A stretch of 64,000 bases of DNA, taken from NCBI RefSeq assembly GCF_026344005.1, contig NZ_JAPKNH010000003.1, positions 248,001 to 312,000 of the forward strand, given 5' to 3'. Of this stretch, positions 1 through 64,000 are shown piece after piece. Source of the stretch: Kaistia terrae. GTDB lineage: Bacteria > Pseudomonadota > Alphaproteobacteria > Rhizobiales > Kaistiaceae. A program made the position numbers and the translations under genes. Below the pieces are notes generated by a model, which saw only the letters and a program-made list of their open reading frames with translations, did no database searches and was not told the DNA's origin. Position 1 is the stretch's first letter; each line of letters opens with the position of its first letter.

Positions 1-844
1 CAATCGTCGTCAGCCGCTCCCGCTGGATGTCGCGATCGAGATGGATGCAATCCTTCCAGAGAGCCCGACCGGCGATAACGCCCGAGGCGCCGTTCTGCAT
101 GGCGATCTCGACCTGGCCGATGAAGGTCTCATGATCGACACCGGCCGACAGAACCGCCCACGGCACCTCGCCGGCCATCGCCGTGATCTTGGCGCAGGAT
201 TGAGCCGTGCCGGGATAAGGGATCTTCAGCACCTTGGAGCCGAGTTCCAGCGAGATCCGCGTACCTTCCTCGATCAGCCAGGGCGTCTTCGCCTTGTAGT
301 CTTCCTTGCTCTCGCCTTCGAGCTGGTAGGTCAGGAACTCGACCACGAGCAGCAGGTCTTCGCGGGAGAAATCCTCGATCGACTGGCGCAGGATCTCGAT
401 ATTGGCAGTATTCGCCTCCGGCTTGTCGGCGCGAAGATAGACCATGATCTTGCCGCCGGTGCCGCCAAGCTCGCGGACGCGGCGGGCGTTGATGCCCGGC
501 ACCAGCTTGGACAGGCGATAGCCTTCCGGCGACACGTCCCAGCCCGAGGCATCGAGACCGATCAGAAGCGCGGTATCGCGCGCCAGCGAGCCATTCTCGA
601 TCACATGCGGCACAGCGCAGAGCGGGTCGAGCAGGACGCAGGAGGCTTCGTTGGCCAGAAAGCGGGTGATGTCCGACTTGGTTTCGCCCAGCATGTCGTT
701 GCTGATCTTCGCCTGCTCTTCCGGATCGGAAGCGAGGATGGTGCGCATGCCGCCGCGCTGGTCGCAGGCGATCACCATCATGGCGCCATCGCGCCCGCAG
801 ATCTGCTGGTAGCCACGGAATTCCGATGTCGACATTCGGGTCAT
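1..844 (-). CDS. Tagatose-1,6-bisphosphate aldolase-like (LacD family), 3' end cut by window edge
   Basis: The minus-strand frame opens at ATG 844 (a second ATG is at 835) and runs off the left edge, so the C-terminus is missing. About 281 codons are visible. The protein matches class I LacD-type aldolases: VIACDQRGGMR near the N-terminus, GGKIMVYLRAD around the expected Schiff-base lysine strand, LLVVEFLTY, VLKIPYPG and PWAVLSAGV in the usual order. Family members cleave ketose bisphosphates to two triose phosphates in the cytoplasm. It is divergent from a SorC regulator and next to a CUT2 importer, so it probably ends the catabolism of that imported sugar. The true substrate is not clear; IolC/DUF2090-linked aldolases are related alternatives. 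Confidence 0.72.
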   Translation of the reverse strand, partial: MTRMSTSEFRGYQQICGRDGAMMVIACDQRGGMRTILASDPEEQAKISNDMLGETKSDITRFLANEASCVLLDPLCAVPHVIENGSLARDTALLIGLDASGWDVSPEGYRLSKLVPGINARRVRELGGTGGKIMVYLRADKPEANTANIEILRQSIEDFSREDLLLVVEFLTYQLEGESKEDYKAKTPWLIEEGTRISLELGSKVLKIPYPGTAQSCAKITAMAGEVPWAVLSAGVDHETFIGQVEIAMQNGASGVIAGRALWKDCIHLDRDIQRERLTTI

Positions 845-1060
845 GCTGCACGGTCCGATTTTTAGCACCGGCCTGGCCGGGCGTTGGCGAAGTTCTTCAA
901 GCCACCGAACCGGTCCATTCTACCGCAACTGCCGGCGAATTCCCGATCGTTCGTCGATATCCGTCGCTTTTATGGACCGCCCCTGCCGGAATGGCTTATG
1001 CACGGAAGGCTGGCGGTTCGAGCACGCGGCGTCTCTGCGGTGGCTCCCTCAAGCTGATGC

Positions 1061-2038
1061 GTGTATGTGTATCATCTTTCAGAAAGGAATTTCAAGCTGT
1101 CCTCTTCGTCATCCCAGGACACCGCTGCGACCCGCACGATGCTGCACACCGTCGCCAAGCTGCACTACGAGGCCGACCTCTCGCAGGTCGAGATCGCGCG
1201 TCGGCTGAACGTCTCGGCGGCAACGATTTCCCGGCTGCTGCGACGGGCCCGCGAGGAAGGAATCGTGCGGATCGAGATTCCCGATATCGCGTCCCCGGAA
1301 GAGCTGAACCTCCGGCTGGTAGAAGCGCTCGGGCTGAAGCAGGCCGCCGTGGTCGATGCTCCGGAAGCGGGCGTCATGGCGGCCCTCGCCGGCCCTGTCG
1401 GCACGCTGTTGCGCGACGCGGGCCTCAGGCAGAATTCGGTGCTGGCGATCGGCTGGGGCCGCGCCGTGCGCGAGGTAATCCAGGCGGGCCTGCCGAGCCT
1501 GCCCGGTGTGATAACGGTTCCCGCGACGGGCGGCATGCAGCAATCGGCCCCCCATTTCCAGATCAACGAATTCGTCCGCCTCGCGGCCGAGCAAATGTCG
1601 GGCACCCCGCATTTCATCCATGCGCCCTACTTGCCGTCACCGGAGTCGCGCGATGCATTCCTGAGCGATCCGATCATTCGCGAGAATGTCGCGCTCTGGG
1701 GAAGGCTCGATGCGGCGCTGGTCGGCATCGGCCTGACGCACGCCGTCGATCCGGCGCAGGGCGTCTCCTCGGCAACGCCGAACGAACTGGCGCTGGCGCA
1801 TGCAGCGGGCGACGTGGTCCGGCACTATTTCGACGTTTCGGGAAATCCCGTCCCCTGGGACGGCGAAGACCGCCTGATCGCCGTTTCGCCGGAACAGTTG
1901 CGCGCAACCCCGCTGGTCATCGGCGTCGCTGTTTCGGCGAACAAGGTGCCGGCGATCCTCGGCGCGATCCGGGCCGGCCTCGTCAATGCGCTGGTTACCG
2001 ATGTGCGCACGGCGCAGGCTGTGCTGGACAGCCTCTGA
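1061..2038 (+). CDS. SorC/DeoR-type sugar-binding transcriptional regulator
   Basis: SorC family. An N-terminal helix-turn-helix (LSQVEIARRLNVSAATISRLLRRA) is followed by the sugar-phosphate-binding domain with GWGRAVREV and the late NALVTD strand. Such proteins sense sugar phosphates and control the neighbouring catabolic genes. It is divergent from the LacD-like aldolase and convergent with the CUT2 importer, so both are likely targets. The start is uncertain. ATG 1061 has no clear ribosome site. ATG 1139 would leave a very short tail before the HTH. A CTG at 1097 lies 8 nt after AGAAAGGA and would also give the normal family length. Confidence 0.85.
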   Translation: MYVYHLSERNFKLSSSSSQDTAATRTMLHTVAKLHYEADLSQVEIARRLNVSAATISRLLRRAREEGIVRIEIPDIASPEELNLRLVEALGLKQAAVVDAPEAGVMAALAGPVGTLLRDAGLRQNSVLAIGWGRAVREVIQAGLPSLPGVITVPATGGMQQSAPHFQINEFVRLAAEQMSGTPHFIHAPYLPSPESRDAFLSDPIIRENVALWGRLDAALVGIGLTHAVDPAQGVSSATPNELALAHAAGDVVRHYFDVSGNPVPWDGEDRLIAVSPEQLRATPLVIGVAVSANKVPAILGAIRAGLVNALVTDVRTAQAVLDSL

Positions 2039-2065
2039 CGCCTGTCCGACCGCCAAAATGAAAAT

Positions 2066-2089
2066 GGCGGCCGCACGGATGCGGCCGCC
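2066..2089 (-). terminator. GC-rich hairpin between convergent genes
   Basis: A perfect 9-bp stem, GGCGGCCGC (2066-2074) with GCGGCCGCC (2081-2089), and a 6-nt loop lie between the SorC gene and the importer operon. Read on the minus strand the stem is followed by ATTTTCATTTT, so it best serves the minus-strand importer operon as an intrinsic terminator. Confidence 0.6.
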
Positions 2090-2107
2090 GGGTTCTGCGG
2101 GCCGGCG

Positions 2108-2872
2108 TCAGCCGCCGACCATCAGCTTGACGATCTCGTCCGGGTTGGTCTCGGAGATCTTCCGCTCGCCGGCCAGCATGCCGCGCCGAAGCACGACGAT
2201 GCGGTCGGCAACCGCGAAGATGTCCTGAAGATTGTGCGAGATGAAGATGATCGCACGACCCTGCGCCTTGAGGTTCTGGATCAGCGAAACGACCTTGCGC
2301 TGCTCCGGCACGCCGAGCGCCGCCGTCGGCTCGTCCATGATCAGCACGCGGGCGTTCCAGTAGATCGCCCGGCCGATCGCCACCGCCTGGCGCTGGCCGC
2401 CCGAGAAGCGGCCGACAGGGGCGTCGAGCCGGTTCACATGGAAGTCCAGCCGCGCCATCGTCTCCTTGGCTGCCTTCGCCATTGCCGGACGATCGAGAAC
2501 CGGCAGGAAGCCGAATGCGCGCCGCATCGGCTCGCGGCCGAGGAAGATGTTGGCGCCGATGGTCAGATTGTCGGCGAGCGCCAGGTCCTGGTAGATCGTC
2601 TCGATGCCATGGGCGCGGGCGGCTTCCGGCGTGGCAAAGCGAACCGCCTCGCCGGCGAACCGGATCTCGCCACCATCGGCGCCATGCACGCCGGAGATGG
2701 TCTTGATCAGGGTCGACTTGCCGGCGCCATTGTCGCCGGCAAGGGCGACCACTTCGCCCGGATAGAGCGCCATCGAGACTTCCTTGAGGGCCTCGACGCC
2801 GCCGAAACGCTTGGAGACCGAACGAACGTCGAGGATCGGTTCCTGCGATTGTGTCTGGGATTGCACGGACAT
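2108..2872 (-). CDS. CUT2 sugar ABC transporter ATPase, single NBD (FrcA-like)
   Basis: Cytoplasmic ATPase of a monosaccharide importer. Walker A is GDNGAGKST (about residues 46-54), signature FSGGQRQ, Walker B VLIMDEP, and the H-loop is FISHN. At 254 residues it has one nucleotide-binding domain, unlike the roughly 500-residue double-domain RbsA type elsewhere in this window. Single-NBD CUT2 ATPases are known from fructose-type (Frc) importers and work as homodimers. It is the last gene of SBP-permease-ATPase, two bases after the permease stop, with GGGGA before the ATG. Confidence 0.9.
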   Translation of the reverse strand: MSVQSQTQSQEPILDVRSVSKRFGGVEALKEVSMALYPGEVVALAGDNGAGKSTLIKTISGVHGADGGEIRFAGEAVRFATPEAARAHGIETIYQDLALADNLTIGANIFLGREPMRRAFGFLPVLDRPAMAKAAKETMARLDFHVNRLDAPVGRFSGGQRQAVAIGRAIYWNARVLIMDEPTAALGVPEQRKVVSLIQNLKAQGRAIIFISHNLQDIFAVADRIVVLRRGMLAGERKISETNPDEIVKLMVGG

Positions 2873-2874
2873 GA

Positions 2875-3909
2875 CTAGCGATCCCCACCGAGCTTGCGCT
2901 GCGTCTGGTCGACGAGCACCGAGATGATGATGACGACGCCGACGGCGACGAACTGCCAGAACGGTTCGACATTGATGAAGACAAGGCCGTACTGGATCAC
3001 CGCGATAACCAGAGCGCCGGCGACCGTGCCGAGGATGGTGCCGGAGCCGCCGAACAGGCTGGCGCCGCCAATGACGACCGCCGCGATCGAGTCGAGCAGC
3101 AGCGGCTCGCCGGCCTGCGCCGCGCCCGCCGTAAATCGCGCCGCGTAGAGCACGCCGCCCAGGCCCGCGCAGAGGGCGGAGAGCAGATAGAGCTTGCGGA
3201 TATGGCGCGGCACGTTGATGCCGGAGCGGATCGCCGCCTGTTCATTGGCGCCGATGGCATAGGTGTGCTGGCCAAAACGGGTCTGCGACAGCAGGTAGTG
3301 CATCAGCAGCACGAACAGGATCGTGATGATCACGACGACCGGGAAGCCGAAGACGCGGCCATTGCCGAGCGAGGCGAACCAGCTGTTGGCGACCGGCACC
3401 GTGGTGCCGCCGGCGAGCAGGAAGGCGACGCCGCGCGCCACGCCGAACATGCCGAGCGTTCCGATGAAGGGCGGAACCTTCAGCTTCGAGATCAGCACGC
3501 CATTGACGAAGCCGGGTCCGAGCGCGACCACGAGGCCGGCGGTGATGCCGACCAGCATGGCGGCGAAGGGCGGCAGCGACTGGCCGGCCAGGTTCGTCGC
3601 ATGCGCCGCAATGACGGCGGCGAGGCCCATGATGAAGCCGATCGAAAGATCGATGCCACCTGAAATGATGACGAAGGTCGAGCCGAGCGCCAGGAGCAGG
3701 GGAGCCACGGCAAAGATCGCGATCGACTGCGCGTTATAGCTCGAGAACAGAAAGGTCTGGCCATAGCTGATCCGAGACCAGGTTTCGAAGAAGACCAGAA
3801 GAATGGCGAGGAAAAGCCAGGCGCGCAGCGCAGCGATCCGGAGGATCAGCTGGCGTGACCGGGACTTGGTGGGGTCCGCGCGCGATTCCGTAGACGTTTG
3901 GGCGGACAT
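2875..3909 (-). CDS. CUT2 sugar ABC transporter permease
   Basis: A 344-residue integral membrane permease of the RbsC/FrcC family with about 8-10 hydrophobic segments. The family GGIDLSIGFIMGLAA segment is near residues 85-100, and the EAA-like cytoplasmic region is YAIGANEQAAIRSGI. It forms the transmembrane channel for the ATPase downstream and the binding protein upstream. The substrate cannot be read from the permease; the adjacent LacD-like aldolase and SorC regulator point to a hexose or hexitol. Confidence 0.9.
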   Translation of the reverse strand: MSAQTSTESRADPTKSRSRQLILRIAALRAWLFLAILLVFFETWSRISYGQTFLFSSYNAQSIAIFAVAPLLLALGSTFVIISGGIDLSIGFIMGLAAVIAAHATNLAGQSLPPFAAMLVGITAGLVVALGPGFVNGVLISKLKVPPFIGTLGMFGVARGVAFLLAGGTTVPVANSWFASLGNGRVFGFPVVVIITILFVLLMHYLLSQTRFGQHTYAIGANEQAAIRSGINVPRHIRKLYLLSALCAGLGGVLYAARFTAGAAQAGEPLLLDSIAAVVIGGASLFGGSGTILGTVAGALVIAVIQYGLVFINVEPFWQFVAVGVVIIISVLVDQTQRKLGGDR

Positions 3910-3943
3910 GCGCCACTCCGTACAGGTATCGAAGAGAGAGGAA

Positions 3944-3972
3944 GCGCCGCCGGACCGCTGGCCCGGCGGCGC
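3944..3972 (-). promoter_or_regulatory. Intercistronic hairpin between binding-protein and permease genes
   Basis: A 10-bp stem, GCGCCGCCGG (3944-3953) with CCGGCGGCGC (3963-3972), sits in the 70-bp gap after the binding-protein gene. No T-tract follows. Such hairpins often stabilise the upstream mRNA, which would raise binding-protein output relative to the permease. Confidence 0.5.
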
Positions 3973-3979
3973 CGGCGGC

Positions 3980-4963
3980 TCAATCCTTGTAGATGAACTG
4001 CGCGATCTCAGGCTTGTCGACGTTGTCCTTGTCCATCACGGTGAAGCCGGTGCCGATGGCGACCGGGATCGACTGGCCCGTGAGATGGGCGAAGGCGGAG
4101 ACCAGGCCGTAATAGCCGATCTCGGCCGGGTGCTGAGCGATGGCGATATCGATCAGGCCGGTCTTGATGTTGTCGACGATCGTGGGCGGTGCGTCGAAGG
4201 CGACGACCTTGACCTTGCCGGACTGGCCCGCCTGCTGGACGCCGTTCGCTGCGCCGATGGCCGAGAACAGGTTCGCACCGAAGATGCCGGCGAGATCCGG
4301 GTTACGGGCGAACACGGCCTGCAACTGCGAAGCGGCCTTGTTGGAGTCGTTGTCGTTGAACTGGGTCTCGAGAACCTCGATGTTCGGGAAGTTCTTCAGC
4401 TCGTCCTTGAAGCCTTCTTCACGCTGGTCGGTCGTCGAGACGCCCGGCTTCACGTTCGAGACGTAAACCTTGCCCTTTTCGCCGATCGACTTGGCGAGCG
4501 CGCGGGCAGCGATACGGCCGCCGAGCACGTTGTCGGAAGCGATATAGGAGAGCGGGAAGTCGGCATCGCCGGCGCCCGTCTGGTAGTTGCCGGTACCGAT
4601 GAAGGTATCGACGGTGATGACCGGAATGCCGGCGGCATGCGCCTTCTTGAGCGGCTCGACCAGTTGGACCTTGTCGGTCGGGGCGATCAGGATCGCGTCC
4701 GGCTTGCGGGCGATGATGGCGTCAAGCACCGGAACCTGCAGGACCGGATTGAATTCAGGCGCGCCCTGGAAGACCAGATCGACACCGAGCGCCTTGGCGG
4801 CGGCTTCAGCGCCCTTGCGCATGGTGATGTAGAAGCCGTCCGTCGTGATGCCCGGGATCAGGGCGACGGTGAACTTCTTGTCCTGGGCCTGGGCCGCGAT
4901 CGAGCTGGTCAGGACGGTTGCCCCGACCGCCAGAGCTGCGAGCGCTGTAACGATTTTTTTCAT
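3980..4963 (-). CDS. CUT2 periplasmic sugar-binding protein
   Basis: A 327-residue RbsB/FrcB-type binding protein with a Sec signal peptide ending near AAQA-QDKKF (about residue 26). The mature part has the Peripla_BP_4 pattern: VALIPGITTDGFYITMRKG, DAILIAPTD, VITVDTFIG, GGRIAARAL and VVAFDAPP. It delivers sugar to the permease encoded next. It is the first gene of the operon; the ATG at 4963 follows GAGGGAA. It shows no close paralogy to the other CUT2 binding proteins in the window. Confidence 0.9.
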   Translation of the reverse strand: MKKIVTALAALAVGATVLTSSIAAQAQDKKFTVALIPGITTDGFYITMRKGAEAAAKALGVDLVFQGAPEFNPVLQVPVLDAIIARKPDAILIAPTDKVQLVEPLKKAHAAGIPVITVDTFIGTGNYQTGAGDADFPLSYIASDNVLGGRIAARALAKSIGEKGKVYVSNVKPGVSTTDQREEGFKDELKNFPNIEVLETQFNDNDSNKAASQLQAVFARNPDLAGIFGANLFSAIGAANGVQQAGQSGKVKVVAFDAPPTIVDNIKTGLIDIAIAQHPAEIGYYGLVSAFAHLTGQSIPVAIGTGFTVMDKDNVDKPEIAQFIYKD

Positions 4964-5569
4964 GGCGTTCCCTCATGTTTGCTTTGGATGTGTTGCCTGG
5001 CAACGGTGTTCACCCGCCGAAGCCCTTCTACGGAGCTATTCGAACGGATGTTCTTGGCTTGAACCGGCGCAGTTATACTGCCCGTCGCGGCCTAGATCGG
5101 ACACTGGCACGCCGCGGGCGCGCCCAAGTCGAATGCAAGATATTTTGGGAAAACGGCAAGAAACACTGACGCCGCACGGACGTATCGCCAGACAATATTT
5201 CACCGATCGCGCCCACAATGCGAGCAACGTCGAATCTCATCCAACGAATCCGGTTGATGACCCTGCCGGGCCAACCCCTCCCATTTCTTTTTGTTGATCG
5301 AAGCCTAGATGCCAGCTTCGGCAACGTCAATCCGATATTTTACGCAAGCTAAGTTTGCTTGAATGCCGTTAGGGCAAACTCAAGAAGAAGCCCGCGTTTT
5401 GGCGTTTTCGCATCGCCTCGACGTCCTCTTCCGCGAAGTACCTATCGCCCTCGGCGCGTTGCCAGAGGCAATCGTCGACATCGCGTAGGGGCGCACCCTT
5501 GCGCCATGCACGCAATGGATCTCGGGAATGACGACGCGCCGCCCGGGCCCTAAAGGTCAGCGAGAGGGC
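4964..5569. other. Intergenic region, no gene seen
   Basis: About 600 bases lie upstream of the CUT2 importer operon and downstream of the SDR gene. The short open frames have no recognisable protein. The GC is lower than in the genes, and a small inverted repeat CAAGC/GCTTG is at 5345-5361. It probably holds the importer promoter and operator near 4970-5100, but no confident -35/-10 pair was found. Confidence 0.4.
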
Positions 5570-6301
5570 TCAGATGTCTTGGTTTTGCGGCAGGATCACC
5601 AGATCACGGATGGTGACATTGGCCGGCCGCGTCAGCATGAACAGTACAGCGTCGGCAATGTCTTCCGAGAGCAGCCCCTCGCGGGCGGCCGCCTTGGCAG
5701 CGATAACGGCCGGGTCCGAATAGCCCCAGAGCTCGTTCAGCACAACGCCCGGCGCCACTGCGCCGACCCGTACGCCATGCGGCGCAACCTGGCGGCGGAC
5801 GCCGTGCACGAAGGCCTGAACGGCATGCTTCGTGGCGCTGTAGACCGGCTCCCACGGGATCGCCTGATGACCGGCGACCGAGCTGGTGACGATGATCTCG
5901 CCGGCGCGGCGCTCGATCATACCCGGCAGGACAGCCCGCACGGCGCGGAACACGGCATTGACGTTGACGCCGATGACCTCGTCGAAATCGTCCGGGTCGC
6001 CATCGACCAGATCGCCCGTCAGATAGAGGCCGGCATTGGCGAGAAGGATGTCGATCTGGCCGAAGCGGGCGATTGTTTCGGCGATCGTGCGCTCGACTTC
6101 GGCGGGCTTGGTCAAGTCGGCAGCGATGACGAGCGCGTCGGCATCGGGAAATTCGTTGCGCACGGCCTGCAGCCGCTCCGCCGAACGACCGACCATCGCG
6201 AGACGCACGCCCTGCCCCGCCAACATGCGCGCCATGGCGCGACCGATGCCCGAACTCGCGCCGGTTACCAGCGCGACTTTGCCCTTCAGATCACGGCTCA
6301 T
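5570..6301 (-). CDS. Short-chain dehydrogenase, ribitol 2-dehydrogenase-like
   Basis: A 243-residue classical SDR. The NAD(P) motif TGASSGIG is at residues 14-21, NAG in LLANAG, catalytic Ser in TSSVAG and YSATK (Y-x3-K). The segment WEPVYSATKHAVQAFVHG, then RRQVA-HGVRVGAV and a C-terminal NVTIRDLVILPQ, is characteristic of ribitol 2-dehydrogenases, which oxidise ribitol to D-ribulose. An FGGY kinase of the D-ribulokinase type is encoded at 30.6 kb. The gene is divergent from a LacI regulator, its likely controller. SDR substrate calls from sequence are tentative. Confidence 0.75.
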   Translation of the reverse strand: MSRDLKGKVALVTGASSGIGRAMARMLAGQGVRLAMVGRSAERLQAVRNEFPDADALVIAADLTKPAEVERTIAETIARFGQIDILLANAGLYLTGDLVDGDPDDFDEVIGVNVNAVFRAVRAVLPGMIERRAGEIIVTSSVAGHQAIPWEPVYSATKHAVQAFVHGVRRQVAPHGVRVGAVAPGVVLNELWGYSDPAVIAAKAAAREGLLSEDIADAVLFMLTRPANVTIRDLVILPQNQDI

Positions 6302-6646
6302 GCAGACCCTCCCCGGTTGTCACACGACGACGTCACCCGCCAGACTGCAAATTCTGGCCGGCCGACGATGCATCGTTGAAATATTGTCTGGCTGATGGTC
6401 CGCAGGCGAAGATCGGCACCTTGCCGCCTCGCCCGTCCTCCCGGCCCGTCCAGCCCGTCTCCTATACGAAGGCTAACATTCATTCCAACTACGTCAACTT
6501 GGAAATTTGCACGCGTAAAACACTGTGTTAGCCTGCCAAGGCGCACCCTTTCTGCCGGACCTCTTGAGCGGGCGGCTATGTCAGGAGGTCTACCTTCGAC
6601 CTGTCCATCTACCGAAACTTGGCGCCATGGGTTCGAGAAAGCACGA
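6302..6646. promoter_or_regulatory. Divergent regulatory region with candidate operator
   Basis: A 345-bp gap between the divergent SDR and LacI-regulator genes. It contains the palindrome AACAC-T-GTGTT (6519-6529), just after an ACGCGT core (6511-6516). LacI-family operators are short palindromes of this kind, so autoregulation is plausible. No confident sigma-70 promoter was picked. Confidence 0.35.
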
Positions 6647-7678
6647 ATGACGGATCGCACGATCAAGAACATGGCGGAGTTCTCGGCGCTGAGCGGCATA
6701 TCCCGGCCGACAGTCTCGAAGTATTTCAACGACCCGGACAGCGTTCGCAAATCAACCCGAGCTCAGATCGAGCGGGCGCTGGCGAAATACGAGTATCGAC
6801 CCAACCTCTTTGCCGTGAACCTGAACAAGAAGCGCCCGAAGATCATCGGCGTGATCGTGCCCGACACCGCCGACACGTTCTTTTCCGAACTGGTGCGGCG
6901 GATCGAGATGCAGTGCGTCGAGCGCGGCTATCTGGCGATTGTCCTCTCATCCCGGGGCGACGCCCAGCTCGAGGGCCGCTCGATCGAGACCCTGCTGTCG
7001 CTGAATATCGCCGGCGCCATCGTCGCGCCTCTGGGAGTTCACTCCGACATGCAGCTGATGCGCAGCCTGCGGGCGCGCATCCCGATGGTTTTCCTCGATT
7101 CGAGCCTTGACGACGACACCCCCTTCGTCGGCACCGACAATTTCCAGAGCGTGCCCCTGATCACGGAATATCTCTGTCGCAGCGGCGAACCGCCGACCTA
7201 TTTCGACATGCCGGCCGTCAACCACAACGGCCCAGAGCGCAAGCTCGCCTATGTGACAACGATGGAACGACTGGGGCTGAAGCCGGAGGTCATCGCGGTC
7301 ACACCGCAGAACGACTGGCGCTTTGAAGACATCGCCTTCGAGGAAACGCGCCGCGTCCTGCGGGGATCGGGCTTCCCGACCCGGACGATCCTTTGCGCCA
7401 ATGACCGCTGCGCCGTGGGCGTGATGGCGGCGGTGTACCAGCATGGCCTGCGCATCGGCCGCGAGCCCGGCTGCGACATCCGCATCGCCGGACATGATGA
7501 CCAGCCGCACAGCCGCTATGGCTGTCCGCCCCTGACCACGGTGGCGCAGGATTTCGAACTGTTGGCCCAATCTTCGGTCGCCATCCTGCTCGATCGTGTC
7601 GAGCGCGAGGACGGTGACGATCGAGCCCCCGAACAGGTGCGCCTGGAAGGCAAACTGGTCATGCGCGCCTCAGCCTGA
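6647..7678 (+). CDS. LacI-family transcriptional regulator
   Basis: A 343-residue LacI/GalR regulator. The N-terminal HTH is MAEFSALSGISRPTVSKYFND, slightly unusual because the first helix reads EFSALSGIS rather than DVAxxAGVS. The hinge is followed by a periplasmic-binding-protein-like effector domain beginning IIGVIVPDTADTFFSEL, with FVGTDN and IRIAGHDDQ further on. ATG 6647 is chosen because translation upstream of it has no family similarity. Likely target: the divergent SDR. Confidence 0.87.
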   Translation: MTDRTIKNMAEFSALSGISRPTVSKYFNDPDSVRKSTRAQIERALAKYEYRPNLFAVNLNKKRPKIIGVIVPDTADTFFSELVRRIEMQCVERGYLAIVLSSRGDAQLEGRSIETLLSLNIAGAIVAPLGVHSDMQLMRSLRARIPMVFLDSSLDDDTPFVGTDNFQSVPLITEYLCRSGEPPTYFDMPAVNHNGPERKLAYVTTMERLGLKPEVIAVTPQNDWRFEDIAFEETRRVLRGSGFPTRTILCANDRCAVGVMAAVYQHGLRIGREPGCDIRIAGHDDQPHSRYGCPPLTTVAQDFELLAQSSVAILLDRVEREDGDDRAPEQVRLEGKLVMRASA

Positions 7679-7891
7679 ACCCGAGCCGGACGCGCGTTTC
7701 GAGGGCCAAAGTCGGCCCGCCCCGCACGTCGGATACGGCGCCCCTGTTGGCTGTTCAGGGTGTGGCAGCGCACCCGCCCCTTCCAGCCTCGCATGCAAAG
7801 AATATCGTCTAGAAACAGGCTATTCCAACACCGCGATTTCAACTACTCATGACGACGACACTTGCCGATACCGCATAGTAAGGTGCTGTTC

Positions 7892-8527
7892 ATGAGCCCG
7901 GATTTCGGACTGGCCGACGTACTCCTCATTTTGTTCATCACCATTGGCCCCCTCAAGGCGGCCGTTGTCTACGCGAAGCTGACCGGACAGGCCGACCGGG
8001 AATTCCAGCGCGCAGTGGCGTTCAAGACGGTCCTGGTATCGACCATCGTCACGCTGGTCTTCGTATTCTTCGGGCAGAACCTGCTGGGTATCTTCCATGT
8101 GTCGCTGCCCGCCCTGAAGATCGCGGGCGGGCTTATCCTGCTGCTGTTCGCGCTCGACATGGTGATCGGCGAGCACAAGGACGCGGCCACCGATGGCCCT
8201 CCTTCGCTCGACATCGCCATCTATCCACTCGCTATGCCCCTGATGGCGACGCCACAGGGTCTGGTGGCAATCACCACAATTGTCGCCGAAACGGAGACCT
8301 TCGGGCAGAAGCTGATCATTGCGGCGATGGTCCTGGCAATCATGGCGGTCAATCTTGCGATCCTCCTCTCTGCCGGCAAGCTGATGCGAGGCGGCGCGTC
8401 CGGTGTGATGGTTGTGGTCTCCAAGGTCGTTGGCATCCTGCTGGCAGCGCTCGCCATCCAGCTCATGATCTCGTCCTTCAAGGATCTCGGATTGATCTCG
8501 GCGGCGGTCGGCACGGCGGCCCACTAG
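7892..8527 (+). CDS. MarC-family integral membrane protein
   Basis: A 211-residue membrane protein with about six hydrophobic helices. It matches MarC/UPF0056: ITIGPLKAAVVY at the N-terminus, the central PLAMPLMATPQGLVAITTI segment and a hydrophobic C-terminus. MarC function is not settled; antibiotic efflux was proposed and later doubted. The start ATG 7892 has TAAGGTG upstream. It is followed after 12 bases by a membrane-fusion protein, so the three genes probably form one efflux-type operon. Confidence 0.75.
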   Translation: MSPDFGLADVLLILFITIGPLKAAVVYAKLTGQADREFQRAVAFKTVLVSTIVTLVFVFFGQNLLGIFHVSLPALKIAGGLILLLFALDMVIGEHKDAATDGPPSLDIAIYPLAMPLMATPQGLVAITTIVAETETFGQKLIIAAMVLAIMAVNLAILLSAGKLMRGGASGVMVVVSKVVGILLAALAIQLMISSFKDLGLISAAVGTAAH

Positions 8528-8539
8528 CGGAGACACGTC

Positions 8540-9691
8540 ATGGCTTCCGAGGAATCCAGCCAGCCGGCCGTTGAAGTCGCTTCGACCTCACCGATCGAGC
8601 CGGCTCCGCCGCCGCATGCCCCGGCTGCACAACCGCAAAATCCATTGCGGCGGATCGCGCTCATCGTCGTTGGAATCACGGTTGCCCTGTTCCTGCTCGG
8701 CATCGTCATGGAACGCCTCGTCCCCTATACGGCCGAGGCCGTGATTCAGGCCTATGTCGTACGGATCGCGCCCGAGGTGACGGGAAAGGTCATCGAGATC
8801 GGGGTCTCCGACAACGCGACGGTCCGGGCCGGTGACCTTCTGTTTCGCGTTGATCCCAAGCCCTATGAGATCGCTGTTGCCGAAGCGGAGGCACGGCTTG
8901 CTCGCGTCGGCCAGCAGCTCGGCGCCTCGACCTCGGCCGTCGATTCGGCGCAGGCGCAACTGGTCGAAGCGCAGGCCAACCGCGCCAATGAGCGCGAACA
9001 AACCCAGCGCGCGCTCGAACTGGTGAAGCGCGGCGTCTATCCGAAGGCAAGGCAGGATGACGCGCAGGCGAAGCTGAACATTGCCGAGGCAAATGTCGTC
9101 CGGGCGCAGGCGGATCTCGACAAGGCCAAGGCCGAACTCGGCCCCGCCGGCGAAGACAATCCTCAATTGCGCGAAGCGCTGGCTGCGCTCGAAACCGCCC
9201 GGCTCAACCTGTTACGCACAACGGTCAATGCGCCCTCGGACGGCGTCGTCACCAGCCTGCAGCTCGCCATCGGGCAGTTCGTTGGGACGGGCAGTCAGGC
9301 GATGACCTTCATCGACGCCAGCACGATCTGGATCGTCGCCAACATCAAGGAGAACAGCCTCGAGCATCTCACGGTCGGGGACCGGGCCGAGGTGACGCTC
9401 GATACGCGCCCGGGCCGTATCTATCCGGCGCAGGTCGAGAGCATCGGCTGGGGCGTATCGCAGGGCGGGATAGATCCGGCGACCGGTCTGCCGACCATTC
9501 GAAGCGAGAGCGGCTGGGTGCGCGAACCGCAGCGCTTTCCGATCCGGCTGACCTTTGCCGGCGACGTGCCCAAGGGGATTCGTTACGGCTCGCAGGTCAA
9601 TGTGACCATCTATACGGATGAAAATCCGATCGTGAATGCGATCGGTGCCTTCTGGATCCGTCTCGTCTCCGTGCTGAGCTATGCCAGCTGA
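8540..9691 (+). CDS. HlyD-family membrane fusion protein (EmrA/AaeA type)
   Basis: A 383-residue periplasmic adaptor. A proline-rich cytoplasmic tail of about 35 residues precedes one transmembrane helix (IALIVVGITVALFLLGIV). The first half of the biotinyl-lipoyl domain follows (APEVTGKVIEIGVSDNATV), then an alpha-helical hairpin (about 110-210), the second lipoyl half (NAPSDGVVTSLQLAIG) and a beta-barrel with VANIKENSLEHLTVGDRAEV. It bridges an inner-membrane pump to the outer membrane. The partner is almost certainly the DUF2955 protein, whose gene overlaps its end. Confidence 0.87.
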   Translation: MASEESSQPAVEVASTSPIEPAPPPHAPAAQPQNPLRRIALIVVGITVALFLLGIVMERLVPYTAEAVIQAYVVRIAPEVTGKVIEIGVSDNATVRAGDLLFRVDPKPYEIAVAEAEARLARVGQQLGASTSAVDSAQAQLVEAQANRANEREQTQRALELVKRGVYPKARQDDAQAKLNIAEANVVRAQADLDKAKAELGPAGEDNPQLREALAALETARLNLLRTTVNAPSDGVVTSLQLAIGQFVGTGSQAMTFIDASTIWIVANIKENSLEHLTVGDRAEVTLDTRPGRIYPAQVESIGWGVSQGGIDPATGLPTIRSESGWVREPQRFPIRLTFAGDVPKGIRYGSQVNVTIYTDENPIVNAIGAFWIRLVSVLSYAS

Positions 9692-10757
9692 CGCCGTCCT
9701 GAACCCGGCATCCGCCCCGCTCGGCTCGGGAATAGAGCAACAGCGAGTACGCAATTTCGGATTGCGTCTCGCCTTCGCCGTCTCCGTGGGCTTCACCGGC
9801 GCGGTCGCGGCCGGGGCCATCCTGCCTTTCCTCGTGCCGATGCTGGCGCTGCAATTCCTGGCGACAAGCCCACGCCCCATGAGCCTGGCGCAGATCATCG
9901 GCATGGCGCTGATGACTTTGGTCGTCGGGCAGGCCTTCGTGCTGTTGGTTGGCGTCTTCGGCGACCGACCTTTGGTGCTGCTGGCGCTTACCGGTCTCGC
10001 CTGCTTTCTATGCTTCGCGGCTCAGGCCACAGCACGTGGCGGACCGGCAATCAGCCTCATCCTTATCATCCTCGTCATGACGCTGGTCCTCGGTATGGCC
10101 CAGGTCGATCTCGGCGCCTCGATTGTCCTCGTGCTGGTCAATTCGATGCTGGCGGGGGTCATCCTGTCATGGATGGCCCATGCCCTGTTTCCGGATCCCG
10201 GCGGAACGCTGTCGGAAACTCTGAAGCCCCACCGCCTGCGCCGGCCGCTGCACCGGGCGGCGGCAAACGCATTTATCCTACTGGCGGTGCTGACGCTCTG
10301 TTTTACCAACAGCAATTTCAGTACGGCCATCGTTTTGCCGCTGACAGTGGTCTCTCTGCTATCGCAGGCCGACATTGCCACCAACACCAAGGCAATCGGC
10401 GGCCTGCTCGTCGTCAATCTGTTCGGCGGCATCGTTGCGTCTTTCGCCTTCACGCTCGTCTCCGCGCAACCGACGCTGGCCTTCCTGTTCACGCTGCTGC
10501 TTTCGGTCGGGCTGATCTTCGGCGGACGCGCCAGCGACCCGCGCCGCGGCAAGGTCTATGCCGGAGCGCTGATGATCTTCATGATCATCTTCGGCCTCGG
10601 CGTCTCCCCAATCCCGACGACCGCGCCGGAATCCTTTGCGACTCGAATCTGGATGCTGATTATCGCGATCACCATCACCTCGTGCGGCGTCGGTCTGCTC
10701 TGGCGCGTCGAGGAGCCTAGCCGTGGCGAGCTATCGAACGAATTGCCGTTGCAATGA
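9681..10757 (+). CDS. DUF2955 / FUSC-like inner-membrane protein
   Basis: A 358-residue polytopic protein with two sets of hydrophobic helices separated by a short charged stretch (about 165-190, KPHRLRRPLHRAA). This is the arrangement of DUF2955 proteins, related to the FUSC/AaeB aromatic-acid exporters. Its start overlaps the HlyD-type gene by 11 bases, which indicates translational coupling. Together they likely export an organic acid or aromatic compound; the substrate is unknown. Confidence 0.75.
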   Translation: MPADAVLNPASAPLGSGIEQQRVRNFGLRLAFAVSVGFTGAVAAGAILPFLVPMLALQFLATSPRPMSLAQIIGMALMTLVVGQAFVLLVGVFGDRPLVLLALTGLACFLCFAAQATARGGPAISLILIILVMTLVLGMAQVDLGASIVLVLVNSMLAGVILSWMAHALFPDPGGTLSETLKPHRLRRPLHRAAANAFILLAVLTLCFTNSNFSTAIVLPLTVVSLLSQADIATNTKAIGGLLVVNLFGGIVASFAFTLVSAQPTLAFLFTLLLSVGLIFGGRASDPRRGKVYAGALMIFMIIFGLGVSPIPTTAPESFATRIWMLIIAITITSCGVGLLWRVEEPSRGELSNELPLQ

Positions 10758-10784
10758 GCCCGTGAACCGCTCTGGTCGCGGAGA

Positions 10785-11720
10785 TCAATTCGCCTGGTTC
10801 GCCATGCCGACGGGATCTGCGAAAATCTGCACCTGATTGCGCCCGGAAACCTTGGCGCGATACAGCGCCTCGTCGGCGCGGCGATAGAAATCGCTCAGCG
10901 GCTCACCAGCCCGGCTCGCCGTGATCCCCGCCGAAAAAGTGTAAGAAAAATCAGCATGCAGCCCGAGCGGTCGGGACAGACGGACCACGGCGAGCATCCG
11001 CTCCAGGATGAGGCTGGCATGTTCCAGCGAGGTGTCCGGGAACGTCAACGCGAACTCCTCGCCCCCCATGCGGCCGAAGGAATCGGAGCGGCGCAACTGC
11101 CCCTGGATCAGATGGGCAAAATCCTGCAGAACCACATCGCCCATCTGATGGCCAAAGCGGTCGTTTACGAGCTTGAAATTGTCGATGTCGATGACAGCGA
11201 GACAGCCCAGGCGCCCAATCGTCCGGTGATCGGCAAGGATGTGCTCGATCCGGGCCGTCAGGAAACGGCGGTTGGCTACGCCGGTGAGATCATCCGTGTA
11301 GGAAGCCTTGATGGCCAGGTCGCGGTCCTGCCGGACCGTCCGCTCGTCAGCGCGAATGTGGCTGATATCGCTGGCAATGCATAGCATCCAGCCATCGACA
11401 TCGACCGCCTCGGTCATCCAGAGCCACCGCCCGTCATGCAGATCTGTCTCGAACGCGCGGAACCCGGTCTTGCCACGCCGCGACAGGGTCGAGGTCAGCC
11501 AGGCATCGAGATCCGGGACCCGCAACACCGTTCCACGAGCGAGGCCGTGGTTGCGGCGCATGATCTCAGCCCAGGACGGCGATTCATCCGGCCCGACAAA
11601 GTAAGCCGCTCGAAAGGCGTGGTTGGCATAACGGACACGATCGAATCCATCATAGACCGCGACCAGGACTTCCGAAGCATCATAGAGCTGCGCGATCCTC
11701 GATCTGACGATATCGTCCAA
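10785..11720 (-). CDS. Diguanylate cyclase with PAS-like sensor domain
   Basis: A 311-residue cytoplasmic protein. Residues 10-125 form a PAS-like sensor (VAVYDGFDRVRYANHAF, then WMLCIASDISHIRADE). A short helix leads into a GGDEF domain starting DDLTGVANRRFL, with the active-site motif GGEEF at 219-223. An RxxD inhibitory site is present at 210-213. It should make cyclic di-GMP from two GTP. Translation starts at TTG 11720, 7 nt after GGAGG. It is convergent with the efflux genes and shows no obvious pathway link. Confidence 0.9.
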   Translation of the reverse strand: MDDIVRSRIAQLYDASEVLVAVYDGFDRVRYANHAFRAAYFVGPDESPSWAEIMRRNHGLARGTVLRVPDLDAWLTSTLSRRGKTGFRAFETDLHDGRWLWMTEAVDVDGWMLCIASDISHIRADERTVRQDRDLAIKASYTDDLTGVANRRFLTARIEHILADHRTIGRLGCLAVIDIDNFKLVNDRFGHQMGDVVLQDFAHLIQGQLRRSDSFGRMGGEEFALTFPDTSLEHASLILERMLAVVRLSRPLGLHADFSYTFSAGITASRAGEPLSDFYRRADEALYRAKVSGRNQVQIFADPVGMANQAN

Positions 11721-11896
11721 ACCAGCGCCTCCACCGCCTCATGTCACCCGGGCCGAACTCGTCAACGGAGCTCGGAATGCGTGAATATATCGCGCACAAG
11801 TAGCGTAAGTGACAGCGGTCTTCCAGCTTCGTTTGGAACGACAATAGACCCGATGCCAGCGCCTCGGGAAAGCTATCGCTCTCGGGTGCCTTCGCG

Positions 11897-13387
11897 TCAA
11901 GCCTGCGCAAAGGCGGCAGTCAGAACATCGTTTTCGGTCAGTCCCTGGTTGGGAGCGAGCAGCGTCTGCCGACCGCGCGAGAGCACCATCACGGTCGAGG
12001 CGAGGGCCAACACTTCCGGCAGTTCGGAAGAAACGAAAATGACGCTCATGCCCTTTTTCGCCAGATCCTGGATCTGCTTGTAGATGTCGGCCTTGGTGCG
12101 GACGTCAACGCCATGCGTGGGCTCGTCGAGGAACAGGATTTCCGGCTCGGAGGCGAGGCAGCGGGCGAAGATCACCTTCTGCTGGTTGCCACCCGACAGG
12201 CGACGGATCGGCTGCTCCGGACCTTCGCTGACGATGCCGAGCGCATCGCGGAACCGGGCAAAGAGGGATTTTTCCACGCCGAGGTCGAGAATACCGCCGC
12301 TCTTCTGGCGCTTGGCGACCGCGACGTTTTCGGCCAGCGACAGGCTGGGCAGGATGCCATTGGTCTTGCGGCCTTCGGGCAGCAGAGCTAGGCCGCTCTG
12401 CCAGGCCTCGGTCGAGTTCGTCGGCACGATGCCGTCCGGCCGAACGATCGTCCCGGCGGCAAGCGGCCGGATACCGCAAAGGAGTTCCAGCAACTCCGTG
12501 CGGCCGGCGCCGACAAGCCCGAAGATCCCGAGGATCTCGCCCTCGCGCAGCGCAAAGGAGACCGGCCCGACGCGGCCCTTGTCAGCGATAGCCTCGGCCT
12601 TCAGCCGGATCGGCGCATCGGCGGCGATAGCGGGCTTATCGAGCGCATCGAAGGTGAAAGCGCGGCCCGTCATGTCGGCGATGATGCCGGCGCGAGTCGT
12701 CTCGGCCACAGGGCGATCGCCGACAACCCGGCCATCGCGCAACACGACGACGCGGTCCGAGATCGCGAACACCTCGTCGAAGCGATGGCTGATGAAGATG
12801 ATGGCGACGCCATGAGCGCGCAGGTCGCGCACGATGGCGAACAGCGCCTCGGCCTCGTGCGGTGTCAGCGAGGCGGTCGGCTCGTCGAGGATCAGCAGGC
12901 GGGCATTGCGGGCCAGCGCCTTGGCGATCTCGACGATCTGCTGCTCGGCGGTCGACAGCGAGCCGGCCTCGACGCGAGGATCGATATGCGCCGCACCGAC
13001 CCGCGCCAGCAGTTCGCGCGCCTTGGCGGCCAGTGCCTTGCGATCGATGATGCCGGATTTGCCGGTCATGTAGTCGCCGATGAACAGGTTCTCCATCACC
13101 GAAAGCGAGGAGATCAGCGACAGTTCCTGATGGATATGGATGATGCCGGCGTCGAGCGCCGAGCGGGTATCGCGGAATACGGTCTCGGCGCCACTCCAGA
13201 CGATCGTGCCGCCATCACGCGGCAAGGCGCCCGACAGGATGTTGACGAAGGTCGACTTGCCGGCGCCGTTCTCACCCAGCAGCGCAACCACCTGGCCGGC
13301 AGAGATGTCGAAATCGACCCCATGCAGGACGCGGTTCTGGTCAAACGATTTGGCGATGCCACGGGCGGAGAGAAGGCAGTCGGTCAT
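11897..13387 (-). CDS. CUT2 sugar ABC transporter ATPase, double NBD (RbsA-like)
   Basis: A 496-residue ATPase with two fused nucleotide-binding domains. NBD1 has Walker A GENGAGKST, signature LSTAEQQ and Walker B LLILDEP. NBD2 has a modified Walker A region GLVGAGRTELL, signature LSGGNQQ and Walker B ILFLDEP. Both halves follow the normal RbsA pattern. It powers the importer made with the binding protein and permease upstream on the same strand, and it is the last gene of a minus-strand run about 16 kb long. Confidence 0.92.
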   Translation of the reverse strand: MTDCLLSARGIAKSFDQNRVLHGVDFDISAGQVVALLGENGAGKSTFVNILSGALPRDGGTIVWSGAETVFRDTRSALDAGIIHIHQELSLISSLSVMENLFIGDYMTGKSGIIDRKALAAKARELLARVGAAHIDPRVEAGSLSTAEQQIVEIAKALARNARLLILDEPTASLTPHEAEALFAIVRDLRAHGVAIIFISHRFDEVFAISDRVVVLRDGRVVGDRPVAETTRAGIIADMTGRAFTFDALDKPAIAADAPIRLKAEAIADKGRVGPVSFALREGEILGIFGLVGAGRTELLELLCGIRPLAAGTIVRPDGIVPTNSTEAWQSGLALLPEGRKTNGILPSLSLAENVAVAKRQKSGGILDLGVEKSLFARFRDALGIVSEGPEQPIRRLSGGNQQKVIFARCLASEPEILFLDEPTHGVDVRTKADIYKQIQDLAKKGMSVIFVSSELPEVLALASTVMVLSRGRQTLLAPNQGLTENDVLTAAFAQA

Positions 13388-13412
13388 TGGGCTCTCAAAA
13401 TCAGGAACAAGG

Positions 13413-13436
13413 CCCTCCCCCGCTTACGGGAGAGGG
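13413..13436 (-). repeat. Family B palindrome acting as intercistronic hairpin
   Basis: CCCTCCCCCG (13413-13422) pairs with CGGGAGAGGG (13427-13436) with one mismatch. It lies between the binding-protein and ATPase genes and belongs to the CTCTCCC-type palindromes found several times in this window. In this position it may protect the binding-protein mRNA. Confidence 0.55.
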
Positions 13437-13463
13437 TGTTGTAAGGGTCTCTCGGCGACGAAC

Positions 13464-14468
13464 TTAGGTCTTGGCGCCCTTGCCGAGCGCCACCGGGGCG
13501 TCGACGGCGATATCGGCGGGATAGGTCGCGCCGAAGGCGATCATGTTGTGCAGCATGACGATGCTGTCGAAGGCCTGGCGCGCCGGCGCCTGGTCGATCA
13601 GAGCCAGGATCTCGCCGCCGTCCTTGTACTGCTGCTTCTCCGGCAGGTCGTCATAACCGACGACGCCGACCTTGCCCGTCGCCTTGGAGTCGCGGACCGC
13701 CTTGGCAGCAGCCTCCGAACCACCGGCCGTAACATAGATAATCGACAGGTCGGGGTTGGAGGTCATGATATCGGTCGCCTGCGAGTAGGCGGTGGCATCG
13801 TCGTCCTTGCACTCGAACGGGCCGACAATGGTGATGTCGGGGTAGCTCTTCTTGAGCAGGTCAAGCGCACCGTTCATGCGGGCGTCGTGCTGGGCAGCAC
13901 CGAGATAACCAGTGATGACGGCGATCTTGCCCTTGCCACCGGTCTGCTTGGCGATGAACTCGCCCGCCTTGGCGCCAGCGTCGTAGGCCAGCATGCCGAT
14001 CGAGACGTTACGATTCGACTTTTCGGCGGAGTCAGCGATGAAGGAAACGAACGGCACGCCCTCGGCGACCACTTCGTTCACCTTGGCGACGGTGCCGTCG
14101 AAGATCGGCACGGCTGCGATGCCGTCATACTGCTTGGTCAGCGCACCATCGATGCCGGCGACCATCACCTCGGCCGTCAGGCCGGTGCCGAGCTGGATGT
14201 AGTCGACGGTGGTGTTGAGCGGCTTCAGATATTCGGCGGCGGCGGCGATGCCCTTGTCGGCGGCTTCCCAGAACGACGAGCCCTGGAACGAGAGCACGGC
14301 GAGGCGGAGCGGCTTCGGGGCGGCGCCCTGGGCGGCAACGGCGCCGCCGACTGCCTTGGCGCCTTCCGACAACGCAACCTCTTGGGCGAGTGCCAGGCCC
14401 GGCATCAGCGGCAGAGCAAGGCCGGCGGCCGAAAGCATCAGGAAGCGGCGGCGATCGAATGTAGTCAT
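13464..14468 (-). CDS. CUT2 periplasmic sugar-binding protein
   Basis: A 334-residue RbsB-type binding protein. The N-terminus MTTFDRRRFLMLSAAG carries a twin-arginine-like RRRFLML signal and a cleavage region near ALA-QEV, so export may be through Tat. The mature part has LRLAVLSFQGSSFWEAADKG, VDYIQLG, FVSFIADSAEKSNR and VGVVGYDDLP. It belongs with the permease upstream and ATPase downstream. The sugar is unknown; the operon partners suggest an unusual sugar or sugar acid. GGAGGAA precedes the ATG. Confidence 0.9.
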   Translation of the reverse strand: MTTFDRRRFLMLSAAGLALPLMPGLALAQEVALSEGAKAVGGAVAAQGAAPKPLRLAVLSFQGSSFWEAADKGIAAAAEYLKPLNTTVDYIQLGTGLTAEVMVAGIDGALTKQYDGIAAVPIFDGTVAKVNEVVAEGVPFVSFIADSAEKSNRNVSIGMLAYDAGAKAGEFIAKQTGGKGKIAVITGYLGAAQHDARMNGALDLLKKSYPDITIVGPFECKDDDATAYSQATDIMTSNPDLSIIYVTAGGSEAAAKAVRDSKATGKVGVVGYDDLPEKQQYKDGGEILALIDQAPARQAFDSIVMLHNMIAFGATYPADIAVDAPVALGKGAKT

Positions 14469-14520
14469 GGTTTCCTCCAGAGTTGAAAGTCTTGAACGAG
14501 TGGCGGCGACGTTGCGCCGC

Positions 14521-15474
14521 TCAGTCCTCTTCGCTGCGCCGGTTCAGGCTGTCCGCGCCGACGGCGAGGATGACGACGAGACCGATGGTGATGGTCTGCC
14601 AGTAGCCCGAGACGTTGAGCAGGACGAACGCGTTGCGCAGCAGGCCGATCAGCGCCGCGCCGATGACGACGCCACCGATCGAGCCACGCCCGCCGGAGAG
14701 CGCGACACCGCCAAGAATGACCGCGGCGATGACGTCGAGTTCGTAGCCGAGGCCGAGATTGGGATTGGCGTTGGTCAGCATGCCGCCAAGCAGCAGGCCG
14801 CCGAGACCGGCGAGGCTACCCGAGACGGTGAAGACAAGGATGCGGGTACGCGCCACGTCGATGCCGGCGAGACGCGCGGCGCGGGCATTGTCGCCGACCG
14901 CATAGACGTTGCGGCCCCAGCGCGTCCGGGTCGCGAACAGCCAGACGATGATCGTCAGCGCCACGAGCAGGATGAACTGGACGGGTAGCCCGCCTATCTT
15001 GCCGTAACCTAGGAAAGCCGCCCAATTGTCGAAGCGCTGCGGATTGCCGTTGGTGATCAGCAACGCCGCGCCGCGCGCGATCGACAGCGTGCCGAGCGTC
15101 GTGATGAACGGATTGATCCTGAGCTTGGTGATCAGCACGCCATTGGCGAAGCCGATCGCCATGCCGATGCCGATGGCGCCGGCTATGCCCAGCGACGGCA
15201 TGCCGGTCGTCGCCGAGACGATCGCGCCGGTGACAGCCGAAAGTCCGATGACCGAGCCGACAGACAGATCGATGCCGCCGGCGATGATCACCAGCGCCTG
15301 GCCGAGCGCGACGATGCCGACGACCGAGATCTGGCGCGCGACGTTGGAGAGGTTGCGCCCCGTCAGGAAGAACTCGCTGGCGAAGGTCAGGCCGAGGAAG
15401 ACGAGGACGAGCATCGCGAGAACGGTCGCCTCGCGGCGCGTCCGCACGAAGCGGACGACATTGGCAGCAGTCAT
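14521..15474 (-). CDS. CUT2 sugar ABC transporter permease
   Basis: A 317-residue RbsC-family permease with about ten hydrophobic segments. The family motif GGIDLSVGSVIGLSA is near residues 65-80 and YAVGDNARAARLAGI forms the cytoplasmic coupling loop. It starts three bases after the enoyl-CoA hydratase gene stops, so the acyl-CoA enzymes and the importer are in one operon. Confidence 0.9.
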   Translation of the reverse strand: MTAANVVRFVRTRREATVLAMLVLVFLGLTFASEFFLTGRNLSNVARQISVVGIVALGQALVIIAGGIDLSVGSVIGLSAVTGAIVSATTGMPSLGIAGAIGIGMAIGFANGVLITKLRINPFITTLGTLSIARGAALLITNGNPQRFDNWAAFLGYGKIGGLPVQFILLVALTIIVWLFATRTRWGRNVYAVGDNARAARLAGIDVARTRILVFTVSGSLAGLGGLLLGGMLTNANPNLGLGYELDVIAAVILGGVALSGGRGSIGGVVIGAALIGLLRNAFVLLNVSGYWQTITIGLVVILAVGADSLNRRSEED

Positions 15475-15477
15475 GAA

Positions 15478-16248
15478 TCAGCGTCTCTTGAAGGTGGGCT
15501 GGCGCTTTTCCTTGAAGGCGGCGCGGCCTTCAGCGGCGTCTTCCGTGGCAAAGCAGATGGTCTGCAGGTCGCGCTCGTAGTGGATCGCCTGCTCCTGCGG
15601 CATGGTGAAAGCCGCCTGCAGGTTGAGCTTGGCCGTCTCGGCCGCGATCGGCGCGCGACTGGCGATCACGTCGGCAATGGAACGAGCGCGGGCGAGCAGA
15701 TCCGCCTGCGGAACGACTTCCGACACCAGCCCCCAGGCCAGCGCCTTCTCCGCCGGGATCGGATCGCCGGTCATGATCATCAGCGCCGCGTTCGACGGAC
15801 CGACCGAATGTGCCAGGAACGTCGCCATGCCACCACCACCGATCCAGCCGAGCTTGATCTCGGGTGCCGCGAACTGCGCATTGTCGGAGGCGATACGGAT
15901 GTCGCAGGAGAGCGACGTCTCCAGCCCGCCGCCGAAGGCGTAGCCGTTCACCGCCGCGATGGTCGGCTTCAGCAGCTTGCGGATCGCGTCGCAATAGTCG
16001 GCGCGATTGCGGAACTGCCAGGGCGATTCATAAGTGTCGAGTTCCTTGATGTCGGAACCGGCGCAAAACGCCCGCTCGCCGGCGCCGGTGACGATGACGA
16101 CGCGGATCATGTCGCTGTCATTGCATTCCTGCACGGCAGCGACGATCGCCTTCGACATTTCCGGCGTGACGGCGTTGAGCTTGGCCGGCCGGTTCAGCGT
16201 GATCGTCGCGACGTGGCCGTCGACGGTGAAGAGGATATCGTCGGTCAT
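15478..16248 (-). CDS. Enoyl-CoA hydratase/isomerase family protein
   Basis: A 256-residue crotonase-fold enzyme. The oxyanion-hole region is AFCAGSDIKEL. The second segment NGYAFGGGLETSLSCDIRIA keeps the first catalytic glutamate (in GGGLE), and APEIKLGWIGGGG keeps the second. It should therefore be able to hydrate or dehydrate an acyl-CoA rather than being a bare structural member. It overlaps the CoA-transferase gene by ATGA and is followed directly by a sugar permease, an odd partner. The acyl-CoA substrate is unknown. Confidence 0.85.
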   Translation of the reverse strand: MTDDILFTVDGHVATITLNRPAKLNAVTPEMSKAIVAAVQECNDSDMIRVVIVTGAGERAFCAGSDIKELDTYESPWQFRNRADYCDAIRKLLKPTIAAVNGYAFGGGLETSLSCDIRIASDNAQFAAPEIKLGWIGGGGMATFLAHSVGPSNAALMIMTGDPIPAEKALAWGLVSEVVPQADLLARARSIADVIASRAPIAAETAKLNLQAAFTMPQEQAIHYERDLQTICFATEDAAEGRAAFKEKRQPTFKRR

Positions 16249-17438
16249 GCCGAACCCTCGCTGACGGCACCCTTGGCGAGCAGGTCGTTGATCGCCGCCT
16301 CGTCCAGGCCGGCCTCGGCCAGAACGTCGCGCGTATGCTCGCCGGTCAGCGGCGCGCCGCGTTCGACGGTCGAGGGCGTCTTCGAGAACTTGATCGCGAA
16401 GCCCGGCGTCTTCACATGGCCTTCGGTCGGGTGGTCATACTCGACGAAGGTGCCGTTGTGCTTGATCTGCTCGTCCTCGACGAGATCGGCATAGCCATAG
16501 ACCGGGCCGCACCAGATATCGGCCGCGCGCAGCAGCTCCAGCCATTCGGCGGAGCTTTTCGTCTTCAGCTTCTCGCGCGTCTTGGCGAAGATCTCGTCGC
16601 GCTTCTCCCAGGTGTCGGTCTCGTCGTCCATGGTGAGGAAGCTGTCCTCGCCGATCACCGCGCCAAGCGTCGCCAACTTCGGGAACGAGACGATGATGTA
16701 GCCGTCGGTCGTCGCGAAGGCGCCATAGGGCGCGCGGATATAGACATGCGCATGCGGCTCGGCCGAGCGGGTCTGCGGCTTGCCGGCGACGGTGAAGACG
16801 GAGAGTTCCTGCATCTGGATCGTGGTGATCGCGTCCAGCATGTTGACCTGGACCAGCTGGCCCTCGCCCGTCCGCTCGCGATGCAGCAACGCTGCCAACG
16901 CGCCTTCGAAGGCGGTGTAGGCGGTGATCGCATCGACCAGATACTGGCCGGCAGCGGTCGGTGGCTCGCCCTCGCGGCCAGCCGAAAGCATGGCGCCCGA
17001 CATGCCCTGCAGGACCAGGTCCTGGCCCGGACGGTTCAGATAGGGGCCGTCCTCGCCATAGCCGGAGATCGAGACGTAGATCAGCTTCGGGTTGATCTTC
17101 GACAGCGTCTCGTAATCAACGCCCAGCCGCTTGGCGACGCCAGGACGATAGTTCTGCAGGAAGACGTCAGCCGTCTTCACCAGTTCGAGCAGCATCGCCT
17201 TGCCGTCGGGGTTCTTCAGGTCGATGGCGAGCGAGCGCTTGTTGCGGTTGAGCGACAGGAACGAGACGTTGACCTTGTTGCCGCGCGCGCCGCCAGCCGC
17301 GACATGGCGCTGCCACTCGCCGTTGATCGGCTCAACCTTGACGACGTCGGCGCCGAGATCGCCCAGACGCTGCGCCGCGAACGGCCCCGCCATGGCGATC
17401 GAACAATCGAGCACGCGGTAACCGGAGAGAATGCCCAT
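16245..17438 (-). CDS. Class III CoA-transferase (CaiB/BaiF family)
   Basis: A 397-residue CaiB/BaiF protein. It begins LSGYRVLDCSIAMAGPFAAQ and has DLGADVVKVEP, SLNRNKRSLAIDLK, the DVFLQNYRPG strand and the putative catalytic aspartate in QYLVDAITAY. These enzymes move CoA between carboxylic acids, often in anaerobic or unusual carboxylate catabolism. It is translationally coupled (ATGA) to the enoyl-CoA hydratase. The pair probably activates and then hydrates a carboxylate derived from the imported sugar, but that is inference. Confidence 0.88.
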   Translation of the reverse strand: MGILSGYRVLDCSIAMAGPFAAQRLGDLGADVVKVEPINGEWQRHVAAGGARGNKVNVSFLSLNRNKRSLAIDLKNPDGKAMLLELVKTADVFLQNYRPGVAKRLGVDYETLSKINPKLIYVSISGYGEDGPYLNRPGQDLVLQGMSGAMLSAGREGEPPTAAGQYLVDAITAYTAFEGALAALLHRERTGEGQLVQVNMLDAITTIQMQELSVFTVAGKPQTRSAEPHAHVYIRAPYGAFATTDGYIIVSFPKLATLGAVIGEDSFLTMDDETDTWEKRDEIFAKTREKLKTKSSAEWLELLRAADIWCGPVYGYADLVEDEQIKHNGTFVEYDHPTEGHVKTPGFAIKFSKTPSTVERGAPLTGEHTRDVLAEAGLDEAAINDLLAKGAVSEGSA

Positions 17439-17466
17439 TTTCTAAAACCTCAAAGATCCGAACAAT

Positions 17467-17558
17467 CCGTCATCCCTGCGAAAGCAGGGATCCATTCAGC
17501 CCATTGGAGGAGGCCGCATGGATCCCGGGTCTCCGCTGCGCTCCGCCCGGGATGACGG
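17467..17558. repeat. Family A palindromic repeat (GTCATCCC type), copy 1
   Basis: The element starts ccgtcatccctgcgaaagca and ends cccgggatgacgg, with the termini inverted relative to each other. It lies between the CoA-transferase and SDR genes. Four further copies are at 25753, 25925, 29172 and 48206. All are intergenic. Confidence 0.75.
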
Positions 17559-17577
17559 CGGCGCGCATGCGAATGGA

Positions 17578-18330
17578 TCAGGTCATCCACCAGCCGCCAT
17601 CGACGTTGAGCGTCTGGCCGGTGATGAAGCCGGAGCCCTCGGAAGCAAAGAAGATCAGCGCATTGGCGATATCCGCCGGCTCACCCCGGCGCTGGACCGC
17701 CTGATGGTCGAGAACGTGGCGGGTATAGCCCTCGGGATCGGGGTGGATCTTTTCCGCGTCGGTCGGGAAGGCGCCGGGCGAGATGGCATTAACGGTGATG
17801 CCATAGGGGCCGAACTCGCGCGCCCAGGCCCGGGTCAGGCCGACCAGCGCGCCCTTCGACTGGATGTAGGGCGACAGATTGGCCCAGCCGCCCGAAAGCG
17901 TGACCGAGGCAATATTGATGATGCGGCCGAAACCCTTGGCGCGCATCGACGGCAGGGCGACCTGCACGCAGACGATGCCGGCGTCGACATTGACGCGCTG
18001 CACCGCCTGATGCTCCTCGATCGTGTATTCCTCGAACGGTTTTGACGGATAGATCGCGGCATTGTTGATGACGATGTCGAAACCGCCGACCTTGGCCGAA
18101 AGGGCCTCCAGCGCCGTGCGCAGGCCGGCCAGGTCCGAGAGATCAAGCGCCTGGAACACCAGCTTGTCGAGGCCGCGTTCACCGGCGGCCGCCTTCAGCG
18201 CCTCGCCCTTGGCCGGGTCATTATCAATGGCGACGACGGTGGCGCCGGCCTCCAGAAACGCCAACGTCGCCGGCAGGCCGAGCCCGCCTGCGGCGCCCGT
18301 ATAGAGGATGGTCTTGTTCTTGATGGTCAT
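17578..18330 (-). CDS. Short-chain dehydrogenase/reductase
   Basis: A 250-residue classical SDR: cofactor motif TGAAGGLG (residues 11-18), NNAA, catalytic Ser in IASVTLSGG and YIQSKGAL (Y-x3-K). The C-terminus ITGQTLNVDGG is the usual FabG/gluconate-5-dehydrogenase-type end. Asp in VAIDND at the end of beta-2 suggests NAD preference. ATG 18330 is used; the frame stays open further upstream, but that part lies inside the DUF4432 gene. It probably oxidises a sugar or sugar acid in this operon. Confidence 0.85.
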   Translation of the reverse strand: MTIKNKTILYTGAAGGLGLPATLAFLEAGATVVAIDNDPAKGEALKAAAGERGLDKLVFQALDLSDLAGLRTALEALSAKVGGFDIVINNAAIYPSKPFEEYTIEEHQAVQRVNVDAGIVCVQVALPSMRAKGFGRIINIASVTLSGGWANLSPYIQSKGALVGLTRAWAREFGPYGITVNAISPGAFPTDAEKIHPDPEGYTRHVLDHQAVQRRGEPADIANALIFFASEGSGFITGQTLNVDGGWWMT

Positions 18331-18335
18331 GGTGC

Positions 18336-19514
18336 TTACCGCCCCTGGATCGGCCGGTGATTGCCGGTTGGCGTCGGGTATTCTTCCGTCGGCTGCACGG
18401 CGAGGCCGGCGATGCGCTTCTCCAGCGCCGCCGTCGCGTCCTTGCCGGCATGAATGCGGAATGTCGTGTCGTAGCGGCGCTCGTCGCCATGCTCGAGCCA
18501 GATCAGCTCGTTGTGCTCGCGGGCATAGCTCTGTCCCAGCACATGGTTGGTCGAGGGCTCCAGGCCGATCGCATACTGGCCGGCCTGCAGGTTCTGCCAC
18601 TCGAACTGGCAGGGGAACTGGTCCTTGCGGGTCTCGACCTCGAAGGCGAGGCCGAGGCGATCATTGATCAGCGCCACCGGCACGAGGCCGTTGGCGTCGG
18701 CCTTCATCTCGTGCTGCCAGACCTGCTCGTGAAAATTCTTCTGCGGTGCCGGCAGGGTGCGATAACCAACTCCCTGCTTCTGGTAATCGGCGCCGGCATG
18801 AGCGGCCCAGACCACTTCCTCGATCGGCGCGACATAGCGGGCGCCCTCTTCCAGCAGCGGCGCGGCCGGATTGATGTGGTAGCAGTACATGTGCGGCGTC
18901 TTGTAGAAGCCGTGGTTGACGACGCGGTCAATGAGCTTGATCTCGTTCGAACCGACCTTGGCCTCGATGCGGCGGATCAGGTGCAAATCCTCACCGAAGA
19001 CGGTCGACTGCTGGACGATGCCTTCCGCCCACAGCGTGCATTCGTCGCCTTCCCAAGCCTCGCCATAGCCGGTGAGCCGGGCGGGAATGGTGCCGACGCG
19101 GCCATGCAGCGAATGCTTCGCGGTCTTCCGCGGGCCGTAGACATAGCTGTCGGCCGGGGCCTCATGCATGAACAGGATGTGGTCGAGACCGCAGGTGACG
19201 AGCAGGCCGGAGAAGGACCGCATGAAGCCGAGGCCGCCCTCGCCTTCATATTCATGCAGGAAGGCGTTGCGGAAGCCGGCCGGCGAATGCCAGCCGATCG
19301 AGGTTCCCTGATAATCGAGATCAGCGATGTCCATCGCGCGATCGACGAGCACGGTGAACCGCAGGCCGGCGCCGGTGCGGAATTCGAGCATGCGGATACC
19401 GCGTTCGACGCCGTCGCCGAGCGTCGTCAGCCGGACGCCCGCGAATTGCGACAGCATCCCGGAATGCTCCGCCAGTTCGCGCCGCGAAAAAGTCCGCCCG
19501 AAAAGTTGCACCAT
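18336..19514 (-). CDS. DUF4432 family protein (aldose-epimerase-like fold)
   Basis: A 392-residue cytoplasmic protein matching DUF4432, a galactose-mutarotase-like beta-sandwich family usually next to sugar catabolism genes. Recognisable parts are RTFSRRELAEHSG at the start, VLVDRAMDIADLDYQG, SLHGRVGTIPA, YCYHINPAAPLLEEG and GLEPSTNHVLG. The His and Glu in these parts fit a mutarotase-like pocket. A role in epimerising or ring-opening the imported sugar is inferred; no activity is assigned. Confidence 0.8.
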   Translation of the reverse strand: MVQLFGRTFSRRELAEHSGMLSQFAGVRLTTLGDGVERGIRMLEFRTGAGLRFTVLVDRAMDIADLDYQGTSIGWHSPAGFRNAFLHEYEGEGGLGFMRSFSGLLVTCGLDHILFMHEAPADSYVYGPRKTAKHSLHGRVGTIPARLTGYGEAWEGDECTLWAEGIVQQSTVFGEDLHLIRRIEAKVGSNEIKLIDRVVNHGFYKTPHMYCYHINPAAPLLEEGARYVAPIEEVVWAAHAGADYQKQGVGYRTLPAPQKNFHEQVWQHEMKADANGLVPVALINDRLGLAFEVETRKDQFPCQFEWQNLQAGQYAIGLEPSTNHVLGQSYAREHNELIWLEHGDERRYDTTFRIHAGKDATAALEKRIAGLAVQPTEEYPTPTGNHRPIQGR

Positions 19515-19556
19515 GGTCGTGTCCTGATTGTCCTGTTTCGTTGAGGGCGAGGAAGC

Positions 19557-19676
19557 CCCTCACCCAACCCTCTCCCGCCAGCGGGAGAGGGCCATTCCGT
19601 AAGCGCCCTTCATCGACCTCGCGGCCTAGCGTGAGCGCTCCCTCTCCCGCTGGCGGGAGAGGGCTGGGGTGAGGGT
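19557..19676. repeat. Family B palindromic repeats, two-arm inverted element
   Basis: Two hairpins with cores CTCTCCCGCCAGCGGGAGAG and CTCTCCCGCTGGCGGGAGAG lie about 60 bases apart. They are flanked by cccctcaccc on the left and its inverse ggtgaggg on the right, so the whole unit is itself an inverted repeat. It fills the gap between the isomerase and DUF4432 genes. Confidence 0.7.
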
Positions 19677-19681
19677 CTTTC

Positions 19682-20596
19682 TTACAGCCCGTGCGCGCGG
19701 AACTTGTCGTCGAGGAACTTCTTGGCGCGCGGAACATCGTCTTCCGACAGATGCTCGATGATGACCGGGATGTTCGGATGCTTTTCCGACAGGCGCTGCA
19801 AATAGAGGTCGTAGTTGAGCGAACCGGTGCCCGGTGCGTTCAGGACCATCTCGCCCACACCGCGGAAGGTGTGCGAAGCGAGCGCGTCGTCATCGCCGAT
19901 ATCGGCGTGCTTCTCGCTCTTGTCGTCGCCGGCGCGGGCAACGTCCTTGGCGTGCGCGATCTTGATCTTGTCGGCAAGCGTGTCGAACACCTGGTTCAGC
20001 ACCTTGTCCATGCTGTCGATGTTGTGATCCTCGAAATAGTTCGTCGGATCCATCAGCAGGCCGAGGCCCGGATGATCGACCTGCGCGAACATGCGAACCG
20101 TCTCTTCGACCGAGCCGACGACGTTGTTCACATAGGTTTCGAGCAGGAACATCGAGCCGTGGTCATAGGCTTCCTGCGCCAGTTCCGCGATCACCGCGCG
20201 GCACATCTCGAAGCCCTCTTCCGACTTGTTCTTCGGATCGCTCATCCACTCGCTCTCGGTGTTGTAGGTACCGGTTTCCGAGATGACGAAGGGCGAGCCG
20301 AGGTCGCGGGCGTTGCGGATGATTTCCTTCAAACGCTCGACATTGGCTTCGCGGTGGGCGAGGTCGGGATGGATGATGTTGGTGTAGCCCGAGATGCACG
20401 AAATCGGCAGGTCGTTGTCGCGGAACGTGTCGCGGACGGTCTTGGCCTTCGCCTTCGTGATCTGGCCGGCGCCGAGGTCGATATCCTTGAAATGGAGATC
20501 GAGCTGCACGGTGTTGAAGCCGTGCGAGCGGATCTTTTTGGCCGTCTCTTCAAGGCCATAGGGGAAATAACCGGTGAAAATGCCGGACTGCATCAT
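19682..20596 (-). CDS. Sugar phosphate isomerase/epimerase (xylose isomerase-like TIM barrel)
   Basis: A 304-residue AP_endonuc_2-fold protein. The four metal ligands expected in the family can be picked out: Glu in VISETGTYN, Asp in LLMDPTN, His in IAHAKD and Glu in VIIEHL. Members of this fold include tagatose 3-epimerase, hydroxypyruvate isomerase and inosose dehydratase. It is transcribed with the Gfo/Idh/MocA dehydrogenase, a pairing typical of inositol and rare-sugar pathways. GGAGG lies before ATG-ATG at the start. Confidence 0.85.
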   Translation of the reverse strand: MMQSGIFTGYFPYGLEETAKKIRSHGFNTVQLDLHFKDIDLGAGQITKAKAKTVRDTFRDNDLPISCISGYTNIIHPDLAHREANVERLKEIIRNARDLGSPFVISETGTYNTESEWMSDPKNKSEEGFEMCRAVIAELAQEAYDHGSMFLLETYVNNVVGSVEETVRMFAQVDHPGLGLLMDPTNYFEDHNIDSMDKVLNQVFDTLADKIKIAHAKDVARAGDDKSEKHADIGDDDALASHTFRGVGEMVLNAPGTGSLNYDLYLQRLSEKHPNIPVIIEHLSEDDVPRAKKFLDDKFRAHGL

Positions 20597-20616
20597 GATG
20601 AGTTCCTCCCTGGAAT

Positions 20617-21705
20617 TCAGATAGCGATTTCGGAAAGCTTGACGGCGCGGCCCTCGGCCATCGAGCGGTAGCCCGCCTCGATCAGCGCCACGGTCTTGAC
20701 GTTGTCAGCGACGGTAAGTGCCGGGGCATTGCCGGTCTTCACCGCGTATTGCAGTTGCTCCATCACGCCCTTGAAGGCATGCGGGAACCACATCGTGTCC
20801 CATTCCGGCGTGACCCACTTGCCGCCGGTGGTGGTCTTGGAAGCATAGGTCAGCGTCGAGGCGGCGCCGGTCGGCCAGCCGATCGTGCCCTGGGCGACGC
20901 CATCCGTGCCCTCGACCCGCCACTTGATGTAGATGTCGCTGTCGAAGCCTTCCTCGCGCGGGCCGGACCAGACATCCTCCAGCGACACGGCGAAGACGCC
21001 CGAGGCGAACTTGATCGTCGAGGCGGTGATGCCGTCCTTGTGCTCGAACGTCGTGCGCGGATCGGTGCGGGCGGCGGTGTAGATCTCGTCGACCTCGCCG
21101 AACAAAAAGCGAAGCACATCAAGATGATGCACGCTCATGTTCGAGAGCGTCAGCCGGTCATACTCTTCCAGGAAGGTCTGCCAGTGCGGGATGGCGCGCA
21201 TCTCGATGGTGGCGATGACGGGCGTGCCCAGTTCCCCCTTGTCGAGGATCTGCTTCAGCACGCGCATCGACTGGTCATAGCGCATGTTCTGGTTGACCGA
21301 GAGGATCTTGCCGGCGGCCTTGGCTTCGTCGCGCAGTGCGATGGCGTCTTCCAGCGTCAGCGCCAGCGGCTTCTGCGCCAGGATCCCCTTGATATGCTTC
21401 TGCTTCAGCGCATGGCGGATGAGCGCCGGCTGCTGGTCCGGCGGAAAGGCGAGATCGACGATCTCGACATTCTCGTCCTCGATCAACGCTTCCGGCGTCT
21501 CGTGCACGGTCGGGATCGACCAGCGTGTCGCCACCTTGGCGGCATTCGCCTTGGTGCGCGAGGCGATCGCCACCACCGGGAATCCGGCCTCGTGATAGGC
21601 GGCCAGATGGCACTCGGCCATGATCATGCCGGCGCCGATGGCCCCGATCCTGAGATCGTTGACCCGGATCTCCGGATCGGGCGCGAAGCCCTTCGAATCT
21701 GCCAT
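20617..21705 (-). CDS. Gfo/Idh/MocA family oxidoreductase
   Basis: A 362-residue NAD(P)-dependent sugar dehydrogenase. The Rossmann motif GAIGAGMIMAECHLAAY follows a short N-terminal tail. The family EKP motif is replaced by AQKPLALTLEDA, and HHLDVLRFLFG supplies the usual histidine/aspartate. ATG 21705 is chosen for GGAGGAA 6 nt upstream; an ATG at 21738 without a site would add 11 residues. It overlaps no gene, and the CUT1 importer lies just upstream. The likely job is oxidation of an imported polyol or sugar. Confidence 0.87.
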   Translation of the reverse strand: MADSKGFAPDPEIRVNDLRIGAIGAGMIMAECHLAAYHEAGFPVVAIASRTKANAAKVATRWSIPTVHETPEALIEDENVEIVDLAFPPDQQPALIRHALKQKHIKGILAQKPLALTLEDAIALRDEAKAAGKILSVNQNMRYDQSMRVLKQILDKGELGTPVIATIEMRAIPHWQTFLEEYDRLTLSNMSVHHLDVLRFLFGEVDEIYTAARTDPRTTFEHKDGITASTIKFASGVFAVSLEDVWSGPREEGFDSDIYIKWRVEGTDGVAQGTIGWPTGAASTLTYASKTTTGGKWVTPEWDTMWFPHAFKGVMEQLQYAVKTGNAPALTVADNVKTVALIEAGYRSMAEGRAVKLSEIAI

Positions 21706-21721
21706 GGGTTCCTCCGTCTTT

Positions 21722-22792
21722 TTATTGGGCGCGGGCAACGGCCGAGCTGTCCGCCGCGAAGAAGTGGATGTCGGCCGGATCGACCGAGAGGGTGATCTTC
21801 TCGTCGGCGGCGAATTTCGGCTGGCCGCGCAGCAGCGCCCTGAGCCGTTCCTCGCCGGCCGTCAGCGTCACCACGGTGAAGCCACCGAGCGGCTCGACCT
21901 CGAAGATCGTCGCTGGGGCACCATCGCCGTCGCGCCAGGGCGCGAGCTTCAGGCTTTCCGGACGGATGCCGAAGGCCGTCGTGCTCGCGGGCACGCCGTC
22001 GAGCGGCAGGCGGATAACACCGCTCGCGGCTGTTAGCCTTCCGTTAACCGTATCGGCCGTTCCGGTCAGCAGATTGATGGTCGGCGCGCCGACGAGACCG
22101 GCGACGTAGCGGCTGGCCGGGCGATCATAGATCACACGCGGCGTATCGACCTGGCGGATGACGCCGCCGTCGAGGATCGCCATCCGGTCGGCGACCGACA
22201 TCGCCTCTTCCTGGTCATGCGTGACATAGACCAGCGTGTGACCGAGCTCCTGCTGCAGGCGCTTCAGCTCGACGCGGGTCTCTTCGCGCAATCGGGCGTC
22301 CAGCGCCGAGATCGGATCGTCCATCAGATAGGCGGCGGGATCGCGCACCAGGGCGCGTGCGATCGCCACGCGCTGGCGCTCGCCACCGGAAAGCTGCGCC
22401 GGCGGCTTGTGCAGGATATGGCCGATATGGAGCTTCTCGGCGACCGAGGCGAGCTTGGCTGCAATCTGCGCCTCCGGCACCTTCCGCTCGACCAGCGGGA
22501 AGCGGATGTTTTCGCGCGCGGTCATGTGCGGAAACAGCGCCAGGTTCTGGAACACCATGGCGACGTTGCGGTCGGCCGGCGTGACCTCGTTGACACGCTT
22601 GCCGCCGATGAGGATCTCGCCCTCGTCCGGCGTTTCCAGGCCCAGGATCAGGCGCAAAATCGTCGTCTTGCCGGAGGATGGCGGGCCGAAGAAGCAGAAG
22701 AACTCATTGTCGCGGATGGTGAAGGAGGCGCGGTCGAGCGCCAGCGTGTCGCCATAGCGCTTCGAGACGTTCTCGAAGGTGATCTCGGCCAT
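21722..22792 (-). CDS. CUT1-type ABC transporter ATPase 1 (canonical signature, Walker B Glu replaced by Asp)
   Basis: A 356-residue MalK/UgpC-like ATPase with a C-terminal TOBE domain. Walker A is GPPSSGKTT (36-44), Q-loop Gln in MVFQN, signature LSGGE (134-138) and H-loop His192. Walker B reads YLMDD, so the catalytic glutamate position (159) is aspartate. The next ATPase has the reverse defect. It belongs to an importer with two ATPases, two permeases and a large binding protein, an organisation like the rhizobial glycerol system GlpSTPQ(U)V. The substrate here is probably a polyol. Confidence 0.88.
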   Translation of the reverse strand: MAEITFENVSKRYGDTLALDRASFTIRDNEFFCFFGPPSSGKTTILRLILGLETPDEGEILIGGKRVNEVTPADRNVAMVFQNLALFPHMTARENIRFPLVERKVPEAQIAAKLASVAEKLHIGHILHKPPAQLSGGERQRVAIARALVRDPAAYLMDDPISALDARLREETRVELKRLQQELGHTLVYVTHDQEEAMSVADRMAILDGGVIRQVDTPRVIYDRPASRYVAGLVGAPTINLLTGTADTVNGRLTAASGVIRLPLDGVPASTTAFGIRPESLKLAPWRDGDGAPATIFEVEPLGGFTVVTLTAGEERLRALLRGQPKFAADEKITLSVDPADIHFFAADSSAVARAQ

Positions 22793-22794
22793 GC

Positions 22795-23886
22795 TCAGCC
22801 TCCCCGGATCGCGGCAGTGGAAGCGGCGTCGAACAGGCGGACCGCTGCCGGCGTCGGCACGATCGAGACGACGTCGCCGATCGAGAAGCCGACATCGTTC
22901 TCGGTGACGACCTTCACCGCTTGGCCGCTCTCGGCATGGACGATGGTGCGGGCGCCGATGCGCTCGACGAAGGTGACGCGGGCGCGCAGCCCCTTCCTTT
23001 CGGACCCGAGCGTCGCCTCCTCCGGCCGGAAGCCGTACTGCACGGCCCGGCTGCCGGCGGCGCGTGCGGCCGCAGCGAGATCATCCGACAAGGGCGGAGA
23101 GACGCCCCAGCTTCCAAGATCGACGGCGAGGCCGCGATCCGTCTCGGCCAGTTCGCCGGCGATCAGATTCATGCCCGGCGCACCGATGAACTTCGCGACG
23201 AAGATGTTGGCCGGGTTGTTGTAGACCTCGAGCGGCGTCCCGACCTGCTGCAGCACGCCATGGTCCATCACGGCGATGCGGTCGGCCATGGTCATGGCCT
23301 CAAGCTGGTCGTGGGTCACATAGACCATGGTCTGCTTGAACTGCTTCTGCAGGTGCTTCAGCTCCGTCCGCATCACGGCGCGGAAGGCGGCGTCGACATT
23401 CGACAGCGGCTCGTCGAGCAGGAAGATCGCCGGCTCGACAATGGCCGAGCGGCCGATGGCGAGGCGCTGCAGGATGTTGACCGAGAGCTTGGCGCTCTTC
23501 TGGTCGAGCAGCGGCGTCAGTTGCAGGAAATCGGCGATGTTCTTCACCCGCCGGTCGATCTCCGACCGGCTCATGCCGCGCATCTTCGGGCCATAGGCGA
23601 GGTTCTGCCGAACCGTCATATGGGTAAAGATCGCATAGTTCTGGAACACGAAGCCGACGCCGCGCTTGCCCATCGGCACGCCGTTCATGTCGCGACCGTC
23701 GAACAGGATGCGGCCGCCAGACGGGTCTTCCATGCCGGCGATCATGTTCATGGTCGTCGACTTGCCGCAGCCGGACGGCCCCAGCAGCGCCATGAACTCG
23801 CCGTCGCGGATTTCGAGATCCATGGTCTTCAGCGCGGTGAAATCGCCAAAACGCTTCACCAGGTTTTCAAGACGGATGGTGGTCAT
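22795..23886 (-). CDS. CUT1-type ABC transporter ATPase 2 (degenerate signature LSVNI)
   Basis: A 363-residue MalK/UgpC-like ATPase. Walker A is GPSGCGKST (36-44), Walker B FLLDE with intact Glu159, H-loop His192 and a TOBE region in the C-terminal third. The signature at 134-138 reads LSVNI instead of LSGGQ, and the following LQRLAIGRSAI is normal, so there is no frameshift. ATG 23886 overlaps the upstream permease stop by ATGA. With ATPase 1 it would form a heterodimer with one intact and one degenerate ATP site. Confidence 0.88.
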   Translation of the reverse strand: MTTIRLENLVKRFGDFTALKTMDLEIRDGEFMALLGPSGCGKSTTMNMIAGMEDPSGGRILFDGRDMNGVPMGKRGVGFVFQNYAIFTHMTVRQNLAYGPKMRGMSRSEIDRRVKNIADFLQLTPLLDQKSAKLSVNILQRLAIGRSAIVEPAIFLLDEPLSNVDAAFRAVMRTELKHLQKQFKQTMVYVTHDQLEAMTMADRIAVMDHGVLQQVGTPLEVYNNPANIFVAKFIGAPGMNLIAGELAETDRGLAVDLGSWGVSPPLSDDLAAAARAAGSRAVQYGFRPEEATLGSERKGLRARVTFVERIGARTIVHAESGQAVKVVTENDVGFSIGDVVSIVPTPAAVRLFDAASTAAIRGG

Positions 23887-24842
23887 GCCCGTCCCCCATT
23901 TTTGGCAGCTTCCATCCGCTTCATGGCGAAGACGGCGAGGACGGAAAGGGCGATCAGGATGACGAGCGCGATGGCCGCGACATAGCCCCAGATCAGATCC
24001 TGGGTCGTGACCTTGTAGATGTAGACGGAGATCGTCTCGGTCGCGACGCCGGGGCCGCCGCCGGTCATGATGTAGAGCGTGTCGAAGATCTTGAAGATCT
24101 CGATGACTCGGATCGCCAGCGCGATCACCATGATCGTCTTGATGCGCGGCAGCATGATCGTGAAGAAGCGCTGCCGCCAGTTGGCGCCGAGCAGGGTCGC
24201 CGCCTTCAGCTGGTCCTCCGGCACGCCGACAAGGCCGGCGAGCAGGATCAGGAACATCAGCGGCGTCCACTGCCAGATATCGGCGATCATCACGGCGACC
24301 AGCGCCAGCGTCGGATCGGACAGCCAGGCGATGCGGATATCCATGCCGGTCAGCGCCGAGAGGATGCCGTTGAACGGCCCGCCCGACTGGAACAGCATGA
24401 AGAACATGTAGCCGGCGACCGCGGGCACGACCATCATCGGCATCAAGAGGATCGAATAGAAGATCCGCTTGCCGGGGAAGTCGTCCATGAACAGCGTGGC
24501 GAGGCCCAGCGCCAGCAGGAACTCGGCCGGCACGCAGACGAGCATGATGATGAAGGTGCGCCAGAGCGCGCCCCACCAGCGCCGGTCCTCGAGCAGGTCG
24601 GTGTAGTTGGCGAAGCTGTTCCAGGACTCCCACGCCTTCCACCAGCCGACGCCATCGAGCGGCGACCAGTCGGTCAGGCTGATATAGAGCTGCATCAGCA
24701 GCGGGAAACCGGCGATGAATAGCACGAGCAGCTGGGTCGGCAGGGTCAGGCGGAAGCCGAGCCGACGCGATTCACGGTCGACCGGCGGGATGGTGCGCGG
24801 CGCGGCGGCCGCGGCACCCGGCAGCGTTTCGGTGGCGCTCAT
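23883..24842 (-). CDS. CUT1-type ABC transporter permease (MalF/UgpA-like)
   Basis: A 319-residue inner-membrane permease with six hydrophobic helices after a charged N-terminal tail. The EAA coupling loop reads [20 protein letters not shown], close to the family consensus. It overlaps its neighbours by ATGA on both sides, so five transporter genes are tightly coupled. Confidence 0.9.
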
Positions 24843-25699
24843 TGCTTCAGCGCTCCGAAGGTCAGGCCACGGACCAGATGCTTCTGGATGGCGATGCCGA
24901 GGATGACGGGCGGGATCGCCGCGAGCAGGCCGAGCGCGGCTTTAGCTCCATACAGCTGACCGGTCATCGAGGACGACAGCGACGCCATGTAGACGGGAAT
25001 CGTCACCCAGTTCTTGGTCGTCAGCAGCAGCGCGATCAGATAATCCGACCAGTTCAGGATGAAGACGAGCAGCGCCGAGGAAGCGAGCGGCGCGCGCATC
25101 ACCGGCAGCGTGATCTTCATGAAGACGCGGAAGCGCGAGCAGCCTTCGACAAGGGCCGCTTCCTCGATCTCACGCGGCATCTCGTCGAAGAAGGTCTTCA
25201 TCAGCCAGAAGGCGAAGGGCAACGTGACGATGCCGTAGATCAGCGCCAGGCCCCACCAGGTATCGATCAGGCCGAGAAAGGCCCACATGATCATGACCGG
25301 GATCATCACCGCCATCGGCGGGAACAGGCGAAGCTGGATCAGCGCCAGCGGCAAATTCTTGCCGGAGCCGAAGCGCGACAGGCCATAGGCAGCGGCGGTG
25401 CCGCAGACCATGGCGATGATCGTGCCGAACACGGCCGAGAGCAGCGACGCCAGGATCGGCCGCCACGCGGTGCGTTCCAGCGCGACGATCAGGTCGGAGG
25501 TGCTTTCGCCGAAGACGAAGCGGAAATTGTCGAGCGTCGGCGCGCGCGGAATCCACGTCAGGTCCGCGCCGGTCGCCGACCATTCCGGGATCGGCTTGAA
25601 GGCCATCGACACCATCCAGAGGATGGGCAGCAGCGTCAGCGCGAGCGCAAGCGCAATCGCGGCATAACGGAAAATTTCAAAGGCGGGTGAACGCCGCAT
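24839..25699 (-). CDS. CUT1-type ABC transporter permease (MalG/UgpE-like)
   Basis: A 286-residue permease with six hydrophobic helices. The EAA loop is [20 protein letters not shown] with the usual glycine. The second of two close ATGs (25699) is used because GAGAGGA lies 6 nt before it; the first ATG (25705) directly abuts that site. It pairs with the MalF-like permease in the importer. Confidence 0.9.
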
Positions 25700-25752
25700 A
25701 CTCATTCCTCTCACGACCCTGCGGGCTACCGCCGGCCGTCCAACCAACGCGT

Positions 25753-25836
25753 CGTCATCCCTGCGAAAGCAGCGATCCATCCAGCTTCCCAAGGCTCGGG
25801 GCTGAATGGATCCCGGGACTTCGCCCGAGATGACGG
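25753..25836. repeat. Family A palindromic repeat, copy 2
   Basis: It begins cgtcatccctgcgaaagca and ends cgcccgagatgacgg, with mismatches relative to copy 3. It lies in the 320-bp gap between the permease and binding-protein genes, a gap otherwise without coding potential. Confidence 0.7.
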
Positions 25837-25924
25837 AACGCATTGGTGTTCCGTTTTCCTTGAACCGACCGAAGGGCCCTCACCCGCCCCTTTGGGCTTG
25901 CGAGCACGCTTCGGATCCCCTCCT

Positions 25925-26006
25925 CCGTCATCCCCGCGAAAGCGGGGATCCAGTCAGCCGATATGCTTCACGGCTGAATGTCCCGGGTCTGCGCCCGGGA
26001 TGACGG
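25925..26006. repeat. Family A palindromic repeat, copy 3
   Basis: It begins ccgtcatccccgcgaaagcg and ends cgcccgggatgacgg. It is tandem with copy 2, about 90 bases apart. A CCCTCACCCGCCCCTTTGGG fragment resembling family B lies between them. Read from the binding-protein gene, the pair may stop or slow transcription before the permease genes. Confidence 0.7.
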
Positions 26007-26019
26007 CGGATGGGCTTGG

Positions 26020-27648
26020 TTACGTCACGACCGGATCGAGCACCGTCGGCCACGAGGCCTTGTTGCTGCGGATGGCGTCGAGGAGCTTGTCCTCGCCGAT
26101 CCGCCGCGCGATGCGCTTCCATTCCCGCTCGGTGTCGGCCATCGCCTGTTCCGGCGTCTTCGACTTGGTGCAGGCAGCGACGAGGTTTTCGTCGAGCGCG
26201 TTGTGGAAGGCGGTCGCGCCCGGATAGTTGATGGTCGGGACGGTACGCGCGACGACCTCGCGCAGATTGTCCATGTGGTAGGCGTGATACGTCTCGCGGA
26301 CGAGCGGATCGGAGAAGTTCGCCAGCTGGAAGGGGTCGAAATAGCCGCCCGGATTGGCCGTCATCCAGGAATAGATCCGGCTGGAGCCAAGCCACTGCAG
26401 CAGCAGGTAGCAGGCTTCGGGATGCTGGCTCTGGGCCGAGATCGAGGCCGAGAGATTGAGCCAGAGCACGGAGCGGCGGACCAGCTTGTCGTCGATGACG
26501 CGGCCCGGCGGCAGCATCGAGCCGATCTTGCCGGTGACCTTCGAGCCTTCATTCGCCTTGTTGTCGAGGAACTTCGGCAGGTTGGAGAAAGCGCAGGTCA
26601 TCGCCGCGCCGCCATTGCCGAAATTGCCGTACTGCTCCGGCCAGCCCCAGGAAATCGCGTCCGGCGAGTGATGGGAGAGGCTGTCGACATATTCCGTCGT
26701 CGCCAGGATGCCATTGGCCGAATTGATCAGCGGCGCGCCATTGTCATCGAACAGGAACTGGTTCGGCGAGGCGGTCGTGACGAAGCGCTGATACCAGTTG
26801 GTATAGCCCCAGCCCTGGTTGCGCAGGTCGGTCGAGCCGAACAGGCCCTTGTCCGGACGGTGGAAGTGCGAGGCGATGTCGCTGTGCTGCTTCCAGGTCG
26901 AGGGCGGCGCCAGATCGTAGCCGAACTTGTCCTTGAAGGCCGACTGCTCGGCCGCGTCGCCGAACAGGTCGGTGCGATAGACCCAGCACTGATAATCGCC
27001 ATCGAGCGAGACGCCATAGACGGAGCCGCGATAGCGGTTGAACAGGCTGACGCCGGCATCGCCACCCGGATAGCCGCGCTCGGGATTGTCCCATTCCGGC
27101 TTATACTGGGCGACGAAATCGTCCATCTTGACGAGACCGTTGGTCTCGGCGAGGTCGCCGAGGCGGTTCCACTCGACAGCGTAGATGTCGAACGCGCCGC
27201 CCTGGGTGGAGATGTCCTGCATCGCCTTGGTGAATTCCTGGCCGTTCGGCTGGCCGACGATCTCCAGCGTGACGCCGGTTTCCTTCTCCCAAAGGTCCTT
27301 GATCGACGGCGCACCTTCCGGGAACGGCTTGGTCAGCTGGCCGATCGAGCCATCCGACAGGCCGAGCACGATCTTGGTCGGCGCCTTGCCGGCGGCCTTC
27401 AGCGCCTTGATGCCCTCGACGGCGCGGCCTTCCGGCGTATCGGCGCCATACTGGTAGCGCTCGGCACCGGGGAAACCCGTGGGTCCACCGATCATGCCCG
27501 GCGACAGCGCCGTATCCGCGAAGGCCGGCCGCAGGAATTTCGGCGCAATGCCGACCGCCGCCGTCAGGGCGAAGGCCGAGCCGCCCGTCTTCAGCAGACG
27601 GCGACGGGTGAAGCCGGACGAGCCGGCGGACGAACCGCGCGTGGACAT
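26020..27648 (-). CDS. Large extracellular solute-binding protein, Tat-exported (GlpV-like)
   Basis: A 542-residue family 1 binding protein. The N-terminus carries TRRRLLKTGGSAFALTAA, a clear twin-arginine signal, with cleavage near AFA-DTALS. The length fits the 540-580-residue binding proteins of rhizobial glycerol-type importers, longer than most CUT1 proteins (about 420). GGAGGGG lies 8 nt before ATG 27648. It is the first gene of its operon and divergent from a LacI regulator. The substrate is probably a polyol, as judged from the dehydrogenase and kinase across the divergent region. Confidence 0.87.
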   Translation of the reverse strand: MSTRGSSAGSSGFTRRRLLKTGGSAFALTAAVGIAPKFLRPAFADTALSPGMIGGPTGFPGAERYQYGADTPEGRAVEGIKALKAAGKAPTKIVLGLSDGSIGQLTKPFPEGAPSIKDLWEKETGVTLEIVGQPNGQEFTKAMQDISTQGGAFDIYAVEWNRLGDLAETNGLVKMDDFVAQYKPEWDNPERGYPGGDAGVSLFNRYRGSVYGVSLDGDYQCWVYRTDLFGDAAEQSAFKDKFGYDLAPPSTWKQHSDIASHFHRPDKGLFGSTDLRNQGWGYTNWYQRFVTTASPNQFLFDDNGAPLINSANGILATTEYVDSLSHHSPDAISWGWPEQYGNFGNGGAAMTCAFSNLPKFLDNKANEGSKVTGKIGSMLPPGRVIDDKLVRRSVLWLNLSASISAQSQHPEACYLLLQWLGSSRIYSWMTANPGGYFDPFQLANFSDPLVRETYHAYHMDNLREVVARTVPTINYPGATAFHNALDENLVAACTKSKTPEQAMADTEREWKRIARRIGEDKLLDAIRSNKASWPTVLDPVVT

Positions 27649-28066
27649 GATGATTTCCCCTCCCAAGGACAAGCGGATCGCTTTTTGCATCCGTCACATC
27701 AGGCGCGATGATTGGTATTGATTTGTTCCGATGTCAACAGTCGATGCATCGCATCAACTTGGATATCAATTCCTGATGCAATGCAGCATTCGGCCCTGTG
27801 CGAGATTTCGTCCCCGCTTTACCGCACAGGATTCACAGTCTCCAGAAATCGCGTAAACCATGGCAGATTATGACACTTTGGCACCGAGATGGCCGATTTC
27901 AGGCCACCCAGACCCGGCCGGACATCCAACACATCAACAACCTCATTGACATCATTTTACATCAAAGACATCATTTGATCATGTTGACGCGCAGCCGCTT
28001 CCGGTCACATGACCAAACGGCGTAGCGTGCGGCTTCCAATACCCGGAAACGACTCGGAAAGACGGA
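27649..28066. promoter_or_regulatory. Divergent promoter/operator region, AT-richer than surroundings
   Basis: 418 bases lie between the binding-protein and LacI genes. A perfect 10-bp palindrome CGATGCATCG is at 27742-27751. Next to it, on the minus strand, TTGACA (27737-27732) could be the -35 of the importer promoter. On the plus strand TTGACA at 27946-27951 could serve the regulator, and acatca repeats surround it. The -10 boxes are weak, so the assignments are tentative. Confidence 0.4.
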
Positions 28067-29104
28067 ATGCGGACGACGCTGGCAGACATCGCAAGGGAGG
28101 CAGGGGTTTCGACCGCGACGGTCGACCGCGTCCTCAACGATCGCGACGGCGTCCGCGAGCGAACCCGCGCGCAAGTGCAGGCGGTCGCCGCCCGCCTCGG
28201 CTATGTCGAGGATGCGCTCGGCTCCGCCCTGCCCGCCTCGATCAGCAGTCTGCCGACCGGAATCGTCGATCTCGACATCGTGCTTCCGGGCGGTACCAAC
28301 ACCTTCATCAACAACCTCGCCGACCGCTTCGCCGACATCGCCGCGATCCGGCCGGACGTGAATTTGCGCATTCATTCGATCGAAGGCTTCGAGCCGGTGC
28401 TGCTGGCGGAAAAGCTGGAAGCGTTGCGGGGAAAGAGCCAGGGTGTCGGCCTGATCGGGCTTGATCATCCGGTGGTGCGCGAGGCGATCCGCTCGCTCGC
28501 CGGCTCCGGCGTGCCGGTGATGACGCTGGTTTCCGACATTTCCCATGTGCCGCGCGTCGGCTATGTCGGCATCGACAACCGCGCCGCCGGCCGCCTCGCC
28601 GGATACCTGCTCGGCCGCTTCATGAAGGCGGATACGGGCAAGGTGGCGCTGTTCGCCGGCTCGCTCTCCTATCGCGGTCACGAAGAGCGCGAAATGGGCT
28701 TTCGCCATATGCTGCGCGAAGAATATCCGGGGATCTCGATCGTCGAACTTCGAGAAATCCGCGACGATACCGAGCGCGCTTATAGCGAGGCGGTGGCGCT
28801 GCTCGCGCGCTATCCCGACCTCACCGGCATCTACAATATCGGCGCGGGAAATCGCGGTATCTCGCGCGCACTTCAGGAGGCGGGCCGCGAGAAATCCGTC
28901 GTCTTCATCGGCCACGAACTGACCGAGCACACGCGCCGTTTTCTCATCTCCGGCACGATGGACGCGGCGATCGACCAGAACCCGCGCGTCGAAGCGCGCG
29001 AGGCGGTCGACCGTCTCGCCCGCGCCGCCCGAGGCGAAGAAAACCCGACCGGCCCCGCGACCCGGCTTCAGGCGATCTTCAAGGAAAACATTCCGGAGGT
29101 GTAA
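28067..29104 (+). CDS. LacI-family transcriptional regulator
   Basis: A 345-residue LacI/GalR regulator. The HTH TLADIAREAGVSTATVDRVLN is typical, with D in place of the common S after V. A sugar-binding effector domain follows (LDIVLPGGTNTFINNLADR, GYVGIDNRAAGRLAG, VVFIGHELTEHTRR). The FIGHEL and FINNL segments are of the subgroup tied to periplasmic sugar-binding folds of CUT2 type. It likely regulates the divergent importer and the polyol dehydrogenase/kinase pair downstream. Confidence 0.9.
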   Translation: MRTTLADIAREAGVSTATVDRVLNDRDGVRERTRAQVQAVAARLGYVEDALGSALPASISSLPTGIVDLDIVLPGGTNTFINNLADRFADIAAIRPDVNLRIHSIEGFEPVLLAEKLEALRGKSQGVGLIGLDHPVVREAIRSLAGSGVPVMTLVSDISHVPRVGYVGIDNRAAGRLAGYLLGRFMKADTGKVALFAGSLSYRGHEEREMGFRHMLREEYPGISIVELREIRDDTERAYSEAVALLARYPDLTGIYNIGAGNRGISRALQEAGREKSVVFIGHELTEHTRRFLISGTMDAAIDQNPRVEAREAVDRLARAARGEENPTGPATRLQAIFKENIPEV

Positions 29105-29132
29105 GGGCTTGGGCTTGGGCTTGGGCTTGGGC
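29105..29132 (+). repeat. GGGCTT hexanucleotide tandem repeat
   Basis: Four GGGCTT units and a GGGC remnant begin directly after the TAA of the LacI gene. Hexamer arrays of this kind can change copy number by slippage. Here it lies outside coding sequence, so no phase-variable product is implied. Confidence 0.8.
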
Positions 29133-29171
29133 CGCGTCCATCTCCTCGTCGCCAGCCCCCTCCCACGCTCG

Positions 29172-29288
29172 CCGTCATCCCGGGCGGAGCGCAGCGGAGA
29201 CCCGGGACCCATCCAGCCGTGTTTCCCGGGAGTTTCGCACGCCCCGCGCTTCGGCTGTATGGATCCCCGGTCAAGCCGGGGATGACGC
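29172..29288. repeat. Family A palindromic repeat, copy 4
   Basis: It starts ccgtcatcccgggcggagcg and ends gtcaagccggggatgacg. It is longer than the other copies because of an extra GC-rich centre. It occupies much of the 363-bp gap between the LacI and dehydrogenase genes; the rest shows no gene. Confidence 0.65.
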
Positions 29289-29467
29289 CAAGCCTGGGGT
29301 GCGGTCGGCCGTCATCGGCTCCCCCTATCACTCGCTGTCAAATCCGTATCAGTCGACAGGCGTTTCGGCATTGGCGTGGCGGGCGAACAGCCCCTATCCT
29401 CGCGGCCCTGATCAACCGAATGGACGCGCCCCTTGAAAGGGTGCGCCAACGCCTGGGGAGGCCTCCC

Positions 29468-30565
29468 ATGTTTCAGTCCCGCACAATGACGGCAATCGTC
29501 TGCCATGGTCCCAAGGACTATCGCGTCGAGTCCGTGGGCAGGCCCGAGGCCGGGCGCCGCGAGCTGGTGCTGAAGATCGACGCCTGTGGCATCTGCGCCA
29601 GCGACTGCAAATGCTGGTCGGGCGCCCAGATGTTCTGGGGCGGCCAGAACCCTTACGTGAAGCCACCGGTGATTCCGGGCCACGAATTTTTCGGCCGGGT
29701 CGATCAGATCGGCGAAGAGGCTGCCGAGCATTTCGGCGTCGCTGTCGGTGATCGCGTCATCGCCGAGCAGATCGTGCCTTGCGACAAGTGCCGTTATTGC
29801 CGCTCCGGCAGCTACTGGATGTGCGAAGTCCACAACATCTTCGGCTTCCAGAAGCAGGTCGCCGATGGCGGCATGTCGGAATACATGCGCATTCCCCAGA
29901 CCGCCCGCGTCCACAAGATCCCGGAAGAAATCTCGCTCGAAGACGCGGCGATCATCGAGCCGCTGGCCTGCGCCATCCACACCGTCAATCGCGGCGACGT
30001 CCAGCTTGATGATGTCGTGGTCATCGCCGGCGCCGGCCCGCTCGGCCTGTTCATGACGCAGATCGCTCACCTCAAGACGCCGAAGAAGCTGGTCGTCATC
30101 GACCTGGTGCCCGAGCGCCTCGCTCTCGCCAAGTCGTTTGGCGCCGACGTGGTGATCAACCCGCGTGAAGAAGATCCGATCGAGATCGTGCGCGGCCTGA
30201 CCGAGGGCTATGGCTGCGACGTCTATATCGAGACGACGGGCGTGCCGGCCGGCGTTACGCAAGGCCTCGAGATCATCCGCAAGCTCGGCCGCTTCGTCGA
30301 ATTCTCCGTGTTCGGCGCCGAGACGACCGCCGACTGGTCGATCATCGGCGACCGCAAGGAGCTCGACATCCGCGGCGCCCATCTCGCGCCCTATTGCTAT
30401 CCGGTCGCCATCGACCTGTTGCAGCGCGGGCTCGTCACCTCGAAGGGCATCGTCACCCATCATTATGGCCTGAAGGACTGGGACGTCGCGATCGACAAGG
30501 CGTATGGCCTCGACTCGATCAAGGTGCTGCTGCGTCCGGGCTATGGCTCCGACGCCGCCGGCTGA
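29468..30565 (+). CDS. Zn-dependent polyol dehydrogenase (erythritol/L-threitol dehydrogenase-like)
   Basis: A 365-residue medium-chain dehydrogenase. Catalytic zinc ligands are in DACGICASDCK and PVIPGHEFFG. The structural zinc cluster is EQIVPCDKCRYCRSGSYWMC with four cysteines. The NAD site is VIAGAGPLGLF. The segment CWSGAQMFWGGQNPYVKPP is characteristic of the group annotated as erythritol/L-threitol dehydrogenase. It should oxidise a tetritol or pentitol to a ketose. ATG 29468 follows GGGGAGG; a downstream ATG at 29486 is possible. The FGGY kinase follows 21 bases later. Confidence 0.82.
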   Translation: MFQSRTMTAIVCHGPKDYRVESVGRPEAGRRELVLKIDACGICASDCKCWSGAQMFWGGQNPYVKPPVIPGHEFFGRVDQIGEEAAEHFGVAVGDRVIAEQIVPCDKCRYCRSGSYWMCEVHNIFGFQKQVADGGMSEYMRIPQTARVHKIPEEISLEDAAIIEPLACAIHTVNRGDVQLDDVVVIAGAGPLGLFMTQIAHLKTPKKLVVIDLVPERLALAKSFGADVVINPREEDPIEIVRGLTEGYGCDVYIETTGVPAGVTQGLEIIRKLGRFVEFSVFGAETTADWSIIGDRKELDIRGAHLAPYCYPVAIDLLQRGLVTSKGIVTHHYGLKDWDVAIDKAYGLDSIKVLLRPGYGSDAAG

Positions 30566-30586
30566 GCCGCGAACAGGGACGGTTTC

Positions 30587-32221
30587 ATGAGCTATTTCAT
30601 CGGCATCGATGTCGGCACGGGCAGCGCCCGCGCCGGCATTTTCGACGCAACCGGCGTACTGAAGGCCTCGGCCAAGCGCGAGATCACGCTCTGGCACGAG
30701 CCGGGCGACGTCGTCGAGCAATCGTCGGAAAACATCTGGCAGTCGATCGTCGCCTCGGTGCGCGAAGCGATGGCGACAGCCGGCATTCCGGCCGACCAGG
30801 TCGCCGGCATCGGCGTCGACGCCACCTGCTCGCTGGTGCTGATCGATGCCGACGACCAGCCCGTCACGGTCAGTTCGTCCGGCGATCCCCAGCGCAACAT
30901 CATCGTCTGGATGGACCACCGCGCCACCGACCAGACCCGCCGCATCAACACCACCAGCCATCCGGTGCTCGCCTATGTCGGCGGCGTCATCTCGCCGGAG
31001 ATGGAGACGCCGAAGCTGCTCTGGCTGTCGGAAAACAAGCCCGACAGCTTCGCGGCGGCGAAGCATTTCTTCGATCTCTCCGACTGGCTGACCTACCGCG
31101 CCACCGGCAGCCTCGCCCGCTCCGTCTGCACCGTGACCTGCAAATGGACGTACCTCGCGCATGAAAAGCGCTGGGACGAGAGCTATTTCCGGCAGATCGG
31201 GCTCGGCGTCCTTGCCGATGAGGGTTTTGCCCGCATCGGCACGGACGTCGTCGATCCCGGTACGCCGCTGGCAAACGGCCTGACCGAACGGGCGGCGCAG
31301 GAGCTTGGACTCAAGCCCGGCACGCCGGTCGCCGCTGCCATGATCGACGCCCATGCCGGCGGCGTCGGCTCGATCGGCGCGCGCGATACAACAAACCAGC
31401 CGACCGACGCCAAGCGCCAGATGGCCTACATCTTCGGCACCTCGGCCTGCGCCATGACGACGACGGTCGAGCCGCGCTTCGTGCCCGGCGTCTGGGGCCC
31501 GTATTTCTCCGCCATGCTGCCCGGCCTGTGGCTGAACGAAGGCGGCCAGTCGGCCGCCGGCGCCGCCATCGACCATCTGGTCAAGCTGCACCCGGCCTAT
31601 CCTCAGGCGCTCGCCAGCGCCAAGGCCGAAGGCAAATCCCTGCTCGGCTTTCTCGAAGCGCACGTCGCCGCACTGGCGGAAACGCCGGAAGCGATCGCTC
31701 GCCTCGCCGCGACAATTCAGGTCGTGCCGGAATTCCTGGGCAACCGCTCGCCCAACGCCGATCCCGACGCCCGCGCGGTGATCGCCGGGCTCGACATGGA
31801 CGAGGATCTCGACAGCCTGGCGCGGCTCTATCTCGCCGGCGTCTGCGGTCTGGGCTATGGCGCACGGCAGATCGTCGATGCGCTGGCGGAACAGGGCGCC
31901 GAACTGGACACCATCGTTGTCTCGGGCGGCGCGGGCCAGAGCCCGCTGGTTCGCCAGATCATGGCGGACGCCACCGGCCTTACCATCGCGGTGCCGGAAT
32001 CGCCCGAGCCGGTGCTGCTCGGCGCGGCGATTCTTGGCGCGGTGGCGGCGGGCGCCTTCCCCGGAACGGTCGCGGCGATCGACCAGATGTCGCGCCTCGC
32101 CTCCGAGCTTCGTCCTGCCGGCGGCACGACGGCGGGTATCCATGACGCCAAATACCGCGTCTTCCTCGCCTTGCAAGATGCCGACCGCGCGGCGCGCGAA
32201 CTGATAGCCTCGGCGCTCTAG
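30587..32221 (+). CDS. FGGY-family carbohydrate kinase (D-ribulokinase-like)
   Basis: A 544-residue FGGY kinase. ATP-phosphate motif 1 is GIDVGTGSARAGIFD, the signature near IIVWMDHRATDQ, then VGGVISPEMETPKLLWL, which is typical of the YDR109C/AraB-like D-ribulokinase subgroup. The C-terminal IVVSGGAGQSPLVRQIMAD is the adenosine motif. It phosphorylates the ketose made by the dehydrogenase encoded upstream. Substrate options are D-ribulose and L-erythrulose. Confidence 0.87.
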   Translation: MSYFIGIDVGTGSARAGIFDATGVLKASAKREITLWHEPGDVVEQSSENIWQSIVASVREAMATAGIPADQVAGIGVDATCSLVLIDADDQPVTVSSSGDPQRNIIVWMDHRATDQTRRINTTSHPVLAYVGGVISPEMETPKLLWLSENKPDSFAAAKHFFDLSDWLTYRATGSLARSVCTVTCKWTYLAHEKRWDESYFRQIGLGVLADEGFARIGTDVVDPGTPLANGLTERAAQELGLKPGTPVAAAMIDAHAGGVGSIGARDTTNQPTDAKRQMAYIFGTSACAMTTTVEPRFVPGVWGPYFSAMLPGLWLNEGGQSAAGAAIDHLVKLHPAYPQALASAKAEGKSLLGFLEAHVAALAETPEAIARLAATIQVVPEFLGNRSPNADPDARAVIAGLDMDEDLDSLARLYLAGVCGLGYGARQIVDALAEQGAELDTIVVSGGAGQSPLVRQIMADATGLTIAVPESPEPVLLGAAILGAVAAGAFPGTVAAIDQMSRLASELRPAGGTTAGIHDAKYRVFLALQDADRAARELIASAL

Positions 32222-32252
32222 GGTTCCGGACTACCCCATTGAAAAATAACGG

Positions 32253-32283
32253 CGGCCTGCGATTTTTGATTGCAGGCCGTTTC
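32253..32283 (+). terminator. Intrinsic terminator after the FGGY kinase gene
   Basis: The stem CGGCCTGC (32253-32260) pairs with GCAGGCCG (32272-32279) and is followed by TTTCTC. It closes the dehydrogenase-kinase operon 30 bases after the kinase stop, and it isolates the small downstream gene. Confidence 0.75.
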
Positions 32284-32291
32284 TCAACTCG

Positions 32292-32320
32292 AGATAATCC
32301 CTAGGTAAATCCGATTATCT
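32292..32320. promoter_or_regulatory. 8-bp inverted repeat in leader of small RiPP-like gene
   Basis: AGATAATC (32292-32299) and GATTATCT (32313-32320) form a perfect inverted repeat with a 13-base spacer. It ends just before the GGGGG ribosome site of the small gene. It could be an operator, or a stem that controls access to the ribosome site. Confidence 0.4.
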
Positions 32321-32329
32321 GGGGGAACT

Positions 32330-32434
32330 ATGACCAAACGCATCTATGAAAAGCCGACCCTTGCAAAGCGTGACGTGCTGAGCGTGATCGCCGCCGCGCC
32401 TTGCACATCCAATGATCCCTGCGGGCCCCAGTAG
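32330..32434 (+). CDS. 34-residue RiPP-precursor-like peptide
   Basis: ATG 32330 follows GGGGG with good spacing. The frame ends at TAG 32432-32434. The first half is a lasso-leader-like segment, MTKRIYEKPTLAKR, with Tyr6, Pro9 and Leu11 spaced as in YxxPxL leaders. The last third is different in character: small residues, Cys25 and Cys31, and a Pro-Gln end. Similar short peptides in alphaproteobacteria are annotated as putative RiPP precursors. No lasso cyclase, protease or other maturase is encoded nearby, so modification is unproven. It has its own terminator on each side. Confidence 0.6.
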   Translation: MTKRIYEKPTLAKRDVLSVIAAAPCTSNDPCGPQ

Positions 32435-32470
32435 GCTGAACCGCCAGGACGCGGTGAAGGTATAGAAGTG

Positions 32471-32504
32471 AAAAGCCCGGGATCTCACGATCCCGGGCTT
32501 TTCA
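32471..32504. terminator. Strong bidirectional intrinsic terminator
   Basis: A perfect 14-bp stem, AAAAGCCCGGGATC (32471-32484) with GATCCCGGGCTTTT (32489-32502), and a TCAC loop. T-runs are present in both directions, so it ends the small RiPP-like gene on the plus strand and the adenine deaminase operon on the minus strand. Confidence 0.9.
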
Positions 32505-32516
32505 TGTCTTACGAGC

Positions 32517-34319
32517 TCAGGCCGGTTCGAACATGGCCTGGATTTCCATTTCCGGCACCAGCACCAGACCCTTGTCGGTGATGCGGATCTCGGGAATGAC
32601 GGAGAGCGGAATCAGGTTGAAGCCCATATAGGGGATCGAGCAACCGGCCTTCTCCCACTCGACCTTCAGCGCCTTCGTCTCCTCGGCCACTTCGGTGACG
32701 CGCTTGTCGGAGAGCAGGCCCGCAATCGGCAGGTCGATCTTCGCCAGCACCTTGCCGTCCGCCACCACGCAGACGCCGCCCTGTGTCGCGGCGACCGTCT
32801 CCAGCGCCAGCTTCATGTCGGGCTCGTTGGTGCCGGCGATGATGATGTTGTGGCTGTCATGGCCGACCGACGAGGCGACGGCGCCGCGCAGCAGGCTGAA
32901 ATTCGACAGCACGCCATGCGCGACATTCCCGGCGGACTTGCCGTGCCGCTCGACCACGGTGACGAAGCAGAGGCCATGCCGCTCGAACAGGGTGCCCCAG
33001 TCGTTCGCCGCCTCGATCTCGATCCGGTCGTGGCCGAGCGTGATGCCTGGCAGTTCGGTGCGGATCGCGTGCAGCGTGCCGGGACCTGATGGCAATTCCG
33101 GGGTCAGCTTGAGGCCAGCGGGCAGCTTGACCGTCTGGTAGGCCGCCTTCGGATACTGATAGCGATCGGAAAGCGCCGCATCGAGCAGCGGCGTGATCTT
33201 CGCGCCATCGACGACCAGTTCGCCGCCATACCAGGTCGACTGCGGGTCGAGATCGTCGCCCATGAGCACCAGATCGGCCCGGCGTCCGCCGCCCATGCCG
33301 CCGATTTCGCCATCGTGACCGAAACGCGTCGCGCCATGCAGCGAGCCCATCGACCACGCCTGTTCCGGCGACATGCCGGCCTTGACCGCTTCGCGCACCA
33401 CCCAGTCGAGACCAAACAGCATCAGATCGTCGGCGTCGCGATCATCGGTGCAGACGGCGACGCGCTTATGCGAGGAACCAAGCTCGGTAATCGTCTTGAT
33501 CGCCTGCGGCAGCGAATGCCAGGGCGTCGTCGGCGGGCCGCCACGCAGGAACAGCCAGATGCCAGCCTCCAGCATGTCGTCGGCGATTTCGCGATCAATC
33601 GCTTCGTGCGTGTCAGTGACGCCACTGGCCGCATAAGCCGCGACGAACTCGCGACCATAGACGTGGCCGGACACTGGACGCCCGCGCGAGAGGGCGGCAG
33701 CGATGATGGCATGGCTGCGCTCGTCACCCATGGCGACGGGCACGAAATCCATCTTCTCGCCGAGCGCGACCGCTTCCGGCCATTTGTCGAACAGCGCCGC
33801 GATCTTGTCGGGCGTCAGGTCGCCACCGGCCGTCTCCAGCTCGGGAGAGGTCGCCGGCACCGTCGAGGGCACCGTCAGGAAGATCGACAGCGGGGCGACG
33901 CGCGCGTCTTCCAGCATCGCCTCGACGCCGGCGACGTCCATGACGTTGCCGATCTCATGGCTGTCGCAGAAGATCGTCGTGGTGCCGTTCAACAGCGCTG
34001 CCTCGGCATAGGCGCAGGCCGTCACCATCGACGATTCGATGTGGATGTGCGGATCGACGAGACCCGGCGCTATGATGCCGCCCTTGGCGTCATAGATCGC
34101 CTTGGCGCCGCCCTTGTGGGTGCCCGAAGGCTTTACGGCGGCGATGCGGCCACCGGAAATCCAGATCTCGCGCTCCGGCAGGATGCGCTCGGAATAGGTC
34201 GAGAGCACGCGCGCGCCCTGGATGACGAGATCGGGCGCGGCGCGGCCGGAGGCCACATCGGCAAGACGCCGTGTCATGGTCGCCAACGGCGCGACGGAGA
34301 AGCGGGTAAGCCTGGTCAT
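32517..34319 (-). CDS. ade: Adenine deaminase
   Basis: A 600-residue adenine deaminase of the metal-dependent AdeC type. Metal ligands are in [42 protein letters not shown] and [12 protein letters not shown] follow. The C-terminal domain has [23 protein letters not shown]. It converts adenine to hypoxanthine plus ammonia in the cytoplasm. ATG 34319 is preferred (GAGG 6 nt upstream). It is the last gene of the AraC-led leftward run, 85 bases after the GST gene, consistent with purine salvage. Confidence 0.92.
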
Positions 34320-34363
34320 TTCAACCTCGATCAATGGCGGCAGAACCTGCCGAGAACGTCTCT

Positions 34364-34387
34364 TCACCTCTCCCTGAGGGAGAGCTG
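34364..34387. repeat. Family B palindrome
   Basis: CTCTCCCTGAGGGAGAG hairpin in the gap between the GST and adenine deaminase genes. It has the same core as the elements flanking the LVIVD gene at 48.4 and 49.9 kb. Confidence 0.65.
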
Positions 34388-34403
34388 ACGAAAGCATACA
34401 TCC

Positions 34404-35033
34404 TCAATGATAATCAGGGATGCCCGGCATGGTGATGAAGCCCGGAATCGTCCGAACCCGCCGCATCCAGCGCCGGAGAGCCGGATATTCGTCGTGATCG
34501 ACGCCAAAGTCACGCGACAGCGCGATCGCCGGGAAGACGGCGATATCGGCAAGGGTGGCGTGATCGCCGACGAACCAGGCAAAGCCTTCGAGTTCCCGCT
34601 TGGTCATGTGGTCATCCATGATGCGGAAGGCCCGACGCGAGGCGGCGATAGCGGCATCCCGGTCGGCGGGGACCTCCAGCATGTCGTGCAGCCGCGCCAG
34701 CGTCGCCGGCGCAAGATCGGCGCTGGCAAAGAACAGCCAGACCATCACCTCGCCGAAGCGCTGGGAATCTGCGGGCAGCCACTGGCCGTCCCCGTCGTGC
34801 AGGCGGGCGAGATAACAAAGGATCGCACCGGAATCGCGCAGGGTCGTGTCGCCATCGACAAGGATCGGCAGGTTGCCGAGCGGGTTCAGGCGCAGATATG
34901 CCGGCGAGCGCTGCTCATGGCCGGGATGAACATTGACCGCCACCTTGCTGTATTCGATGCCAAGTGCCGAAAGCAGCAGCCGGACCTTGTAGCTGTCGGA
35001 GTCCAGTTCGTAGTCGTGCAGGACGAGGCTCAT
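34404..35033 (-). CDS. Glutathione S-transferase-like protein, candidate oxygenase accessory subunit
   Basis: A 209-residue canonical GST. The N-terminal thioredoxin fold starts MSLVLHDYELDSDSYKVRLLLS, with NPLGNLPILVDGD containing the cis-proline and LRDSGAILCYLAR containing the glutathione-binding Asp-Ser pair. An all-helical C-terminal domain has ATLADIAVFPA. It overlaps the Rieske-protein gene by ATGA. In the caffeine system, GST-like NdmE is a structural partner of the Rieske-less NdmC and of NdmD. A similar role is inferred here, but ordinary GST activity is possible. Confidence 0.85.
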   Translation of the reverse strand: MSLVLHDYELDSDSYKVRLLLSALGIEYSKVAVNVHPGHEQRSPAYLRLNPLGNLPILVDGDTTLRDSGAILCYLARLHDGDGQWLPADSQRFGEVMVWLFFASADLAPATLARLHDMLEVPADRDAAIAASRRAFRIMDDHMTKRELEGFAWFVGDHATLADIAVFPAIALSRDFGVDHDEYPALRRWMRRVRTIPGFITMPGIPDYH

Positions 35034-35719
35034 GCCAGCGCTCCCGCCTGCCGGGCAGCCGATGCGGGCGCGATTGCGGGCAGCGCTTCCAGCGTGGCGC
35101 GCAGGTCCTCGGCCCAGACGGCGATATCCTTGGGAGAGAGATCGCCGCCGGTGCGGGCAATATGCAGGGCGGAGCGTTCGGCGCCGTACGGCTGCAGCGC
35201 AAGGAACAGATCAGCGCCGTCCAGCGCGATACCGAACGTGCTCGACGACAGGCTCTCGAATGATCCGGCAAGGCCGGCTTCCAGCAGGAGCGCGACCATC
35301 TCCGGTGCGCGGTCGAGATAGAGGCTGCGCACGGGCACGGCAGCGAAGTCGGCCGGCGGCGGCTCGGTCGCCTCCGGCGCGGACTGCACCCAGATCATGC
35401 CGGCGGCCTCGACCGAGGCGTAGGTCGGCACCTTGATCGTCTCCGGCACTTCCAGGCTCGGATGCGCCGGGATGTGGCGGCACTGGCCGGCCTCGTCATA
35501 CTGCCAGCCATGATAGAGGCAGGCGATGTGATTGCCGCGCACGAAGCCGAACGAAAGCCGCATGCCGCGATGCGGACAGCGATCTTCCCAGACATGGCTG
35601 GCGCCCGACGCGTCGCGCCAGACCACCAGTTCCTTGTCGAAGAGCTGCGTCCCCGCCGAGGTCCCCGGCTCCAACCCGTCGCCAAGCGCTAGCGCATACC
35701 AGCCGGCTGCAAAACCCAT
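35030..35719 (-). CDS. Stand-alone Rieske [2Fe-2S] protein with novel C-terminal part
   Basis: A 229-residue protein. Residues 1-115 are a Rieske domain of the ring-hydroxylating oxygenase type: Cys48-Pro-His50 in WEDRCPHRGMRLSFGFV and Cys67-x2-His70 in ACLYHGWQYD. The remaining 110 residues do not contain the mononuclear-iron N-x2-D-x2-H-x4-H motif, so it cannot be a complete oxygenase subunit. ATG 35719 follows GGGGAACGGC. The missing catalytic domain appears to be the protein at 43230-44099, in the divergent operon. Alternatively it could be a ferredoxin-like electron carrier. Confidence 0.85.
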   Translation of the reverse strand: MGFAAGWYALALGDGLEPGTSAGTQLFDKELVVWRDASGASHVWEDRCPHRGMRLSFGFVRGNHIACLYHGWQYDEAGQCRHIPAHPSLEVPETIKVPTYASVEAAGMIWVQSAPEATEPPPADFAAVPVRSLYLDRAPEMVALLLEAGLAGSFESLSSSTFGIALDGADLFLALQPYGAERSALHIARTGGDLSPKDIAVWAEDLRATLEALPAIAPASAARQAGALA

Positions 35720-35756
35720 GACTGCCGTTCCCCTGTTTCTGGATATTCCGGAGCGG

Positions 35757-36020
35757 TCATTGCCGTTCCGCATTGCGATAGATGTCGAGCACGAGGCAAT
35801 CGATCGGCCCCAGGCTGCAGGCCATCTCGAACATGTCGACGAGATCGGCAGCCCCTTCGACCGCGACCTCGACCCGCTCATCACTGACCGTGCCGAGGCG
35901 CATGCCGAGCGACAGGCGGGCGGCGCGATGGCGCACGAATTCCGCAAAACTCTCCGGCTTGAAATGGCCGAGAAAGACCATCGTCACCGGCTCGGTCGTG
36001 GCTTGCCCAAGCTGCCTCAT
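35757..36020 (-). CDS. Small acylphosphatase-like protein, catalytic residues not conserved
   Basis: An 87-residue protein with the size and pattern of acylphosphatases (FVRHRAARLSLGMRLGTV, RVEVAVEG, ACSLGPIDCLVLDI). The arginine of the phosphate loop (F-R in the family) is replaced by alanine in ESFAEF, and the asparagine after the second helix is absent. It is therefore probably not an active acylphosphatase, and the fold itself is inferred. It overlaps the AraC gene as TGATG, with GTG 36023 as a possible alternative start, and precedes the Rieske gene by 37 bases. Confidence 0.65.
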   Translation of the reverse strand: MRQLGQATTEPVTMVFLGHFKPESFAEFVRHRAARLSLGMRLGTVSDERVEVAVEGAADLVDMFEMACSLGPIDCLVLDIYRNAERQ

Positions 36021-36982
36021 CACGCCAGTGCACCCTCGAATTCCGGCAATTGCTGGCGGCGATAATCGCGCGGCGCGACGCCGTAGCGCGACTTGAAGGC
36101 GCGGCGGAAATGCGCGTCGTTGTTGAAGCCCGAGCGGAGACCGATCTCGTTGACGGTCAGCGCGCGCAGATCGGCGCTCTCCAGCCCCTTGCGGCTCTGG
36201 TCGAGCCGGCGCTCGCGGATCCAGTCGGTGACGGATTGGCCGTCGCCCTGGAACAAATGGTGCAGATAGCGCACCGAGATGCCGTTGGCGCTGGCGATCC
36301 TGTCCGGGTTGAGGCCGTTATCGGCCAGCTGCGCATCGATGAAGGATTTGACCGCATTGAGGCGGCGGCGCTTGATCACCGAGCTCTGGTTTTCGTGCGC
36401 CTCCGACAACAGCGCTGCCAGCGCGCCGAGGCTGGCGACGACCCCCTCGGCAAAGGCGTCCTTGGCCCGCGCCGAGGGAATCGCATGGATGTCGGGAATG
36501 GCCCGGGCGCTGCCGAGCACGGTGGCGAGGATGCGATCGCTCGCCTCGATCCGCACGGCGCAGATGTCCTCCAGGCAGGAAACGTAAAGGCCGATGCGGC
36601 TCGACGGCACCTGCAGGATGACGACGGCGCCCTCCTCGACCTGAACATATTCGAGCGGACTGGTGGTCATGTGAAAGGCGGCCTGCCCGGCTTCGAGCTG
36701 CACGGTGCGGCCGAACTGCGAGAAGCTGCAGCGGGCGTCGAGCGGGATCGTCAGCACGAGGCGCTGGCGATGGGCGCGGTAGATCTCGTGCGGGGTCTGG
36801 ACGGCGACATAGCGCGGCGCCTTGAACAGCCTCAGGCCGAGCGTGCCGAGATCCCAGAGATTGAGGCTGGCGCGGAAGCCGGCGCGGTCGCCGGGCGCCA
36901 CCGTCATCGGGCTGCAGCTCTGCCACATCATGGCTTCCCATTCGGGATGGTCGAGCAAAGTGCGGGCACCGGACGGAAGCAT
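36020..36982 (-). CDS. AraC-family transcriptional regulator
   Basis: A 320-residue regulator. The N-terminal 180 residues resemble AraC_binding_2 (RLVLTIPLDARCSFSQFGR, TSPLEYVQ). The C-terminal 100 residues hold two helix-turn-helix motifs (NPDRIASANGISVRYLHHLFQ and LTVNEIGLRSGFNNDAHFRRAFK) and the end YGVAPRDYRR. ATG 36982 with GAGGGG upstream is chosen over 37015. It heads the leftward purine run and lies back to back with the adenosine deaminase operon, so it probably controls both. Confidence 0.92.
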   Translation of the reverse strand: MLPSGARTLLDHPEWEAMMWQSCSPMTVAPGDRAGFRASLNLWDLGTLGLRLFKAPRYVAVQTPHEIYRAHRQRLVLTIPLDARCSFSQFGRTVQLEAGQAAFHMTTSPLEYVQVEEGAVVILQVPSSRIGLYVSCLEDICAVRIEASDRILATVLGSARAIPDIHAIPSARAKDAFAEGVVASLGALAALLSEAHENQSSVIKRRRLNAVKSFIDAQLADNGLNPDRIASANGISVRYLHHLFQGDGQSVTDWIRERRLDQSRKGLESADLRALTVNEIGLRSGFNNDAHFRRAFKSRYGVAPRDYRRQQLPEFEGALA

Positions 36983-37262
36983 GAATTCCCCTCGTGGTGG
37001 GCGACGGATGCCCATCGCCTAACATTCAGGCATGTCTAACCTGTAGGCAATGCGACATCAATGCGCCTTCGCATCGGCGAGGCCGGAGCGACCCTCCGCC
37101 GAGCGCAACACGACCGGCGCGAGAGCGCAACGCCCCTCATGGCGTTGGACGCGGAAGCCGGTCAACGCCTTGGATCGGCAGGCCAGCCCAGCCCGCAGCC
37201 ATCATCGCAGGAAATTGGGACTGGCCTGAACATTGCTTCACAGGACCCCAGGAGTGAACCCG
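36983..37262. promoter_or_regulatory. Divergent control region of the purine regulon
   Basis: 280 bases between the AraC gene and the adenosine deaminase gene must hold both promoters. A loose inverted repeat CAGG-catgtctaa-CCTG is at about 37028-37044. No strong -35/-10 pair could be fixed. Confidence 0.4.
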
Positions 37263-38327
37263 ATGGACCTTGCCAGTTTCGCGCGCCGCATCCCCAAGAT
37301 CGAATTGCACCTTCATCTCGAAGGGGCAGTCCGGCCGTCGACTTTCGTGGAACTGGCGCGAAAGAACGCCGTCGAACTGCCGCCCTTTAGCGAGATCGAC
37401 GAACTCTACCGCTATGACAATCTGCCGGATTTCCTGAAGATCTACGATCTGGTCAGCCGCTCGATCCGCGACGCCGACGACTTTCATCGCGTCACCTATG
37501 AGATGCTGGAAAGCTGCGCGGCCAGCAACGCGCGCCATGTCGAGTTCTTCCTCTCGGCCCATGCCCATCTGGCGCAGGGCGTCGCTTACCAGACCATGCT
37601 GGAAGGCGTCCTGGCGGCGATGGCCGACATAGAGACCGACAAGGGCATCACCTCGCGGCTGATCCCGGCCCACAGCCGGGAACTCGGCCCCGAGAACGGC
37701 CTCGAATTCCTCGACATGGTGCTGGCCCATCGCAGCGACGAAATCATCGGCATCGGCCTCGACTACAACGAGGCGCCCTTCCCGCCCGCCCCATTCCAGC
37801 CGCTGTTCGAGCGCGCGAAGCAGGCCGGCCTGCATGTGACTGCCCATGCCGGCGAAGGTGGCCCCGCCGCCAACGTGCGGGATTCGCTGGAGATTCTGGG
37901 CGTCGAGCGGATCGACCACGGCTATCACGTCGTCGACGATCCGGCCCTCGTCGCGCAATGCCGCGAGGCCGGCACCTTCTTCACCTGCTGCCCGAGCACG
38001 ACAGAGGCGACGACCCAGTGGCGCGACCTGTCGGCACCGGACCATGCCATCCGCCAGATGCTCGATGCCGGGTTGAACGTCACCATCCATTCCGATGACC
38101 CGCCGATGTTCGCGACGGATCTGGCCAATGAATATGTCTTGGCCGCCTCGAAATTGCGCATGGACGCCCAGATGCTCAAGAAATGCGCACTCGATAGCAT
38201 CCGCGCCTCCTGGCTCGACGAAAGCGTCAAGCGCGCCTGGCTTGCCGACTGGTCGACCGAAATCGACGGGCTGATGGCCGAACTCGACGCCGCGACCGCC
38301 GCATCCCACCCAGAACTCACTTCCTGA
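37263..38327 (+). CDS. add: Adenosine deaminase
   Basis: A 354-residue enzyme of the adenosine/AMP deaminase family. Zinc-binding PKIELHLHLEGAVRP is at the N-terminus, the catalytic region HVTAHAGEGG in the middle, RIDHGYHVVDD and the late SDDPPMF complete the set. It converts adenosine to inosine. ATG 37263 has CAGGAG upstream. It is the first gene of the rightward operon, followed by a nucleoside importer. Some members of this family act on adenine instead; that alternative is not excluded. Confidence 0.88.
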   Translation: MDLASFARRIPKIELHLHLEGAVRPSTFVELARKNAVELPPFSEIDELYRYDNLPDFLKIYDLVSRSIRDADDFHRVTYEMLESCAASNARHVEFFLSAHAHLAQGVAYQTMLEGVLAAMADIETDKGITSRLIPAHSRELGPENGLEFLDMVLAHRSDEIIGIGLDYNEAPFPPAPFQPLFERAKQAGLHVTAHAGEGGPAANVRDSLEILGVERIDHGYHVVDDPALVAQCREAGTFFTCCPSTTEATTQWRDLSAPDHAIRQMLDAGLNVTIHSDDPPMFATDLANEYVLAASKLRMDAQMLKKCALDSIRASWLDESVKRAWLADWSTEIDGLMAELDAATAASHPELTS

Positions 38328-38352
38328 ACACCACAAAAACCGAGGGGACAGA

Positions 38353-39477
38353 ATGATCGACTTCAAGAACATGGACCGCCGCCGCTTCATGGGCCTTGCC
38401 GGCATGACGGCCGCCTCGTCGCTGATGCTGCCGCAGTTCGCCCGGCCGGCCTTCGGCGCCACGCCGCTCGCCGCCGTCAAGGAAGAAGAGGCCGTGATCG
38501 GCTTCGGCCATGTCGGCCCGATCTCGGACGAGGGCTGGACCTGGAGCCACCACCAGGGTCTCGAAGCGGTCAAGGCCGCCTTCCCGAAGGCAAAGTATCT
38601 CGAAGTCGAGAACATCCCCTTCTCGGCCGATTGCACGCGCATCTATCGCCAGATGGTGTCCGACGGCGCCAACATGATCATCTCGACGTCGAACTACGGC
38701 GATTTGATCTATGAGGTCTCGGACCGCGCCACCGACGTCGCCTTCATGGAGTGCGACGGCCACCGCAAGGCCGACAACCTCTCCTACTACTACATCCAGC
38801 ATTGGTTCCCGACCTATGTGGCGGGCGTCGCCGCCGGCATGCTGTCGAAATCCGGCAAGCTCGGCTATGTCGCCTCCTTCCCGGTTCCGGCCGTGTTCTG
38901 CGGCACCAACGCCTTCCTGATGGGCGCGCGCACGGTCAATCCGGAAGCGACGTTGCAGACGGTCGTCATCAATTCCTGGTTCGACCCGCAGGGTGCCAAG
39001 CAGGCCGGCACCGCGCTGATCGACAATGGCTGCGATTTCCTCTTCGGCATCATGGACGAGGCCGCCTACCTGCAGGTCGCGCAGGAGCGCGGCGTCTGGG
39101 CGGCGATGTGGAACACCGACATCCGTCGCTATGGCCCGGATGCCTATGTCACCTCGATCGTCCTCGACTGGAACCAGTACTACGTCGACCAGGTCCGCAA
39201 GCGGCTGGCCGGCGAATGGACCGGCGGCGAAGGCACGCTGCTGCCGATGGGCAAGGGCATCGACCGCGACGCCTGGGGCGCCAAGGTTCCGGCCGAGGTT
39301 GCCGCCAAGGCAGACGCCGTGCGCGACCGCATCCTCAACGACGGCTTCAATCCCTTCGTCGGCGAGATCAAGGACGTCGACGGCAATGTCCGCGTCAAGG
39401 CCGGCGAGACCATGAGCCCGGAAGCTCTCTACACCTGGGACTGGTCGATCGAGGGCGTGTCCGGCCTCAAGGTCTGA
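38353..39477 (+). CDS. BMP-family nucleoside-binding lipoprotein-like protein
   Basis: A 374-residue basic-membrane-protein (PnrA/TmpC type) binding protein. MDRRRFMGLAGMTAASS is a twin-arginine signal with cleavage near AFG-ATPL. The mature part has VIGFGHVGPISDEGWTWSHHQG, a long Asn/Asp-rich pocket region and GYVASFPVPAVFCGTNAF. No lipobox cysteine is seen. BMP proteins bind purine nucleosides, which fits the flanking deaminases. GAGGGGA precedes the ATG. Confidence 0.88.
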   Translation: MIDFKNMDRRRFMGLAGMTAASSLMLPQFARPAFGATPLAAVKEEEAVIGFGHVGPISDEGWTWSHHQGLEAVKAAFPKAKYLEVENIPFSADCTRIYRQMVSDGANMIISTSNYGDLIYEVSDRATDVAFMECDGHRKADNLSYYYIQHWFPTYVAGVAAGMLSKSGKLGYVASFPVPAVFCGTNAFLMGARTVNPEATLQTVVINSWFDPQGAKQAGTALIDNGCDFLFGIMDEAAYLQVAQERGVWAAMWNTDIRRYGPDAYVTSIVLDWNQYYVDQVRKRLAGEWTGGEGTLLPMGKGIDRDAWGAKVPAEVAAKADAVRDRILNDGFNPFVGEIKDVDGNVRVKAGETMSPEALYTWDWSIEGVSGLKV

Positions 39478-39491
39478 CGCCACGCAAACAG

Positions 39492-39513
39492 CCCCTCCCT
39501 GCGAAGGGAGGGG
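39492..39513 (+). repeat. Family B-type hairpin between binding-protein and ATPase genes
   Basis: CCCCTCCCT (39492-39500) pairs with AGGGAGGGG (39505-39513) around GCGA. It is placed as an intercistronic hairpin after the binding-protein gene, as also seen at 13413 and 3944. Confidence 0.6.
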
Positions 39514-39550
39514 CGCACTCCCCGCCTGTTAACGACGAGGACGCCCATCG

Positions 39551-41128
39551 ATGCCTGAACTTGCGGTCCAGAACGCTCCCGCCAAGCCGATCATCGCGCT
39601 GGAAGGCATCGGCAAGGTGTTTCCGGGCGTCATCGCCAATGCGGATGTCGATTTCGACCTGCGCCCAGGCGAGATCCACGCGCTGCTCGGCGAGAATGGC
39701 GCCGGCAAATCGACGCTGATGAACATCCTGACCGGCATCTACCGGCCGGATTCCGGCCGCATCCTGCTCGACGGCGTCGCCCAGAGCTTCAATTCGCCGG
39801 TCGAGGCGATTGCCGCCGGCATCGGCATGGTGCACCAGCATTTCAAGCTGGTGCGCGCCTTCACCGTCGCCGAGAACGTCCATCTGGGCTGGAAGGATAC
39901 GCCGCGTTTCGCCTCGGCGCAGGTGCTGGAAGCGCGGACGCGGGAACTCGCCGAGCGCTACGGCCTCGCCGTCCGCCCCGAAGCGCGCATCGACGAACTT
40001 TCCGCCGGCGAGCAGCAGCGCGTCGAAATCCTGCGTGTATTGGCCCGCCAGGCGCGCGTGCTGATCCTGGACGAACCGACCGCCGTGCTGACGCCCGCCG
40101 AGGCGCGTACCCTGTTCAAGGCGCTGCGAGCTTTCCGCGCCGCCGGCAACTCGGTCATCTTCATCAGCCACAAGCTCGACGAGGTGCTGGAGATTTCCGA
40201 CCGCGTCACGGTGCTGCGCGGCGGCCGCAAGGTCGTCACCGAGCCGACGGCCAACTGCACCACGACCAAGCTGGCCCAGTTGATGGTTGGCCGCGAGATG
40301 GTGCTGGGCGGCCTGCGCGAGGCAATGGCGCCGCGCAGCGAACCCGGCCGCGTCGTGATCTCGCTGCAGAACGTATCCGCCGCCGATGATCGCGGCCGCG
40401 CCGGGCTGATCGATGCCAATCTTGAAGTGCGGGCCGGCGAGATCCTTGGCATCGCCGGTGTCGCCGGCAACGGCCAGCGCGAGCTCTCCGAAATCCTGAC
40501 CGGCGTGCGCAAGCCGACCAGCGGCCAGATCCTGATCGAAGGCGTCGCGGTCGAGGACCCGTCGCCGTCGCTGTTCCTCGATATCGGCGTCGGCCATATC
40601 CCGGAGGATCGGCTGCGCAGCGGCGTCGCGCCCAGCCTCTCGGTCAGCGACAACGCCGTGCTGCGCGCCTACACCGAGCCGCCGATCGCGCAGGGAATCC
40701 TGTTCAAGCCCGGCGCCGCCGACACGCTCGCCAGAGAGATCGCGGCCGATGCCGAGGTGACCCTGCCGTCGCTGCGCACGCCGATCCGCAACCTTTCCGG
40801 CGGCAACCAGCAGCGCCTCGTCGCCCGGCGCGAAATGCGCATCGCCAGGCTCGCCATCGTCGCCGCCTATCCGAGCCGCGGCCTCGATGTCGGCGCGATC
40901 GCGACGCTGCTTCGCTACCTGATCGACCTGCGCAATTCCGGCGTCGCCGTCGTGCTGATTTCCGAGGAGCTATCCGAATTGTTCGACGTCACCGACCGCA
41001 TCGCCGTCATGTTCAAGGGACGGGTGATGGGGCTGTTCGAGACACAGGACGCCGATCTCGAAACGGTCGGCCTGCTGATGGGCGGGCAGACGAAGCAGCC
41101 TGTCGTCCAGACCGTCGAGGCCGCCTGA
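39551..41128 (+). CDS. Nucleoside ABC transporter ATPase, double NBD (YufO/NupO-like)
   Basis: A 525-residue ATPase with two nucleotide-binding domains. NBD1: Walker A GENGAGKST, signature LSAGEQQ, Walker B VLILDEP. NBD2: Walker A region GVAGNGQRELS, signature LSGGNQQ, and a Walker B of LAIVAAYPSRGLDVG without the usual glutamate, which is normal for the second half in the BMP-type importers. The stop is one base before the permease ATG. Confidence 0.9.
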   Translation: MPELAVQNAPAKPIIALEGIGKVFPGVIANADVDFDLRPGEIHALLGENGAGKSTLMNILTGIYRPDSGRILLDGVAQSFNSPVEAIAAGIGMVHQHFKLVRAFTVAENVHLGWKDTPRFASAQVLEARTRELAERYGLAVRPEARIDELSAGEQQRVEILRVLARQARVLILDEPTAVLTPAEARTLFKALRAFRAAGNSVIFISHKLDEVLEISDRVTVLRGGRKVVTEPTANCTTTKLAQLMVGREMVLGGLREAMAPRSEPGRVVISLQNVSAADDRGRAGLIDANLEVRAGEILGIAGVAGNGQRELSEILTGVRKPTSGQILIEGVAVEDPSPSLFLDIGVGHIPEDRLRSGVAPSLSVSDNAVLRAYTEPPIAQGILFKPGAADTLAREIAADAEVTLPSLRTPIRNLSGGNQQRLVARREMRIARLAIVAAYPSRGLDVGAIATLLRYLIDLRNSGVAVVLISEELSELFDVTDRIAVMFKGRVMGLFETQDADLETVGLLMGGQTKQPVVQTVEAA

Positions 41129-41129
41129 C

Positions 41130-42209
41130 ATGAGCGGATTGCAATCCCTCCGCCTCGTTCGCGTCTCGGCCGTCTCCGGCCGCCGCATCCTCGCCGCGCG
41201 CGTGCTGAGCTTCATCGCGGCGCTAGCGGTCGGCGCCATCGTGCTCGCCGCTTGTGGCTTCGATCCGCTGCATCTCGGCACCCAGATCATCAAGAAGAGC
41301 CTCGGCTCGCGCTTCGGGCTGGAAGATCTCGGCCTGCTGCTGACGCCGCTGATCCTGACCGGCCTCGCCGTCACGGTGATGATGAAGATCGGCCTCTGGA
41401 ACATCGGCGCCGACGGCCAGTTCTACATCGGCGCCTTCGCAGCGACGGCCATCGGCCTGTTCGTCAAGGGCCCGGAGCCGTTCATGCTGCTGCTCTGCTT
41501 CATCGCGGGCGCAGCCGGCGGCGCTGTCTGGATTCTCGTGCCGACGCTGGCCCGCGCCTATGGCAAGGTCGACGAGATCATTACGACGCTGCTGTTGAAC
41601 TTCGTCGCCTTGCTGCTGGTCTATTACGTCGCCACGGGCCCGTGGCGGGATCGCACCACCGGCACCGTCGCCTCGACCGGCCGCGTGCCCTACGAGATGC
41701 CGGATTTCTTCGGCTCGCTGCATTGGGGCTTCGTCATCGCGCTGATCGCGCCGGTGCTGTTTGGCTTGCTGCTGCGCTACACCAAATGGGGCTATGAAAT
41801 CCGCCTGACCGGTGCCAATCCGGAAGCCGCGCACTATGCCGGCATTCCGGTCCGCCGCCGGATGATCACCATCATGCTTCTCTCCGGCGCCATCGCCGGC
41901 ATTGCCGGCATGCTGGAAGTGACCGGCACGGTGCATCGCCTGCAGGGCGGCATTTCCAACAATTACGGTTATCTCGGCGTCATGGTCGCGGTGTTGGCGC
42001 GCGGGTCGCCGGCCGGCGTCATCGCCGGTGCGCTCTTGATGGCGATCATCCTGAACGCCGGCATCATCTTGCAGACGCAGGGCCTGACCACCGCCGCCGT
42101 TCTCGCCCTGACCGGCCTGATCATGATGTTCACGGCGGTTGCCGACCAGTTCGCCCATTACCGCCTCGTCCGTGCCCTGCCCCAGGCAGCGGCGACGGCG
42201 GCTGGCTGA
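41130..42209 (+). CDS. Nucleoside ABC transporter permease 1 (YufP-like)
   Basis: A 359-residue BPD_transp_2 permease with about ten hydrophobic segments. TVMMKIGLWNIGADGQFYIGAFAA and YEIRLTGANPEAAHYAGIPV are the family segments. It forms one half of the heterodimeric channel. Function in purine nucleoside uptake is inferred from the binding protein and the flanking deaminases. Confidence 0.9.
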   Translation: MSGLQSLRLVRVSAVSGRRILAARVLSFIAALAVGAIVLAACGFDPLHLGTQIIKKSLGSRFGLEDLGLLLTPLILTGLAVTVMMKIGLWNIGADGQFYIGAFAATAIGLFVKGPEPFMLLLCFIAGAAGGAVWILVPTLARAYGKVDEIITTLLLNFVALLLVYYVATGPWRDRTTGTVASTGRVPYEMPDFFGSLHWGFVIALIAPVLFGLLLRYTKWGYEIRLTGANPEAAHYAGIPVRRRMITIMLLSGAIAGIAGMLEVTGTVHRLQGGISNNYGYLGVMVAVLARGSPAGVIAGALLMAIILNAGIILQTQGLTTAAVLALTGLIMMFTAVADQFAHYRLVRALPQAAATAAG

Positions 42210-42218
42210 GGAAATCCC

Positions 42219-43154
42219 ATGGAACTCATCACCGGCATCCTGACGACGGCGTTCCTGGCAGGCGGCGTGTTGGCGCTGGCAGCGCTCGGCGAAGTGCTGG
42301 CCGAGCGCGTCGGCGTCTTCAATCTCGGCGTCGAAGGGCTGATGGCGCTGGGTGGCGTCACCGGCATCATCGCCGTGACGCTCTATCCCAACCCGTTCTT
42401 CGGCTTCGCTATGGCGCTGCTGGTCGGCCTCGGCTTCGGCGCGCTGTTCGCGCTCGCGACCGTCGTCTTCCGCGCCAACCAGGTGCTGTGCGGTCTGGCG
42501 CTGACCATGCTCGGCTCCGGCCTCGCCGTCACCATCGGCAAGAGCTATTCCGGCATGCCGGCCAAGGCGACGTTCGAGAAGATCATCGTGCCCTATCTGA
42601 GCGATCTGCCTATCCTCGGCCGCGCCTTCTTCTCGCAGAATATCCTCGTCTACCTGATCTATCTGATCATCCCGGCCATCATCTCCTTCGTGCTGTTCCG
42701 CACCCGCCACGGCATGAATGTCCGCGCCGTCGGCGAGAACCCGGCCGCCGCCGATTCCGCCGGCATCCCGGTGACGCTGATCCGTTTCTGCTACGTCACC
42801 ATCGGCGCGGCGCTCGGCGCGGGGGCCGGCGCCTATCTGACGCTCGCCTTCGTGCCGTCCTGGTCGGACGGTGTGGTCGCAGGACGCGGCTGGATCGCGG
42901 TGGCGCTGGTGATCTTCGCCGGCTACCGGCCGTTCGGCGCGGTGTTCGGCGCGCTGCTCTTCGGCGTCATCACGGCGATCGGCTATGTCGGTCAGGCGCG
43001 CAACTGGCCGATCTCGCCCACCTTCCTGTCGATGCTGCCCTATCTCGGCACCATGCTGGCGATGATTCTGCCCGTGTTCCTCTGGCGTCGCCTGCGGCTC
43101 GGCTTCACCGCCCCGGCCGGCCTCGGCGTGCCGTTCTTCCGCGACGAACGATGA
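42219..43154 (+). CDS. Nucleoside ABC transporter permease 2 (YufQ-like)
   Basis: A 311-residue permease, second half of the channel. The family segment ERVGVFNLGVEGLMALGGVTG is near residue 30, and MNVRAVGENPAAADSAGIPV is the cytoplasmic loop. GAGGAAA lies before the ATG. Confidence 0.9.
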   Translation: MELITGILTTAFLAGGVLALAALGEVLAERVGVFNLGVEGLMALGGVTGIIAVTLYPNPFFGFAMALLVGLGFGALFALATVVFRANQVLCGLALTMLGSGLAVTIGKSYSGMPAKATFEKIIVPYLSDLPILGRAFFSQNILVYLIYLIIPAIISFVLFRTRHGMNVRAVGENPAAADSAGIPVTLIRFCYVTIGAALGAGAGAYLTLAFVPSWSDGVVAGRGWIAVALVIFAGYRPFGAVFGALLFGVITAIGYVGQARNWPISPTFLSMLPYLGTMLAMILPVFLWRRLRLGFTAPAGLGVPFFRDER

Positions 43155-43229
43155 CCCGGCTCGCTCGAGAAGCGAGTGTGTGCAACATTTGGCGGCCTGC
43201 CCGCCGCATCTGCCCTGAGGAGAATGGCC

Positions 43230-44099
43230 ATGGCAAGACCGGCTGAAAAAGCATCCCTCGACCAGTGGTACGTGATCGACATCGCGGCCGATATTCCGGC
43301 CGAGGCGAAGCCGAACCGGCTGCTCGGCCGCGACCTCGTCGTCTCCCGCGATGCGGCCGGAACCGTCGTCGTGCGGGAGAAGCTGGAAGGCGGCGCGCTT
43401 GGCGAGAGCCTGCCGACGCGCGACCGCTACGGCTTCATCTGGACGACGCTCGGCACGCCGGAGCGTGAACTGTTCGACATACCCGAAGCCGACGAGCCCG
43501 ACCGGCGGCATGTCGTCTGCGGCGCGGTCGCCGTCCGCGCCTCGGGCCTGCGCATCGTCGAGAACTTCCTCGACATGGCGCATTTTCCCTTCGTCCACAC
43601 AGACATCCTCGGTGCCGAGCCGCACACCGAAGTGCGCCACTACACGACCGAGATCCGCCGCGACGTCGACGAGGTCTGGGCCACCAATTGCGAGTTCTTC
43701 CAGCCGCAGGCCGCCCTTTCGGCCGCGGGCGGGATCATGACGCAGTACATGTACCGCGTCGCGGCCCCGTTCCAGACGCTGCTCTACAAGACCTGCCCGG
43801 CGGCGGCGAACCGCTGGGACGTGATCTGCCTGTTCGTGCAGCCGCTCGACCATGACCGCTGCCGCGCCCATCCGGTGATGTTCATCATCGACGACGAGAG
43901 CACGCTGACCAGCATGGTGCATTTCCAGCAGCTGATCTTCCTGCAGGACCGCATCATCCTGGAGAACCAGCGCCCGCGCCTGCTGCCTCTGGAACCCCGT
44001 GCGGAAATTCCGACCCGCGCCGACATTTCCTCCGTCGCCTACCGGCGCTGGCTGAAGGAGAAGGGCGTCACCTTCGGAACCGCCGAACGCGCCGCCTGA
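43230..44099 (+). CDS. Rieske-oxygenase catalytic subunit lacking the Rieske domain (NdmC-like organisation)
   Basis: A 289-residue protein. The start WYVIDIAADIPAE-LLGRDLVVSR is the normal N-terminal strand of a VanA/Ndm-type oxygenase. After residue 50 the cluster-binding CxH and CxxH parts are absent and the sequence passes to RYGFIWTTLG. The mononuclear-iron site is complete: Asn112-x2-Asp115-x2-His118-x4-His123, and Asp240 in FLQD as third ligand. It needs an external Rieske protein, most simply the one at 35030-35719. ATG 43230 is favoured because GAGGAG is 7 nt upstream. A purine or methylpurine substrate is inferred from context. Confidence 0.85.
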   Translation: MARPAEKASLDQWYVIDIAADIPAEAKPNRLLGRDLVVSRDAAGTVVVREKLEGGALGESLPTRDRYGFIWTTLGTPERELFDIPEADEPDRRHVVCGAVAVRASGLRIVENFLDMAHFPFVHTDILGAEPHTEVRHYTTEIRRDVDEVWATNCEFFQPQAALSAAGGIMTQYMYRVAAPFQTLLYKTCPAAANRWDVICLFVQPLDHDRCRAHPVMFIIDDESTLTSMVHFQQLIFLQDRIILENQRPRLLPLEPRAEIPTRADISSVAYRRWLKEKGVTFGTAERAA

Positions 44100-44159
44100 C
44101 CATTCCAGCCTCCTTCCGCCAGATCCATCCAGAAGCCAGCATTCCGGGGCAGCCTTTCC

Positions 44160-45488
44160 ATGACCATCGATATTGCCATCATCAACGGCACCGTGCTGCC
44201 GATGGGCGGCGCCAAGCCGATCGAGAACGGCGTCGTCACCATCACGGGCGGCACGATCACCGCGGTCGGCCCGGCCGACGAGGTCGATATCCGCGGCGCG
44301 CGCAAGGTCATTGACGCCTCGCTCTCGGCGGTGATGCCGGGCTTCTGCGACAGCCATACCCACATCGCCTCCAACATGCTGCTGCGCGGGCTGCTGGAGG
44401 ACGTGAAGCTGTTCGAATGGCTCTCGACCATGTGGCAGCTGAAGAAGAACTTCGATCCCGAGACGCTCTATTGGGCGAGCCTGACCGGCCTCGTCGAGAT
44501 GGTGAAATCCGGCATCACCACGTTCAACGAGCATTTCGACGCCTATGCCGTCGAGCCGGAGATCGAGGCGCTGAAGCGGATCCCGCTCCGGGCAACCCTC
44601 GGCTATGGCTTCGCCGATCGCGGTCTCTATGCGCCGATCACCGACTGGTCGTGGAAAACGTTGAATAATTTCGGCGATCTCGTCGCGAAGCATCACAAGA
44701 CCCGCGACGGCCTGCTGCAGATCGGCCTGTCGCCGCATGCGCCCTATTCCTGCGGCGAGGAAATGTACCGGCTGACGCGCGAGGTGGCCGACGCCTACAG
44801 CGTGCCGATCCACACCCATCTCGCCGAGGGCACGCAAGAAATGGCCTATATGGCCGAGAACTACGGCACCTCGCCGGTGCGCTGGCTGGAATCGCTCGGC
44901 TTCCTGAAGGGCGACATCACGGCGGCCCATTGCACGCAGCTCGACACGGAGGACATGAAGATCCTGGCGGCGCATGACGTCAAGATCGGCCATTGCCCCT
45001 GCTGCAACGCCAAGCTCAACTCCGGCACCATGCCGCTCAAATGCGTGCTGGAACACGGCATCACGGTCGGCCTCGCCACCGACGGCCCGGCGAGCCACAA
45101 CACGCTCGACATGTTCCAGGAGATGAAGTTCGCCGGCCTGATCCACAAGGACAAGACCAACGACGTCGAGTTCCTGAAGACCCACGAAATCCTGGAACTG
45201 GCAACCGCGCAGGGCGCCAAGGCGATGAATCGGCCGGAGACAGGCCAGCTCGTGCCCGGCATGGCGGCCGACGTGATCGTCGTCGATCTCGACAAGGCGC
45301 ACAGCCTGCCCGTCTATGACACAGCAGCGGCCCTCGTCTATTCGAGCCGCGCCGACGACGTGACCCACACCATCGTCAACGGCCGAATGCTGATGGAAAA
45401 GCGCATCGTCGCGGGTATAGACGAGGCGGAAATCCGCCGCGAATTCCGCACCCGCGCCCATGCGCTGCGCCAGCGCAGCCTCGGCTGA
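44160..45488 (+). CDS. Amidohydrolase, MTA/SAH deaminase (TrzA/AtzB-type) family
   Basis: A 442-residue amidohydrolase. Metal site PGFCDSHTHIAS (HxH), HTHLAEG, AAHCTQL and the catalytic aspartate in ATDGPASHN are all present. Neighbours in the family are 5'-deoxyadenosine or S-adenosylhomocysteine deaminase, 8-oxoguanine deaminase and s-triazine hydrolases. Position between the oxygenase and guanine deaminase genes favours a purine substrate. GGGGCAGCC lies upstream of the ATG. The exact substrate is open. Confidence 0.8.
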   Translation: MTIDIAIINGTVLPMGGAKPIENGVVTITGGTITAVGPADEVDIRGARKVIDASLSAVMPGFCDSHTHIASNMLLRGLLEDVKLFEWLSTMWQLKKNFDPETLYWASLTGLVEMVKSGITTFNEHFDAYAVEPEIEALKRIPLRATLGYGFADRGLYAPITDWSWKTLNNFGDLVAKHHKTRDGLLQIGLSPHAPYSCGEEMYRLTREVADAYSVPIHTHLAEGTQEMAYMAENYGTSPVRWLESLGFLKGDITAAHCTQLDTEDMKILAAHDVKIGHCPCCNAKLNSGTMPLKCVLEHGITVGLATDGPASHNTLDMFQEMKFAGLIHKDKTNDVEFLKTHEILELATAQGAKAMNRPETGQLVPGMAADVIVVDLDKAHSLPVYDTAAALVYSSRADDVTHTIVNGRMLMEKRIVAGIDEAEIRREFRTRAHALRQRSLG

Positions 45489-45571
45489 ACGACGGAGAGT
45501 GTTTTCAAGCGAAGTGGATACCGGTTCGCATGAAGAAAACGCGACTATAGAGACAGACGACAGGACCAAGC

Positions 45572-46942
45572 TTGACCGACCTCCGCAACAAGACGATCAC
45601 CGGCACCTTCTGCCATGCACCGGTACTCGGCCAGATCGAGATCCTCAAGGGTGCGCTGGTCGAGATTGATGGCGAGGGCCGGATCGCGGATGTGATCCCG
45701 GCAGGCAGCGCCGCGCATGTCGAGAAGCGGGCGGCGGCGGAGGCAGCGGGGACGCTCGTCGTCGCGCCGGCGAAAAGCTACGTCCTGCCCGGCTTCGTCG
45801 ATCTGCACATCCACGCGCCGCAATATCCCCAACTCGGCAAGGCGCTCGACGTGCCGCTGGAGGTTTGGCTGCAGCAACACACCTTCCCGCTCGAGGCGCG
45901 CTATGCAGACCTCGCCTTCGCGCGCCGCCACTATTCGGCGCTGGTCGAGGATCTGATCGCCAACGGCACGACGACGGCGCTCTATTTCGCCACCCAGCAT
46001 GTCGAAGCCTCGATGGCGCTGGTCGACATCTGCCTGGAGAAGGGCCAGCGCGCCCTCGTCGGTAAGGTGGCGATGGATAATCCGGCCGAATGCCCGGAAT
46101 ACTATCGCGACGCCTCGGCCGAGGAAGGCATCGCCGGCACGAAGGCGCTGATCGACTATGTCGCCGCGCATCCGGAAAACCACGGCCTCGTCCATCCGGT
46201 GATCACGCCGCGCTTCGTGCCGTCCTGCACCGATCCGCTGCTCGAAGGGCTCGGCAAACTGGCGCGCGAATGCGGCTGCCACGTCCAGACCCATTGCTCG
46301 GAGAGCGACTGGGCGCATGGCTATGTGCTCGACCGCTTCGGCCGCACCGACGCCGAGACGCTCGACCGTTTCGGGCTGATGACGCGCCGGACCGTGCTGG
46401 CGCATTCGAACTTCCTGACCGATGGCGACATGGACCTGATCCATGCGCGCGGCGCCGGCGTCGCCCACTGCCCGCTCTCCAACGCCTATTTCGCCAATTC
46501 CGTGTTCCCGCTCCGGGCCGCCTTGGCGAAGGGCGTGCGCGTCGGCCTCGGCACCGACATCTCCGGCGGCCCGACCGCCTCGATGATCGAGGCGCAGCGC
46601 ATGGCGATCGCGGCTTCGCGCATGCTGGAGACCGGCGTCGATCCGGCTCAGCCGCAAGAGACGCGCGGCCGCCCCGGCTCGCGCATCGATTTCGACGTCG
46701 CCTTCCATCTGGCGACCGCCGGCGGCGGCGACGCGCTCGACCTGCCGGTCGGCCAGTTCGCCCCCGGATTCCACTTCGACGCCATCCTCGTCGACCCGGA
46801 CGCGCCGGGCAGCACGATGCGGGTCTGGGACGACATAGACAGCGACGAGGACGCGCTGCAGAAGATCGTCTACACCGCCTCGAAGGCCAATCTCGCAGCC
46901 GTCTGGATCGGCGGGCGTCCTGTCACCGGAGCGGCCCTTTAG
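45572..46942 (+). CDS. guaD: Guanine deaminase
   Basis: A 456-residue guanine deaminase of the amidohydrolase superfamily. The family zinc motif PGFVDLHIHAPQYPQ is distinctive, followed by VQTHCSES, VLAHSNFL, HCPLSNAYFANSVFP and GTDISGG. It converts guanine to xanthine. Translation starts at TTG 45572 with AGGA upstream. It is the last gene of the rightward purine operon, 83 bases after the previous gene. Confidence 0.9.
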   Translation: MTDLRNKTITGTFCHAPVLGQIEILKGALVEIDGEGRIADVIPAGSAAHVEKRAAAEAAGTLVVAPAKSYVLPGFVDLHIHAPQYPQLGKALDVPLEVWLQQHTFPLEARYADLAFARRHYSALVEDLIANGTTTALYFATQHVEASMALVDICLEKGQRALVGKVAMDNPAECPEYYRDASAEEGIAGTKALIDYVAAHPENHGLVHPVITPRFVPSCTDPLLEGLGKLARECGCHVQTHCSESDWAHGYVLDRFGRTDAETLDRFGLMTRRTVLAHSNFLTDGDMDLIHARGAGVAHCPLSNAYFANSVFPLRAALAKGVRVGLGTDISGGPTASMIEAQRMAIAASRMLETGVDPAQPQETRGRPGSRIDFDVAFHLATAGGGDALDLPVGQFAPGFHFDAILVDPDAPGSTMRVWDDIDSDEDALQKIVYTASKANLAAVWIGGRPVTGAAL

Positions 46943-47012
46943 CTGTGGTTTCTAAGGCCACGCCGTCCAAAACCAATCCAACGCAACAAATGACCCGAAT
47001 TCCCGCTTGAAT

Positions 47013-47026
47013 TGAAAACGCTTTTC
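47013..47026. promoter_or_regulatory. LacI/cre-like operator candidate
   Basis: TGAAAACGCTTTTC is a palindrome around CG with GAAAA/TTTTC arms. It lies about 120 bases before the binding-protein ATG, in the promoter area of the second CUT2 (methylthioribose-type) importer. It matches the general form of LacI-family operators. The regulator could be the LacI protein at 60848, but no second copy was found near the mtn genes. Confidence 0.45.
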
Positions 47027-47144
47027 TTTATGCCCTTCGGCGGAACGCTAGCTTGACACCGAATTGCGGCGATCGGGTCGGCGGTCCCAATCAAGACTGC
47101 CGCCGCGCCGGAAAAGACGTTCAAACACTGACGGGGTATGGGAA

Positions 47145-48185
47145 ATGGGCAAAAAGCTTCTCTCGCTCGCACTGGCTGCGAGCCTCACCGCGCTCTCCTC
47201 GGGCGCTTTCGCCGAAGGCATCGCCGGCGCACCGGCGCCGTTCGACAAGGGTGGCGTCAAGATCGCCGTCATCTCGTTCCTCGGCTCGGGCGACTGGCTG
47301 CAGGCCTTTGAAGCCGGCGTGAAGCGCCAGGCCGAGGCGCTCGGCGTCGAGGCCAACCTCTCGCAGGCGCGCAACGACATCAACGCCCAGCGCGAGCTGA
47401 TCCAGCAGGCGATCAATCTCGGCGTGAAGGGCATCGTCATCAACAACGGCCAGCCGGAAGCGCTGAAGGACGTCGCCCAGGCGGCTCTCGACGCCGGCAT
47501 CCCGGTCGTCGCCTATGACGTCAACCTCGACAACGCCAAGATCCCGCAGATCGAGCAGTCCGACGCCGACATGGCGCGCCTCGTGCTGGAACAGGCCGTC
47601 AAGGAACAGGGCGAAACCTTTGACGGCGGCGCCGTCTATGTCGCCGGCTTCGCGCCGCTCGACCGCCGCTATGCGGTCTGGAAGGAATTTGGCCTGAAGT
47701 ATCCGGGCATCAAGGAAGTCGCGACCTGGGGCGTCGTCAATGACAGCGTGCCTGCTTCCGTCGCCGACCAGACCAAGGCCGTGCTCGCTGCCAATCCGAC
47801 GCTCTCGGTCGTCTTCACCCCCTGGGATGAATTCGCCCGTGGCGTGAAGCTTGCGATCGACGAGGCCGGCGTCGCCGACAAGGTCAAGATCTACGGCGTC
47901 GACATCTCGACCTCGGATATCCAGGCCATGCGCGAGCCGAACAGCCCCTGGGTCGCCACCGCCGCCACCAACCCTGCCGTCGTCGGCGAGGTCTCGGTCC
48001 GCGCCCTGGCGCAACTGATCGCCGGCCAGGATCCCGGCCGCTCGGTGCTGATCCAGCCGACCCTCGTCACCAAGCAGACCCTCGTCGACAACGACATCAA
48101 GACGATCGAGGAGCTGCAGGACAAGTTCCCGGCCTTCAAGGACAGCGACGCTGCCAAGAAGGATTGGATCCCGGCCTCAAAGTAA
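47145..48185 (+). CDS. CUT2 periplasmic binding protein, paralog 1
   Basis: A 346-residue RbsB-type binding protein. The Sec signal MGKKLLSLALAASLTALSSGAFA is followed by EGIAGAPAPFDKGGVKIAV. This mature N-terminus, the middle NNGQPEALKDVAQAALDAGI and the late SPWVATAATNPAVVGEVSVRA are almost repeated in the protein encoded at 57073-58122. Together with the ATPase at 49998 and the permease at 51544 it makes a full importer. The nearby mtnK, mtnB and mtnD suggest 5-methylthioribose or a related sugar. Confidence 0.88.
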   Translation: MGKKLLSLALAASLTALSSGAFAEGIAGAPAPFDKGGVKIAVISFLGSGDWLQAFEAGVKRQAEALGVEANLSQARNDINAQRELIQQAINLGVKGIVINNGQPEALKDVAQAALDAGIPVVAYDVNLDNAKIPQIEQSDADMARLVLEQAVKEQGETFDGGAVYVAGFAPLDRRYAVWKEFGLKYPGIKEVATWGVVNDSVPASVADQTKAVLAANPTLSVVFTPWDEFARGVKLAIDEAGVADKVKIYGVDISTSDIQAMREPNSPWVATAATNPAVVGEVSVRALAQLIAGQDPGRSVLIQPTLVTKQTLVDNDIKTIEELQDKFPAFKDSDAAKKDWIPASK

Positions 48186-48205
48186 GTCCTTCGCCAACGC
48201 TCTGG

Positions 48206-48288
48206 CGTCATCCCGGGCTTGACCCGGGATCCATTCATCCGCGGACGGTTCACGGCTGAATGGATCCCCGCCTTCGCGGGGATGACGG
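48206..48288. repeat. Family A palindromic repeat, copy 5
   Basis: It starts cgtcatcccgggcttgaccc and ends cgcggggatgacgg. It begins 20 bases after the binding-protein stop and is followed directly by the family B composite at 48331. No gene is visible in the remaining part of this 395-bp gap. Confidence 0.75.
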
Positions 48289-48330
48289 CGAAATTTATGG
48301 TCGCCAGATGACACGGGCGTTGCAGAAAGA

Positions 48331-48514
48331 CCCTCACCCCAGCCCTCTCCCGCAAGCGGGCGAGGGAGCAGAAAGGAAGCCTATCCTTCACCTCTCCCTG
48401 AGGGAGAGGTCGACGCACGAAGTGCGGCGGGTGAGGGTTTAGAAAACTATCCAGTGAGGCCGTAAACCCTCACCCGGACCTGCGGTCCGACCTCTCCCTC
48501 AGGGAGAGGTGAAG
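48331..48514. repeat. Family B composite repeat, left of the LVIVD gene
   Basis: Three CTCTCCC hairpins. The last two form an inverted unit: cacctctccctgagggagag, a gtgagggttta/taaaccctcac arm, then ctctccctcagggagag. This unit recurs, nearly identical, at 49841-49967 on the other side of the LVIVD gene. Confidence 0.7.
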
Positions 48515-48580
48515 AAAGCACTTTCCATTGCCGGGCCCTGCCCGGCAATTGCCATAGAGACCAACTGAAAAGCTGCCGCC

Positions 48581-49834
48581 ATGACTCTCCCCACGCCCGA
48601 CTATGCGAAAAACATCCGCCTGATCGGCCATTCCGACCAGGGCGGGCGACCGGACGCGCTGCAGGTCATGGTGCATCGCGGTTTCGCCTATGTCGCGCAC
48701 CCCTGGTCGCAGGGTTTTTCCATCATCGACGTGCGCGATCCGAAGAATCCGGGCGAAACCACCTTCATCCCCGCCCCGCCGAACACCTGGACGATCCATC
48801 TGCAGACGCATGACGACCTGCTGCTGGTCATCCATGCGCGCGACCTCTTCGCCGACGCCGCCTTCGCGGTGGACGAAAAGGTCTACTACACTAAGTCGGT
48901 CGGCGAGACGGTCGGCACGGCGGGCGGCGCGAAGCAGGCTCGCAACTGGTCGGCCGGCATGGCGATCTACGACATCTCGAAGCCGACCCAGCCGCGCCAG
49001 ATCGGCTTCTTCCCGGTCGAAGGCGTCGGCATCCACCGCATCTGGTATGTCGGCGGCCGCTACGCCTATGTCTCGGCGCTGGTCGACGGCTACAGCGATT
49101 ACATCTTCATGATCGTGGATCTCGATGACCCGACGAAGCCGGTCGAGGCCGGCCGCTGGTGGATCCCGGGCATGCATCTCGCCGGCGGCGAGCAGGCGAG
49201 CTGGGGCGAAGGCCGGCGCTATGCGCTGCATCACAGCTTGGTCGACGGCGACACGGCATATGCCTGCTGGCGCGACGGCGGCCTCACCATCCTCGACATC
49301 GCCGACAAGTCATCGCCAAAACTGATCACGCACAAGAATTGGTCGCCTCCCTTCGGCGGCGGCACGCATTCGCCTTTGCCCCTTCCGAAGCGCGACCTGC
49401 TGATCGTCGCCGACGAAGCCGTACTCGACCACGAGGAAGACGGCCGCAAGCGCACCTGGATCTTCGACATCAAGGACAAGGCGAACCCGATCTCGATCTC
49501 GACGCTGCCGACGCCTTCAGAGGCCGACTACACCGCCAAGGGCGGCCATTTCGGCCCGCATAATCTGCATGAGAACCGGCCGGGCAGCTTCGTTTCCGAC
49601 ACGCTGATCTTCGCCACCTACCAGAATGCCGGCGTGCGCGTGTTCGACATCTCGAACCCGTTCGAGCCGAAGGAGACCGGCGCGCTGGTGCCGGCAGCGC
49701 CCGAGCGCATGGTCGACAAGCGGGGCAATCGTCCGCGCGTGATCCAGTCGGCCGATCTGTTCGTCGACACCAACGGCATCATCTATTCGACCGATTACAA
49801 CGCCGGCCTCGCCATCATGGAGTATGACGGCTAG
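48581..49834 (+). CDS. LVIVD-repeat beta-propeller protein
   Basis: A 417-residue protein without signal peptide. Repeats of the form (x)xFxIIDVRDPKNP, MAIYDISKPTQPRQIG, FMIVDLDDPTKPVEAG, LTILDIADKSSPKLI, WIFDIKDKANP and VRVFDISNPFEPKETG are LVIVD-type propeller blades. Several conserved His (HNLHENRP, HHSLVDG, GTHSPLP) could bind metal. The function of the family is not known. It interrupts an importer operon and is flanked by matching repeats. A propeller lactonase or isomerase for the imported sugar is one possibility. Confidence 0.75.
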   Translation: MTLPTPDYAKNIRLIGHSDQGGRPDALQVMVHRGFAYVAHPWSQGFSIIDVRDPKNPGETTFIPAPPNTWTIHLQTHDDLLLVIHARDLFADAAFAVDEKVYYTKSVGETVGTAGGAKQARNWSAGMAIYDISKPTQPRQIGFFPVEGVGIHRIWYVGGRYAYVSALVDGYSDYIFMIVDLDDPTKPVEAGRWWIPGMHLAGGEQASWGEGRRYALHHSLVDGDTAYACWRDGGLTILDIADKSSPKLITHKNWSPPFGGGTHSPLPLPKRDLLIVADEAVLDHEEDGRKRTWIFDIKDKANPISISTLPTPSEADYTAKGGHFGPHNLHENRPGSFVSDTLIFATYQNAGVRVFDISNPFEPKETGALVPAAPERMVDKRGNRPRVIQSADLFVDTNGIIYSTDYNAGLAIMEYDG

Positions 49835-49840
49835 GCACTC

Positions 49841-49967
49841 TTTCACCTCTCCCTGAGGGAGAGGTCGACGGCGAAGCCGGCGGGTGAGGGTTTACGTCCC
49901 CTCCGGAAACGCCGTAAACCCTCACCCGGCCCTTCGGGCCGACCTCTCCCTCAGGGAGAGGTAAAGA
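49841..49967. repeat. Family B composite repeat, right of the LVIVD gene
   Basis: This repeats the inverted unit described at 48331-48514, in the same orientation: cacctctccctgagggagag on the left, gtgagggttta and taaaccctcacc in the middle, ctctccctcagggagag on the right. It lies between the LVIVD gene and the ATPase gene. Confidence 0.7.
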
Positions 49968-49997
49968 AGCGGGTCCTGCCCGGAGGCCTCTGACACC

Positions 49998-51551
49998 TTG
50001 TCCACCTCTTCTCCGCCCAAGAAAATCGCCGTCTCCGTCACGGGGCTGGAAAAGTCGTTCGGCCCGACGCGGGCGCTGGCCGGCGCGGATCTCGTCGTCG
50101 AGGCCGGCGAGATCGTCGCGCTGATGGGCGCCAACGGCGCCGGCAAGTCGACGCTGGTCAAGATCCTGTCCGGTTCGATCTCGGCCGATGCCGGCACGAT
50201 CCTCCTGAACGGCAAGCAAGTCTCCTTCGCCTCGCCGGCCGAAGCGCAGGCCGCCGGCGTCGCGACGGTGCACCAGGCGACCGACCAGGCCGGCGCCGCC
50301 GGGCTCACTGTCGCCGAAAACCTGACGCTGAACGAGCTTTGCGGCACGGGCAGCTTCTTCGTCTCGCCGCGCTCGACCCGCAAGCGCGCGGCCCAAATCG
50401 CGGCGCTGATCGATCTCGACCTGCCGCTCGACCGCGATTTCATCGATTTGCGCCCGGCCGAGCGTCAGCTGATCGCCATTGCCCGCGCCGTCGCTTCGAA
50501 GGCATCGGTGCTGATCCTCGACGAGCCGACATCCAGCCTGTCCTCGACCGAGGCCGAGCGGCTGTTCTCGGTGCTGCGCCGGCTGAAGGCGAGCGGCATC
50601 GCCATCCTCTATATCTCGCACCGGACCGGCGACCTGGCGGCGATCGCCGACCGCGCCGTCGTGCTGCGCGGCGGCAAGGTCGTCGCCTCCTTCGCCAAGC
50701 CGATCGATTTTTCCGCAGCGGTTGCCGCCATGATCGGCCGCACGCTCGACGCCGCCCTGCATGACGGCATGGTATCGAGTGCGCCGATCCTCGCCTCCGT
50801 CAAGCGGGCGCGCCTGATCCCCGGCTCGCGGCCGTTCGATCTCGATCTCCGTTCCGGCGAAGTTGTCGCCATCACCGGGACGCTGGGCTCGGGCAAGAGC
50901 CGGCTGTTGCGGGCGCTGTTCGGGCTGGAGCAACTGGCCGAAGGCTCGTTCACCCTGGACGGCAAGCCGTGGCTCTCAAACGGCCCTGCCCGTTCGATCG
51001 ACAATGGCGTGTTCATGGTGGCCGAGGACCGCTGGGCCTCATCGCTGCTGCCGCCCGAAATCCCCGGCGCGTCGATTGCCGGCACCATCGCGCTGCCGCA
51101 TCTGCCGCGCTGGTTTCCGCTAGGATTGCTGCGCGAGACGCGCGAGCGCCTGGCGGCCTCCGACGCGATCAGCCGCCTTGGCATCAAGGCGCGCGGTCCC
51201 GACGACACGCTCGACCAGCTTTCCGGCGGCAACCAGCAGAAGGTCGTGCTGGCGCGCTGGCAGGCGGCGCCCTGCCGGCTGTTGCTGCTCGACGAACCCT
51301 TCCAGGGCGTCGATGTCGGCGCCCGCGCCGACCTGATCGCCGCGATCCGCAACAGCCAGTCAGGCTCGGCGACCCTGATCGCCACCAGCGACACCGAAGA
51401 AGCGCTGGAGGTTGCCGACCGCATCCTCGTCATGCGCGACCACTCCCTTTACGAGGCCGACGGCCATCATGAATCGCTCGCCGCCGTGATCGGCAGCGTC
51501 GAGAGCATCGAGACCCGGGCTGCCGGCATCCAGGACAAGCACCATGACTGA
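49998..51551 (+). CDS. CUT2 sugar ABC transporter ATPase, double NBD
   Basis: A 517-residue RbsA-like ATPase starting at TTG 49998. NBD1: Walker A GANGAGKST, a weak signature LRPAERQ, Walker B VLILDEP, His in YISHR. NBD2: GTLGSGKSRLL, signature LSGGNQQ, Walker B LLLLDEP, and a Thr/Ser (IATSDTEE) in place of the H-loop histidine, as is common in the second half. It goes with the binding protein at 47145 and overlaps the permease gene by 8 bases. Confidence 0.9.
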   Translation: MSTSSPPKKIAVSVTGLEKSFGPTRALAGADLVVEAGEIVALMGANGAGKSTLVKILSGSISADAGTILLNGKQVSFASPAEAQAAGVATVHQATDQAGAAGLTVAENLTLNELCGTGSFFVSPRSTRKRAAQIAALIDLDLPLDRDFIDLRPAERQLIAIARAVASKASVLILDEPTSSLSSTEAERLFSVLRRLKASGIAILYISHRTGDLAAIADRAVVLRGGKVVASFAKPIDFSAAVAAMIGRTLDAALHDGMVSSAPILASVKRARLIPGSRPFDLDLRSGEVVAITGTLGSGKSRLLRALFGLEQLAEGSFTLDGKPWLSNGPARSIDNGVFMVAEDRWASSLLPPEIPGASIAGTIALPHLPRWFPLGLLRETRERLAASDAISRLGIKARGPDDTLDQLSGGNQQKVVLARWQAAPCRLLLLDEPFQGVDVGARADLIAAIRNSQSGSATLIATSDTEEALEVADRILVMRDHSLYEADGHHESLAAVIGSVESIETRAAGIQDKHHD

Positions 51552-52563
51552 TCAAGCTACCGCATCCTCGTCGAAGCCGGCTTCGACTTTCGCCGAGACG
51601 GCGCGCAAGTACGCACTGTTCGTGCTGCTAGGGCTTATGCTGGTCGGCTTCTGGTCGGCCCAGCCCGCCTTCATCAACTCGGCCAATCTGTTCTCCATCC
51701 TGCAGGCGGTCTCCGTCGTCGCCATTCTGGGCGTCGGTGTCTCGATCACCATGTCGGCCGGCGGCTTCGACCTCTCGGTCGGCAGCGTCGCGGCTTCGTC
51801 GGTGATGGCCGCGAGCTACGCCATGGTCGTGCTGCAGTTGAATGCCTTCGAGACACTCGGCCTCGTGCTGCTGATGGGCGCCTTCATCGGCCTCGTAAAC
51901 GGCCTGCTGATCGTGCGCGTCGGCGTGCCGGACCTGCTGGCGACGCTCTCGACCATGTTCCTGCTCGCCGGATTGCAGCTGATCCCGACCGGCGGCCGCT
52001 CGATCACCGCCGGCATGATGCTGCCGAACGGCACCACGGCGGCCGGCGCCTATGATCCGGCCTTTCTCATTCTCGGCCGCGGCCGGCTGTTCGATACAGT
52101 GCCCTACCCGGTCATCGTCATGGGCATCGTCGCCCTGCTCGCCTGGTTCCTGATGGAGCGGACGCGCTGGGGTCGGGTGTTCTACGCCATCGGCGGCAAC
52201 GAGACGGCGGCGCATCTCGCCGGCGCGCCGACCAAGGCCTATCGGCTCTGGGCCTATGTGCTTTCCGGCACGCTTGCGTCGCTGGGCGGCCTGATCGTCG
52301 CCTCGCGCGTCGGCCGTGGCGACGTCTCGGCCGGCAACTCTCTGCTGCTCGACGCGGTCGCCGCGTCACTGATCGGCTTCGCCGTGCTCGACAAGCGCCG
52401 CCCGCACGTGCTCGGCACGGTGCTCGGCGCCATCTTCGTCGGCGTGCTGCTGAACGGCCTGACGATGCTGAACGCGCCCTATTACACGCAGGACTTCGTC
52501 AAGGGCGTCGTCCTCGTCGGCGCACTGGCGCTGACGTTTGGGCTGGGCAAGAAGAAGCGGTAG
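51544..52563 (+). CDS. CUT2 sugar ABC transporter permease
   Basis: A 339-residue RbsC-family permease with about ten hydrophobic segments. Family motif AGGFDLSVGSVAASS is present; here the usual GGID is GGFD. The coupling loop is YAIGGNETAAHLAGAP. The ATG at 51544 lies inside the end of the ATPase gene, so translation is coupled. Confidence 0.9.
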   Translation: MTDQATASSSKPASTFAETARKYALFVLLGLMLVGFWSAQPAFINSANLFSILQAVSVVAILGVGVSITMSAGGFDLSVGSVAASSVMAASYAMVVLQLNAFETLGLVLLMGAFIGLVNGLLIVRVGVPDLLATLSTMFLLAGLQLIPTGGRSITAGMMLPNGTTAAGAYDPAFLILGRGRLFDTVPYPVIVMGIVALLAWFLMERTRWGRVFYAIGGNETAAHLAGAPTKAYRLWAYVLSGTLASLGGLIVASRVGRGDVSAGNSLLLDAVAASLIGFAVLDKRRPHVLGTVLGAIFVGVLLNGLTMLNAPYYTQDFVKGVVLVGALALTFGLGKKKR

Positions 52564-52632
52564 GCGAGCCTGTCACATTACGGACCATTAGCGCTCTGGC
52601 CTTGGCCATTTCGCTCCGCTATGCAGAGCCCG

Positions 52633-52686
52633 AAGTGGCAGCACGACCGTGATGGTCGTGCTGCCACTTGCGGATTTGATATCCGC
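52633..52686. repeat. Two tandem hairpins before the GT8 gene
   Basis: The first is a perfect 16-bp stem, AAGTGGCAGCACGACC (52633-52648) with GGTCGTGCTGCCACTT (52654-52669), loop GTGAT. The second follows directly: GCGGAT (52670-52675) with ATCCGC (52681-52686). No T-tract follows. The stem is much longer than needed for a terminator. It could be a terminator remnant, a mobile-element end or a structured leader. Confidence 0.7.
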
Positions 52687-52717
52687 TAACGGCAAGTGCA
52701 TTGAAAGATAAGGCCCA

Positions 52718-53662
52718 GTGTCGATGATCATCGTCAGCGCGAGTGACGACAATTTCGTCCCAGGATTGCTCAATCTTCTCTATTCGACACTTTTTCATAA
52801 TAAAGATGCCGAATTTTATATTATCGATGCAGGGCTGAGCAACGCGAACATCGATCTCATCGTAAACTTTTCAAATCGAAATAAGATCCAGTCTCATATA
52901 TTGCTGGCCGACAAGTCGCAGCTGGATCGTTTGCCGGAGAATCCTTACTGGACGTCCGCCATGTATGCGCGGCTCCTGATCCCGCAATTACTGCCGCAGC
53001 ACAGCCGAGCTATTTATATTGATGCGGACGCAACCGTCGTGTCGGATCTATCCGAGCTTTGGACGATGCCCCTGGATGGCAACCTGTTGGCCGGCGTGCT
53101 GGACGGGAGCGTCCATCAGGAGGAACTCGATCATGTGGGCATGGGAAATGATGAGTATATCAATTCCGGTGTCCTGGTGTTTGACCTAGCCCTTTGGCGA
53201 GAGGAAAAAACTGCGGAGCAGGTCGTCCAGTATCTTCTCAGGAACAGGGAATTGATCTTCCCGGATCAATCGGCAATTAACGCCACCGTAAAGGGTAGGG
53301 TCAAATTCCTCGACCGTCGCTGGAATTTCTTTTCCTGGAAATACCCGGAGATCCCAGCGATCACGCCGACTATCATCCACTACACCGGAGACAATAAGCC
53401 CTGGAAGAAGCGGCGTGCCCCTCTGGCTGCGATCTACGAGGCCTATCGCAAGCTTTCCGGATCCGATTTTCCGCGACCGCGTGACCTGCCGGAATTCACC
53501 AAGGCGCGCCGGACGGTCGTCGGCTTGTTTTCTCTCCGCCCGAAATACTGGAAGATCGTCTATTACACCGCCCGTTGCAGGTCCAAGTTCACGACGCCGC
53601 ACATCCGGCAAGTCATGGCCAGGGCGTCGCAACTGGACCAAGCCCACCCCAGGAAACCGTAG
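52718..53662 (+). CDS. Glycosyltransferase family 8 protein
   Basis: A 314-residue GT8-type enzyme. The DxD metal motif is in IYIDADATVV (about residue 101). YINSGVLVFDLALW and IIHYTGDNKPWKK (the HxxGxxKPW motif) are the other family marks. It should transfer a hexose from a nucleotide sugar, perhaps to lipopolysaccharide. The start is GTG 52718 or ATG 52724; AAGG lies just before. Its codons are visibly less GC-rich than the flanking genes and it has no link to sugar import, so it may be acquired. Confidence 0.85.
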   Translation: MSMIIVSASDDNFVPGLLNLLYSTLFHNKDAEFYIIDAGLSNANIDLIVNFSNRNKIQSHILLADKSQLDRLPENPYWTSAMYARLLIPQLLPQHSRAIYIDADATVVSDLSELWTMPLDGNLLAGVLDGSVHQEELDHVGMGNDEYINSGVLVFDLALWREEKTAEQVVQYLLRNRELIFPDQSAINATVKGRVKFLDRRWNFFSWKYPEIPAITPTIIHYTGDNKPWKKRRAPLAAIYEAYRKLSGSDFPRPRDLPEFTKARRTVVGLFSLRPKYWKIVYYTARCRSKFTTPHIRQVMARASQLDQAHPRKP

Positions 53663-54021
53663 CCAACGGGCTGAGGGCCAGAGAGTTGAAACCCAGAGCT
53701 CCCTGGTCACGAAACATTCGAAATTTTACTGTCTCGTTGCCTGTCCGACAGGGCATCGTCTGCGCCCCGTTATGCCGGCCGGCCGGAATTGCCCACCCAT
53801 TCCACCGCGCCCATAGCCCTTCCTTTGAAGAGACCTAGCTAGGTTAGCGATACATTAAAGAGGCCTTCTTGGCGCTAGGGACACACAACGAGCACCAAGA
53901 TACCTAATTATTACTAATAAATTTCAACTAATACCATAAGATCAATCTTGTTTACGCCTTCATCAAGGTGGATTAGACAGCGGATGCTGTCACATTCAAA
54001 CCGGATCGGAGCACCACACTC
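53663..54021. other. AT-rich intergenic region
   Basis: About 360 bases between the two glycosyltransferase genes. The part from 53840 to 53960 is markedly AT-rich for this genome (taattattactaataaattt). It fits a promoter or silenced (xenogeneic) region. No gene or transposase remnant was recognised. Confidence 0.4.
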
Positions 54022-54849
54022 TTGCCGGCAATTTCCGCGATTATCATTACTTACAATAGCGGCGCGGTTGTAAGTCGAGCCACCCAAAGCCTCGAATCGG
54101 TATCCGAGATTGTGTGTGTCGATAACGCCAGCGCCGATGGTGGGCGGTCTGTGCTGTGTGACAAACGGACCCGACTGATCCGAAATTCACAGAATGTCGG
54201 ATACGGCACGGCCTGCAATCAGGCGGCGCGCAATGCGCGCGGCGAGTTCCTGCTGTTCCTCAATCCCGACGTCGCCCTCAAGCAGGGCTGCCTAGCTGCC
54301 CTGTCTCGCGCAATCGATCGCTATCCCGATTGCAGCGTGTTCATTCCCCGCACGATCAAGCCCGACGGCACGACCTGGTACCGGGACCGCTCCCGCATCG
54401 AGGAATGGCGTCACAGGGGCCGGCGCTTCCGCAACCCCGTGCAGGGCGATTGCTGCACGCGCTTTGTTGACGGCGGCGTTTTCATGATCCGCCGCGATCT
54501 GTTCCTGAGCCTCGGCGGCTTCGACGAGAACATCTTCCTCTACCACGAGGACGACGACCTTTCGCAGCGCCTCGCCGAAGCCGGCCAGCCGATGGTCGTG
54601 GTTGCCGACGCGGAGGCGGTGCACGACCTCGGCCACTCCTGCCCATCGACCCTCCGCAATGCCTTCATTCGCCAGCAAGCGAAGAAGCGCTCGGAGATCT
54701 ATCTGAAGCGAAAGTACGATATCCCGTACTCGAGGGTCCGCGACGGACTGGTCGTCTCGATCCGCCTGCTGTTTTACGCGGCAACGCTGCAAGGTCAGCG
54801 CGCGGTCAGTTCCGCCGCGCGCCTATCCGCCATCGCAAAGGCGCACTGA
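54022..54849 (+). CDS. Glycosyltransferase family 2 protein
   Basis: A 275-residue GT2-type enzyme, rhamnosyltransferase-like. N-terminal SAIIITYNSG, then VDNASADGG, NVGYGTACNQAA and the DxD-type LFLNPDVAL. The later VDGGVFMIRRDLF and GGFDENIFLYHEDDDLSQRL (the ED catalytic base) are typical. It starts at TTG 54022. It likely adds a sugar in cell-surface polysaccharide. The first third is lower in GC than the rest. Confidence 0.87.
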   Translation: MPAISAIIITYNSGAVVSRATQSLESVSEIVCVDNASADGGRSVLCDKRTRLIRNSQNVGYGTACNQAARNARGEFLLFLNPDVALKQGCLAALSRAIDRYPDCSVFIPRTIKPDGTTWYRDRSRIEEWRHRGRRFRNPVQGDCCTRFVDGGVFMIRRDLFLSLGGFDENIFLYHEDDDLSQRLAEAGQPMVVVADAEAVHDLGHSCPSTLRNAFIRQQAKKRSEIYLKRKYDIPYSRVRDGLVVSIRLLFYAATLQGQRAVSSAARLSAIAKAH

Positions 54850-54854
54850 CCGAG

Positions 54855-56117
54855 CTAGATCACCTTCGCCGCGGCGATCACGTCTTCCGGCGTACGGAAG
54901 TTCTGCGGTTCAAGCAGGAACTGGCGGGCGAGGTTGGCCGCCTTGGTCTCCAACGGGGCGCGGCGGGCAGGATCGGCTACAAGGTCAAAATCGATGTTGT
55001 GGGCGAAGCCGAAGATCCGGCGGATCGTCTTGACGCCGGCATAGCCGATAGCATCCGCAAAGATCTGGTCGAGGAAAGCCTCGCGACGCGCCGCCAGCAC
55101 GGCCTTGTCGGCGGGATTGGCGAACATCGTCGCCGGATAGGCGTCGCCGCGCGCGCTGGTCTCCCAGAGCGCCAGGAAGCGGCCCTTGAACGTGTTCCAG
55201 AACACCGGCACCTGGTCCAGCACCCAGTCGGCCTGCTCGCGGCGATCGTCGCCAGCCGTCGCATGACCCGGCTGGGCCAGATAGTTCATCACCAGATTGG
55301 CCAGGAACGCACCGACGTCATAGCCGATTGGACCGACGAAGGAGAATTCCGGGTCCATCACCCGCGAATCTGTCTCGGTCACCATCACTGAGCCGGTGTG
55401 CAGATCGCCGTGTATCAACGCCTGGCCGCTGGTGAGGAAGCGCCAGCCGATATCGGCGACGGCGCCCTTCAGCGCGGAGTCGGCACGGAACTGCGTAGCC
55501 AGTCCGTCCAGTTCCGGGCTGGTCCAGCGGTTGCGCGGCGACTGGCTCAACGGATCAGAGAACACGACCTCGGCGGTGATGCGGATCAGGGAGGTGTTCT
55601 TGGCGAAGCTCGCGGTCCACTCCGCCTTTTCCTCGATTGTCGCGCCGATATCGGAGGTCGCAAACGTCGAGCGCGCGGCGAATTCGCCAACATGCTGCGC
55701 GACATGCGGGTAGCGACGTCCTTCGATCAGGCCACGGCGCAGGATGATGTGCGGCGACAAGCGCTCCATCACAAAGGCGTAGAGCTCTGGCTGGTAGTGA
55801 TAGAAGCGCGGCGCTAGGCCTTCGACGTGCGGACCGACAGCCCGGTAGTAGGATTGCTCGAAGAAGGCGCGATCGAGCGGCAGCGGCCAGCTCTCTCCAG
55901 CGGCGCGCACGTAGGGAAGCGACTGCTTCACGCAGACCGAGCCATCCGGCCCGTCGACGAGGAAGACGAGGTTCAGATTGCCGTCGCCGACTTCCTCGAC
56001 AGCCCAGGTTTCGGGCTTGCCGCCAAGCTTCGCCCGCATGTCCGGCAGCCCGTTCAGGAACGCGCGGACGGAGTGATTGTCGAGGGCGTAGTAGCCGGCG
56101 GGGGTAGGAAGCGACAT
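54855..56117 (-). CDS. mtnK: 5-methylthioribose kinase
   Basis: A 420-residue MTR kinase. ATP-site GDGNLNLVFLV and CVKQSLPYVR, catalytic HGDLHTGSV (236-244) and DPEFSFVGPIGYD (255-267) are the diagnostic segments. It phosphorylates 5-methylthioribose to the 1-phosphate in methionine salvage. It lies 94 bases from an unknown secreted-protein gene and a periplasmic binding-protein gene on the same strand. No MtnA isomerase is encoded in the window. Confidence 0.93.
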   Translation of the reverse strand: MSLPTPAGYYALDNHSVRAFLNGLPDMRAKLGGKPETWAVEEVGDGNLNLVFLVDGPDGSVCVKQSLPYVRAAGESWPLPLDRAFFEQSYYRAVGPHVEGLAPRFYHYQPELYAFVMERLSPHIILRRGLIEGRRYPHVAQHVGEFAARSTFATSDIGATIEEKAEWTASFAKNTSLIRITAEVVFSDPLSQSPRNRWTSPELDGLATQFRADSALKGAVADIGWRFLTSGQALIHGDLHTGSVMVTETDSRVMDPEFSFVGPIGYDVGAFLANLVMNYLAQPGHATAGDDRREQADWVLDQVPVFWNTFKGRFLALWETSARGDAYPATMFANPADKAVLAARREAFLDQIFADAIGYAGVKTIRRIFGFAHNIDFDLVADPARRAPLETKAANLARQFLLEPQNFRTPEDVIAAAKVI

Positions 56118-56211
56118 GGAACCTGCTCAGAATCTCGAAGAAAGAATTGGCAACGGGAACGTATCGGAAGCAGGCTTGAGGTCCCGCTTCCGATAGAGAC
56201 ATGGGAAGAGG

Positions 56212-57054
56212 TTACTTCCAGCCGTAGCGCGTGGCAGCCGACTCGACCAACGCGGCATAGTCGGCCTCGATGACGTCGAGCTTCTTGACCAGCTCGGAAT
56301 CGACGCCGCCGAGACGGGCGACATAGGCTTCGCCGGCGGGCTGGGTCTTCCAGTCATTTTCGACAAAGCGCGCGACCGCCTTGCCCTTGTTGGACACGGT
56401 CGGCTTGACCGGCTCGAACGCGTTCGCTGCCTTTTCGAGGCCCGCGAGGAACGCCGCATGGTCGAGACCGCTATACGGCTTGCCCTCGGCATCGGCGACG
56501 TTCAGGAAGAACATGTCATCGCCAAAGGCCGTGTAGCCGCCGCCCAAACCCTTGTCCACCGACGCGGCCTTCTCGAAGAAGGCCTGCGAGACGGCCGAAT
56601 CGAGCTTGTCGCGCGGGAAGCTGACGGTGACGAAGTCGGTCGTGCCTGCCGGATCGTCGAGGCGCGAGACCAGCACGCTATACTGGCGGAAGACATAGCC
56701 AAGGCTCGCCGCGAAGCGATCCGCTGCCGCGTCGTCAAGATCGGCCATGGTCTGCAGCGACGCGTTGGTCTTGAGCAGATAACCGCCCGGCGTCACTTCG
56801 CTTACCATTTTCGAATCTTCGACGCCGGTGGCGGCGGCGATCTTCGGCACGATGTCGGTCAGCGCCTGAAGAGCGAACGCGGATCGGACCGCATAGGTCG
56901 CCTGATCCAGCTTCGGCAGGTCGAAGCCGGAGGACGGCGCTGCCTCATAAGAGATCAGGACGGGCTCTACCGCCTGGGCGGCGCTTGCCGCCATCACGAC
57001 GAAAGCGGCCCCGAGGGCCGCTTTGCCGAACTTGCTGCGCATGGGCAGGTTCAT
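56212..57054 (-). CDS. Secreted protein of unknown function
   Basis: A 280-residue protein with a Sec signal (SKFGKAALGAAFVVMAASAAQA-VEPV). The mature part is about half helical by pattern, with no cysteines and no recognised catalytic motif. Repeated Asp/Lys/Ala-rich stretches are seen (SVDKGLGGG, GKAVARFVENDW). ATG 57054 is used; an in-frame ATG at 57042 would make a tidier signal peptide. It lies between mtnK and a binding-protein gene, so a periplasmic role in methylthioribose uptake is possible. Confidence 0.7.
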   Translation of the reverse strand: MNLPMRSKFGKAALGAAFVVMAASAAQAVEPVLISYEAAPSSGFDLPKLDQATYAVRSAFALQALTDIVPKIAAATGVEDSKMVSEVTPGGYLLKTNASLQTMADLDDAAADRFAASLGYVFRQYSVLVSRLDDPAGTTDFVTVSFPRDKLDSAVSQAFFEKAASVDKGLGGGYTAFGDDMFFLNVADAEGKPYSGLDHAAFLAGLEKAANAFEPVKPTVSNKGKAVARFVENDWKTQPAGEAYVARLGGVDSELVKKLDVIEADYAALVESAATRYGWK

Positions 57055-57072
57055 AGGACTGTTTCCATTCGT

Positions 57073-58122
57073 CTACTGCGTCGCGACGGGGATCCAGCTG
57101 GCGGTCGCCGCGTCGCTCTTGCCGAAGGCCGGCAGCTTGGCGTTGAGATCTTCAACCGTCTTGATGGCGTTGTCGCGGAGTTCCTTTTGCGTGATCAGGA
57201 CCGGCTTCACAATGATGTTGTGGCCCGGATCTTCGCCAGCGATCAACTTTGCGACGGCACGCACCGAAACTTCGCCGACTACGGCCGGGTTGGTGGCGGC
57301 CGTAGCAACCCACGGGCTACCCTCGGCGGCGATCTCGGTGATGTCGGCGGTCGAGATATCGGCCGAGTAGATCTTCACCTTGTCGGAAATGCCGAGTTCG
57401 TCGGTGGCCAGCTTCACACCACGGGCGAATTCGTCATAGGGGGCGAAGACAACGGTGATGTCGGGATTGGCCTGGAAGGCAGCCTTGGTCTGGTCGGCGG
57501 TCGACGAGGCTGTGGTGTCGTTCACCGCGCCCCAGCGCGCCTTTTCGACGATGCCGGGATTGGCCTTCTTGGCTTCTTCCCAGATCTCGTTGCGACGATC
57601 GAGCGGCGCAAAGCCGGCGACATAGACATAGCCGGCGTTGAACGAGGTGCCGTTGTCGGCGATCGCCTGGCCGAGGGCTGCCTTGGCCAGTTCGTGGTCG
57701 GACTGTTCGACCTGCGGGATCGCCGGATTGCCGAGATCGACGTCGAAGGCGACAACCTTGATGCCTGCGTCGAGCGCCTTCTGCGCGACGTCCTTCAGCG
57801 CTTCGGGCTGGCCATGGTCGATGATGATGCCCTGGACGCCGAGGTTGATCGCCTGTTCGACCTGCTCGCGCTGGGCGGCTGCGTCCTGGCGACCGGAGAA
57901 GATCTGCAAATCGATGCCGAGGGCCTTGGCCTGCTTCTGCGCGCCGGCCTGATAGGACTGGAAGAAGTCGCCGGCCGAGATGAAGGTGACGAGCGCGACC
58001 TTGACGCCGCCCTTGTCAAAGGGAGCCGGCGCGCCGGCGATACCCTCGCCATAAGCGGGGGCGCCAAGCAGGCTCGTGGCCATGAGGCCCGCGCCAGCGA
58101 TTCCGAGTGCGAAACGCTTCAT
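57073..58122 (-). CDS. CUT2 periplasmic binding protein, paralog 2
   Basis: A 349-residue RbsB-type binding protein. The signal MKRFALGIAGAGLMATSLLG ends near AYG-EGIAG. The mature protein closely parallels the one encoded at 47145: EGIAGAPAPFDKGGVKVAL, HGQPEALKDVAQKALDAGI, YVAGFAPLDRR and SPWVATAATNPAVVGEVSVRA. No ATPase or permease lies beside it, so it probably feeds the 49998/51544 importer. ATG 58122 has GGGGAG 8 nt upstream; ATG 58128 is too close to that site. Confidence 0.85.
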   Translation of the reverse strand: MKRFALGIAGAGLMATSLLGAPAYGEGIAGAPAPFDKGGVKVALVTFISAGDFFQSYQAGAQKQAKALGIDLQIFSGRQDAAAQREQVEQAINLGVQGIIIDHGQPEALKDVAQKALDAGIKVVAFDVDLGNPAIPQVEQSDHELAKAALGQAIADNGTSFNAGYVYVAGFAPLDRRNEIWEEAKKANPGIVEKARWGAVNDTTASSTADQTKAAFQANPDITVVFAPYDEFARGVKLATDELGISDKVKIYSADISTADITEIAAEGSPWVATAATNPAVVGEVSVRAVAKLIAGEDPGHNIIVKPVLITQKELRDNAIKTVEDLNAKLPAFGKSDAATASWIPVATQ

Positions 58123-58363
58123 TTTCATGTCTCCCCTGTCGTCCCTTGGACGGCTACAGCCCGGCAACACGCCGGCTATCCAGCGGCGACGTCGCAATAT
58201 AATTCTGATAGCCCGACGCCTGACGGGCGCGATACGAAGAATTTTCTCTTTATTCGTCCGGGAATGGGAAATTTGATCTCCCACACGCTTGCGCGCGCGT
58301 TTTAGTTAGTATGGTGGCAGCCGGCCTTGCGCCGGATCGCCTTTATTCGATGGAGTAGCCTGG

Positions 58364-59023
58364 TTGGCGCAGACGATTTCCCTGAAGACCGAAGCGGACG
58401 CCGACAGCGCCGTAGCGAAGGCTGTAGCCGGCGTCATCGCCGCCGGCCGCGCGGCAGCGCTGCGCCATTGGGTGCCGGCCACCTCCGGCAATTTCTCAGT
58501 CCGCATCGATGCCGGAAGGATCGCGATCACGCGCTCCGGCGTCGACAAGGGCAATCTGGTCGCCTCCGACATTCTGATCCAGCCGCTGGATGAAGCCTTG
58601 CTGCCGGGTTCCTCGGCCGAGGCTGAACTGCACACCGCGCTTTATCGGCAGCGGCCGGAGATCGGCGCGATCTTCCACGCCCACAGCCCGGCGGCGACGG
58701 TGCTATCCCGCCTGGCGCTTGGCGAAGCCACCGTGCGGTTCACCGGTTGGGAGTTGCAGAAGGCGCTCGCCGGCGTACGGACGCATGAGGCCATTGTCGA
58801 CGTTCCCGTTTTCGCCAACGACCAGGATATCTCGGCCCTGTCGGGGCGGGTCGATGCGCGTCTCGCGCAGCCGGCCGCTGACGCGATTGCCGCGCCGGGC
58901 TATCTTCTCGCCGGACACGGTGTTTATGCATGGGGCGCCACCGAAGCGGATGCCGCCCGTCATCTCGAAGCGCTCGAAACGCTATTCGAATTCGAGCTTT
59001 CCTATAGGAGGTTCATTCCATGA
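58364..59023 (+). CDS. mtnB: Methylthioribulose-1-phosphate dehydratase (class II aldolase fold)
   Basis: A 219-residue class II aldolase-fold protein. AATSGNFSVR is the phosphate-binding part (here PATSGNFSVRI), FHAHSPAAT has the two zinc histidines His105 and His107, and LLAGHGVYAWG carries the third. It should dehydrate methylthioribulose-1-phosphate. It begins at TTG 58364 and overlaps mtnD by ATGA. It is divergent from the paralog 2 binding-protein gene. Confidence 0.88.
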   Translation: MAQTISLKTEADADSAVAKAVAGVIAAGRAAALRHWVPATSGNFSVRIDAGRIAITRSGVDKGNLVASDILIQPLDEALLPGSSAEAELHTALYRQRPEIGAIFHAHSPAATVLSRLALGEATVRFTGWELQKALAGVRTHEAIVDVPVFANDQDISALSGRVDARLAQPAADAIAAPGYLLAGHGVYAWGATEADAARHLEALETLFEFELSYRRFIP

Positions 59024-59577
59024 CCACTTTGACCATCTATCCGGACAAGGATCCGGCCAACCCGATCGTCGTCACGTCAGACCCGGCCGAGATCGGCGCC
59101 GAGTTGAACAAGGTCGGCGTGCTGTTCGAGCGCTGGAAGGCCGGCGCGGAACTCGCCGCCAATGCCAGCCATGAAGACATCCTCGCCGCCTACAAGGCCG
59201 AGGTCGACCGTCTCTCGGCCGCCGAGGGCTACCAGACCATCGACGTGATGCGCATCACGCCGGACAATCCGAACAAGCAGACGATCCGCACGAAATTCCT
59301 CGACGAGCATACGCATGACGAGGACGAGGTCCGCTTCTTCGTTGAAGGATCGGGCGCGTTCTATCTGCATCTCGGCGACAAGGTCTATCGCGTCGTCTGC
59401 ACGCGCGACGACCTGCTCTCGGTGCCGGCCGGTACGCTGCACTGGTTCGACATGGGCCCGGAGCCGAACTTCACCTGCATCCGCCTGTTCATCTCGCCGG
59501 ATGGCTGGGTCGCCAACTTCACCGGCGACAAGATCGCCTCGACGATCCCCGCCTTTGGCGAACCCGTCGCGGCGTAA
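59020..59577 (+). CDS. mtnD: Acireductone dioxygenase
   Basis: A 185-residue cupin. Metal ligands His97, His99 and Glu103 lie in DEHTHDEDEVRFFVEG and His141 in GTLHWFDMG, the ARD pattern. It oxidises the acireductone to ketomethylthiobutyrate plus formate (Fe form) or to methylthiopropionate and CO (Ni form). GGAGG lies 8 nt before the ATG. MtnC, which makes its substrate, is not in the window. Confidence 0.93.
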   Translation: MTTLTIYPDKDPANPIVVTSDPAEIGAELNKVGVLFERWKAGAELAANASHEDILAAYKAEVDRLSAAEGYQTIDVMRITPDNPNKQTIRTKFLDEHTHDEDEVRFFVEGSGAFYLHLGDKVYRVVCTRDDLLSVPAGTLHWFDMGPEPNFTCIRLFISPDGWVANFTGDKIASTIPAFGEPVAA

Positions 59578-59589
59578 TTTTTCTTCTTG

Positions 59590-59614
59590 GCCCTCTCCCG
59601 TTCGCGGGAGAGGG
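59590..59614. terminator. Family B hairpin between convergent mtnD and cdd
   Basis: The hairpin CCCTCTCCCG-ttcg-CGGGAGAGGG has a 10-bp perfect stem. TTTTTCTTCTT lies on its left, so for the minus strand the stem is followed by an A-rich-to-T-rich tract (AAGAAGAAAAA). It separates two convergent genes. It is also a copy of the family B palindrome. Confidence 0.55.
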
Positions 59615-59628
59615 CTGGGTTGGGCGCC

Positions 59629-60609
59629 CTACTCTCCCTGCACAAGTTCCCACGCCACCCGCTTGAACGAAGCCTTTGGCGCGACGGTCGCGAGCAGGTT
59701 GGGCAGATCGGCGGAATAATCGACCGCGCCGTTTTCGACCCCGCCCAGAACGGCCAGCTCGATCTCCTCATAGGCGCGGCCAGCAGCGATCCAGTTGACC
59801 AGCGCTACCTGCAACGGTCCGAGGCTCGGATTGAAGGCGGCGTTTTCCAACGCAGCGCCAGTGATCACTTCGCCATCCACAGATCGAAGCGCCACCGCCG
59901 AAGGCGCGCGGCTGTAGGGCACATAAGCCAGCCGCCCCGCGGCCAGCAGAGCGGCCTCCAGCGCCGGCGTATCAGCAATTTGCGACCGAACGACTGCCAG
60001 TTGCTGCCGCACACCGCCCTGCCCGACCGGCGTTACGCCGGCTTCGCCCAGATCCGCCGGCGAAAAGGCCCAGGGCAGCAGATCGCGCAGCCCGATCCGA
60101 TGGCCCTGCATCGTGATGATGTCGAGATCCAGCCCGCCCTTGAACTCGGACAGGAACTGACGGCAATGGCCGCAGGGAGGGGCCGCTTCCAGCGCGATCG
60201 TCGCGATCGAGGCACCGCGCGAAAAGGCGCGGGCGGACAGGAACTGCTCGCCATGGATCGCCTCGCCCAGATTGGCGCCGGGGAACTCGACATTGCCGCC
60301 CAGGATCAGGTCGCCCGTTTCGCGTTCGAGCGCGACGGCGCCGATCGTGAAATGGGAGATCGGCGGCCGCGCCACGCCGCGCGCGAACGGAACCAGTTGG
60401 AGCATCAGCTCGTGAACATCGGCCAGCCCATACCGGACGATCCAATTCGCCGCGACGCTGGCCGGGATGACGAGGCCGTCGCGCGAATCACCAATCGCGG
60501 CAAGCTCCGCCCTTACATCGGCATTCAGTCCCGGTGCGATCTCGGAGAGCAGCGCCTGACAACGCAGACCAATAGCGGAATCCGGGCGGAAGCGATCGAC
60601 AACATTCAT
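59629..60609 (-). CDS. cdd: Cytidine deaminase, two-domain form
   Basis: A 326-residue enzyme with the E. coli-type two-domain layout, somewhat longer than the 294-residue E. coli enzyme. Zinc and catalytic residues are His119-Gly-Glu121 in EAIHGEQFLSARA and Cys146/Cys149 in APPCGHCRQF. The C-terminal domain lacks them, as usual. It deaminates cytidine and deoxycytidine. ATG 60609 has AAGGA 7 nt before it; a TTG lies directly in front. It is divergent from a LacI regulator, possibly its controller. Confidence 0.9.
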   Translation of the reverse strand: MNVVDRFRPDSAIGLRCQALLSEIAPGLNADVRAELAAIGDSRDGLVIPASVAANWIVRYGLADVHELMLQLVPFARGVARPPISHFTIGAVALERETGDLILGGNVEFPGANLGEAIHGEQFLSARAFSRGASIATIALEAAPPCGHCRQFLSEFKGGLDLDIITMQGHRIGLRDLLPWAFSPADLGEAGVTPVGQGGVRQQLAVVRSQIADTPALEAALLAAGRLAYVPYSRAPSAVALRSVDGEVITGAALENAAFNPSLGPLQVALVNWIAAGRAYEEIELAVLGGVENGAVDYSADLPNLLATVAPKASFKRVAWELVQGE

Positions 60610-60847
60610 CAAGGGGTCCTTAGTAAAAATGCGAGACTATCAACAATCTCTGACGCAATTCTCGCTACCCAGATTCATCTCAGAGAAGCATATGGCCTCC
60701 GCATCACGCGAAGTGCAAAAGCCATCCACCCGATGCAACCTCCGGTCGGCAACGGGATTGCTTTGCAGGCCGAATATATCCCATGGTGTCGTCAGGTGAC
60801 TTGACGATCCTGGATTCAGGTTCTTCCGTCGCCGCCTAGGAGGGTTG

Positions 60848-61885
60848 ATGGAGGACAATCGGGGCATCCCCGCGCGAAAGAATGCTACATTGAAGGATGT
60901 AGCAGAAGCGTGCGGGCTCTCGGTGGCGGCCGTATCGCGCTACTTGAACCATTCGATCAAGCTGCCGCAATCCACGACGGATCGTATCGATGCGGCGATC
61001 GCCGCCCTGAACTACAGGCCCAATCCGCATGCGCGCAGCCTCAGCCTTGGCCGCTCCGAAACGATCGGGCTGGTCGTGCCGGATATTGCAAACCCCTACT
61101 TCGCGCATCTCGCCGCCGCGGTCGAACAGGCGGCCGCCGAATACGGGCTCGGCCTCCTGCTTTGCCCTACCCTGAGCCGGACGGATCGGGAGCTCGACTA
61201 TCTCGGCCGACTGTCGCGCCAACACGTCGACGGACTGCTTTTCGTCACCAACAATGGCGACGATCCGGCGCTTGCGCGCGCCTTGCTGGGCGCCAAGACA
61301 GTCGTCCTCGTCGACGACGACATTGACGGCACGACGGCGCCCACCATCATGGCCGACAGCGAACAGGGCGGCCGGCTCGCGACCGCCCTCCTGATCGAAC
61401 AGGGACATCGGTCGCTCGCCTATGTCGGCGGCCCGCAGGGTCTTTCGAGCAGCCGCAGCCGGTTACGGGGCTTTCGTCGTGCCATCGCCGAATCGGGCCA
61501 GACCATTGCCATCGCCGCCGAGTTGCACGGCCCCTATTCGTCCGCTCATGGTCGGATCGCGGCAGAACAACTTCTCGCCCTCGATCCCGTGCCGACGGCC
61601 CTCTTCGCCGCCAGCGACGAAATTGCCCTGGGTGTCCTCTCCGTGTTCAAGCAACGCGGCGTGAAGGTCGGCGTCGATATCTCGGTGATCGCCTTCGACG
61701 ATGTCGGCCCGCTCGAATTGTTCGATCCGCCGCTCACGGCCATCCGCCAGCCTGTGAATGCGATGGGCCGGCGCGCCGTGCAGATTGTGCTCGCCCTCAT
61801 CAACGGCGAAGCTCTGCTGCCGGCAACCGAACTCCTGCCGGTCGAACTGATTATCCGCAATTCCGTCAAGCCGCCCAATCGTTGA
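60848..61885 (+). CDS. LacI-family transcriptional regulator
   Basis: A 345-residue LacI/GalR regulator. HTH TLKDVAEACGLSVAAVSRYLNH, hinge, then an effector domain beginning IGLVVPDIANPYFAHLAAA with the SRLRGFRRAI and ISVIAFDDVGP parts. AGGAGG lies just before the ATG. It sits back to back with cytidine deaminase and 25 bases before a GATase-like gene. A CytR-like role in nucleoside control is an inference. Confidence 0.9.
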   Translation: MEDNRGIPARKNATLKDVAEACGLSVAAVSRYLNHSIKLPQSTTDRIDAAIAALNYRPNPHARSLSLGRSETIGLVVPDIANPYFAHLAAAVEQAAAEYGLGLLLCPTLSRTDRELDYLGRLSRQHVDGLLFVTNNGDDPALARALLGAKTVVLVDDDIDGTTAPTIMADSEQGGRLATALLIEQGHRSLAYVGGPQGLSSSRSRLRGFRRAIAESGQTIAIAAELHGPYSSAHGRIAAEQLLALDPVPTALFAASDEIALGVLSVFKQRGVKVGVDISVIAFDDVGPLELFDPPLTAIRQPVNAMGRRAVQIVLALINGEALLPATELLPVELIIRNSVKPPNR

Positions 61886-61909
61886 GAGCGGCACTCCAGG
61901 GAGCGAAGT

Positions 61910-62686
61910 ATGACTGCGAAGAAGGTGCTGCTCGTCGGCGAAAGCTGGATGTCGAGCGCCACGCACTACAAGGGATTCGACCAGTTCGGCAGCGTCACTT
62001 TCCATCTCGGCGCCGAGCCGCTGGTCAAGGCGCTGGCCGGCAGCGAATTCGAACTGACCTACATGCAGGCGCATCAGGTACCGACCGAACTGCCCCTCAC
62101 GATGGAGGGCCTCAATGCCTATGACGCCATCATCCTGTCCGATATCGGCTCCAACTCGATCCTGCTGCACCCCGACGTCTGGCTGCATGGCAAGCCGATG
62201 CCGAACCGGGTCAAGCTGCTGCGCGAATGGACACGCCAGGGCGGCGGCCTGATCATGATCGGCGGCTACCTGACCTTCCAGGGCATTGACGGGCGCGGCC
62301 GTTGGGCCCGTACGGCGGTCGAAGACGCGCTGCCCGTCACCTGCCTGCCGCATGACGACCGCATCGAGGTACCGGAAGGGTTCCGCGCCGAGATCGTCGG
62401 AAATCGGGCGCATCCGCTGCTGGCCGGTCTTGAGGGCGAATGGCCCCTCCTCCTCGGCGCCAACGAGGTGAAGCTGCGCGACCGTCCGGATGTCGAGCTC
62501 CTGGCTCGCCTACCCGATTCGGAGGGCGGCCATCCGTTGCTGGTTGCCGGCGAATACGGCGAAGGCCGCAGCGTCGCCTGGACGTCCGACATCGGCCCGC
62601 ATTGGCTGCCCAACAGTTTTGTCGAATGGCCGGGCTATGCCCGCCTTTGGAAGAACGTGCTTGGTTGGGTGACGAAGGCCAGCTGA
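61910..62686 (+). CDS. Glutamine-amidotransferase-like cytoplasmic protein
   Basis: A 258-residue protein of the class I GATase-like superfamily. It begins VLLVGESWMSSATHYKGFD; the middle has DAIILSDIGSNSILL and the late part GRSVAWTSDIGPHW. The nucleophile elbow shows no cysteine: the strand reads GGGLIMIGGYLTFQG. It is therefore probably a non-catalytic or differently working relative. The gene follows the LacI regulator by 24 bases and likely belongs to the same operon. The function is unknown. Confidence 0.75.
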   Translation: MTAKKVLLVGESWMSSATHYKGFDQFGSVTFHLGAEPLVKALAGSEFELTYMQAHQVPTELPLTMEGLNAYDAIILSDIGSNSILLHPDVWLHGKPMPNRVKLLREWTRQGGGLIMIGGYLTFQGIDGRGRWARTAVEDALPVTCLPHDDRIEVPEGFRAEIVGNRAHPLLAGLEGEWPLLLGANEVKLRDRPDVELLARLPDSEGGHPLLVAGEYGEGRSVAWTSDIGPHWLPNSFVEWPGYARLWKNVLGWVTKAS

Positions 62687-62690
62687 GACC

Positions 62691-63428
62691 TCAAAAAATC
62701 CCAAGGGTCCGCTGCAGCGCGTTGGAAAAATGCGTCTGCAGCGCGACTTCGGCGGCGTCCGCGTCGCGGGCCTTGCAGGCCTCCAGCAGGACCAAGTGCT
62801 CGTGCAGCGTGCGCAGCACGATCCGCGTCGTCAGCGTGCGGTCGAGCCGGATCAGCTGCAGATAATTGTGGACGCGGCGATAGGTCGAATCGACCAGCAC
62901 ATTGCCAAGCGCGCTGATGATCTCGAAATGCAGCGCCGCGTCGATGGCGACCATTTCCGGCGCGATGACCGGGGTGAAGCCGGTGCTTTCCAGCGCTGCG
63001 ATGGCTCGATTGTGCCGTTCGATCAGACCGTCGAGCAGTTCAAACGACGCCGTCTCGGCAAACACCCGTACAGCCGGCCGCTCCAGAATGGCGCGGAATT
63101 GATAGGTGTTCCGCGCGAATTCGAAATCCGCCTTCATGAAGCGGATGCCCGAGCGTGGATGGATCGTCAGCAATCCCTCCGTCTGCAACACGCGCAGCGC
63201 ATCGCGTAGCGGCGCCACCGGCACACCGATCAATTTTACCAATTCGCTCTGCGACAGGAAGGCCCCGGCCGGCAGTTCGCGACCGAACAGCCGGTCGAGG
63301 ATGCGCTCATAGGCCAGTTCGCTCAACGATACGGTGGTGCTGTCGGCGTCGCGCTCGGCCAGCACATCCTGGGCCCCGGCGTCTTGCGGCGTCATCTGAT
63401 CTGATCTATCAGATTGCTTACGTGACAT
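62691..63428 (-). CDS. GntR/FadR-family transcriptional regulator
   Basis: A 245-residue regulator with an N-terminal winged HTH (LSQSELVKLIGVPVAPLRDALRVLQTEGLL) and a C-terminal FCD effector domain (ARNTYQFRAILERPAVRVFAE, ALHFEIISALGN, LRTLHEHLVLLEACKARD). ATG 63428 is used; a GTG at 63440 is an alternative. It is divergent, with a 38-bp gap, from the enolase-superfamily gene it should control. Confidence 0.88.
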   Translation of the reverse strand: MSRKQSDRSDQMTPQDAGAQDVLAERDADSTTVSLSELAYERILDRLFGRELPAGAFLSQSELVKLIGVPVAPLRDALRVLQTEGLLTIHPRSGIRFMKADFEFARNTYQFRAILERPAVRVFAETASFELLDGLIERHNRAIAALESTGFTPVIAPEMVAIDAALHFEIISALGNVLVDSTYRRVHNYLQLIRLDRTLTTRIVLRTLHEHLVLLEACKARDADAAEVALQTHFSNALQRTLGIF

Positions 63429-63466
63429 ATCAACACTCACTTTTGATCGATTAGGCGACTCATAGC

Positions 63467-64000
63467 ATGCGCATCGTGGATTTCCGAATTGTCCGTTTTC
63501 AGTTCGCCCGCGACCGGGTCATCGGCGATAGCCAGGTCCGCATCGCGCATGCGCATGTGGCGACGGTGGAACTGATCGCCGATAATGGCCTGGTCGGCCT
63601 CGGCTTCGTCGCCTCGCTGTTCAATCCGCTGCCGTCGCAGGCCGAGATCGAGCGCATTTTCCGCGCCGAGATCTGGCCCGGGCTGGAAGGCCAGGAGCCG
63701 GCGGCGCTGGTGCACAAGGTCCGTCGCCCGCGCGGTGGCAACATCCGTGGCGCGTCACTCCCCTTCGGCGAGGGCATCGATCAGGCGCTCTGGGACCTGA
63801 CCGCCAAGGACCTGAAGATGCCGCTCTGGAAGCTGCTCGGCGGCACCAAGAGCCGCGTGAAAGCCTATGCCAGCGGCCTCGACTTCCACCTCTCCGACGA
63901 GGACTTCTGCGCCCTGTTCGATCACGCGACGTCGGTCGGCTACAAATCCTTCAAGATCAAGGTCGGCCACCCGGACATCGAGCGCGACCTGCACCGGCTC
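63467..64000 (+). CDS. Mandelate racemase/muconate lactonizing enzyme family protein, 5' part
   Basis: The frame runs off the right edge. The visible 178 residues hold the enolase-superfamily capping domain (IVDFRIVRFQFARDRVIGDSQ, then IDQALWDLTAKDLKMPLWKLLGG) and the start of the barrel with GYKSFKIKVG (the KxK lysine region, likely second acid/base lysine). Members are sugar-acid dehydratases or racemases. The catalytic His or Lys at the far side is outside the window, so the substrate group cannot be set. Confidence 0.85.
   Translation, partial: MRIVDFRIVRFQFARDRVIGDSQVRIAHAHVATVELIADNGLVGLGFVASLFNPLPSQAEIERIFRAEIWPGLEGQEPAALVHKVRRPRGGNIRGASLPFGEGIDQALWDLTAKDLKMPLWKLLGGTKSRVKAYASGLDFHLSDEDFCALFDHATSVGYKSFKIKVGHPDIERDLHRL

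What the first reader, a model, noticed from the sequence alone, without database searches (positions are those of the whole stretch)
35030..44099. Split Rieske oxygenase with GST-like partner inside a purine-salvage regulon
The Rieske cluster and the mononuclear-iron catalytic site sit on different proteins. The protein at 35030-35719 has CxH...CxxH (Cys48, His50, Cys67, His70) and no iron motif. The protein at 43230-44099 has N112-x2-D115-x2-H118-x4-H123 and Asp240 but has lost the cluster-binding segment after residue 50. A GST-like gene overlaps the Rieske gene by ATGA. Established knowledge: in Pseudomonas putida CBB5 the N7-demethylase NdmC lacks a Rieske domain and works with NdmD (extra Rieske plus reductase) and GST-like NdmE. 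The genes here are flanked by adenosine, adenine and guanine deaminases and a nucleoside importer. Inference: a new split purine (or methylated purine/nucleoside) oxygenase whose reductase is elsewhere.
Basis: partly seen in the sequence, partly recalled or inferred. Interest (0 to 1): 0.88.

Follow-up and report, generated by a model that had tools for sequence, protein, structure and literature searches.

The report
Two-protein Rieske oxygenase for purines
A bacterium carries an oxygen-using enzyme whose electron-carrying part and catalytic part appear to be two separate proteins, encoded beside purine uptake and breakdown genes; the same set of partner genes recurs in many related bacteria.

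Summary
The 229-aa protein (35030-35719, minus strand) has an intact Rieske cluster site and no mononuclear-iron motif. The 289-aa protein (43230-44099) has an intact mononuclear-iron site and only a stub of the Rieske domain. Together they cover one SxtT/NdmA-like oxygenase. They co-occur: all 46 genomes with a catalytic-only gene (of 297 sampled in the order) have a Rieske partner in the fetched stretch, free-standing in 31, fused to a reductase, NdmD-style, in 15. A GST-like gene is there in 45 of 46. The NdmC/D/E analogy is right by homology, but the Rieske subunit here carries no reductase, and no NdmD-type reductase was found in the window's genome at 1e-5; a general ferredoxin chain probably serves. 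Best reading: a heteromeric Rieske oxygenase acting on an imported purine. Purine context is strong here; substrate and reaction are not shown. Structure prediction failed, so assembly is inferred. New variant of a known kind (split, NdmCDE-type).

The parts
43230..44099 (+). catalytic-only Rieske oxygenase subunit (289 aa): mononuclear-iron ligands H118, H123, D240, bridging D115; stub of Rieske domain, no cluster ligands
35030..35719 (-). free-standing Rieske [2Fe-2S] subunit (229 aa): C48/H50/C67/H70; C-terminal ~115 aa without iron site
34404..35033 (-). GST-like protein (209 aa), NdmE-like partner; start overlaps Rieske stop (ATGA)
35757..36020 (-). degenerate acylphosphatase-like small protein (87 aa); catalytic Arg and Asn mostly lost in the family
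36020..37015 (-). AraC-type regulator, stop overlaps start of the acylphosphatase-like gene (TGATG)
32517..34397 (-). adenine-deaminase-like protein (626 aa), last gene of the minus-strand run
37233..38327 (+). adenosine deaminase
   Evidence: TIGR01430 290.7 bits, cut-off 216.55
38353..39477 (+). BMP/PnrA-type substrate-binding protein
   Evidence: PF02608 124.6 bits
39551..41128 (+). ABC transporter ATPase
41130..42209 (+). ABC transporter permease
   Evidence: BPD_transp_2
42219..43154 (+). second ABC transporter permease, immediately before the catalytic gene
   Evidence: named from position and appearance, not scanned against a family library
44160..45488 (+). amidohydrolase of the purine/triazine deaminase superfamily, 60 bp after the catalytic gene; exact substrate unassigned
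45572..46942 (+). guanine deaminase
   Evidence: TIGR02967 408.6 bits, cut-off 375.4

Best explanation
The two proteins are complementary subunits of one Rieske non-haem iron oxygenase. SHOWN by sequence: one subunit keeps only the Rieske cluster, the other only the mononuclear iron; both are conserved, linked and found together with a GST-like and, mostly, an acylphosphatase-like protein. INFERRED: in ordinary enzymes of this family the electron already passes from the Rieske cluster of one subunit to the iron of its neighbour (about 12 A), so putting the two centres on separate chains can leave the electron path intact. The Rieske subunit would sit at the interface that a neighbour's Rieske domain fills in SxtT or NdmA, held by the GST-like scaffold as NdmE holds NdmCD. 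Electrons come from a general ferredoxin and ferredoxin reductase, because no dedicated NdmD/PDR-type reductase was found in this genome. The acylphosphatase-like protein is a non-catalytic subunit (assembly or electron-donor docking). The enzyme oxidises a purine base or nucleoside brought in by the BMP-type ABC transporter, most simply removing an N-alkyl (methyl) group, and the product enters the adenine, adenosine and guanine deaminases beside it. My estimates by step: the pair works as one oxygenase 0.85; substrate is a purine-type compound 0.75; reaction is N-dealkylation 0.4.
For: Complementary coverage of one SxtT/SxtDIOX-like protein: catalytic residues 60-284 align to 106-333, Rieske residues 6-113 to 11-120. 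Metal ligands invariant in the aligned rows. Linkage: Rieske partner in 46 of 46 order-sample genomes and 77 of 80 named loci; GST in 45 of 46 and 76 of 77; the 3 named loci without a Rieske gene (L137, L140, L190) hold the second type of catalytic gene. Conversely, all 32 matches of 95 bits or more to the Rieske protein in the 297 genomes lie in genomes with a catalytic-only gene. The two fused relatives scanned have Rieske, NAD-binding and plant-type ferredoxin domains, the NdmD architecture. The split catalytic proteins fall together apart from six full-length enzymes (89/96). Only one split pair in the genome. Transporter: BMP gene in 18 of 31 free-type and 64 of 77 named loci. Literature passages on NdmCDE and on inter-subunit electron transfer.
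Against: No substrate evidence. At the thresholds used, no purine marker (BMP, adenine-deaminase-like or other amidohydrolase) in 17 of 49 order-sample loci and 11 of 80 named loci. I made no search for formaldehyde-detoxification genes; none was recognised beside the pair, unlike in the Cupriavidus locus. In the window the two genes are about 8 kb apart on opposite strands, not in one operon. A Rieske ferredoxin with its own reductase exists elsewhere, so the electron path is open. Named loci were the best 80 of 580, so biased to close relatives.
Confidence: 0.62

Rival explanations
1. The pair works as described but is not an N-demethylase: it hydroxylates the purine ring, or cleaves a larger N6 side chain such as that of cytokinins, giving adenine for the neighbouring adenine deaminase.
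For: Adenine-deaminase-like genes lie in 6 of 31 free-type order-sample loci and 26 of 77 named ones. The second catalytic type sits with a GMC oxidoreductase, a TPP-enzyme domain protein, a molybdenum hydroxylase and an aldehyde dehydrogenase (L070), suggesting an oxidisable side chain. HpxD-type Rieske enzymes are tied to plain purine oxidation (passages of PMC7373994).
Against: The nearest characterised split relative, NdmC, is an N7-demethylase (passages); NdmA and NdmB, also N-demethylases, match, though the saxitoxin-pathway enzymes SxtT/SxtDIOX (hydroxylases, recalled) match better. Two paper searches for a cytokinin link found nothing to the point.
Confidence: 0.3
2. The catalytic subunit is served by a different electron donor (for example the Rieske ferredoxin beside the desaturase-like oxygenase, G000:C12) and the Rieske-only protein serves something else.
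For: A Rieske ferredoxin with a flavin reductase exists in the genome.
Against: That pair sits with its own oxygenase. Catalytic-only and Rieske genes are linked in 46 of 46 genomes. Four free-type genomes (G099, G278, G293, G237) have two catalytic-only genes but only one strong match (180 bits or more) to the Rieske protein.
Confidence: 0.08
3. The genes are decaying remnants of two full-length oxygenases, each half broken, without function.
For: Each protein keeps only part of a full-length oxygenase; the C-terminal half of the Rieske protein is poorly conserved.
Against: Open frames, invariant ligands and recurrence over many genera; 88-97% identity of the catalytic protein in six other genomes of the genus.
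Confidence: 0.03

Closest known systems
NdmC-NdmD-NdmE, 7-methylxanthine N7-demethylase of Pseudomonas putida CBB5
   Same: Catalytic subunit without Rieske cluster, Rieske domain on another protein, GST-like third partner, purine context (passages); the fused relatives have the NdmD domain order
   Different: Here the Rieske subunit is free-standing (no flavin, NAD or ferredoxin domain), an acylphosphatase-like protein is added, no NdmD-type reductase found in the genome, substrate unknown. The NdmC sequence itself was not available for comparison
SxtT / SxtDIOX (GxtA) and NdmA / NdmB full-length Rieske oxygenases
   Same: Best matches of known structure to both halves
   Different: Both metal centres on one chain; different substrates
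HpxD/HpxE purine-oxidation Rieske system of Klebsiella
   Same: Rieske chemistry tied to purine breakdown
   Different: HpxD a full-length oxygenase and HpxE its reductase (recalled); here split and without dedicated reductase
Acylphosphatase family (PF00708)
   Same: 21 of 26 aligned members match PF00708 at E up to 1, best 2e-8; their profile matches acylphosphatase structures at 8e-5
   Different: Catalytic Arg kept in 4 of 99 and Asn in 2 of 99; the window's own member does not match PF00708 at E up to 1. A canonical acylphosphatase is encoded elsewhere in the genome

Membership tests
Rieske non-haem iron oxygenase (alpha subunit) | CxH...CxxH Rieske cluster site | tested here: met
   on the 35030-35719 protein; invariant in 31 and 56 rows
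Rieske non-haem iron oxygenase (alpha subunit) | 2-His-1-Asp iron site with bridging Asp | tested here: met
   on the 43230-44099 protein; invariant in 39 and 45 rows
Rieske non-haem iron oxygenase (alpha subunit) | both centres on one polypeptide | tested here: not met
Rieske non-haem iron oxygenase (alpha subunit) | C3-symmetric oligomer with inter-subunit electron transfer | not testable with these tools
   structure prediction failed and was switched off
NdmCDE | catalytic subunit lacking a Rieske cluster | tested here: met
NdmCDE | Rieske domain fused to the reductase (NdmD) | tested here: not met
   229-aa protein ends without reductase; fused in 15 of 46 genomes
NdmCDE | GST-like partner encoded with the pair | tested here: met
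   window 34404-35033; 45 of 46 genomes
NdmCDE | dedicated PDR-type reductase in the genome | tested here: not met
   no match at 1e-5 in the window's genome; 1e-20 or better in 13 of 31 free-type genomes
NdmCDE | N7-demethylation of 7-methylxanthine | not testable with these tools
   needs an assay
Acylphosphatase | sequence homology to the family | tested here: met
   by family profile: 21 of 26 members at E up to 1, best 2e-8; window member alone does not match
Acylphosphatase | catalytic Arg and Asn | tested here: not met
   Arg in 4 of 99, Asn in 2 of 99
HpxDE | full-length Rieske oxygenase plus separate reductase | tested here: not met

The most novel reading that the evidence does not exclude
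A widespread class of modular Rieske oxygenases in which the cluster is a free-standing, exchangeable subunit. One Rieske/GST/acylphosphatase-like set can serve one or two catalytic subunits, and a catalytically dead acylphosphatase has taken over a role (docking of a general ferredoxin, or assembly) that the fused reductase plays in NdmCDE.
Probability: 0.35. Interest if true: 0.8.

Novelty: new variant of a known kind. Interest (0 to 1): 0.66.

Why it matters
A 2015 review calls NdmCDE 'very unique': the first reported case of a Rieske domain split off the oxygenase (there fused to the reductase) and the first needing a GST-like protein (passages of PMC4408171). Here is a large, mostly alphaproteobacterial relative that goes one step further: cluster and iron on two small proteins with no reductase attached. 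If it works, it is a natural system in which the two metal centres can be expressed, mutated and swapped separately, which would make the inter-subunit electron transfer of this enzyme family directly testable. It would also identify an unrecognised branch of purine use in rhizobia and their relatives.

Tried and rejected
Riboswitch idea: an Rfam scan at gathering scores of the window and four relatives (L063, L068, L073, L070) found three matches, all sRNA families, and no purine or NMT1 riboswitch. Reductase in the cluster: no reductase-profile hit at 1e-4 in the 80 named loci. That the acylphosphatase-like gene and the reductase replace each other: the raw contrast is strong (29 of 31 against 0 of 15), but the tree gives only three independent pairs and no significance; of 59 tree rows ten have neither and one (L071) has both, and 8 of 77 named free-type loci lack the gene, some of them short contigs. 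Kept as an idea only. Direction of evolution: the catalytic tree places the free type as one group (96/87) among fused ones; the Rieske tree makes free (93/88) and fused (91/96, with one very long L107 row inside) sister groups; outgroups are distant, so 'free from fused' is only suggested. A worn catalytic domain in the C-terminal half of the Rieske protein: not established (probability 18%, P 0.0013). Cytokinin link: two paper searches found nothing to the point; not excluded. Paper searches for acylphosphatase with Rieske oxygenase returned none; those for split or separate Rieske, and for Rieske with GST, purine and Rhizobium, listed nothing on this variant; the library lacks most subscription journals.
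Full report
WHAT IS THERE. The minus strand carries a compact run: an AraC regulator (37015-36020), an 87-aa ORF (36020-35757), the Rieske protein (35719-35030), a GST-like protein (35033-34404) and an adenine-deaminase-like protein (34397-32517); two of the junctions overlap. The plus strand carries adenosine deaminase, a BMP-type ABC importer (four genes), the catalytic protein (43230-44099), an amidohydrolase and guanine deaminase.

COMPLEMENTARY HALVES. Both proteins have the same best relatives of known structure, SxtDIOX/SxtT, then NdmA. Residues 60-284 of the catalytic protein match SxtDIOX 106-333, residues 6-113 of the Rieske protein match 11-120, so together they cover one enzyme. 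In 39 rows (window plus 38 of the 60 stretches) E111, N112, D115, H118, H123 and D240 of the catalytic protein are invariant. In 31 rows (window plus 30 of 50 stretches, two of them full-length enzymes) C48, H50, C67 and H70 of the Rieske protein are invariant. Sets from named loci agree (45 and 56 rows, window included, chosen from 80 and 76 stretches). The catalytic proteins still start with the first strands of a Rieske domain (hhalign E 5e-11 for the single comparison), so they look like full-length-type enzymes that lost the cluster loops rather than bare catalytic domains. The C-terminal half of the Rieske protein may be a worn catalytic domain, but the evidence is weak.

CO-OCCURRENCE. 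Of 297 genomes of the order, 54 match the catalytic protein at 1e-10. I took stretches of up to 20 kb from 48 of the 53 others; five whose matches lie in longer frames (359-410 aa) were not fetched. Forty-six genomes, the window's included, have a catalytic-only gene; three fetched ones have full-length enzymes. All 46 have a Rieske partner in the fetched stretch: free-standing in 31, fused to a reductase in 15. Conversely, all 32 matches of 95 bits or more to the Rieske protein lie in these genomes. GST-like genes: 45 of 46. Acylphosphatase-like genes: 29 of 31 free, 0 of 15 fused. Three genomes of the window's genus have a second catalytic gene at another place with no Rieske gene near it, and one genome of another family has two catalytic genes flanking one set: four of 31 free-type genomes. 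In the fused type 6 of 15 loci have two. In genome contigs (the best 80 of 580 confirmed loci, so biased to close relatives; some share a contig, and some are the same genomes as in the order sample) 77 of 80 have a free Rieske gene; of those 77, 76 have a GST-like gene and 69 the acylphosphatase-like gene. Record titles include Rhizobium, Agrobacterium, Mesorhizobium, Bradyrhizobium, Methylorubrum, Gluconacetobacter, Celeribacter and Pacificibacter. Across the phylum the catalytic protein is found at 1e-40 in 15 of 398 sampled genomes. R. leguminosarum plasmid pRL9 carries annotated acylphosphatase, Rieske, catalytic and GST genes in a row, with a BMP importer downstream.

RELATION TO NdmCDE. 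Two fused relatives scanned have a Rieske domain, an NAD-binding domain and a plant-type ferredoxin domain, and the C-terminal part of one matches phthalate dioxygenase reductase: the architecture described for NdmD. A profile of that part finds it in all 15 fused proteins it was built from. NdmCDE is described in two reviews (passages seen: PMC4408171; PMC10380055): NdmC lacks a Rieske cluster, NdmD carries it, the GST-like NdmE is structural, the complex is about 360 kDa (3:3:3). [quoted passage not shown] so split enzymes in rhizobia are not new as such. I did not have the NdmC sequence; Klebsiella and Pseudomonas plasmid loci served as stand-ins because that review names relatives of those genera as among the closest. 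In the catalytic-domain tree (68 rows after removing near-copies from 147) the split proteins lie apart from six full-length ones (89/96); the free type, with the three loci that lack a Rieske gene, is one group (96/87), and the Klebsiella and Pseudomonas fused pair is next to it (93/85). The Rieske tree (73 rows from 135, few columns) separates free from fused instead.

ELECTRON SUPPLY. The window's genome (99.35% complete) has no match to the NdmD-type reductase at 1e-5. PF00175 finds two proteins: one CysJ-like, one beside an MsrP-like molybdoprotein; PF00111 finds seven, among them a ferredoxin beside a thioredoxin-reductase-like ferredoxin reductase and one beside sulfate-reduction genes (these names are my reading of the sequences). 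Among 31 free-type genomes, 13 have a reductase match of 1e-20 or better and 18 do not; in two of the 13 it is next to the set (L071, L107). A dedicated reductase is therefore not a fixed part of the free type. The genome also has a Rieske ferredoxin with a flavin reductase beside a desaturase-like oxygenase.

THE FOURTH PARTNER. Of 26 aligned members (window plus 25 of 29) of the 87-aa protein's family, 21 match Pfam acylphosphatase at E up to 1, best 2e-8, and their profile matches solved acylphosphatases at 8e-5. The window's own copy does not match PF00708 alone. The two residues needed for acylphosphatase activity (recalled: Arg23, Asn41 of the muscle enzyme) are kept in only 4 and 2 of 99. 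It is best read as a non-enzymatic subunit. A canonical acylphosphatase is encoded elsewhere.

SUBSTRATE. Context points to purines: a PnrA-type importer gene in 18 of 31 free-type and 64 of 77 named loci, plus adenine-deaminase-like and other amidohydrolases. At the thresholds used, 17 of 49 and 11 of 80 loci show none of these markers. The amidohydrolase after the catalytic gene resembles 8-oxoguanine, methylthioadenosine and triazine hydrolases but meets none of the equivalog cut-offs shown. Which purine, and whether a methyl or other group is removed, is open.

MECHANISM. Review PMC12445004 (passages) states that the Rieske cluster of one subunit lies about 12 A from the iron of the next, linked by a conserved aspartate. 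An aspartate in the matching motif is invariant here (D115; its bridging role is by analogy). A trimer-like ring alternating or stacking the two proteins would keep that path; this is inference, as no model could be made.

ORGANISM.

Noticed in passing
L070 4369-15609 and relatives (L069, L072, L074, L082, L137, L140): A second type of catalytic-only gene sits in a gene run with a LysR regulator, a TPP-enzyme domain protein, a GMC oxidoreductase, an amidohydrolase, a two-subunit molybdenum hydroxylase and an aldehyde dehydrogenase (domains scanned in L070 only); in L069, L070 and L072 no Rieske gene is nearby.
   Followed up: partly
L099, L100, L101, L103, L105, L106: Two catalytic-only genes in tandem before one Rieske-reductase fusion gene; four first copies group together in the tree (81/68), and both kinds of copy keep the iron ligands in the rows aligned.
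   Followed up: partly
L109, L110, L111: Full-length, unsplit relatives lie beside the same type of BMP importer, with a guanine-deaminase-like gene in two of the three, in one family (f38).
   Followed up: partly
window 26289-26487 (+): Match to the Rfam family Cis90_sRNA (77.2 bits).
   Followed up: no
G000:C12 about 538200-541500 (L212, L216): Desaturase-like oxygenase, Rieske ferredoxin and ferredoxin reductase, reminiscent (recalled) of the rhizopine MocDEF genes; a candidate electron donor.
   Followed up: partly
L206, L207: NdmCDE-type genes on conjugative plasmids of Pseudomonas fulva and Klebsiella pneumoniae, each with a full-length Rieske oxygenase, a TIM-barrel protein and a 2-oxoglutarate oxygenase (hpxO in the former).
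   Followed up: partly
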